A DNA stretch of 34,295 bases from an uncultured Desulfocapsa sp. GTDB lineage: Bacteria; Desulfobacterota; Desulfobulbia; Desulfobulbales; Desulfocapsaceae. The notes under the pieces were generated by a model. It was not told where the DNA came from, did not search any database, and saw only the letters and a program-made list of their open reading frames with translations. Numbering within the stretch: position 1 is the first letter of the stretch; each line of letters begins with the position of its first letter. Position numbers and translations under genes: made by a program. The stretch is from contig CAMZLK010000082.1 in NCBI GenBank assembly GCA_947311475.1, positions 1 to 34,295 of the forward strand. Reading direction: 5' to 3'. Positions 1 to 34,295 of the stretch are shown here, piece after piece.

Positions 1-417
1 ACAGGTGTGGGCAAATCCTTTCTTGCATGTGCCTTCGCCGAGAAAGCATGCCGAGACGGCTTCAGTGCTCTGTACCTTCGAATGTCCAAACTCTTTGAGG
101 ATTTAAGTCTTGCCAGGGGAGATGGTCGTTACCTGAAGCTATTGACTGGCTTCGCAAAGGCTGATTTACTTATTCTTGATGACTATGGATTAATGGCACT
201 GAATCAGGAACAACGTCACGATTTTCTAGAGATCCTTGAAGATCGGCACAACCTCAAATCAACACTTGTAACCAGCCAGCTGCCCATTGAACATTGGCAT
301 GAACAGATCGGTGACCCAACGATGGCTGACGCCATACTTGACCGTCTTGTTCACAGCGCACATAAAATAAAACTGACAGGAGAATCTATGAGAAAAGAGA
401 CAGCAAACTTGACATGA
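1..417 (+). CDS. istB: IstB-like ATP-binding transposition helper, 5' truncated by the window
   Basis: IstB is the AAA+ ATPase partner of the IstA transposase and controls target choice in IS21-type transposition. The reading frame is open from the first base and begins with TGVGKS, the end of the Walker A P-loop, so the N-terminal half is missing. LLILDDYG at roughly residues 55-62 is the Walker B strand. TSQLPIEHWHEQIGDPTMAD, followed by DRLVHSAHKIKLTGESMR, is the sensor and arginine region typical of IstB C-termini. The gene ends with TGA at 415-417 and is followed by the terminal repeats of the element. About 139 codons are visible, against roughly 245-260 residues for a full IstB. The family call is firm; whether the whole element is still active cannot be judged from here. 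Confidence 0.9.
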   Translation, partial: TGVGKSFLACAFAEKACRDGFSALYLRMSKLFEDLSLARGDGRYLKLLTGFAKADLLILDDYGLMALNQEQRHDFLEILEDRHNLKSTLVTSQLPIEHWHEQIGDPTMADAILDRLVHSAHKIKLTGESMRKETANLT

Positions 418-463
418 AATACAGGAGTAAAGTAAAGAGAAAATAACAGCGTCGCTTACGCTC

Positions 464-546
464 CGACACTCGTGTCCGAAATCACTGGACTGGGTGTCCG
501 CTTTCCCGTGGACTGACTGTCCGGTTTCGCCTGGACTGGGTGTCCG
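464..546. repeat. Tandem terminal repeats of the IS21-type element
   Basis: Three copies of a 15-bp core lie at 486-500, 509-523 and 532-546, exactly 23 bp apart. The first and third copies are identical (TGGACTGGGTGTCCG); the middle one reads TGGACTGACTGTCCG. A weaker fourth copy, CGACACTCGTGTCCG, lies at 464-478. Such arrays are the transposase-binding sites in IS21-family ends. Confidence 0.75.
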
Positions 547-552
547 GATTCA

Positions 553-840
553 GTGGAATACGCACCTATCCTACGAGCCATTGATAAATATCAGGAACTA
601 CAGGACAAGGGAGAACCTGTTGATGTTGTAATTATGGATCTCACCGTTCCAGGGAACATGGGAGGGGAGGAGGCAGCACGAAAGCTTTTACAGGTTGACC
701 CAAAAGCCAAACTCATTGTTGCCAGCGGCTATTCAAATGATCCTGTTATGGCTAACTATAAAAAATACGGATTTGGTGCAGCCCTCAGTAAACCATTTGA
801 TCTTAAAGAACTGGGCAGTGCAATTAGCTCAGTTCTCTAG
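553..840 (+). pseudogene. Response-regulator receiver domain remnant, N-terminus removed by the IS
   Basis: The frame encodes the second half of a two-component receiver domain. VDVVIMDLTVPGNMGGEEA carries the phospho-acceptor aspartate (MDLTVPG), LIVASGYSND holds the conserved Ser/Thr region, and ALSKPFDLKEL holds the conserved Lys-Pro. The first strand and the acidic pocket (DD or ED) that must precede it are absent, and the frame opens directly at the edge of the insertion sequence. Receivers with the wording LIVASGYSNDPVMANYKKYG are typical of the C-terminal receiver of large hybrid histidine kinases in delta-proteobacteria, so this is probably the tail of such a kinase cut by the IS. The GTG at 553 is only a possible start and there is no convincing ribosome binding site. 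The 3' end overlaps the convergent ilvY gene by 12 bp. Confidence 0.8.
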
Positions 841-1728
841 CTTGTCCGACTTATCCCCAGGAGCTGCAATCTCCCAAAAAGCATCCACCTGCGGCAAGCG
901 CTTACTTTTTTTCATTGTGCAGATACCAATGGAAAATGATTTCAGCTCGGGATTAACTGTTAAAATATCAATCTTCTCCTTTAGAGGGCTTTTTTCAAGA
1001 ACCAGTCCGGGAACCACTCCCACCCCGCAACCAAGTGCAACCATGGCAATAATTGCTTCGTTCCCTGATACCTGTGCATAAATATTGGGGACAATCCCCT
1101 TTTCACGGAACCAGCGATCTGTCCGCTCACGACTCAGGCCAAAATCTGCTGTGATTACCGGCGTTTTCGACCAGTCTATTGTATCCCCCTTATATTGCAC
1201 AGTTTCCGGAAAAACCGATGGGACAATAAAGACAAGTGGCGTTTCAAGTATCTTTACAAATTCTACTCGATCAGGCATTTTATCAGGAAGAGCTGCCACA
1301 GTAATATCCACTTCTCTGTTCTGTAATTTTGTAAGTGCCAGTGCTGCATCACCCGTCTTTAGATAAATTTGAACATCGGGGTGAACCGAACGGAAATCCT
1401 GGAATATCACAGGTAAGATGGAATAGGCCGCAGTGACAGAGCAGTAAATGGATATATCTCCCCCAAGTGCCGATTCTCTCGAAAGATCTCCCTGCATAAG
1501 TTCATAACGTTGAATCACATCATTTGCGTAAGAGCGAAACACTTTACCTGCAGCCGTAAGACTTACCGATCGATTATCACGGAGGAAAAGTGTTTCGCCA
1601 AGCGTGTCTTCAAGGCGCTGGATTATTCTAGTCAATGCCGATGGTGTGACATGACAGGCGCGACTGCTTTGGCCAAAATGCAGTGTACCTGCCAAATGTT
1701 TAAAAAGCCTTAACTCTCGAATATCCAT
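829..1728 (-). CDS. ilvY: LysR-family regulator IlvY, activator of ilvC
   Basis: IlvY activates transcription of ilvC when acetolactate or acetohydroxybutyrate, the substrates of IlvC, accumulate, and it represses its own gene. The 299-residue length matches the family. A winged helix-turn-helix occupies residues 1-60 (FGQSSRACHVTPSALTRIIQ is the recognition part), followed by a linker helix and a periplasmic-binding-like effector domain. ISIYCSVTAAYSILP and IIAMVALGCGVGVVPGLVLE closely follow the E. coli IlvY pattern. The ATG at 1728 is preceded by AAGGA seven bases upstream. The gene is divergent from ilvC across a 160-bp gap, the standard arrangement for this pair, which makes the specific name more secure than a generic LysR call. 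Confidence 0.9.
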   Translation of the reverse strand: MDIRELRLFKHLAGTLHFGQSSRACHVTPSALTRIIQRLEDTLGETLFLRDNRSVSLTAAGKVFRSYANDVIQRYELMQGDLSRESALGGDISIYCSVTAAYSILPVIFQDFRSVHPDVQIYLKTGDAALALTKLQNREVDITVAALPDKMPDRVEFVKILETPLVFIVPSVFPETVQYKGDTIDWSKTPVITADFGLSRERTDRWFREKGIVPNIYAQVSGNEAIIAMVALGCGVGVVPGLVLEKSPLKEKIDILTVNPELKSFSIGICTMKKSKRLPQVDAFWEIAAPGDKSDKLEN

Positions 1729-1754
1729 ACTTATTCCTTACATAAAGCTATTTG

Positions 1755-1802
1755 TTTCACTATCCGCAACACTATATTACAAACAAATCACTTTACGCAA
1801 CA
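1755..1802. promoter_or_regulatory. Candidate IlvY operator: two direct repeats 31 bp apart
   Basis: Two copies of TCACT-W-T-M-CGCAACA lie at 1757-1771 and 1788-1802 and match at 13 of 15 positions. Their 31-bp spacing is close to three DNA turns, so both face the same side of the helix. This is the geometry expected for a LysR-type tetramer bound between divergent genes. They lie 29-74 bp upstream of the ilvY start and 87-132 bp upstream of the ilvC start. Binding by IlvY is inferred from position, not shown. Confidence 0.5.
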
Positions 1803-1888
1803 AAAATACGTACTATTGTACCCAGTAATAATTCATTGTTTTATCGTTTTTCTTTCAACAAAAACATTACTTAAACAGGAGCATTGAC

Positions 1889-3361
1889 ATGTCAAACAAT
1901 TACTTCAACAGCCTTCCCTTACGTCTGCAACTCGAAGAACTCGGCCAGTGCCGTTTTATGGATATTTCAGAATTTAACGGAGTGGAAGCACTCAAAGGAA
2001 AAAAAATCGTCATTGTCGGCTGTGGTGCTCAGGGTTTAAACCAGGGCTTGAACCTTCGGGATTCCGGCCTTGATGTCTCTTACACCCTGCGTGATGCTGC
2101 AATCTCAGAACAACGCCAATCCTGGAAAAATGCCACTGAAAATGACTTCAAAGTTGGAACCTATCAGGAGATGCTTCCAACAGCCGATCTTGTTATCAAC
2201 CTGACCCCGGACAAACAGCATACAAACGTTATTGAAGCAGTTATGCCACTTATGAAAAAGGATGCCTGCCTCTCCTACTCCCACGGATTTAATATCGTTG
2301 AAGAGGGAATGCAGATCCGTGAAGACATCACCGTTGTCATGGTTGCCCCAAAATCTCCTGGTACTGAAGTCCGTGAAGAATACAAACGCGGTTTTGGAGT
2401 CCCCACCCTCCTTGCTGTGCATCGCGAAAATGACCCACAGGGAATCGGCTGGGATGTTGCCAAGGCATATGCAGCTGGAACTGGCGGACACCGTGCCGGC
2501 TGTCTGCAGTCCTCCTTTGTTGCTGAAGTAAAATCTGACCTCATGGGCGAGCAGACCATTCTTTGCGGAATGCTGCAAACCGGCTCACTTCTCTGTTTTG
2601 ACAAGATGACAGAAAAGGGAATTGACGCAGCCTATGCAGTAAAACTTATCCAGCACGGCTGGGAAACCATCACCGAAGCACTCAAACATGGTGGTATCAC
2701 AAATATGATGGATCGTCTTTCCAACCCGGCTAAAATTAAAGCCAATGATCTTTGTGATGAACTAAAAAGCATAATGGAACCACTTTTTCACAAGCATATG
2801 GATGATATCATGTCTGGACATTTCTCCAAAACCATGATGGAAGACTGGGCCAATGATGATACAAATCTCCTGAAATGGCGTAAGGAAACCGGTGAAACCA
2901 CATTTGAAAAAACAGATGCTGCCGACACTGAGATCAGTGAGCAGGAATTCTTTGACAACGGTATCCTCATGGTTGCCATGATCAAAGCTGGTGTCGAGCT
3001 TGCCTTCGACACAATGGTTGCAGCAGGAATCAAAGAAGAATCAGCCTATTACGAGTCTCTTCATGAGGTTCCGCTGATTGCAAACCTCATCACTCGAAAG
3101 AAACTCTATGAGATGAATGTTGTTATTTCTGACACTGCTGAGTATGGCTGTTATCTGTTTAACCATGCATGCCTGCCACTGCTGGCTGATTTTATGAAGA
3201 CAGTCGACACCGATGTTATCGGCAAAACCATTGAGACCAAAGACAATGGGGTAAACAATGTGGAACTTATTGAGACCAATGAATCCATTCGCTACACCGG
3301 TGTTGAGGCAATTGGAGAGGAACTGCGCTCTTATATGAGTGCTATGAAGCAAATTATTTAG
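1889..3361 (+). CDS. ilvC: Ketol-acid reductoisomerase, class II (long, E. coli type)
   Basis: IlvC converts 2-acetolactate and 2-aceto-2-hydroxybutyrate to the dihydroxy acids of valine and isoleucine synthesis, using NADPH and Mg2+. The 490-residue length matches the class II enzyme (about 490) and not the short class I enzyme (about 330-340). The N-terminal Rossmann fold shows [20 protein letters not shown], with the GxGxxGxxxG nucleotide loop followed by Arg residues suited to [24 protein letters not shown] is the conserved catalytic-lysine segment. [20 protein letters not shown] supplies the metal-binding Asp and Glu, and a duplicated knotted C-terminal domain follows. AGGAG stands eight bases before the ATG. 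Transcription is probably driven by the adjacent, divergent ilvY. I see no damage to the gene. Confidence 0.97.
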
Positions 3362-3507
3362 TGCCTTACTCCTGAAAAGCTGTAATAAAAACAAGAATAT
3401 GTGAGAATAAATACTATCAAACCGGTATGAATAGCAACAGATAGCGAACAAAGAGAGACCTTCGAGGCACTTACTTGCGGTTTATCTGCGTTAGATCTCC
3501 CCTGCCC

Positions 3508-3545
3508 TGTTTTGACTGAAAAGACCACTCTTTTCAGTCAAAACA
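3508..3545 (+). terminator. Hairpin downstream of ilvC, probable terminator
   Basis: A perfect 17-bp inverted repeat (TGTTTTGACTGAAAAGA and its complement) surrounds the 4-base loop CCAC and is followed by TTTTCTCATTTT. It starts 147 bp after the ilvC stop codon. The stem is A/T-rich, so it may act as a weak or bidirectional terminator; the call rests on the fold and position only. Confidence 0.55.
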
Positions 3546-3563
3546 TTTTCTCATTTTATATAA

Positions 3564-3718
3564 GATAAACTCGTAAAAAGGTCAAAAACAGGATGGACTT
3601 GTAAAAAACTTCATATCCGAGGCACGGAAATTTACAATCTTTTCAGCGTACTAAGGTACGTTGAAGAGATTATAAATTTGCAGTAACTAAGGAGATGAAG
3701 AGTTTTTACGAGTCCATC
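3564..3718. repeat. Large palindromic repeat element, copy 1
   Basis: The core at 3592-3718 is a 127-bp near-perfect palindrome centred on TAAG. Its outer arms read GATGGACTTGTAAAAAACTT and, complementarily, GATGGACTCGTAAAAACTCT; the inner arms include TTCAGCGTAC / GTACGTTGAA. It is preceded by GATAAACTCGTAAAAAGGTC (3564-3583). The same combination, a GATAARCTCGTAAAAA leader followed by a GATGG...GTAAAAACTCTTCAT hairpin, recurs in inverted orientation at 8339-8427. The two therefore belong to one dispersed, non-coding repeat family. Confidence 0.75.
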
Positions 3719-3966
3719 ATATAAGACATCTTTTCATGCCAACAGGCCTTATTGGGGCAATTTTCACCGGATTTCTGTTACCTGCCAAGGAGCGTTCATC
3801 GCAGACAATAATGGCCTGAGAAGTATTATTTCTTTTGTCTTTTGAGTGATCGACTACAAGACGGGAACCAAAGAGCTTACCATTGATTAAAACTCCTGAT
3901 ACTGTTTCCTGTTGCGGCAATTCACATGAAGCTATCAGTTAATTGAATAAAGGAATGAAAGCCAGG
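3719..3966. other. Intergenic stretch with no convincing gene
   Basis: Together with the hairpin and palindrome before it, this makes about 600 bp between ilvC and the end of the secretion operon without an assured gene. A minus-strand open frame at 3717-3920 (67 codons, TTG start, no ribosome binding site) has a fairly protein-like composition, but I do not recognise it and it runs into the repeat. It may be a decayed gene end. I see no promoter that I would defend. Confidence 0.4.
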
Positions 3967-6087
3967 CTATGCCTGAGGATTTTCACGATGCAGGAACCAG
4001 GTCAGTAAAAATTTCCAGATGATATGGCCAGGGGTTTTGGAAATCCCTTTTATCTGTACCTGCGCCTGTTGCCCTGACCTCAGTTTCTGTTTCACCTCAT
4101 CTGGAAGCTGGATAGTTACGGAAAAACGAGGAGAAAAAAGAACAAATGCATGTTCCTGCTTTCTTCCCGGCGCCGGCTTCACATCAAAAGGGCCACCGTA
4201 GATGCCAGCCAATGAAGGGTGCGGTAATTCCAGTAATGCGACAGGAGCCACCTTCTCTATACGACCTGAGAATCTGCCCAATCCTCTGTCTCTCATATCG
4301 ACCACGACTTCCTCTCCTACCCGGCCGATAAATGAGCTGATATCATCCTGGCCAATCGAAGCCACCAGATGTTTATTTCGAGGACTCACAACCTGGGCCA
4401 ACTCTGCCCCTTTATGTACCCATGTACCTTGCAGACTTTCAAGCCCATTCCCCACAAGTTTGCCAACTCCCGGTGCATAAATCTTTAACCCCTTTATATC
4501 TGCATCAAGATTGGCTTTTCTTTTTTGAAGTACCTTTCTCTGCTGATCCAATATCTGTAACTCGGAATGGGTACCAATGGAAATCGCCTGACGTCGTTTC
4601 AAATTGAGTATTTCGAGCTGAAGGGCAAGCTCTCTACTGCTACTTACAATCTCTTCATTCATAAGTTCCAGCAATAACTGCCCTTGTTTGACAATATCAC
4701 CTTCTTTTACGAAAATATGATCGACAAATCCTTCAGACACAGTGCGTACAGTATACTGTTCATCAAACAATACCACACCGGGAACGTTTATATTCTTCTC
4801 CCAGCTGATCCCAAACAGTACAAAACCACCAATCAAACCGACCGCTGCAAGACGGATTAAAAAATGAGACACCACCTTGGGATTCTGCTCTTTATAGGCG
4901 GGAATCCTTTCCACAAACGCAAGTAGCGGCTGAACTATCCAGCCCGTAGCTGCCGCAATGGTAATAAGCAATCCCCAGCCACTGAACAACCCGGCAGCAA
5001 GATACCCAAGACTAAACAATATGAGTATTCTCCATATATTCAGACCTATTCCATAAGCTTTAACAAAAGCTGATTGCTCTTCACCCGGTTCTACGATACC
5101 CAACCAGAATTTTTTAACCCGTCTTCGTACAGCGGTGAGTCCATGAAAATATAAGTTTGGGATTTGTACTATATCAGAGAGTACATAGTAGCCGTCAAAA
5201 CGCATCAAAGGATTGGCATTAAAGAGAATGGAGCTCACCCCGGCAACAAGAACAGTGTTATGAGCAAGAAGTGCTCCGGCTGTTCCAAGATGTGTCGCCC
5301 AGTAAAGAATCGCAATCCAGGCGACAAAAAGTTCTATATACATCCCTGCAAGGGCTACATGAATACGCTGCCACCTGGATGGGAAGGTCCATGAAGAGGA
5401 TGCATTAACATAGGTCAAAGGAATAAAGAGAATAAAAAGTATCCCCATTTCATTAACCTGCCCCCCATAACGATGACAACTGAGTGCATGGGAAAGCTCA
5501 TGCAGGATCTTAAGCAATATCCAGACAAGAGAAAGAATAACAATATTGGAAGAGGAAAAAAAACCTGCTGTCTGGCTGGTAAAACTATTCCAGTTTACAA
5601 ATAATGTACCCAGGGCAACAACTGCAAAAAGAAGCCAGATCGCAAAAAAAATCGGGCCCGTGATCCAACTCAACCAGGGTGCGATACGGGAGAGAAATGA
5701 GTCGGGATTAAATAAAGGAATACGAAAACTTATAATATTAAGCTTAGCCAGCCAGTTTTTCTTCTTTGCAGACAACTCTGCCGATTCAATGGCTTCAAGG
5801 GTTGTAGTGTCCTGATTTTGTAATAACTGGCGGCCGGCCAGCCATTTCAGAATTGTGACAGCTTCTTCTTTAGTTACGGTCTCTTCCGAATAATTATCAC
5901 TGTCTGTATCATCAGGAAGAGTACTTAAATCATCTCCCCTGTTCAGACTGCACAAAAAGAGATATTCCCTGCGGCCAATCTTGAAAAAAAGGTTTCGCAG
6001 TGGATCCTCTATTACATATCCTTTCTCTTCCCCTGTGAGAAGTGTGATACTAAGATCATCCCGAAGTCTAGGTTGCGCGTCAGACAT
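3967..6087 (-). CDS. PqqD-like / M50 metalloprotease / HlyD-type fusion membrane protein
   Basis: This 706-residue protein joins three parts. Residues 1-100 are a cytosolic PqqD-like domain (LRNLFFKIGRREYLFLCSL, then a helix with EEAVTILKWLAGRQLL), a fold that binds peptide leaders in RiPP systems. Residues 140-425 are a polytopic membrane core with HELSH at 196-200, the HExxH zinc site of M50 (site-2-type) proteases. NPLMRFDGYYVLSD near 292-305 supplies the downstream Asp ligand motif. Residues about 430-700 are an HlyD/biotinyl-lipoyl adaptor: VRTVSEGFVDHIFVKEGDIV is one half of the lipoyl hairpin, then comes a coiled coil, then a barrel. The ATG lies two bases after the stop of the preceding gene (TAATAATG), with no Shine-Dalgarno of its own, so translation is probably coupled. 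It is the last gene of the giant-protein operon. I infer that it takes the place of the inner-membrane pump and may clip or capture the giant protein's N-terminal motif. Confidence 0.85.
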   Translation of the reverse strand: MSDAQPRLRDDLSITLLTGEEKGYVIEDPLRNLFFKIGRREYLFLCSLNRGDDLSTLPDDTDSDNYSEETVTKEEAVTILKWLAGRQLLQNQDTTTLEAIESAELSAKKKNWLAKLNIISFRIPLFNPDSFLSRIAPWLSWITGPIFFAIWLLFAVVALGTLFVNWNSFTSQTAGFFSSSNIVILSLVWILLKILHELSHALSCHRYGGQVNEMGILFILFIPLTYVNASSSWTFPSRWQRIHVALAGMYIELFVAWIAILYWATHLGTAGALLAHNTVLVAGVSSILFNANPLMRFDGYYVLSDIVQIPNLYFHGLTAVRRRVKKFWLGIVEPGEEQSAFVKAYGIGLNIWRILILFSLGYLAAGLFSGWGLLITIAAATGWIVQPLLAFVERIPAYKEQNPKVVSHFLIRLAAVGLIGGFVLFGISWEKNINVPGVVLFDEQYTVRTVSEGFVDHIFVKEGDIVKQGQLLLELMNEEIVSSSRELALQLEILNLKRRQAISIGTHSELQILDQQRKVLQKRKANLDADIKGLKIYAPGVGKLVGNGLESLQGTWVHKGAELAQVVSPRNKHLVASIGQDDISSFIGRVGEEVVVDMRDRGLGRFSGRIEKVAPVALLELPHPSLAGIYGGPFDVKPAPGRKQEHAFVLFSPRFSVTIQLPDEVKQKLRSGQQAQVQIKGISKTPGHIIWKFLLTWFLHRENPQA

Positions 6088-6089
6088 TA

Positions 6090-7931
6090 TTAAAATAATT
6101 TGTTCAATACTTTACATAGGGCATACCAGGGTTTATGAAAATAGATCCAGGCAAGGCTCCGACGACCGCATTTAATGGTCGCATGGCCTTGCATTCCAGG
6201 CTGTAATACCCTATCTTTATTTTCCAGCTCAAGGGTGGTCAGAAAAATATTAGCCCCCTGAACAATCTCTGATTTTGGGGCTATCCGATCAACAGTTGCC
6301 TCCCAGCTCCTGCCTGGAAATGCATCAAAATGAACCTCGACTTCCATATCCTTTGCCACATAGGAAACATCTTCATCAAGCACTGCCAGCTCAACCAGAA
6401 CAGTTTCAAGGGGAGCAATTTCAAAAAGCAGCTGTCCCCGGCCGACAGGTCCGCCAACTTCCTGTTTTAAATCTCCGCTTAAAACAATTCCATCAATTGG
6501 ACTCTTGAGGGCAAGGGTCTGTTGTCGATCCAGTAACAGTTGTGAACGCTCCTGCAGACGTCGGGCTTCAAGAAGTGATATTTGGGCTGGAGCAATATCA
6601 CCAGTGGCCAGATAATTATCCCGCATTTTAAGTGCTTTGGCGCTATCTGCTTCAAGGGATCGCAATTCAAGATCTATTTCACGTCCATCAAGTACTGCAA
6701 GTAATGCACTCTTTTGGACGTGATCCCCGGGTTCAACTAAAACCTTTTCAAGCATTCCATCAAAACGGGCAACCACATAGTGGACCTGCACAGGTCGAAC
6801 CCAGGTGTCCGGATGGAGATTAAAGCTTTTTGGAAAAAAGGCAGCAGCGCAAAGCAATAAAGCAACAATCCCTGCCACAAACATTTTTTTTGTTCCAGAC
6901 ATTGCCTTGACATTCGTTTCAATCTTTTTAGGAGAAGCGGAAGAAACAATGCCATTAAAAGCCGGGCCAAGAAGAGCTGCAGCGTGCTCAAATTCTGCCA
7001 ACTTCCCGCCTCGTTCCTGCTCCTCATCCCAAAGAAAAATCAGAACGGTGCCGCTTTTTTTTACACCTGGCAAAAAAACCGCCGCTCCCTGCTGCATCCC
7101 TGCAGAACGAACAAGTTCTTTCATAAGCAGAGATTGTCCATGCCCCTTATCATTGGCCTTACCAGGCCAGAGGATGGGCTGTGTGTGTTGATGACACTCC
7201 TGCATTACTTTGATCAATTGACGGGATTGCCGGGTACGGCTATCAATCTTCACCATATCGCTGGCGACACGCAACCGTACTTTATTACTCTCACTGCCAC
7301 TGCCAAGAACAAGCATTCCGCAACCGGACCACTTTTTTACGATATCACAAAGCCCTCGAGCATCTAGTTCACCTTTCTGCTGCAATAACAATTGGAGGAG
7401 TTCTGTTGATCCAGTACCAACCTCTTGAGACTGACCATTGGAAAACAGGAGTTGTGCAAGAATTGATGCAATAAGTTGAAGAATAATGAGAAAAGCTTCC
7501 TCTGGACTGTCTCCAAGCAGAACAATTACACTGAGACAACAGGAATGTTTATCGTCTTTGGCCGACACAGGGCAGGAAAGAATGCGTGCAGAGGGAAATT
7601 TCTCAAGGGGAGCAATGGAAGCTTTTCCTGCCTGCATGGCCAGTGCGGCTCTTCTACGGCACTCTCCAGCAAGATCAGGTGACCATGCTTCTGCCTGGCG
7701 GGAGATCAGCTGCGCAGCCTGTCTGGTTTCAGCGTCAGCCCCGACAAATAACAGAGCACCAGCACCATTAACTAATCCCAGTGCCAGCAGCAACAAGTGA
7801 TCTATCTTGCCCTTTACCTCCCCGCCCCCTGCAAGAATCCCAAACACTCGTTCTGCCAATCTGGCAGGATCAGGTGCTTGCAACCTCTGGGGTTTTTGTT
7901 CCGAAGAATCCTGGGATGATAACTCGGTCAA
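6090..7931 (-). CDS. Membrane-anchored HlyD-type adaptor with cytosolic GAF-like region
   Basis: Residues 1-340 look cytosolic and contain two GAF-like alpha/beta segments (about 28-165 and 175-330), by pattern only. A single membrane segment follows at about 350-367 (FVAGIVALLLCAAAFF). The C-terminal part is periplasmic and HlyD-like: VARFDGMLEKVLVEPGDHVQ is the first lipoyl half, a short alpha-hairpin follows, and LKSPIDGIVLSGDLKQEVGG is the second half before a beta-barrel. This architecture couples a possible cytosolic sensor to an export adaptor. The start is uncertain: the longest frame begins with TTG at 7931 and has no clear ribosome binding site, and the first internal ATG is only at residue 99. 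It lies 68 bp after the DUF3467 gene and is directly coupled to the M50 fusion gene. A specific ligand cannot be named. Confidence 0.78.
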   Translation of the reverse strand: MTELSSQDSSEQKPQRLQAPDPARLAERVFGILAGGGEVKGKIDHLLLLALGLVNGAGALLFVGADAETRQAAQLISRQAEAWSPDLAGECRRRAALAMQAGKASIAPLEKFPSARILSCPVSAKDDKHSCCLSVIVLLGDSPEEAFLIILQLIASILAQLLFSNGQSQEVGTGSTELLQLLLQQKGELDARGLCDIVKKWSGCGMLVLGSGSESNKVRLRVASDMVKIDSRTRQSRQLIKVMQECHQHTQPILWPGKANDKGHGQSLLMKELVRSAGMQQGAAVFLPGVKKSGTVLIFLWDEEQERGGKLAEFEHAAALLGPAFNGIVSSASPKKIETNVKAMSGTKKMFVAGIVALLLCAAAFFPKSFNLHPDTWVRPVQVHYVVARFDGMLEKVLVEPGDHVQKSALLAVLDGREIDLELRSLEADSAKALKMRDNYLATGDIAPAQISLLEARRLQERSQLLLDRQQTLALKSPIDGIVLSGDLKQEVGGPVGRGQLLFEIAPLETVLVELAVLDEDVSYVAKDMEVEVHFDAFPGRSWEATVDRIAPKSEIVQGANIFLTTLELENKDRVLQPGMQGHATIKCGRRSLAWIYFHKPWYALCKVLNKLF

Positions 7932-7999
7932 AACAATCTAAGAAAGGACACTGGGATATTGATATAAAAAAACGATTTCATAAAACAGTACACATAATT

Positions 8000-8299
8000 C
8001 TACTGCAATTTTGGCAATTTTGCCTGAGATGTTTCAGGAGCTGCTTTTTTTGTTTTTTGTTCTGACAATACCTGAGCAAGGATTTTATACAAGCGCACAG
8101 CCCCCTGTTTGGACATTGCAATTCTGGTATGCACTGGAAGTATGGTCTCATTCCCCGCCGGATCACTCATTGGACCTGAGGAAAAATTAATTGTTATGTC
8201 TTCATCTGAAGTGTTGAGAATAAACTGAGAAGCATACAAGGCTGAGGTTTCATTGTACCTTACTTTTACCTGCTGCTGTTTGTCCTTTTTATCTGCCAT
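8000..8299 (-). CDS. Small DUF3467-family protein
   Basis: The 99-residue product matches the DUF3467 pattern. After a lysine- and glutamine-rich start (MADKKDKQQQVKVRYNE) comes ALYASQFILNTSDEDITINF, a two-strand segment, then a variable loop, then ILPVHTRIAMSKQGAVRLYK leading into a final helix. No signal peptide or membrane segment is visible, so it should stay in the cytosol. The ATG at 8299 has GGAG about ten bases upstream. DUF3467 has no assigned function. Here it sits between the HlyD adaptor and the GAF-HlyD gene of a secretion operon, which suggests a cytosolic accessory role such as holding or signalling. That role is inferred from context alone. Confidence 0.75.
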   Translation of the reverse strand: MADKKDKQQQVKVRYNETSALYASQFILNTSDEDITINFSSGPMSDPAGNETILPVHTRIAMSKQGAVRLYKILAQVLSEQKTKKAAPETSQAKLPKLQ

Positions 8300-8338
8300 G
8301 GGGGTATTTCTCCAGGAATTTTAATACTACTAATTTTT

Positions 8339-8427
8339 GATGGCGTCGTAAAAACTCTTCATATGCGAGGCGCACATGAAGAGTTTTTACTTAGCCATCT
8401 TTCAATTGACTTTTTTACGAGCTTATC
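8339..8427. repeat. Palindromic repeat element, copy 2, inside the secretion operon
   Basis: A hairpin spans 8339-8399: arms 8339-8362 and 8376-8399 match at 21 of 24 positions (shared core GTAAAAACTCTTCAT) around a 13-base loop. It is followed by TTTTTTACGAGCTTATC, the complement of the GATAARCTCGTAAAAA leader seen in copy 1 at 3564. It lies in the 138-bp gap between the HlyD gene and the DUF3467 gene. It could therefore act as a processing or attenuation hairpin between the envelope genes and the downstream part of the operon. Confidence 0.75.
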
Positions 8428-8437
8428 ATGTTTGGGA

Positions 8438-9322
8438 TTATTCTGTATTTTGCAGAATCTGCTTACTCTCAATGGGGTCTTTAAATATGCATCGTTTGCC
8501 ACTGGCCAACAGATGTTCTTTGTTCTCAATGGTAAGTCGAACTTCCACTGTACCACTCTGAGCATTAATTATAGGTGAAATAAAATCGACATCAGCACTC
8601 ACCGGAGAGGAATCAACCTCAACAACAATCTCACTTCCAACGCTCAAAGTTTTTGCAATATCCGGCGGTAAATGAAATTGAGCCTGTAAAGGATCCAATT
8701 GAACCACCGTTATAAAACCCTGCTGATCGCTTCCACCAATAAGCTCTGCTTCTTCTTTGTATATCTTGGTAACAACTCCGTCAACCGGACTGCGAAGTTT
8801 ATTTTCCTCTATTCGAGCACGGATTATATCAGCTTCAAGTTTTTTAAGTTTTTGATTTTCTCTGGCACCTAACAACTCAGCCCTGGCAACTATAAGATCA
8901 GTGCGCCCTCTTGTCATTTCCTGCGGTCTGGCATTCCCACTCTTTTCCAGATCTTTCAGCATGGCATATCGATTCTTTCGCATGGTGACCATGGCCACTG
9001 CAGAATCAACATGGCCATGGAACAGCGCAGCGCCAGCAGCTGAGGCCAGTTGAGCCTTCAACACCCTGGTATCAAGTTCAGCCAATAACTGACTGGCCTG
9101 AACATGATCCCCCTCACGGACATGGATAACACTAATACGGCCACGATAAGGCGAAGAAATATCTACAATTCTATTTGGTTCCAGAAAAGCATCATAAGTC
9201 TGTGCCAGGCAGGAGCTTGCAAAGAGGAAAAAAAGTAAAAAAAAGACACCATGCTTCGGAAGACTCCGAAACATGGTGGACAGAAGTTTACTGTTTACTG
9301 ACATTAATAACAGGTAATTCAT
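8438..9322 (-). CDS. Periplasmic adaptor of the HlyD/RND membrane-fusion type
   Basis: The product (about 294 residues) has a hydrophobic stretch HGVFFLLFFLFASSCLA, compatible with signal-peptide cleavage after SCLA. The mature part is a compact membrane-fusion protein. VDISSPYRGRISVIHVREGD is the first lipoyl half-motif, a coiled-coil hairpin with KLKKLEADIIRARIEENK follows, and LRSPVDGVVTKIYKEEAELI is the second half, before a beta-barrel. It lacks a cytosolic tail and should link inner-membrane parts to the TolC-like channel. The start at 9322 is chosen because AGGA lies five bases upstream (GAGGATGGAGATG); it overlaps the end of the outer membrane gene by 35 bp. A later ATG at 9274 would give a shorter n-region but has no ribosome binding site. 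Confidence 0.82.
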   Translation of the reverse strand: MNYLLLMSVNSKLLSTMFRSLPKHGVFFLLFFLFASSCLAQTYDAFLEPNRIVDISSPYRGRISVIHVREGDHVQASQLLAELDTRVLKAQLASAAGAALFHGHVDSAVAMVTMRKNRYAMLKDLEKSGNARPQEMTRGRTDLIVARAELLGARENQKLKKLEADIIRARIEENKLRSPVDGVVTKIYKEEAELIGGSDQQGFITVVQLDPLQAQFHLPPDIAKTLSVGSEIVVEVDSSPVSADVDFISPIINAQSGTVEVRLTIENKEHLLASGKRCIFKDPIESKQILQNTE

Positions 9323-11099
9323 CTCCATCCTCGGGTGTCTCTTCCTCAATGACTATCTTGTTGGTACTGACCAATATTCCCATGGCTCTTTGGAGATTAT
9401 ACAGGGAATAGTTATATGTCAGTTCACTTTTTGCGAACAACTCTTCAGAAGAGGTAAGTCTTTCACTGGCATCCATCAGCCTGTATAAGACATCGCCATA
9501 CTGATCATTGTTTGCCAGAAGATAATCAACCCGTGACAGTAACGCCTTAACCTCTTCATCATCAGAAAGCATTATCTGATAACTTTGTACCATGGAACGA
9601 TAGTTCTTTTCAAGTTCGCGGTAAGAAACCTGTGCTTCAAGAAGAACGTTTTCCACTGTGGTATCCAACTGATGCAAAAGCTGCCGTATTTCCAGTTTTT
9701 TACGGAGATTTCGAGCCTGAGCACCATTGTTACCAAGAGGAAATTCAAAACGAATACCACCAACATAGCTGGGGCTTCCTTCATCGAATTGTCCAGAGTA
9801 GGCATCACCATATTCAAAATCTCCTTCAAGCCCTTTCACATATCCCTGGAAAAAAAGATCAAGATTAGGACGCAATTCATTCTCGGATCGTTCCAGACGA
9901 ATGTAAGCTGACTGAATATGCTTCACAGCCTGGGCAATCTCGGGACGATTATTGATTGTAGTCTGTAGAGCATTGTCAAAAGTAATATCAAAAGGTTCAT
10001 TACTCGGTAACTGATCTGTGACCATTTCAAGGCCTGACGCATTCAGTAGCTCGGGGTCATTCACAAGCGCACGGATACGAGACTGAGCATTGAGCATTGC
10101 GTATTCGGCTTGCATGGCAGCTAGTTCGTGGGCATTAACCAGGGATTTGGCACGTGCCAGTAAACTGGGAGGAACATCCAAACCAGTCCGCTTTTGCATT
10201 TTTTTATAGATATCAGCACTCTTTTTAGCAAGTTGTTCTCTTTGCAACAGCAAAGAACGTTCCAGGTACAGGCCCCAGTACGCACGACTGACTTCCAGCA
10301 AATGGCTTTCAACATTGCGCCTCAATTCTTCACCGGCAATTGAATAATCGATACCGGCAAGATCAATGGGTGCTCTATTATAGGCAATACCAAAAGTCTT
10401 AAGAAGTGGTTGGGAGATGGTCAGGTAGGTTCCGGTACGAGCCTGATCCCGAGGATTAAAAAAGGTTGAGTTGGTATCAAAATCTCCAATATTTTGTTTC
10501 AGCTCAACCTCGGTACCGGTGAGGAATTTCTTCCGCACACCATATTCAAGATTTTTTGAATGCTCTTCATATCGACGAGAATCACCAGTGCGTAATTCAT
10601 CTCCCACAGGCTCATCAAGGTCTGTGAGACGACCTTCTGCAAAAATCCTAAAATCATAGGGGCCTTCCGCTTCCCGAATTGTGGTTTTACGAATGAGCGG
10701 AAGATCACTAAATACTCTAATCTGAGAGGAATGCTTCAGTGCTCTGGTAAAAAGTGATGTCACATCAGTGGACACATTGGGAACACCTTTATTTATTTGA
10801 CCATTCACACGTTCCTGCCACCAGGGTGAAAAACCTGCAGGGATGGAACCGTTACCAATACTCGAATCACCTGAAAAAATACTGGTATAGTTATTTTCCG
10901 CCTGCTCCATACGTTCAATGGCCGAGGAATATCTTTCAAACAGTTTTGTTTTCAGTTGGTCATAGTCAAGCTCACTCTTTTCTGTTGCCTGCACAACCAG
11001 TTCGTAATCTGTTGGTGTTTCGGTGTTGGCATGCACAGGTACAGTGCATAGAAAACAACCTAAGGATGCCAATGTCAGTATTCTAAAGCTTTTCTTCAT
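9288..11099 (-). CDS. TolC-like outer membrane efflux/secretion protein
   Basis: The product of about 603 residues starts MKKSFRILTLASLGCFLCTV and has a clean signal peptide ending VHA, before NTETPTDYEL. The body shows the two-fold TolC pattern: long amphipathic helices (EVSRAYWGLYLERSLLLQRE; VENVLLEAQVSYRELEKNYR), each paired with short beta strands (GTYLTISQPLLKTFGIAYNR; PSYVGGIRFEFPLGNNGA). IDLAGIDYSIAGEELRRNVE is the helix after the first barrel strand. The start at 11099 is preceded by AAGGAAGG, and the stop of the giant gene is only 22 bp upstream, so the two are in one operon. It is somewhat longer than E. coli TolC (about 490), with an N-terminal extension of roughly 120 residues rich in helix. 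It should form the outer-membrane exit duct. Confidence 0.85.
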   Translation of the reverse strand: MKKSFRILTLASLGCFLCTVPVHANTETPTDYELVVQATEKSELDYDQLKTKLFERYSSAIERMEQAENNYTSIFSGDSSIGNGSIPAGFSPWWQERVNGQINKGVPNVSTDVTSLFTRALKHSSQIRVFSDLPLIRKTTIREAEGPYDFRIFAEGRLTDLDEPVGDELRTGDSRRYEEHSKNLEYGVRKKFLTGTEVELKQNIGDFDTNSTFFNPRDQARTGTYLTISQPLLKTFGIAYNRAPIDLAGIDYSIAGEELRRNVESHLLEVSRAYWGLYLERSLLLQREQLAKKSADIYKKMQKRTGLDVPPSLLARAKSLVNAHELAAMQAEYAMLNAQSRIRALVNDPELLNASGLEMVTDQLPSNEPFDITFDNALQTTINNRPEIAQAVKHIQSAYIRLERSENELRPNLDLFFQGYVKGLEGDFEYGDAYSGQFDEGSPSYVGGIRFEFPLGNNGAQARNLRKKLEIRQLLHQLDTTVENVLLEAQVSYRELEKNYRSMVQSYQIMLSDDEEVKALLSRVDYLLANNDQYGDVLYRLMDASERLTSSEELFAKSELTYNYSLYNLQRAMGILVSTNKIVIEEETPEDGDELPVINVSKQ

Positions 11100-11121
11100 T
11101 CTTCTTCCTTCCTTTAGGGTA

Positions 11122-14100
11122 TTAATGGCCACTACTTGCCGGATGCGTTGAGGGAGTAAAAAATTCATATCCGTTAAAATCGTCCCACCCAAGATTGAGC
11201 GTGGACATATTACTTGCATGCATACTTTCCATTACAGTAGAGGGGAGATGGGCAAAAACAGCGGCCACATCCAGACGCGTACTTGAGAAAGCCATACTGT
11301 TAAAATTGGGATTATAATACGTGCGCATATTGAAGAAACCATCACTACTTGCATTGTAGGTTGATGAGGTTTGTTCAATCACCATATGATGGGGCTGATC
11401 AAACATTAAAACCCCAGGAAAACTGGCCAGCCAGTTACCTGCTGTATCAGCCATAACAGTCTGGTTTGCTATCTCATTTCCAAGTGCATCGTACAAGACA
11501 AAATTAAGCGTGGTTCCCGGTTCTGCAAGCCCTGAATATATTGGAGATACCGGAAGAATTGGTTCCAACCATGGTGTTACACCAAATGGGTATTGGAAGA
11601 TATCGTCATCTATCCGATCACCAAACTGCTGATGCATAAAAAAGGCATCTGGAATAATTTGCGGTGCTGTCATAACCACCGCTGGAGCATCAGGCTGCGG
11701 TTGCACTGGTATTACAGGTGTTGGTGCAGGTGCAGGCGGTATTACTGGTTCTGGTTTAGGCGGATCTGGTTGTGGTGGTACAACTATACGACCATTGTAC
11801 CCGAAATCCTGATCATTATTTGCCTCACCAGCACCAAGTATTACAGTCGACTGATCATCAATGCTGGCATCCGGATCACCGGTTTGTGTCAAGCCGGGTG
11901 GTAGAGTAGTGGAATCCACATAGACAGTATATGTCCCTGCAGTCAGGCCTTCAAACAGATAATGCCCATTGGCATCTGTTGTTGTTGTCACAGAATCAAT
12001 AGTTCCGTCATTATCAAAGTCACCCTGCAATGTTACTGTTACTCCACCAATTCCTGGTTCTCCACTGCTTTGAAAACCATTACCATCGACATCAGAATAA
12101 ATTGTATCTCCAATGGATCCGGTACCTGTATAACCAAAGTCCTGATCATTATTTGTTTCGCCAGAGCCGAAATTTACAGTGGTACTATTATCCAGAACTG
12201 AATCAGGATCACCACTGGCTGCAACATCATTAGGAAGTGTTGCAGGATCAACGGTAACTGTGTATTCGCCTTCAGGCAAATGGTTAAAGCTATAGCTGCC
12301 ATCTGGTGCTGTTGTTACCGTTTCAGTGTAATCAGGAATGCCATCACCATCAAGATCAACGCTGATGGAAACATCTACACCACCCATTCCATTTTCACCG
12401 GGATCCTCAACACCATCACCGTCAGTATCAAAATAGATGGTGTCACCGATTGTTCCAGTTCCGTTGTAACCGAAATCAGCAGTATCATTATCAACAGGAT
12501 TTGAGCCACCAATGTTTACGGTGGTGGTGTTATCCATAATACTATCCGGATCACCCGTTTGGATCATGCCACCGGGAAGAGTTGTCGGATCAACAGTAAT
12601 TGTATAGTCAACTCCCCCAGCACCTGCAGCGTTAAGATTATCAAAGAGGTAGCTGCCATCATCTGCTGTGGTTGTGGTTATGGTATCAATATCTCCATCA
12701 CCGTCAATATCGCCGGTAAGCGTCACTGTTACCCCCCCTAAACCGGAGTCTCCGCCTGCGACAACTTCATCCTGAAGCCCATTGCCGTTGCTGTCAAACC
12801 AGATAAAGTCACCAATTGAACCGGTTGGTGAGCCGGAATCATGGTAACCAAAGTCCTGGTCATTATTCGTCTCACCTACTGCCAGATTTACTGTTGAGGT
12901 TGAATCTGGATTGGCATCGGGATCACCTGTTTGAGTGTAATTTGCTGGAATATCTGTTGTATCAACCTCAATGGTGTATTCTCCAGCGGGCAAATTATCG
13001 AAACTATACGATCCTCCGGGCCCCGTAGTGGTCATCATGGTATAATCTGTATTTCCATCACCGTCATAATCAACTGAAAGAGTTACATCAACACCAGCCA
13101 TGCCTACTTCTGCACCATTCTGAATTCCATTGCCATCAGCATCATCCCAGATAGTATCACCAATTGAGCCGGTTCCCCGATAGCCAAAGTCCTGACCAAA
13201 ATTATCTGCTCCTGCAGCAAGGGCTACGGTGGACATATTATCAGGTGCACCCGGCGTATCAGGATCAGCTGAAGTTTGGTTCATACCAGCAGGTAAGCTT
13301 GACTGATCAACCGTTACGGTATAGTTTCCGGCAGCCAGATTTTCAAAAAGATACTTGCCGTTAGAATCCGTTATTGCCGTTAGGGTATCAACCGTTCCGT
13401 CTCCATTTATATCACCAACAAGTGTAACACTTACTCCAGCAAGACCGCCTTCGGTACCGTTTTGTGCTCCATTGCCATCTTCATCAAAAAAGATGGTATC
13501 ACCAATTGAGCCGGTGCCACTGTTATAACCAAAATCCTGATCAACATTATCCTCACCTGCTACTAGAGTAACCGCAGCAGTATTATCATTTCCTCCATCA
13601 GGATCGGCGACAGGATTCATTCCGGTGGGCAGGGTGCCTGGATCAACAGTTATCGTGTAGTCACCGGCTGGAAGGTTTTCAAAAACATAATTACCATTGC
13701 TATCCGTTGTAACAGTTACTGTGTAGTCTGGATTTCCGTCGCCATCAATATCAGCGTTAAGAGTTATGTCTACATTGGAAAGACCTTCTTCAGTACCATT
13801 TTGGGTACCATCACCATCAACATCGTTCCAGATAGTATCACCAATGGAACCAGTTCCTGTATAGCCAAAATCCTGATCCAGATTGGTTTGCCCACCAGCC
13901 AGATTAACAGTACTGGTGTTATCCAATGAAGAATCAGGATCTGCACTTTGCTGGATAGCATTGGGGAGTGTTGTCGGGTCGACAGTAATTGTGTATTCGC
14001 CAGCTGGAAGATCTTCGAAAAGATAACTGCCATCTGACTGTGTTGTCGCCGTTTGGGTGTAATCTGTATTGCCATCACCATCCAGATCCATGTCAAGCCT

Positions 14101-17100
14101 TACATCCACGCCTCCAATACCAACATCACCCGAATCCTGGTTTCCATTATTGTTCCCATCAAAATAAATTGTATCACCAATGGAACCTGTGCCATCGTAT
14201 CCAAAATCCTGACCAGTATTATCAAGAGGGAGTGCACCACCAATTGTTACATCAGCACTATTGTCATTACCACCATCAGGATCCACTGTGTTAAGCATAC
14301 CCGCAGGTAATGTGGAAGGATCAACTGTTACAGTATAATCTCCTGCAACAAGGTTATCGAACAAATAAGTCCCATCGGCAGCAGTTGTCGTCGTGACCGT
14401 ATCAATATCACCATCACCGTCAATATCGCCGGTGAGCGTCACTGTAACACCGCCAAGCCCCAGGTCGTTGCCAGTTTCAGATCCGGAATGATCCGCATCA
14501 TAATAGATGGTGTCACCTATGGAACCTGTGGGTGTGCCACTATCTTGATAGCCAAAATCCTGATCAAGATTTGTTCCACCAGCCGGTAAAACTACCGTTG
14601 ATACTGAATCAGGGTTGGAATCAGGATCACCAGTCAAAATATACCCACCGGGAATGTCTGCGGTATCGACTTTGATGGTATAATTGCCAGCCGGGAGATT
14701 ACTAAAACTGTAATCTCCATCACCAGCAGTGGTCACTGTTTCAGTATAGTCAACAACTCCGTCACCATCAAAATCAACTGACAGAGTAACGTCAACTCCA
14801 TTTAGGCCATTTTCTCCACCATCCTGAACACCATCACCATTTTGGTCATCCCATATACGATCACCAATGATTCCTGTTCCCGTATAACCAAAATCCTGAC
14901 CAAGGTCATCAACGCCAGCAGCTATGGTAACATTTGAAGTATTATCAAGCACGGCATCAGGGTCTGCTGATTGACTCATTCCGCCAGGCAAACCTGCAGG
15001 ATCCACAGTTACCACATAGTCACCATCCCTCAAATTTTCAAAGAGATAGTTGCCATTGGCATCCGTTGTTGTGGTCAATACATCCTCTATTCCATCATTA
15101 TTTACATCACCAGTGAGTGTGACAGTTACACCACCAAGACCGACATCCCCACCAGTCTCAGAACCGGAATTATCCGCATCAAAATAAATGGTGTTTCCGA
15201 TATTTGCAGCACCGGTATAGCCAAAGTCTACATTGTTATTATGCTCACCGTCGGCCAGGGAGATGGTTGCCGCGTCAGGTGTAGCAAACGGCGCGGTGCC
15301 GTCGTCCAGGTCAAACGTCTGGCTCATGCCGTTAGGAAGGCCGATAACGGTAACGGTATAGGTTCCCAACAACAGCTCGTCAAACAAATAGTTTCCGTTG
15401 GCATCCGTGATGGTGGTGTAGGTGACATCAGTGACATTATCGCCGGTGATATCGCCGTCAAGCTGCAGGGTAACCCCGGCCAGGCCGGTCTCCGAAGCAC
15501 CCTGCACCCCGTCCGCGTCCGCGTCATACCAGACCGTGTCGCCGATGGAGCCGGTACCCTGGGTGATATAGCCGAAATCCACATCCGTGCGGTCCTCATT
15601 GGCTGCCAGGGCAATGCCGGTGGTGACATGTTCCGGAGTGGTGCCGTCCAGGTCATAGCTCTGCACCGAATGGGGCGGCAGGTTGGTCGGGTCGATGGTA
15701 ACCGTGTAGCCGGTAAAGTTGTTATTAATAAGACTCAGGTCAAGAAGATGGTCAAAGGTGTAATTACCATTGGTGTCCGTGGTGGTTGTCCAGGTGAAGT
15801 CCACTGTGCCGTCATTATCCAGATCCGCGGTCAGGGTAACGCCCAGGTTGGTGATACCGGTATCACCTGCGGACAGGTCACCGGAATGATCCGCGTCAAA
15901 AAAGACCAGATCGCCGATGGAACCGGCGCCGGTGTAGCCAAAATCCACGTCAGATCTCGTTGTTCCTTGTCCATTAATACCAAGATCCATCGAGCCTGAA
16001 CTATTGGCGGTGATAAAAGCTCCTGTCGAGTCATCCAAGTCATAGCTCTGATCCCAGTTGCTTGCATCTCCACCCGGCAAAGTTGTTGTGTCTATCGTTA
16101 CAGTATAGGCGCTCCCAAAAAGATTGTTAAAGGAATAGCTGCCGTTATTATCTGTGAAGGTGGTATACGTATCCGGGTTTCCGTCGTTGTTGAGATCGCC
16201 GCCGGTCAGGGTGACTTTAACTCCCCCCAGTCCCTGTTCGCCGGCATCCTGAACACCGTCGTTGTTTATATCATACCATACATAGTTACCGATGGAGCAG
16301 ACACCATTATAGCCGAAGTCGATGTCTGTGCGATCATTGTCCGCGGCCAGGGTGAAATTGCCGCGGTTGGCTGATGTTCCGGTGGTGGAGCCGTCAATGT
16401 CATAGGTCTGTACACTGGCTGCGGGCTGTGCCACCTCTATATAATAATCCCCGCCGGGCAGGTAATCGCCAAAGCTGTACCAGCCGTCCGTGGTTACGCC
16501 GCCTACCGTGTGGCTTGCCGTGGTTGTGGTTGTGGAATATTCAAAGTTGCCGTCCCCGTCGATATCCGCGTGCAGGGTGACGGTCAATCCGTTGAGGCCG
16601 CCTTCGTTGGTGTCCTGGAGACCGTCCGCGTCGGCATCCCACCAGACCACATCGCCCACCGTGTTTTGACCGGCATAGCCGAAGTCAACATCAGTGCGGT
16701 GCTCACCTGCGGTCAGGGAGGCGGTGGTGGTATTCGCGGTTGCCGTTCCATCCGGGTCATAGGTCTGGCTGTAACCGGCTGCGGTCAAATTCATGGGGTT
16801 GATGCCGCCTGCAGTTGCCGTATCAACGGTGATAACATAACTGCTGAACGCGGCAAGGTTACCGAACGAGTACAAACCATCAGCATCGGTACGAACGGTA
16901 CGGGTAAAATCAGCAATGTTGTCACCGTCAAGATCAGCGGTCAGGGTGACATCCACGCCGCTGATACCCACGTCACCACCGGGATTAGTTCCTGAATTGT
17001 CGGCATCAAAAAATACAAGATCACCAATGCTACCGTCATAGTTCAGGTTAAACTGGGCCGTATCCACATCCTGGCTGCCGTCAACGGTGTAAATCGGATT

Positions 17101-20100
17101 GCCGTTGCCATCAACCTGATCATTATAGATACGATCACGACCGGAATTGGTCAGGGACCCGCTGTCATCATTACTTGACCAATCGGCATTTACGGAGTTG
17201 ACCGGATTGTTGCTATTGGCGCCGGTGGTGTAATCCTGGTCAAAATAGTTTGCCCCGATCATGGCATAATAGGTGACGGTGATGGTACCACCTTCGTCAA
17301 TGTCCCAGCCGTCGGTACTGCTAGTGATTGTGAGCGTACCATTACCGTTGTCGGTGATGACCACCCCGCCTGCAGTGGCTGAGGGTACGTGCGTGCCATC
17401 CGAAAAATAAGTGGTTCCCTGGGCCATGGTATCCACGGCAGTTACTTCATAGGCAGTGGCATTGCCTGTGTTCTCCAGCACTACGGTATAGGTGACGATA
17501 TCGCCCACCGCCACCGTGGCATCGTCAACATTGTTAATATGTTTTGTGGTGGTTATCTGCGATTCAAGGATGGTGATATCCTGAGCTGAATCGATATTGG
17601 TGGTTATCGTATTATTGCCCGCGTCCTCATACCGGAAAAGGGCTGAATTGTTCAGGGTATCGCCCCGGTCATTAACATCGAAATTTTCCACCAGGGCCGT
17701 GTATTGTATGGTGATGGTTTCAGCCGCGTTGTTGTTAAGACCATTGACCAGATCACCTAAATCAAAGATGACGGTCTGGGCGTTGCCTTCGTGGCCGTCT
17801 CCTGTGGTGCTGGTGGTAATATTGGCGGTCGTCAAAGCGGCTCCGCCTGTGGTGGTAATATCACCTGCAACCACAACCGAGATTATGCTGCCAAAGGTCA
17901 GGCCCGCGTCAAGCTGGTCCACAAGCTCGGCCGAATCAAGGTTTCCTTCCGGCACTGTAATGACCACCTGGTAGGTGGCCAGCTCGCCAATGATGGCTTC
18001 TGTTGCCGTGTTACCGGAATTGTTGATTTCCGTGCCAACAAGGTTTTTGGCAACAGAGGCGGAATCCACATGCACGGTGGCGCTATTGCTTTCGTGGTAA
18101 TCGTTTTCCCCGGTGCCATCACCGGTTCGTTCGTTGGATGTACCGTCATTAACATGGGATGGAACAGCGTTGTCATCGCCCAGGGACTGCCAAGTGATAT
18201 TGGCGGTGTTGTCAAACTGGGTGCCCGGAGTGACGGAGGCCGCTAGGGTACCAGTGACCTCAATGGTAATAACCCGGCCCATGGGCATGTCTTCGGTACC
18301 GTTCAGGGTGAGGCTGTTGCCGGAAAGGGAAAAATCGCCTGTACCCAGAGTTCCGGCCGTATCAGTCACCTGCGAAATAGTGGCTCCGGTTATCTCCGCC
18401 GGAATAGTATCGGAGAAATCAAAATCAAAGGCATCGGTATCGCTGTTTGCATTGTGGGAAATGGTAATGGTGTAGTTCACCGAATCACCGGCATCGCCAT
18501 AACCCGTGCCGCTGCCGTCCACATCAACGACTTTGGCAACATCCAGATCCGGCTCTATCACGGTGACAGTGTTGTCAGCATCCGTATTGGACTGGTGATG
18601 GTCGGTTCCGTTACTGTCTATAAAATCGACTACTGCGGAATTATCCAGTGTAGTCCCGGAATGGTTACCTGCCGAATTGTTGACAAAGGCGGTATAGGTA
18701 AGGGTAATTGTTTCAACGGTGTCGTTGCTGTTGACACTATTCGTGAGGTCACCTAAGTCAAAAGTGACAATCTGTCCCGACTGGCTGCCTGAAAAATTAT
18801 TTGTATCGAAATTTCCAAGGGATGATGTAATATTACCGTTACTGCTTTGGATGTTAGTCAACTCGACAAAGGTCAAGCCTTCATCCAGGGTATCAATCAC
18901 ATGAACAGTATCGGCATGACCTTCCGGCATGGTCACCGTGACCTGGTAGGTGACCAGCTCGCCGATAACAGCTTCACTATTGTCATTCGTACCGTTAACA
19001 ATTTCGGTTTCCACGAGAATCTTGTCCATGTGAAGGTTCGTGGTATGGGTGGTGGCACTGTCGGCGATACCCTCAGTCGCAAAATTGGTGGCGCCTTCAG
19101 CGCTCGCAAAACTGGTAACAGTGACCGTGTTGACCATGTCCTGATCCACGTACACACCGTCCCCCAGGTTAAGGTCATAGGTTATGACTAATATATTCTC
19201 GCCGGTGGTTCCGTCATCGTATGCATTCAGGGCACCATCCGCATCATTGACGAGGGTGATGCCATTGCCGTCAAACAGGCTACCGGTATAAGTCAACTCC
19301 GTGCCACTTCCATCCGTTACCTTAATATTGGTGACATCTCCGGCAGCGTAGCCAGTAGGCAGGGCATCGTTCAGGGTAATATCAAAAGCACCGGACGAGC
19401 CGGTGTTTTCCACAACAATGGCCATGGTCACGGAATCGGAACCGTCCACATTAGACAAATCGGTGTTAATATCATGGGTCGCCAGCCAGTTGGAAGAGAG
19501 GATGGTTGTGCCGCTGTCATTGAACCTGAAATTAGCGTCAGTCGGCTCAGTGAAATAGGAATCCACAGTGTCACCGGCGGTAAAAATCGGAGTGTCCGTG
19601 TCTGCTACATCGTTATCCGTCTGCACCACGCCCTTGATCACATGCAGGTCCGGCTCGTCCAGGACAATCTGAACGATGGCATCGGCGTCATTTTGAGCCA
19701 ACTGGGTGCTTTCCTCGGTGGCCCGTACCTGGTTGGTCAGATACATACCATCGGCAAAAGGCTCACTGGAGACCGTAACCGTGAAAACCAGATCAATGGC
19801 TGCTATGTCATCACCACCGTCATGATACGCTCCGTAATCAAAGACTAAGGTGTTACCGGTGCCGGCCCCTACAGTCACAATAGAATCTCCCACGGTATGA
19901 TAGGTGTCTAAATTAGTATAGCCCCACCATCCGGCAGCGGGAGCATTGGTTGTACCGTCAAAGAGCGTACTGTCATAGGTCCAACTGTTATCAGTACCGT
20001 CTAGATCCGGATCATGCACATCAAAAACCGGCTGGGGTAGGTAATCCGTCAGCTTGAAATCCTCAGTGGAGGAAAAGGGCATGTCATAATGGATATGATA

Positions 20101-22374
20101 GGTAACCGTATCACCGGGGGAAAGGTGCGGGTTGTTACCCGGACTATAGATTGTGGTCCCTTGATGGGTAATGGCATAAATATCCTTGATTACACTGCCG
20201 GTGACAATATCTATGGAATCACAAGACTGGTCTGTTTCTAAATTTCCGTTCAGAGCGTTGTTTGTATAATCATACACCTCCCCTTGGATGGTTACCCCAC
20301 CGGAAAGGATATCACCCTGGTCGACATTTATTTCACCTGTCGAAGTGTTGCCATAATTTTGGTCTATCTCCGCCCAATAGGTGATGGTTCCCCTGGTAGC
20401 TCCTTCGGCATGTCCATCGGTATAGCCGCCGTCAAGTACACCATTGCCACCTACTACGGAAGAGACGTCAAAGTGCAATAAGGTGTCATCTGTTACGTTT
20501 GTACTTGTTGTAAGTTCAGTACTTGTAAGTACGTGGTTGCTGGTAATATCCGTACCCCGTTCGGTAATGGTGATGACGGGGTCAAAGCTCCCCCCATTGA
20601 GCAGGTGCATACCATCGGACAACAGATCGTCTATAGTAATATCACCGTAGCCGAAATAGTCGGAAATCTCGAAATCCAAGGTAAACTGAACCCGGTCCCC
20701 AGGAGTGTATCCTGCTGCACCTATATCATTATCCAGACTATGCACTTTCTGGATGGCAATGGACTGAACATGGGAAATGTCATCAACCGACGAATTGGAG
20801 GAGAAATGACCGCTCGCGTTCACTTCTGCGACAATGACGCCATCTGTTATGTCTTCATTGTGGTTATCCGTTGATTCCCAGGAATAATGCACCACGCCGT
20901 CATTGACGATGTGAGAGAAATCGCCGGATGTATGGTCAAGGACATCACCCACATAAAAGTCATACTTGATAACTACGTCGTCACCAACACCACCGGTGAC
21001 ACTATTATCCAGAGCAACCGTTACCTGATGGGTTGTGTCGTCCCAGTTGAAGGTGTAGTCATTCGTAGCTACTCCGTTAACCTCAACACTGTTTATACCG
21101 GTAACCACCACCCCGTCTGTCACCGTATCTACCATCTCCAGACCGGTGACAGTCTTACCGTCGGCCACATTAATTGTGCCGACATAGATTCCCGGATAAT
21201 TCGGCCCGGTGGGCACCTCTTGATGGTTAACCTCAAAGGTATGACCGGGATCATCGGCCCACTGGCGTACATCGTCATAGGTCGGATCATGCTCTTCCTG
21301 ACAGTCAGAACCTACTGAGGGGAGAATAATATCCTTGTTATAGGTGATCAGCTCAGGCGCAAAAGTCTGGGTATCAGGGTTTTGGTTGCGTATCGGATTA
21401 TCTATGGAAGGGTTATTCAGAGGATCATGCCCCAGACTTGCCCCACCTCTGGTATGGACAGCCAGGTTCTGGTCAATATCGGCATTAACTCCCATGTGCG
21501 CTGTTACCTGGATAACAGCCTCGGGCTGGTCAGCCTCAAAAGAGCCAAAAGGCATGCGCAGGAAGACCACCTGGTCACCTGCTTGAAACTCGTACCCATT
21601 GATATTGTTAAAAACACTGGGGTCTCCGTTGTTATAGGTAGCCCAGGGATGCATTACGTGTTGCCCGTCCTGGGTAATATTGATTACCACCTGTTCAACA
21701 TCAGCGCCAAGAAAGGTGGCGTTGACAAAAGTGATGCCGTCGTCACCGAATCCACCGGTATCGTCTCCATCCTGACCGCCTTCCAGTACCATGTCAATAT
21801 AAGGGCTGTACACTGTGGAACCGGTAGTGTTGTTAAAAGTGACCGTAAAATCAAAATCTTCACCAACCATAGGATCAATAGCCACTGGTTCTGTTGCTGC
21901 AGCCGTTCTTAAAATAGCGTCGGAGGAATTATCACCGGAGTTTTCCAGGCTATCTTGGGTATCATCCGGTTCCTGTGCGTCTGTCGAATCACCCTCTGAA
22001 GCTTCCTGGGCAACCGGAGATTCAAGGTTCACAGCTTCCTGTTCGGTCTCAGAATCAGCAGTACTGATATTTCCTGCGTCAGCAGAGCCATCTTCGGAAT
22101 CAGCCATATTCTGCTGGTCAGAATCAGCAGCCTGAGCATCAGTACTATCCACAGAGTCTTCAGTGGGCGCTTCTTCAGGGACGGTATCACCATTGTCACT
22201 ATCAACCTGTTGCTCAGTGTTTTCAGGCTCAGTTGCAACTGGCTCAACCGGAGCGTCAGCAACATGATCAATAGTAGGGTCAACGCCACCATCAGCATCT
22301 ACTAAAGGATTGGCATCCAGGAATATACGGTCTTCAAGTTGCTCGAGAAGAAGAGGGAGATTTTTTCGCTTCAT
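11122..22374 (-). CDS. Giant secreted surface protein: LEPR-XLL-like leader, DUF11 and SdrD-B repeats
   Basis: The protein has 3750 residues if started at the ATG at 22374, which has AGGA seven bases upstream; an upstream in-frame start has no such site. Residues 8-24 hold LEQLEDRIFLDA, a LEPR-XLL-like motif found at the N-terminus of very large repetitive exported proteins; there is no ordinary signal peptide. Residues 25-156 are an acidic Asp/Glu/Ser linker. Residues about 160-1775 are beta-rich modules, several of DUF11 type (for example near 905, 1112, 1277, 1438 and 1608). Residues about 1780-3527 are fifteen SdrD-B-like repeats with DxDxDG loops likely to bind calcium. A proline-rich stalk (about 3530-3562) and a 190-residue unique C-terminal domain follow. 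No LPXTG, PEP-CTERM, RTX or autotransporter end is seen. It is first in the operon with its probable export genes and is most likely an adhesin or cell-surface fibre. Base composition is patchy (see findings). Confidence 0.9.
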   Translation of the reverse strand: MKRKNLPLLLEQLEDRIFLDANPLVDADGGVDPTIDHVADAPVEPVATEPENTEQQVDSDNGDTVPEEAPTEDSVDSTDAQAADSDQQNMADSEDGSADAGNISTADSETEQEAVNLESPVAQEASEGDSTDAQEPDDTQDSLENSGDNSSDAILRTAAATEPVAIDPMVGEDFDFTVTFNNTTGSTVYSPYIDMVLEGGQDGDDTGGFGDDGITFVNATFLGADVEQVVINITQDGQHVMHPWATYNNGDPSVFNNINGYEFQAGDQVVFLRMPFGSFEADQPEAVIQVTAHMGVNADIDQNLAVHTRGGASLGHDPLNNPSIDNPIRNQNPDTQTFAPELITYNKDIILPSVGSDCQEEHDPTYDDVRQWADDPGHTFEVNHQEVPTGPNYPGIYVGTINVADGKTVTGLEMVDTVTDGVVVTGINSVEVNGVATNDYTFNWDDTTHQVTVALDNSVTGGVGDDVVIKYDFYVGDVLDHTSGDFSHIVNDGVVHYSWESTDNHNEDITDGVIVAEVNASGHFSSNSSVDDISHVQSIAIQKVHSLDNDIGAAGYTPGDRVQFTLDFEISDYFGYGDITIDDLLSDGMHLLNGGSFDPVITITERGTDITSNHVLTSTELTTSTNVTDDTLLHFDVSSVVGGNGVLDGGYTDGHAEGATRGTITYWAEIDQNYGNTSTGEINVDQGDILSGGVTIQGEVYDYTNNALNGNLETDQSCDSIDIVTGSVIKDIYAITHQGTTIYSPGNNPHLSPGDTVTYHIHYDMPFSSTEDFKLTDYLPQPVFDVHDPDLDGTDNSWTYDSTLFDGTTNAPAAGWWGYTNLDTYHTVGDSIVTVGAGTGNTLVFDYGAYHDGGDDIAAIDLVFTVTVSSEPFADGMYLTNQVRATEESTQLAQNDADAIVQIVLDEPDLHVIKGVVQTDNDVADTDTPIFTAGDTVDSYFTEPTDANFRFNDSGTTILSSNWLATHDINTDLSNVDGSDSVTMAIVVENTGSSGAFDITLNDALPTGYAAGDVTNIKVTDGSGTELTYTGSLFDGNGITLVNDADGALNAYDDGTTGENILVITYDLNLGDGVYVDQDMVNTVTVTSFASAEGATNFATEGIADSATTHTTNLHMDKILVETEIVNGTNDNSEAVIGELVTYQVTVTMPEGHADTVHVIDTLDEGLTFVELTNIQSSNGNITSSLGNFDTNNFSGSQSGQIVTFDLGDLTNSVNSNDTVETITLTYTAFVNNSAGNHSGTTLDNSAVVDFIDSNGTDHHQSNTDADNTVTVIEPDLDVAKVVDVDGSGTGYGDAGDSVNYTITISHNANSDTDAFDFDFSDTIPAEITGATISQVTDTAGTLGTGDFSLSGNSLTLNGTEDMPMGRVITIEVTGTLAASVTPGTQFDNTANITWQSLGDDNAVPSHVNDGTSNERTGDGTGENDYHESNSATVHVDSASVAKNLVGTEINNSGNTATEAIIGELATYQVVITVPEGNLDSAELVDQLDAGLTFGSIISVVVAGDITTTGGAALTTANITTSTTGDGHEGNAQTVIFDLGDLVNGLNNNAAETITIQYTALVENFDVNDRGDTLNNSALFRYEDAGNNTITTNIDSAQDITILESQITTTKHINNVDDATVAVGDIVTYTVVLENTGNATAYEVTAVDTMAQGTTYFSDGTHVPSATAGGVVITDNGNGTLTITSSTDGWDIDEGGTITVTYYAMIGANYFDQDYTTGANSNNPVNSVNADWSSNDDSGSLTNSGRDRIYNDQVDGNGNPIYTVDGSQDVDTAQFNLNYDGSIGDLVFFDADNSGTNPGGDVGISGVDVTLTADLDGDNIADFTRTVRTDADGLYSFGNLAAFSSYVITVDTATAGGINPMNLTAAGYSQTYDPDGTATANTTTASLTAGEHRTDVDFGYAGQNTVGDVVWWDADADGLQDTNEGGLNGLTVTLHADIDGDGNFEYSTTTTTASHTVGGVTTDGWYSFGDYLPGGDYYIEVAQPAASVQTYDIDGSTTGTSANRGNFTLAADNDRTDIDFGYNGVCSIGNYVWYDINNDGVQDAGEQGLGGVKVTLTGGDLNNDGNPDTYTTFTDNNGSYSFNNLFGSAYTVTIDTTTLPGGDASNWDQSYDLDDSTGAFITANSSGSMDLGINGQGTTRSDVDFGYTGAGSIGDLVFFDADHSGDLSAGDTGITNLGVTLTADLDNDGTVDFTWTTTTDTNGNYTFDHLLDLSLINNNFTGYTVTIDPTNLPPHSVQSYDLDGTTPEHVTTGIALAANEDRTDVDFGYITQGTGSIGDTVWYDADADGVQGASETGLAGVTLQLDGDITGDNVTDVTYTTITDANGNYLFDELLLGTYTVTVIGLPNGMSQTFDLDDGTAPFATPDAATISLADGEHNNNVDFGYTGAANIGNTIYFDADNSGSETGGDVGLGGVTVTLTGDVNNDGIEDVLTTTTDANGNYLFENLRDGDYVVTVDPAGLPGGMSQSADPDAVLDNTSNVTIAAGVDDLGQDFGYTGTGIIGDRIWDDQNGDGVQDGGENGLNGVDVTLSVDFDGDGVVDYTETVTTAGDGDYSFSNLPAGNYTIKVDTADIPGGYILTGDPDSNPDSVSTVVLPAGGTNLDQDFGYQDSGTPTGSIGDTIYYDADHSGSETGNDLGLGGVTVTLTGDIDGDGDIDTVTTTTAADGTYLFDNLVAGDYTVTVDPSTLPAGMLNTVDPDGGNDNSADVTIGGALPLDNTGQDFGYDGTGSIGDTIYFDGNNNGNQDSGDVGIGGVDVRLDMDLDGDGNTDYTQTATTQSDGSYLFEDLPAGEYTITVDPTTLPNAIQQSADPDSSLDNTSTVNLAGGQTNLDQDFGYTGTGSIGDTIWNDVDGDGTQNGTEEGLSNVDITLNADIDGDGNPDYTVTVTTDSNGNYVFENLPAGDYTITVDPGTLPTGMNPVADPDGGNDNTAAVTLVAGEDNVDQDFGYNSGTGSIGDTIFFDEDGNGAQNGTEGGLAGVSVTLVGDINGDGTVDTLTAITDSNGKYLFENLAAGNYTVTVDQSSLPAGMNQTSADPDTPGAPDNMSTVALAAGADNFGQDFGYRGTGSIGDTIWDDADGNGIQNGAEVGMAGVDVTLSVDYDGDGNTDYTMMTTTGPGGSYSFDNLPAGEYTIEVDTTDIPANYTQTGDPDANPDSTSTVNLAVGETNNDQDFGYHDSGSPTGSIGDFIWFDSNGNGLQDEVVAGGDSGLGGVTVTLTGDIDGDGDIDTITTTTADDGSYLFDNLNAAGAGGVDYTITVDPTTLPGGMIQTGDPDSIMDNTTTVNIGGSNPVDNDTADFGYNGTGTIGDTIYFDTDGDGVEDPGENGMGGVDVSISVDLDGDGIPDYTETVTTAPDGSYSFNHLPEGEYTVTVDPATLPNDVAASGDPDSVLDNSTTVNFGSGETNNDQDFGYTGTGSIGDTIYSDVDGNGFQSSGEPGIGGVTVTLQGDFDNDGTIDSVTTTTDANGHYLFEGLTAGTYTVYVDSTTLPPGLTQTGDPDASIDDQSTVILGAGEANNDQDFGYNGRIVVPPQPDPPKPEPVIPPAPAPTPVIPVQPQPDAPAVVMTAPQIIPDAFFMHQQFGDRIDDDIFQYPFGVTPWLEPILPVSPIYSGLAEPGTTLNFVLYDALGNEIANQTVMADTAGNWLASFPGVLMFDQPHHMVIEQTSSTYNASSDGFFNMRTYYNPNFNSMAFSSTRLDVAAVFAHLPSTVMESMHASNMSTLNLGWDDFNGYEFFTPSTHPASSGH
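11791..17036 (-). repeat. Fifteen SdrD-B-like repeats, about 350 bp each
   Basis: Each unit starts with a form of GSIGDTIYFDADGNG, continues with GLGGVTVTLTGDIDGDGDID, then TDANGNYLFENLPAGDYTVT, and ends in DQDFGYTGT. At DNA level some units are almost identical: the segment near 12686-12733 and that near 14401-14447 differ at only about three positions over 47 bp. The proximal units (DNA 11.8-15.2 kb) are more alike than the distal ones (15.2-17.0 kb). Confidence 0.9.
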
Positions 22375-22771
22375 AAGAAATCCTACACAAAAGGTGAATG
22401 GAACATATACCCAGCTCAATCAGCCGAAATCACAGCACTGTTAAGACAAACCAATAAAGAGCTTTGTCATTATCCTAATACTGCAATTTTATCAACACCC
22501 CTTGCCCTGAAAAGGCATTACCTTACCGAATCCTTACCTCACCAGTCAGGAGTGACTAGGTTTTTGGATTAACGTTACACTTAAGTACTCTTGCAGGCTT
22601 TCGCGATCTAATAATCAGTTGTGGAGACCTGCCATTTATCCGGAACAGTTTCCCCACCAGCTAAAACAGCATTTTGCATCAAAACAAGCAGAACATTAAC
22701 AACCCTAATTTTTTGTGTTCAACCCTGAGTTTCTGTTGGCAACTACAAGAAAGGAAGAGGAAGGAAAAGCT
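22375..22771. other. Divergent intergenic region upstream of the giant-protein operon
   Basis: This region of roughly 400 bp has no convincing gene. It should hold the promoter of the 18-kb operon on the minus strand and of the small gene on the plus strand. Short plus-strand open frames here lack ribosome binding sites. I see no riboswitch-like fold or sigma-54 -24/-12 pair that I can defend. Confidence 0.4.
22469..22495 (-). promoter_or_regulatory. Weak candidate sigma-70 promoter for the giant-protein operon
   Basis: On the minus strand, TTGATA (22495-22490) and GATAAT (22474-22469) resemble -35 and -10 boxes, but the 15-bp spacing is short of the ideal 17. They would give a leader of about 90 bases before the ATG at 22374. 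Offered as a candidate only. Confidence 0.25.
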
Positions 22772-22996
22772 ATGCAGATCAAGAATAGTTTCAGGCGACA
22801 GATTGCCCGGGAGCCAGGCCCCTCAATGACACATCATAGTAACCTGTATGAATTCTGGCCCGGAGCAATTGTTGCTACCGTTATTTATCCGGAAAAAGGC
22901 AGGCAGGTGGCGTACTTCATTACGGAGCAGTTGGCCTCGATGGAGATTACAGCGAAGCCGGGTAGCAAAGCAAATCGCCAAATAGATATTTTTTAA
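22772..22996 (+). CDS. Small protein of unknown function (74 residues)
   Basis: I do not recognise this protein. It begins MQIKNSFRRQIAREPG and ends in a basic tail; the middle, FWPGAIVATVIYPEKGRQVA, is moderately hydrophobic but too short and interrupted to be a clear membrane helix. The start is supported by a strong AGGAAGG about eight bases upstream. It is convergent with the HipA remnant, only 7 bp away, and divergent from the giant-protein operon. It could be a true small gene or a chance open frame. Confidence 0.4.
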   Translation: MQIKNSFRRQIAREPGPSMTHHSNLYEFWPGAIVATVIYPEKGRQVAYFITEQLASMEITAKPGSKANRQIDIF

Positions 22997-23003
22997 AATA
23001 ATA

Positions 23004-23264
23004 CTATTCTTCAACAAAGAGTCTCTTGAATCGATTGTCCAATACTCTCAAATATTTTTCTTTCATCATATCCGACAGAAAACTGATCTCGAGTAAAGCT
23101 TTCCATGGCATGCAAAGCTGTTTTAGCTCCATTAACACTTTGTTGATAACCCTATCGGTCAATTGCAACCGATCTCGTCCAAAATAATCTACTAAATCAT
23201 GTTGCTTTAATCTGTTCTTTTTTCCGTTTAACGGCAACGACAGCTCTTCTCCCGGCCTGGTCAA
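23004..23264 (-). pseudogene. C-terminal remnant of a HipA-family kinase toxin
   Basis: The frame encodes only the last 80 or so residues of a HipA-like protein. ELSLPLNGKKNRLKQHDLVD is the segment after the kinase core, YFGRDRLQL leads into the helical bundle, and WKALLEISFLSDMMKEKYLR with a final DNRFKRLF is the usual HipA end. Full HipA proteins have about 400 residues including the kinase domain; none of that lies upstream, and no HipB-like antitoxin is next to it. The apparent start is a TTG without a ribosome binding site, so this is best read as a broken gene. Confidence 0.65.
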
Positions 23265-23338
23265 AAGGAACGATTTCCACAGAAACTTTAATTTTCCGAT
23301 ACATGTACTAATCCCCCCCTTGTGGGCTGTGTAAACAC

Positions 23339-23818
23339 TTATTCATTACAAACAGTCACCACTTCAGCTTTACGTAAAATGGTGCCACGCGCAGTATCCA
23401 CATAGCCTTTTTTCTGTACAGTAATAATTGTTTCATTGTCAAGATCGGGATCGGCATCGGTTGAAACAACCTTGCACTGCCTGATTTGTGCATGGCTGCC
23501 TTCAAGTTCCAATGGCTCAATGTTACGGGAGGCCAGCAGGCGAAGTAATTTCCGTTTAATGGCCTTCATATTTTTCACCAGCCGCCGTCCTGTTTTGTCC
23601 AGTGAATCCTGTTTGCCTGCCATATTACTCTCCAGAACATCAAAAGCATCTGCGATTTCCAGAAGATCAAGCAAAAAAGTCTGCTCCCTCCTGTCGAATG
23701 CATCCTCCCGGTCACTGAGTTCTTGTTTCAACGCCACTATTTCACGCTGAAAGGCTGTAAGCTTGCCATGAAGCAATACATAAGGATCTCTTTCTTTATT
23801 TTTATGCTCCCGGTTCAT
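23339..23818 (-). CDS. GrpE-like nucleotide exchange factor
   Basis: GrpE releases ADP from Hsp70. This 159-residue version keeps the coiled coil (residues about 15-60, KLTAFQREIVALKQELSDRE), the four-helix bundle segment (LLDLLEIADAFDVLESNMAG) and the beta domain with TVQKKGYVDTARGTILRKAEV at the end, which matches the GrpE signature (GY-x(n)-R-x-A-x-V). It is shorter than housekeeping GrpE (about 190-200) because the disordered N-terminus and part of the long helix are reduced. It overlaps the J-like gene by four bases (ATGA) and is last in the cluster, so it should serve the cluster's own Hsp70 and not the general heat-shock system. Confidence 0.82.
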   Translation of the reverse strand: MNREHKNKERDPYVLLHGKLTAFQREIVALKQELSDREDAFDRREQTFLLDLLEIADAFDVLESNMAGKQDSLDKTGRRLVKNMKAIKRKLLRLLASRNIEPLELEGSHAQIRQCKVVSTDADPDLDNETIITVQKKGYVDTARGTILRKAEVVTVCNE

Positions 23819-24111
23819 CTCTGCATATCAAAAATAGTTAATCGCTTCAGTCCTTCGACGCCCTCAAGCAATGGTATTGCAGAATCCCCACTGGAATTTT
23901 CTTTTCCCGGATTGAGCAACGACACAATATCAACACAATGCACAAAATCAAGAATCATCCTTGCCTGCGGATCCATAAGCTGCTTTCTTGCCCCGGCAAC
24001 CTCCCTGGCCGAATATTTCCTTTCCCGCAAAGCCAAAGCCACCGCCTGGACAATCTCATGCGCTGTTGCATCATGTTTTATACCAAGGACTTCGTAAGGG
24101 TTCATGTCCAC
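23815..24111 (-). CDS. J-domain-like protein lacking the HPD motif
   Basis: The 98-residue protein starts MDMNPYEVLGIKHDATAHEI, the helix I and turn of a J domain, then VQAVALALRERKY as helix II and AGARKQLMDPQARMILDF as the helix III/IV end. The HPD tripeptide that stimulates Hsp70 ATPase should sit between helices II and III; here the loop is shortened to YSAREV and HPD is absent. The gene overlaps the TPR-like gene by ten bases and the GrpE-like gene by four. It may dock on the Hsp70 without activating it canonically, or use another mode. The J-like call rests on the N-terminal half. Confidence 0.65.
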   Translation of the reverse strand: MDMNPYEVLGIKHDATAHEIVQAVALALRERKYSAREVAGARKQLMDPQARMILDFVHCVDIVSLLNPGKENSSGDSAIPLLEGVEGLKRLTIFDMQR

Positions 24112-26180
24112 ATCTCCTTTTGAGCTATTTTAGCTTCCAGCATGGAAACAACCGGGTGCAGCGGATCGACCCTGGTGGCATATTTAAGAAACTTTCTAAA
24201 CAGGAGCATGTTCGCATCGGGCTGAGCATCATACTCATTCCCCGCCTGTTCACATACCTCTCTAATAAATTCAAAGAACATTTCACGCACATCGCTATAT
24301 GAACTTTTGGCGGCAAGGCTGCTTGCCGCCGACAACTTAAAGCGATTAATATGTCTATTGAGTTCATCCACTTCCAGATTACGTCTGGCATCCCCAAGCT
24401 GGAATTTGGTGAATTCATCATCAGGATTAAGAGATGCAGCCTTCTCAAGAGAGGAGACCAGTACTCTGACAGTCCTCTTGCCCTTGTTAAACAGCTCAAC
24501 GGCATGCCTGGTCATAACTCTGCAAAGGGCGTGATCAATCTCTTCGGAAGGGCTGTCTTTTTTCCAGGCAGACAAGATATTTACACAAACGCCAAGACGT
24601 TCATCGTCCCAATCTTCTTCGTCATCCAGCATGGCGAGCAATCGCGTTTTCTGTTTTTTAACGCCCTTGAATAAGGAGGCAACTTCCACCAGCAGTCTTT
24701 CCGCTTTTTTAAAATCCCTCTTCACCATGGCCTGAAGTCCACATACAAACATTATTGTTTTTATGGCGTGGGCAACAAAGGGATCACCATTTTCTTTGTT
24801 GTTCATGTCAAGGAAAGCAGCGGCCTTGTCCGCATCACCATCTCGAACCATAAGCAGTGCCGCACCCGCCCGGCAATAGTCGGAACCGACATCAAGAAAG
24901 CTAATTCTGTCGGGGAAAGCATCCTCATTCGCCCTTATCAGCGCAAGAAGTTCCTCGCTTATACCTGCCTGCAGAGCAAGAGCCGGAGTCAGTAACGGTA
25001 CAGATTGGCCAATTTTCCCATCTGCACGAAGAGTATCCAGAATTGTCAACTGACTGAAAGAGCCTTCCCACTGACTTAGCAATTGTTTGCCGACTTGCGG
25101 ATGGTAGCCTGCATATTCTCTCACCAATTCCAGTCCGGAATCAAAAAGTGATCCAGCCACCTTCCCTGAAACGGGATTGAAAAGAGCGGAAAGCCAGAAA
25201 TCAATAAATTTCCGTATCGCAGCAACGGAAAGGCGTGAACCTTCTTTTTCCACATAAATAAAAGCCGCTTTGGCATGGAGCGCCAAAACAGTCAGATTCA
25301 GAGGATCTGTTTTGTCACTGATCTCCACGATTTCTTTCATTCTATTTTGCTGCCAGAGTTCTGCCAGCTGCAATAAACGACAGCGTCCAAGCAACTGCAT
25401 GGCCGCAGGCGAATCCTCATACCCGGAAAGGGATTGTATCTGCTGCCTGGTCTCAGCTTCACGCCCGAGCGGATCTTCATCCAGATAAGCCTCTTTTTCC
25501 CTTAAAAGCAGTGTGAAAACCACATCTTTCTGTCGGGCAAAATCAGAGTGGTCAGATTGGATTTGCTGCCAGAGCTTCAGGCACTCCAGGTATTTGTGTT
25601 GCAATGCCAGGGCAAAACCATAATTGTATAAATCAACTGTTTCCATACAGTCCGCCTCAGCATAAGCATCAGCAGCCTGTGACCACTGTCCCGCCATAAT
25701 CAGACAACGGGCACAACGGCATAGCAGCAAGGTGTCAGAATTAGCGGTATACAGTTGAGAAAGAAAGCCCGCAGCAGCAGAGTAATCCCCTGCTGCCTCT
25801 GCCTTCTCTGCAGCGGCAAGCAGATCCTGCTCAGCGGACGCAGTCTGCAATCCGGCAATGCTCTCCGCTATCCGTTCATCAGCGGTGAGATCGAAGGCCT
25901 GCTCAAAAAACTGCAGGGCTTGAACAGGATCTCCTTTTTTGAGCAGACGTCTGGCTTTTTTTACAAGTTCACCTGCACGAATTGCTGCTACTTCCTCCCT
26001 GCAAACACTGATATGTTCGGCCACTGTCTTTGCAACAGGAGTTTTGTTTTTATTGACTTTTTCAAATTTCCCATATTCTCTTAAAGCAGCCTGGAAACTT
26101 TTCTTCTTAAACAGTTTTTCAGCACGGTCAAGAATATCATGCGCTGATTGCGCTTTCTTTTTTGATTTTTTCTTTGCCAT
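24102..26180 (-). CDS. TPR-like helical-repeat protein in the Hsp70 cluster
   Basis: I do not recognise a named family. The 692-residue protein has a lysine-rich start (MAKKKSKKKAQSAHDILDRA), followed by helix pairs of TPR character: AEKLFKKKSFQAALREYGKF, KKARRLLKKGDPVQALQFFE, AAEKAEAAGDYSAAAGFLSQ and ADAYAEADCMETVDLYNYGF. It ends with two further helical stretches around residues 580-690. There is no signal peptide or membrane segment. Such proteins act as scaffolds or co-chaperones. The position between the LysM-type gene and the J-like gene, with a ten-base overlap to the latter, implies function with the Hsp70. GGAAG lies about eleven bases before the ATG. Confidence 0.75.
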   Translation of the reverse strand: MAKKKSKKKAQSAHDILDRAEKLFKKKSFQAALREYGKFEKVNKNKTPVAKTVAEHISVCREEVAAIRAGELVKKARRLLKKGDPVQALQFFEQAFDLTADERIAESIAGLQTASAEQDLLAAAEKAEAAGDYSAAAGFLSQLYTANSDTLLLCRCARCLIMAGQWSQAADAYAEADCMETVDLYNYGFALALQHKYLECLKLWQQIQSDHSDFARQKDVVFTLLLREKEAYLDEDPLGREAETRQQIQSLSGYEDSPAAMQLLGRCRLLQLAELWQQNRMKEIVEISDKTDPLNLTVLALHAKAAFIYVEKEGSRLSVAAIRKFIDFWLSALFNPVSGKVAGSLFDSGLELVREYAGYHPQVGKQLLSQWEGSFSQLTILDTLRADGKIGQSVPLLTPALALQAGISEELLALIRANEDAFPDRISFLDVGSDYCRAGAALLMVRDGDADKAAAFLDMNNKENGDPFVAHAIKTIMFVCGLQAMVKRDFKKAERLLVEVASLFKGVKKQKTRLLAMLDDEEDWDDERLGVCVNILSAWKKDSPSEEIDHALCRVMTRHAVELFNKGKRTVRVLVSSLEKAASLNPDDEFTKFQLGDARRNLEVDELNRHINRFKLSAASSLAAKSSYSDVREMFFEFIREVCEQAGNEYDAQPDANMLLFRKFLKYATRVDPLHPVVSMLEAKIAQKEMWT

Positions 26181-26217
26181 TTTCTTTTATCTTCCTTATG
26201 GATCGTTCTAGCCCAAG

Positions 26218-26327
26218 GCGGGTTTTACCCGCAACCCAATAATAATTGCCGTAGGAGTCCGCCCCTGCGGGCGATAATCACGGCTCAAGCAATGTATCCC
26301 AATCGCCCGCAGGGGCGGGCTCCTACG
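26218..26327. repeat. REP-like palindrome in the gap before the TPR gene
   Basis: Arms at 26250-26275 and 26302-26327 are complementary at 25 of 26 positions; each contains TAGGAG-Y-CCGCCCCTGCGGG. A small separate hairpin, GCGGG-TTTTA-CCCGC, sits at 26218-26232. The element is far richer in G and C than its surroundings and has the form of repetitive extragenic palindromes seen across proteobacterial genomes. It lies in the only long gap (199 bp) inside the cluster, between the LysM-type gene and the TPR gene. Confidence 0.8.
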
Positions 26328-26379
26328 CTGTGCCTCAAAATTTTCTTGTTTTTTATGACAGGAATCCAGGAGTAAGGCA

Positions 26380-27249
26380 CTAACGCAGAATAATCCTTAC
26401 CGTTTCAGAGGGAACAATCTTCACACCGGCATCAAAAAAAACCTGCCTGTCCTTTCCCGGTGCAACAAACCTGGCATAGATTGAATCCTCTGTGTCTTCC
26501 GGCTGTACGATATATTTCCATAACAGGGTTCCGTTTTTCCATTCTGTCTTCATGTCATACCTCTCCTCAAGTGCCACAGGATCGGAATCTGAGATAAGCT
26601 GCATCCTGATCCCTTCCGTGATATCGCTAATGACAAGATGAGGGTTATGTTCCATAATAAATGGATAGTACTTTCCCTCCCCATAAAATCGGCGGGCAAT
26701 CCCCCAGAGCGTATCTGTTTTTCGGGTGTAATAAAAAAAAGTATTCTCATCTTTTTCCTTTGATACAACCACAGTAAGGCGATTCTCCAACTCCCCTTTC
26801 AGACTTACAAGCGCAGTGTTGATACGTTTTATTTCAGCACCATGGCTTTTTACTACCTCTTCCATCCTGGAAAAGGAATCCTCGTAATTCACTTGCAGCT
26901 TATGAATATGCAGGCGGACAGTGTTTACATCCTGCTCCATGCCCTTGTCATGAATGGCAGCGACCATGGCAGTGCCCATCCCGTCAAGGCGTCTGTCGAA
27001 ACGTCCCATGACAAACGACAAAGCAGCAAGAGCCAGGGCAGCACCAAAAACAGCAATATACACAAGCAATCCGGCACCGGAACTATTTGAAGGGATATTC
27101 CCCCTCTGTGCAGTCGATGCTATCCGTTCCGTACGAAGCAGGTCGAGCGCTTGAAAACAGGTCAAATCCGCATCACACTGGGGACAACTCTCACAGTCAG
27201 GCGTCAACCCGTGACGCTCACACACAGGACAATCAATTCCTTCCGTCAT
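26380..27249 (-). CDS. Zinc-ribbon, single membrane segment and LysM-like domain protein
   Basis: The 289-residue product has cysteines at 7, 10, 19, 22 and 25 (CPVC, CESCPQC), a zinc-ribbon-like knuckle. A membrane helix at about 60-82 (LLVYIAVFGAALALAALSFV) comes next, then a coiled-coil stretch at 105-160. A LysM-like module lies at about 172-220 (YYTRKTDTLWGIARRFYGEG, then EHNPHLVISDITEGIRMQL). The topology would put the zinc ribbon in the cytosol and the LysM module outside the membrane, where LysM usually binds peptidoglycan. The start codon follows the stop of the Hsp70 gene directly (TAAATG), so the two are translationally coupled. It may tether the chaperone cluster to the cell wall or membrane. 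Confidence 0.75.
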   Translation of the reverse strand: MTEGIDCPVCERHGLTPDCESCPQCDADLTCFQALDLLRTERIASTAQRGNIPSNSSGAGLLVYIAVFGAALALAALSFVMGRFDRRLDGMGTAMVAAIHDKGMEQDVNTVRLHIHKLQVNYEDSFSRMEEVVKSHGAEIKRINTALVSLKGELENRLTVVVSKEKDENTFFYYTRKTDTLWGIARRFYGEGKYYPFIMEHNPHLVISDITEGIRMQLISDSDPVALEERYDMKTEWKNGTLLWKYIVQPEDTEDSIYARFVAPGKDRQVFFDAGVKIVPSETVRIILR

Positions 27250-29562
27250 TTATTTACGAAGATCCTTATGAATTTCCATTCCGGCATGGTCTCGCGACAT
27301 CAACACTTCACGCACTTCCGGCATCGTTTTTTGCAACAATTCGTTCACCGCAGCAGGATCTGCGTTCTTTTCCATTAAATAAATGAGTTTGTCAATGGCT
27401 CTGGTAAATCGCATAGATTTTGCCTTGTCAGTGTTATAACAAACCTCAGCGGCATTTTCTATACTCATCAACAGGTTAACCCCACTCAGATCAGGTTCGT
27501 CGAGAACATCCTCCAACTTTTTCTGTGCCTTTATGGTCTGTCCATAAGAGCCATCGTCATCCACACTTCGCAGCTTTTCAATTCTGTCACCGATGCGTTT
27601 TTTCAGAGCAGGAGAAATCAACATGCCGTAGTTATCCAGCATGGCTTCGGCATAATATATTTTCGTAGCGGGTGCCTCTCCGCCCTCTGCAATCGTAACG
27701 GCCTTAGATATTTTAGCCTCTGCCTGTTTATACACATGTTCATCAACTTTTCCCGTTGCCGCAGCCACCACGCCATGAATAGTGCGAATAATAGATCGCG
27801 TGCGACGCAAAAAATCGATAACAACAAATTCGCCATACCCCTTTGTGTTGACATCGTTAATGGTCTGTTCAAGGGAAAGAAAAAGTTTTTCATCCGCTTT
27901 ACCACGGGAAAGAGTGCCGGAGATCCTAATATCAGGATGTTCAAGGATTGTTGCCTCCACAGAAACGAGGTTATTCTCATCTATACTGATCGTAATCTCA
28001 AGCTGTGGCGGTTCATCCTCCTCATACAGCCTTTCTTCATCATCAATGCCCAGCCAGAGATCACCTATTCTCTCTTCCTTATCGTTCACCACATTATGGA
28101 ACTTCATATGAACGAGTTCCTGGTTCACATCAACAAGCCGGAAGACCTCAGTACTGGAACATGGCAAAGGCGTATTTTTTTCCACCAGCAGAAACCGTTC
28201 GTCATTTTCAAGCGTTATGTAGTAATCATGGGCTGCAGCATGCACGATACCGACAAGCCCCTGATCCACCATGTGAGCATCCATAGCAAAACTGCAATGG
28301 GGACAAACATCTTTTTCCCGGGCAACTTCCCCGCCGCATCCCGGACATTCCAGCAGATCGCCAAGTCGATGACTGAGAATAGCAGCACCCTCTGCTATTG
28401 CCAGCATGGGCCTGTCGTGAAGCAGCACTTTTTCCTCACCAAATTCATCCTGCAATGCTTTGATGACAGCGGGTATGCGGGAACTTCCACCCACCAGAAG
28501 AATATTATCGATAAGATCTTCAGTAAAATGTACTCCGCTTATGATATCACGCACCAACCTTATCATTGAGGCCAGCATGGGAGCCAGCATGGTATTAAAC
28601 TGTTCTCTGCTGAGTTTCACCTCAATATCAAAAGCATCCCCGTCCTCATCAAGGAGAAGACCAAAAATTTCAATAAATGTTTCTTCCCTGTCGCTGAGGG
28701 CAATCTTACTTTTCTCCACGCTTGATTTCAGCTCAGCAAGGAAGCGATTTTTCCGGGATAGCTCCTGGTTCTCTATCAGGGAGTAGATATCATCAATTTC
28801 CTCTTCCTTTGCTGTTTCAGTAAGCACATGGTCGATAATCAGGCGGTCAATGTCTTCCCCCCCCAGCCACATATCACCACCTTTTCCCATTTCGATAATC
28901 TGTCCTCCGCTGATGGTGAGAATGGAGAGATCCAAAGTTCCGCCGCCAAAATCAAACACCAGAACCGTACGTCCCTCGTCTCCGGAAACACTATCCACTC
29001 CGAAGGATATGGCCGCAGCTGTGGGTTCCGGCAGCAGGCGACTCACCTGAAGGCCGGCTAAAGCTGCCGCTGTTCGGGTTCGGTGTTTCTGTTTGTCATT
29101 AAAGTAAGCGGGTACCGTTATGACAGCCGTATCCACCTCATCACCAAGAGCTTCTTCGGCATCATGTTTGATTTTTTCAAGAATTTTGGATGAAATTTCA
29201 TCGGGGGTGAATTCTTTACCGGCGGCATGAATGGCAAGGCTGTTTTCTGATCCCTTTGAATGGGATGTAATTTTGTAGCGCAAACCATGTCCGGTAATGA
29301 GCTCCTGCACTTCACTGTCATTAAAATTTCTGCCCATTAGACGTTTAACAGCGGTGATCGTGTTATCCGGCTCCTGCTGAAGCCACTCCAATGCATCACG
29401 ACCAACAATAAACTCTGGCGCCCGCATAACTCTCTTTCTGACGGTGACACATGAAGGGGTTATCTGCTCGCCCTCACTGTTTTTAATCACTTCAGTGTTT
29501 ACCTTTTTGATTGCTGCCACAGAATTCGTGGTTCCCAGGTCTATTCCGATTGTTTTTTTCAT
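27250..29562 (-). CDS. Long Hsp70 (DnaK-like) chaperone with zinc-ribbon insert
   Basis: The nucleotide-binding domain is complete: IGIDLGTTNSVAAIKK (phosphate 1), VITVPAYFNDKQKHRTRTAA, LLPEPTAAAISFGVD, VFDFGGGTLDLSIL (phosphate 2) and ILLVGGSSRIPAVIKAL (adenosine). Around residues 403-425, where DnaK has the linker to the substrate domain, there is a CPGC...CPHC zinc ribbon instead of the usual DVLPL-type linker. A degenerate substrate-like beta domain follows (NTPLPCSSTEVFRLVDVNQE; LEITISIDENNLVSVEATIL), then about 220 helical residues. At 770 residues it is about 130 longer than DnaK. The ATG has AAGGAA about twelve bases upstream. It heads a coupled run of the LysM-type, TPR, J-like and GrpE-like genes, so it is a specialised Hsp70 and not the housekeeping one. 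Confidence 0.9.
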   Translation of the reverse strand: MKKTIGIDLGTTNSVAAIKKVNTEVIKNSEGEQITPSCVTVRKRVMRAPEFIVGRDALEWLQQEPDNTITAVKRLMGRNFNDSEVQELITGHGLRYKITSHSKGSENSLAIHAAGKEFTPDEISSKILEKIKHDAEEALGDEVDTAVITVPAYFNDKQKHRTRTAAALAGLQVSRLLPEPTAAAISFGVDSVSGDEGRTVLVFDFGGGTLDLSILTISGGQIIEMGKGGDMWLGGEDIDRLIIDHVLTETAKEEEIDDIYSLIENQELSRKNRFLAELKSSVEKSKIALSDREETFIEIFGLLLDEDGDAFDIEVKLSREQFNTMLAPMLASMIRLVRDIISGVHFTEDLIDNILLVGGSSRIPAVIKALQDEFGEEKVLLHDRPMLAIAEGAAILSHRLGDLLECPGCGGEVAREKDVCPHCSFAMDAHMVDQGLVGIVHAAAHDYYITLENDERFLLVEKNTPLPCSSTEVFRLVDVNQELVHMKFHNVVNDKEERIGDLWLGIDDEERLYEEDEPPQLEITISIDENNLVSVEATILEHPDIRISGTLSRGKADEKLFLSLEQTINDVNTKGYGEFVVIDFLRRTRSIIRTIHGVVAAATGKVDEHVYKQAEAKISKAVTIAEGGEAPATKIYYAEAMLDNYGMLISPALKKRIGDRIEKLRSVDDDGSYGQTIKAQKKLEDVLDEPDLSGVNLLMSIENAAEVCYNTDKAKSMRFTRAIDKLIYLMEKNADPAAVNELLQKTMPEVREVLMSRDHAGMEIHKDLRK

Positions 29563-29637
29563 AATGTGTTTATATTCCTTTATGTTAACGTGTTATCCGA
29601 ATATGTGATTAAGGAAGGTGGCAAAAAACAAGACCTT

Positions 29638-29868
29638 TCAGGCTTCCAACCACATAATTCTGTGAATAGTCTCCAAATGACGATTCAATGACTTACGTCC
29701 GAAATTTTTTATCCGTAACAAATCCCGGTCATTGCACTGTACCAGCTGCCATACATATTCTATCTCTTTGTTGACGAGCCCGTTATGGCTGCGCACGGAT
29801 AAGTCAAGTTTATACAGACTCAGACTCATATTACGCAACACTTCTTTACTAAGGATTGTTTTTCTCAT
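29638..29868 (-). CDS. Free-standing RNA polymerase alpha-CTD-like protein
   Basis: The 76-residue protein matches the C-terminal domain of RpoA. LDLSVRSHNGLVNKEIEYVW is the first helix pair (RpoA: LSVRSxNCLK), LVQCNDRDLLRIKNFGRKSL is the helix-hairpin-helix part with the KNFGxKSL signature, and NRHLETIHRIMWLEA closes the fold. The N-terminal assembly domain of RpoA is absent. In RpoA this domain binds UP-element DNA and activators; alone it could bind DNA or compete for activators. It is coupled to the upstream helicase-like gene by TAAATG. It is clearly not the cell's rpoA, which would be about 330-350 residues. Confidence 0.8.
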   Translation of the reverse strand: MRKTILSKEVLRNMSLSLYKLDLSVRSHNGLVNKEIEYVWQLVQCNDRDLLRIKNFGRKSLNRHLETIHRIMWLEA

Positions 29869-31041
29869 TTATTTAAAACCAAGAATATATCCGTGAGCCT
29901 TAAGAGCTTTAATGAATTGTAACTCCTTCCCTGGCGCTGCAACCAAATACTTGTCGTCCGCCGGCATACAAAGACTGCTCATTTTTTTATTTGCAAGAGC
30001 TTTCTTCCTGGCATCAGGACTGCATTTAATCAGCGTTGTCTGCCCTGCATTTAAAAAGGCGGTGGATCGGTATTCAACATCTTTGAAAAGTTGAACAAGT
30101 TCCTCACTGAAATCCTCCGTTGCCGAATCCTTCAGTGTCTTCTGTATCACGGCCAGACTTTCACCACCGTTAATCGCATTCAACAATGTAGCACGAGAGA
30201 AACGGTATCTGTCAACCTCTGTACGTTCAGCTATTTTTTCCAGATATAGTTCCTGCCCTGGAGGGAGTGCGGCATTATTCAAAACTATCAACTCAGTGGC
30301 ATCAAAACTGAACAGATCTCCTTCAGTATCCTGTGGTGTGTAATGTTCATCATGCCCCATAACAAAGGCACCAAGATCGTTGACCCTGATATATTGCAAC
30401 CCATCACAGTGGCTGAGGAATTGTAAATCCCAGGTTCCCCAGCAGGATGAATAATCTTCGGATCTTGCACCGTAAGGTTCCCCATAGGCAACATCGACAA
30501 TCCCGAGGGTGGCACAATACTCAAAAAGGTAAACTAAAATATAACGAAGCTGTAAAAGAGGCCAGGTATATTCATTGTCGATATGTCCGTAATGCTGGTC
30601 TGAAAAATAGAGTTTCCAGTCATAATTCACCATTTCAAAAGAATAGGTGCTTTTACTCTGTATGACTCGGGCAAACTCGTCAATACTGATCCATTCGCCA
30701 GGTTTAAGATCCTTCAACAGATTGTTGATCATAGGCCTGCGTTTCACAGGGGTGGTCATAGTGCGTCCCCGACTTGAGCGCTGCCCTTTAATGGCCGTCA
30801 CTCTTGAAAACTCATCTATAATTTTAGTCTTTTCCCATTTTTCCCAGATTGTTTTGATTCCACCGGCCAGATCTTTTTGTGCTGCTTTGCGACCCGCCGG
30901 GGTAAGTTTCAAAAAGGAACCATCAGTTTTAGTCAAACGTCCCCCCTGCAGCAACAAGGGCCAGGCGTAAGCCTGTATGTATCCGATATCAGGATCGCCT
31001 TCGTCAGCATACCAGTCAGACTCATAGAGTAATTCATCCAT
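29869..31041 (-). CDS. XPB/Ssl2-like helicase-associated protein, C-terminal part (frame-split)
   Basis: The frame matches the helicase-associated (Helicase_C_3, XPB/Ssl2-like) family, whose members lack the ATPase motors. QAYAWPLLLQGGRLTKTDGS and LKLTPAGRKAAQ are the winged-helix part. YLEKIAERTEVDRYRFSRAT followed by LLNAINGGESLAVIQKTLKD is the characteristic C-terminal module. The ATG at 31041 has no convincing ribosome binding site, and the frame stays open and family-like for 17 codons upstream of it (IRVSAKTGKGTAATVRK). It therefore continues the gene at 31083-31592 after a -1 shift. It may be made only as a fusion, or the gene may be broken. Its role is probably nucleic-acid related, with the neighbouring SNF2 helicase. 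Confidence 0.65.
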   Translation of the reverse strand: MDELLYESDWYADEGDPDIGYIQAYAWPLLLQGGRLTKTDGSFLKLTPAGRKAAQKDLAGGIKTIWEKWEKTKIIDEFSRVTAIKGQRSSRGRTMTTPVKRRPMINNLLKDLKPGEWISIDEFARVIQSKSTYSFEMVNYDWKLYFSDQHYGHIDNEYTWPLLQLRYILVYLFEYCATLGIVDVAYGEPYGARSEDYSSCWGTWDLQFLSHCDGLQYIRVNDLGAFVMGHDEHYTPQDTEGDLFSFDATELIVLNNAALPPGQELYLEKIAERTEVDRYRFSRATLLNAINGGESLAVIQKTLKDSATEDFSEELVQLFKDVEYRSTAFLNAGQTTLIKCSPDARKKALANKKMSSLCMPADDKYLVAAPGKELQFIKALKAHGYILGFK

Positions 31042-31082
31042 TTTTCTGACTGTGGCAGCTGTACCTTTTCCCGTCTTGGCAC

Positions 31083-31592
31083 TTACCCGTATTTTTTTAT
31101 CTCGGCAAGGTTTAGAAATGTGGCAAGATTGGAAAGAGCTGCCCTGGCAGTTTTTCGTATATTTAGTTCCTGATCCGCCAGCTCATCGTTTGTGGCGTAA
31201 ATGATTGTGTCTTCAGGAGGTGGTGGAGCGATGGTTTTCAGCTTTTCCAAAAGGTCACACGGCATGGTATTGCCAATCACAAAGATATCCAGTAAGATCT
31301 TCTGATAGCGATCTTTCCTTTGTAACCAGGGGGAAGACTTGTATTTATTAATAAACATCCTCCCTTCAAAAGTACCGCCCCAGGTATGAACAGTTTCAGA
31401 CACTGCATATTGAGCGAGTTTGGGGAGTTGTTCATAAATACCCCGCAAATCATTCAGCATGGTGTTCACTATCAGTTTAATGCGCTCATCCTTTCGCGAT
31501 GGTACTTTTGAACAGAGCAGGGCCGCCAGTTTTTGTAAATCTGCCGTCAGATATGCACTATCCAGTGCTTGATGTAATGTTTGATAAAACAT
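31083..31592 (-). CDS. XPB/Ssl2-like helicase-associated protein, N-terminal part
   Basis: The 169-residue product begins MFYQTLHQALDSAYLT; AAAAAAGG stands about eight bases before this ATG, which is why I prefer it to a TTG fifteen codons upstream. DLQKLAALLCSKVPSRKDER has the look of a SAP-like DNA-binding helix pair, and the remainder is helical, as in the N-terminal half of the helicase-associated family. It stops with TAA at 31085-31083, directly after an A7 run. Shifting to the -1 frame there restores continuous homology with the downstream frame (AEIKK, then IRVSAKTGKGTAAT). It is therefore the 5' part of one gene. It is divergent from the SNF2 gene. Confidence 0.65.
   Translation of the reverse strand: MFYQTLHQALDSAYLTADLQKLAALLCSKVPSRKDERIKLIVNTMLNDLRGIYEQLPKLAQYAVSETVHTWGGTFEGRMFINKYKSSPWLQRKDRYQKILLDIFVIGNTMPCDLLEKLKTIAPPPPEDTIIYATNDELADQELNIRKTARAALSNLATFLNLAEIKKYG
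31092..31098 (-). other. A-AAA-AAA heptamer at the frame break (candidate -1 frameshift site)
   Basis: On the minus strand the codons run GAG ATA AAA AAA TAC GGG TAA. The A-AAA-AAA heptamer is in the X-XXY-YYZ phase used for -1 slippage. A -1 slip yields ATA CGG GTA AGT GCC and joins the downstream frame without any gap. No strong upstream Shine-Dalgarno and only a weak possible downstream stem (GUGCC with GGUAC) are seen. Confidence 0.5.
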
Positions 31593-31747
31593 GTGGTGTA
31601 AACCTTTTTTTAAATTTGGTAGTTTTTTTGATTTCAACCCGAATATTTACTATTCCAAATACCCTTCATCCTGCATAATGAATAATAAACAGCCCCTTAA
31701 AAAACGTTTAAAAGAGTATCACACCCTTCCCCCCACTGCAGAAAACA

Positions 31748-33961
31748 ATGGTGCAACTGCTGGCCGTCAATGTTGATTACATGCGAATCGCTGTAATGAT
31801 TAACTGCCTCACAGATCCGGAACTCAGGCCGGACGATGATCTGGTGCTCACTCCTGCAGTTCTGCAATCTATACAAAAAGAACTTATTAGTAAAGGCTTG
31901 CTGATACAATCAGCAAAAGGAATGATGTGCCCGGAATCCATCCGCAAACAGGCACTGTGGGATGCCCTGGCAACGAGCACATTTACGCAAATTGCCGAAA
32001 CAATCCAAAAAAAGACAACGCTGCCGGATACAGGAAAAAAAGCAAACCCTTTTAAAAATTACCAGGAACTTATCCGCTCCTTTCAGATAGCTCTGTTTAC
32101 TCACAAAACATCCGACGAACTCCTGACAATCGAAAAGTATTACGCTTATAAATTCTTCCACAATGACTACCTGTCAAACAATCCCCATCACAGCATACTC
32201 AACAATCCTTTCTCCAGCGAAGTTATGGAATTCATTCATCCTCAAATACGAATGGAGGTCTCCTTTTCTCTACTGGAAATATGCGGAAAATTATTGGAAC
32301 AATCAGAAGAAATCCTGAATTATATCCTCAGTAATTACCACGCAGAATTCATTGGAAAACGTTTGGCAATAAACCTTATTAACCACCACCTGATCTGTGG
32401 TGACACCACCTTCGCCCTTTTACTTGCAGACAATCTGAAAAAAGGTCTTAAAGCGGAGCAACTCAGCCGTACAGGATGGTCAAAATGCATCTGCGGTGAT
32501 TACAGTGAAGCCATTACTTTGTTTGAGGAAGCAATCAAGTGCAAAAAAAAGAGTTCAAGAAAACGAAAATTGTTCCTGAAAAGCTATGGTGGTATTTTCT
32601 ACCTGCTGGCACTGCTCCAAACCAACGATGAGCCCTCTCTACGAAAAGGGCTGGGATATATTGACACAACAAAACAACATATATACCCAAATCTTCCCAT
32701 CACAAGAGTTATGAGACCAGTTTTTGAATCACAACTGGGCCTTCCGGTTACTCCACAGTCTGTTAATGCTATGCAATATTACAGAAATGCCCCCCTTTTC
32801 ATTTTCTTGATTTGCCTTGTCCAGACCTGGACTGATTCCTCTCTGGTTGAAGAATATATCCCTGAACTCACCCAAAACAGGAACAAAGCGCAAAAGAACG
32901 GTTACACCTGGCTTGCTGCAGAATTATCCGCATTGCTGGCAATGCTCGGTGAGGACAAGGCGCGAAATCAGACTCTGGCCGGGAAACTGCACAAATCCTG
33001 CGGAACGGTCAGCCTTGTTAAAATAGTCAAGGTGCAAGCACAATGGGAAAAAACGCTCAATGGTTTGTTGGCCATAGGCAAAACCGGAAAGAAGGTAAAA
33101 CCGGTTAATTCAGATACACAACGGCTGGTCTGGTTGTTCAGTCATAGTGAAAAGTATAATCACTGCTACATTACTCCACGACTCCAGAAGCTCAACAAAA
33201 AGGGGACATGGACTAAGGGCAGATCCGTTGCGATGAAAAATCTCTACCAGAACCACCACACCATGGAGGGACTCACCAATCAGGACCGGCAAATATGTCA
33301 GGCCATTAAAGAGGAATATTATCGCTCCGAGTACAGCTATTATGGAAAAACAGAATATGTCATCGAATACGACAGAGCCTTGCCGGCGCTGGTCGGTCAT
33401 CCGCTTCTTTTTCTGGAAAGCTCCCCCGATGTCCATATAGAACTGGTTTTGGCCGAACCGGAAGTACGGCTGGTGAAGGAAAAAGGGAAACTGAAGCTCT
33501 CTGTTTTTCCTGCTCAGGCAACGGATGAGATACAGGTGGTGAAAGATACACCGACCCGTTTCAAGGTGGTTCGTTTCTCGGCACATCAGAGCAGAATTAT
33601 CGAGGTTCTGCAAAAAGAACTGATCATACCTAAATCAGGAGAGAAACTGGCACGGCAGGTTGTTGATTCTTTATCCTCACTGGTAACTGTTCACTCCGAC
33701 ATTACAACGAATGCAAAAACTAACGTTATCAAAGCAAACAGCACCCCCCACGCTCACATCATCCCCCACCAGGAAGGTATTTGTCTGGAATTCCTGGTGA
33801 AGCCCTGCGGTACAGATGGCTCAAGTTTCAGACCCGGAAAGGGCGGTAAGAATGTTCTTACGGAACGAAAAGGGGAAAGAATCCAGGCCGTTCGTAATTT
33901 TACTTTGGAAAAGAAACAACATGGCAAGGTTATCAACCAGGGTGATTTAACCCTAACCTAG
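31748..33961 (+). CDS. N-terminal half of a SNF2-family helicase, cut before the ATPase core
   Basis: The 737-residue frame matches the long N-terminal region of bacterial SNF2-type helicases of about 1400 residues. GDYSEAITLFEEAIK is a TPR-like stretch near residue 255. TPRLQKLNKKGTWTKGRSVA is a diagnostic segment, followed by LTNQDRQICQAIK, ALPALVGHPLLFLESSPDVH, LVTVHSDI and GICLEFLVKPCGTDGSSFRP. In relatives the SNF2 motor (DEXH and helicase C) follows directly. Here the frame enters an inverted repeat at 33938 and stops at 33961, so no Walker motifs are present. The ATG at 31748 has no ribosome binding site; an upstream frame from 31678 (MNNKQPLKKRLKEYHTLPPT) would fuse to it if one A were missing near 31742. 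The gene is likely inactive as a motor in this genome. Confidence 0.75.
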   Translation: MVQLLAVNVDYMRIAVMINCLTDPELRPDDDLVLTPAVLQSIQKELISKGLLIQSAKGMMCPESIRKQALWDALATSTFTQIAETIQKKTTLPDTGKKANPFKNYQELIRSFQIALFTHKTSDELLTIEKYYAYKFFHNDYLSNNPHHSILNNPFSSEVMEFIHPQIRMEVSFSLLEICGKLLEQSEEILNYILSNYHAEFIGKRLAINLINHHLICGDTTFALLLADNLKKGLKAEQLSRTGWSKCICGDYSEAITLFEEAIKCKKKSSRKRKLFLKSYGGIFYLLALLQTNDEPSLRKGLGYIDTTKQHIYPNLPITRVMRPVFESQLGLPVTPQSVNAMQYYRNAPLFIFLICLVQTWTDSSLVEEYIPELTQNRNKAQKNGYTWLAAELSALLAMLGEDKARNQTLAGKLHKSCGTVSLVKIVKVQAQWEKTLNGLLAIGKTGKKVKPVNSDTQRLVWLFSHSEKYNHCYITPRLQKLNKKGTWTKGRSVAMKNLYQNHHTMEGLTNQDRQICQAIKEEYYRSEYSYYGKTEYVIEYDRALPALVGHPLLFLESSPDVHIELVLAEPEVRLVKEKGKLKLSVFPAQATDEIQVVKDTPTRFKVVRFSAHQSRIIEVLQKELIIPKSGEKLARQVVDSLSSLVTVHSDITTNAKTNVIKANSTPHAHIIPHQEGICLEFLVKPCGTDGSSFRPGKGGKNVLTERKGERIQAVRNFTLEKKQHGKVINQGDLTLT

Positions 33962-34209
33962 TTCTTATACAACTTTAAAAGGTTACATTTAAAATTGGAC
34001 ATATTGCTCAAAATAAGATACAGTTAATTGACTTGCAAATCTTCTTGAGAAATATCATGCCACTACCTGTTATTACTATTCGTTACGTCCGTACTGCAGA
34101 AGAAAAAGTTTTCCAGCAATTAACGGTATCTTATTTTGAGCAATATGTCCAATTTTAAATGTAACCTTTTAAAGTTGTATAAGAATTAGGTTAGTGTTAA
34201 ATCACCCTG
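33938..34209. repeat. Long inverted repeat that truncates the SNF2 gene
   Basis: Arms at 33938-34030 and 34117-34209 are complementary at 90 of 93 positions, with 59 bp (33962-34020 and 34127-34185) perfectly so. They enclose an 86-bp spacer. The left arm contains the last eight codons and the stop of the SNF2 frame, so the element is probably an insertion. Its arms are AT-rich (TTCTTATACAACTTTAAAAG). Confidence 0.8.
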
Positions 34210-34295
34210 TAACGAATAGTAATAACAGGTAGTTGCATAATATTTCTCAAGAAGATTTGCAAGTCAATTAACTGTATCTTATTTTGAGCAATATG
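34000..34295. repeat. Second overlapping inverted repeat, running off the window
   Basis: Segment 34000-34086 (including AGTTAATTGACTTGCAAATC) is present in reverse complement at 34209-34295 with 85 of 87 positions matching. It starts exactly where the first inverted arm ends, at 34209. The inverted copy is cut by the window edge and likely continues into another copy of the first arm. Confidence 0.8.

Follow-up and report, generated by a model that had tools for sequence, protein, structure and literature searches.

Hsp70 proteins function by signalling via a short hydrophobic linker. In mitochondria, Hep1 binds the ATPase domain and the linker of Hsp70, and zinc is needed (PMC4890766). A gene theme of Hsp70, GrpE, DnaJ and TPR proteins has also been described around the GAP1-N2 GTPase conflict systems (PMC7159879). 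The locus considered here lies in a window of 34,295 nucleotides from an uncultured Desulfocapsa sp. and carries chaperone genes of these kinds beside genes for helicase-type proteins (Table 1).

A preliminary description treated the locus as a cluster of seven genes. One gene of the locus is split by a frameshift, one is cut by a transposon and one is an orphan, which leaves five intact linked chaperone genes. We conclude that it is probably made up of two separable modules, an intact mobile Hsp70 operon and a decayed helicase pair. An Rfam scan of the region gave no match. The genomes compared below are the present one (G000, or W in pairwise comparisons), G015 (Desulfocapsa sp.), G384 (same family), G120 (another Desulfobacterota family) and G511 (a Spirochaetales MAG).

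Table 1. Features of the chaperone and helicase genes, with positions in the window
Feature	Position	Strand	Evidence
GrpE-like nucleotide exchange factor, 159 aa, last cassette gene	23339..23818	-	Pfam GrpE E 1.1e-14
J-like protein, 96 aa, without HPD; ATGA overlap with TPR gene	23815..24105	-	DnaJ N-terminal match E 0.003
TPR-type scaffold protein, 692 aa	24102..26180	-	weak TPR matches
26-bp inverted repeat (hairpin) between LysM and TPR genes	26250..26327		sequence
N-terminal zinc ribbon (CPVC..CPQC), one TM segment and C-terminal LysM domain(s), 289 aa	26380..27249	-	LysM E 0.0019, hydropathy, alignment
Hsp70, 770 aa	27250..29562	-	PF00012 E 9e-102; alignment with the genome's own DnaK
Zinc ribbon in Hsp70 interdomain linker (C406, C409, C420, C423)	28288..28353	-	alignment
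Standalone RNA polymerase alpha-CTD-like protein, 76 aa, orphan	29638..29868	-	Pfam E 2e-16
Helicase-associated (XPB-like, Helicase_C_3) protein, C-terminal part	29869..31041	-	single 571-aa ORF in G015
Helicase-associated protein, N-terminal part, frameshifted off	31083..31592	-	66% identity to G015 residues 1-167
SNF2-type gene, N-terminal half, frameshift near 31735	31678..33937	+	66% identity to G015
Transposable element start, inserted in SNF2 gene, to contig end	33938..34295	+	target duplication, terminal and inverted repeats

The Hsp70 operon

The five intact genes are a genuine, dedicated chaperone operon that is conserved across two phyla. Their order (Hsp70, zinc-ribbon/membrane/LysM protein, TPR, J-like, GrpE) is identical in all five of the genomes named above, the junctions in this cassette are 4 nucleotides or less at most positions and the zinc-ribbon/LysM gene abuts the Hsp70 gene directly. 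The preliminary description had noted both the tight junctions and a complete dedicated chaperone set, and both are borne out, with GrpE, DnaJ N-terminal, weak TPR and LysM matches and an Hsp70 with zinc-ribbon cysteines all found at the positions in Table 1. The dN/dS values of the cassette genes are 0.12-0.27. Downstream of the cassette in G015 are genes for an HTH protein and a ParE-like toxin.

The partner proteins differ in how clearly they are recognized. The GrpE domain scores 54.8 bits against a curated cut-off of 25.8, and the protein, which is 80% identical to its G015 copy, is kept in all five genomes. The TPR assignment is clear in the Spirochaetales homologue (TPR_2, E 3.3e-9). 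The J-like protein lacks the HPD motif in all five homologues. The LysM match of the zinc-ribbon protein (E 0.0019) is below the cut-off; its transmembrane segment at residues 62-80 (hydropathy maximum 2.43) is conserved in the five genomes, and positive-inside counts leave the topology undecided.

The Hsp70 itself has a full nucleotide-binding domain, a zinc ribbon in the linker, a substrate-binding beta domain that can be aligned with DnaK, and an enlarged helical C-terminal domain. The phosphate 1, phosphate 2 and adenosine motifs and the catalytic Lys and Thr are present, and GIDLGTTNS, AVKRLMG, FDFGGGT and LVGGSSR align with the genome's own DnaK. The uninterrupted hydrophobic linker (VLLLDVTP) is not present; instead, the protein reads AHMVDQGL/KYTIDQGI with the zinc ribbon inserted. 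The zinc-ribbon-like cysteines span residues 405-425 and all four are invariant across the five genomes, and the insert is missing both from the genome's DnaK and from a related cassette type found in four genomes. No zf-DNL match occurs among the Pfam hits of this Hsp70. A profile of its C-terminal part weakly matches DnaK-sized proteins from position 65 onward. An AlphaFold model of the Hsp70, made with three sequences, has a mean pLDDT of 43, which is too poor for a fold search, with only the helical C-terminus moderately confident; the zinc-ribbon fold and the membrane tether are therefore predicted from sequence alone.

The cassette most likely encodes a membrane-tethered Hsp70 machine. 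Its inner-membrane anchor would most likely be the LysM protein, with the TPR and J-like proteins bringing in the client and Hsp70 and GrpE resetting Hsp70. By analogy with the action of Hep1/Zim17, a separate zinc protein, on mitochondrial Hsp70, the linker zinc ribbon may stabilize or gate the nucleotide-binding domain and the linker. We tentatively suggest, as a possible rather than a probable reading, that these proteins represent a distinct bacterial class of Hsp70, in which the linker zinc ribbon would replace an external Hep1-like factor, domain coupling would depend on zinc or redox state, the J-like protein without HPD and the TPR protein would serve as recruiters and the LysM protein would be the envelope anchor. 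An Hsp70 that bears the ATPase motifs, has a zinc ribbon exactly in the linker and is accompanied by an HPD-less J-like partner is a direct test case of how far the Hsp70 linker and the J-domain switch tolerate change.

The cassette is a rare, horizontally moving operon, and this patchy, cross-phylum distribution would also suit a module for conflict or phage defence, comparable to the published Hsp70/GrpE/DnaJ/TPR theme around the GAP1-N2 GTPase systems, with which it shares four chaperone component kinds (PMC7159879); the HTH and ParE-like toxin genes in G015 would fit as well. However, no GAP1-N2, GTPase, FNIII or effector gene was seen in the five loci, where flanking ORFs were inspected and in part Pfam-scanned, and defence genes are not consistently present nearby. 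PADLOC 2.0 found no defence-system match, only weak similarities of the TPR protein to Csx1/Csm6 (E 7e-4) and of the SNF2 N-terminal part to DpdE (E 0.0014). Matches to the Hsp70 C-terminus were absent from viral contigs and phages, and matches to the TPR protein were absent from plasmids; the whole Hsp70 matches plasmid proteins at less than 60% identity only, the best annotated matches among those listed being DnaK. A conflict role for the cassette is thus unlikely. We regard the cassette as a previously unreported variant of a dedicated Hsp70 machine; no description of a zinc-ribbon Hsp70/LysM/TPR operon was found in the literature searched, which covered few subscription journals.

The helicase pair and the orphan gene

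In the second module, two genes are arranged divergently (head to head): one encodes a SNF2 ATPase (about 1400 aa), the other a helicase-associated protein (about 575 aa). The XPB/Ssl2-like protein of the preliminary description matches Helicase_C_3 weakly (E 0.0014, short of the cut-off). Its gene is broken by a frameshift near 31090-31104 and is read as the separate ORFs 31592-31083 and 31041-29869. With PF13625, the G015 protein scores 23.7 bits against a cut-off of 34.2 and a Rhodococcus relative scores above it (45.9).

The divergent gene belongs to the SNF2 family by its relatives, but it is not intact. The piece in the window is the N-terminal half and has no SNF2 domain; the SNF2_N and helicase C domains, which are present in relatives (3.8e-67 and 3.2e-25 in L091), are missing because the gene is interrupted. 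A transposon with the terminal repeat CAGGGT... and long inverted repeats is inserted at 33938, next to the target duplication GGTTATCAAC (33928-33937). The helicase half is on another contig of the same genome (G000:C75:25868-26902), at the end of which is the far edge of the transposon. The insertion and this helicase half rule out the N-terminal part as a complete gene.

The lesions in the present genome, two frameshifts and the transposon insertion, are confined to the helicase pair, and the chaperone genes are intact. Both frameshifts are in or beside homopolymers and could be assembly errors, an explanation that does not extend to the transposon insertion. The helicase pair is decayed in this genome. 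The alpha-CTD-like protein is confirmed by its domain match, but the gene is an orphan: it is missing from the same junction in G015, which has a 68-nucleotide gap, and no second copy of the standalone gene was found among 91 family genomes.

Relatives of the helicase-associated protein adjoin Wadjet, Hachiman, and HsdM and TIR genes. By comparison with the relatives beside Wadjet and Hachiman, a defence role of this protein is plausible, and the pair possibly acts on foreign DNA; the defence function proposed earlier is retained to this extent, and nothing links the chaperones to it. The XPB-like protein had no match in viral contigs, no solved structure matched the helicase-associated protein and the literature searched, with few subscription journals covered, contained no description of a SNF2/helicase-associated defence pair.

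One system or two modules

The preliminary description had joined the chaperone and helicase genes into one defined system. If this were so, the chaperones would assemble or remodel a SNF2/helicase-associated complex on foreign DNA or RNA polymerase. The two sets of genes are indeed together beyond this genome: G015, a congener, has the same arrangement, contrary to the refuting case named in that description, in which no other genome would keep them together. The helicase pair is also present in every known cassette carrier of the family (G000, G015 and G384), although this sample is small and non-independent. The adjacency in G015 and this co-occurrence would imply that some link is possible, and the defence neighbours of the helicase-associated relatives would agree with it. 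However, among the genomes examined the modules are side by side only in the present species and G015, and adjacency in two congeneric genomes is no proof of a single system. In G384 the pair and the cassette are on different contigs, four genomes (G396, G057, G390 and G397) have the pair without the cassette, and in G120 and the Spirochaetales MAG, which carry the cassette, neither an XPB-like match nor a helicase partner was found.

The divergence of the genes displays the same separation. Between W and G015, dS is 0.82 (0.73-0.92) for the cassette and 1.33 (1.13-1.64) for the helicase pair, intervals that do not overlap, and 1.83 (1.50-2.40) for eight housekeeping genes; codon bias might account for part of the lower cassette value. 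Between W and G384, dS is 1.07 for the cassette and the helicase value is saturated. With the helicase genes broken beside intact chaperones and the alpha-CTD gene an orphan, a single integrated system is quite improbable. Modules that travel separately in other genomes would be neighbours, and this is the reading that we prefer.

Another possibility, that the chaperones work for the type I secretion locus next to them, is scarcely credible. It would have in its favour that a giant SdrD-repeat adhesin gene (11122-22419) follows some 0.9 kb downstream in the same orientation, with OEP and HlyD genes (TolC-like and HlyD-like) further on, and that the cassette has a membrane/LysM component. In G015, G384, G120 and the Spirochaetales MAG, however, the available sequence next to the cassette contains no such gene.

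Comparison with described systems

For the helicase pair, the resemblance to DpdE is weak and limited to the SNF2 N-terminal part, as indicated above. In the pairs of XPB with a Helicase_C_3 protein, a helicase-associated protein also has a helicase partner; the partner is XPB in Gloeocapsopsis, whereas here it is a head-to-head SNF2 gene.

The Desulfobulbales cassette of L034, L035, L036 and L038 has the same component kinds as the Hsp70 operon in another order, TPR-J-GrpE-Hsp70-small zinc-ribbon (profile matches: GrpE 2e-6, J 1e-4, TPR 2.5e-4, zinc ribbon 1e-4). Its Hsp70 (about 590 aa) has no zinc ribbon in the linker; the zinc ribbon is instead a protein of its own (about 85 aa), with neither a LysM nor a transmembrane part. 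The GAP1-N2 theme shares the Hsp70, GrpE, J and TPR gene set and the patchy distribution (PMC7159879), whereas the membrane LysM/zinc-ribbon protein is found in the present cassette.

Hep1/Zim17/Tim15 also places a four-cysteine zinc domain at the position of the nucleotide-binding domain and linker (PMC4890766). In the cassette, which is bacterial, this domain is within the Hsp70 chain itself; its function would be similar by analogy, homology having been compared by Pfam alone. With the DnaK/DnaJ/GrpE machine, the cassette shares the Hsp70 nucleotide-binding domain with its phosphate and adenosine motifs, the substrate-binding beta domain, GrpE and a J-like partner, whereas the linker zinc ribbon, the enlarged C-terminal helical domain, the absence of HPD from the J-like protein, and the TPR and membrane LysM partners encoded in the operon are its own.

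The chaperone cassette

Contig C82 (34,295 bases, from a 220-contig assembly) carries an operon of five genes, referred to here as the cassette, and all five reading frames are open. The dN/dS values of 0.12-0.27 between the window and G015, a closely related Desulfocapsa MAG, indicate that each of the five genes is under purifying selection.

Cassette genes and downstream genes in the window
Feature	Position	Strand	Remark
Hsp70	27250-29562	minus	cassette gene 1
LysM protein	26380-27249	minus	cassette gene 2
TPR protein	24102-26180	minus	cassette gene 3
J-like protein	23815-24105	minus	cassette gene 4
GrpE	23339-23818	minus	cassette gene 5
Giant repeat adhesin	11122-22419	minus	3765 aa, at least 15 SdrD_B-like domains
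TolC-like (OEP) and HlyD-like genes	9288-11219, 6090-7931	minus	next after adhesin gene

The nucleotide-binding domain and the substrate-binding beta domain of the cassette Hsp70 align with the DnaK of the same genome (G000). However, a zinc ribbon (C406, C409, C420 and C423) that this DnaK lacks sits between the two domains, at the position of the DnaK hydrophobic linker, and its four cysteines are invariant in the alignment of the five cassette genomes. A zinc ribbon resembling that of Hsp70 also forms the N-terminus of the LysM protein, followed by one hydrophobic segment that is kept in all five genomes; similar charges flank this segment on either side, a pattern compatible with either topology. 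The J-like protein lacks the HPD motif in all five homologues.

The domain order, the motifs and the conservation of the operon are established from sequence comparison. We predict that the Hsp70 would bind a client in an ATP-driven manner with GrpE as the exchange factor, that the TPR and J-like proteins would be involved in recruitment and that the LysM protein would serve as a tether. The linker zinc ribbon may have a stabilising or gating function analogous to that of Hep1. This zinc protein maintains the solubility of mitochondrial Hsp70 by way of the ATPase domain plus linker of the chaperone (PMC4890766).

The helicase pair and the alpha-CTD gene

The preliminary description placed these chaperones in a seven-gene cluster with an XPB-like gene and an alpha-CTD gene, divergent from a SNF2-type gene, and several of these genes need to be redefined. 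The 390-aa XPB-like ORF and a 169-aa ORF represent opposite ends of the same helicase-associated gene, which is a single 571-aa ORF in G015; in the window, a frame shift adjoining a run of seven A sets it apart from the G015 gene. The gene is likewise broken in G390, from the same family. What was described as a SNF2-type gene is only the N-terminal half. Its frame shifts near 31735, beside a run of six C, and at 33938 a repetitive element whose end reads CAGGGT... splits the gene, accompanied by a target duplication of 10 bp (GGTTATCAAC); the other side of this duplication, followed by the remainder of the gene, is at the end of contig C75. This element (33938-34295 in the window) has long inverted repeats, ends or borders C75, C182, C207 and other G000 contigs, and has no match in plasmids. 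The SNF2 frame of G015 runs uninterrupted past the Walker A and DEAQ motifs up to the contig edge, and the gene at L091, a locus from another genome, is complete and encodes both the SNF2 and the helicase C domains. G000 has only one XPB-like gene, whereas two further full-length SNF2 paralogues, with frames of about 1400 aa and 52-58% identity across the helicase part, are present on C37 and C71 (L078 and L079). The alpha-CTD gene is not at the same junction in G015, and its sole further matches in 91 family genomes fall within long frames that have the size of RNA polymerase alpha; it can no longer be counted as a cluster member.

Relatives of the helicase-associated gene occur in other settings. 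One directly precedes Wadjet genes on a Cupriavidus taiwanensis plasmid, and another, on a C. oxalaticus plasmid, precedes unannotated ORFs of the same sizes. Others adjoin Hachiman genes (Polaromonas plasmid), precede an XPB helicase (Gloeocapsopsis plasmid) or lie near HsdM and TIR genes (genome G331). Because of these neighbours, a DNA-targeting or defence role for this family, without the chaperones, is plausible. On the Cupriavidus (L120, L124) and Polaromonas (L125) plasmids, the gene may be an unrecognised accessory or a separate defence gene.

One system or two

The head-to-head SNF2/helicase-associated pair is present in five other genomes of the family (G384, G396, G057, G390 and G397), and in none of them is the cassette beside it; the pair is followed by aceE, other genes or the contig end. 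A genome-wide search with an Hsp70 C-terminal profile found the cassette Hsp70 in G384, where cassette and pair are on different contigs and the cassette neighbours differ on both flanks, and not in the other four. No chaperones are near three more distant pairs (L049, L050 and L054).

The cassettes of the window and G015 have a synonymous divergence of 0.82 (0.73-0.92). In the same comparison the helicase pair reaches 1.33 (1.13-1.64) and a set of eight housekeeping genes 1.83 (1.50-2.40); against G384 the value is 1.07 for the cassette and saturated for the pair. On these lower values, the transfer of the cassette between these lineages appears to be more recent than that of the pair. A link between the two is a lead only: within the family, each of the three genomes with the cassette has the pair as well, but the sample is small, G384 was tested because of its pair, and two of these genomes belong to one genus.

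Distribution and relatives of the cassette

The cassette is rare, being present in two of 395 genomes of the phylum; a search by short patterns found two loci in genome_contigs. In G120, from another Desulfobacterota family, it adjoins an aldehyde:ferredoxin oxidoreductase gene. It is also present in a Spirochaetales MAG, in whose phylum one of 393 genomes carries it; this MAG has no XPB-like match anywhere in its genome. The Hsp70 gene there is preceded, at a distance of 75 nt, by a gene (L099:6144-8744) whose lipoprotein-like product combines FecR, PEGA and PQQ/beta-propeller domains and is a possible client or sensor at that locus. The genes downstream of the cassette in the window encode a giant repeat adhesin and an accompanying type I secretion system. 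This adhesin is a weak candidate for the client, because the other cassettes, as far as their flanking sequence extends, have no such locus next to them.

Other Desulfobulbales (L034, L035, L036 and L038) have a related cassette with the order TPR-J-GrpE-Hsp70-small zinc ribbon, and a PPE-like sequence (FPPER, YPPER) at the HPD position of the J-domain. Unlike in the window, the Hsp70 of this type lacks the linker zinc ribbon, and a zinc-ribbon protein of about 85 aa has its own gene. In the literature accessible to the search, no description of the five-gene cassette was found. The core of the GAP1-N2 GTPase conflict systems was not seen at the cassette loci, but the Hsp70/GrpE/DnaJ/TPR theme around these systems is the nearest described gene set (PMC7159879).
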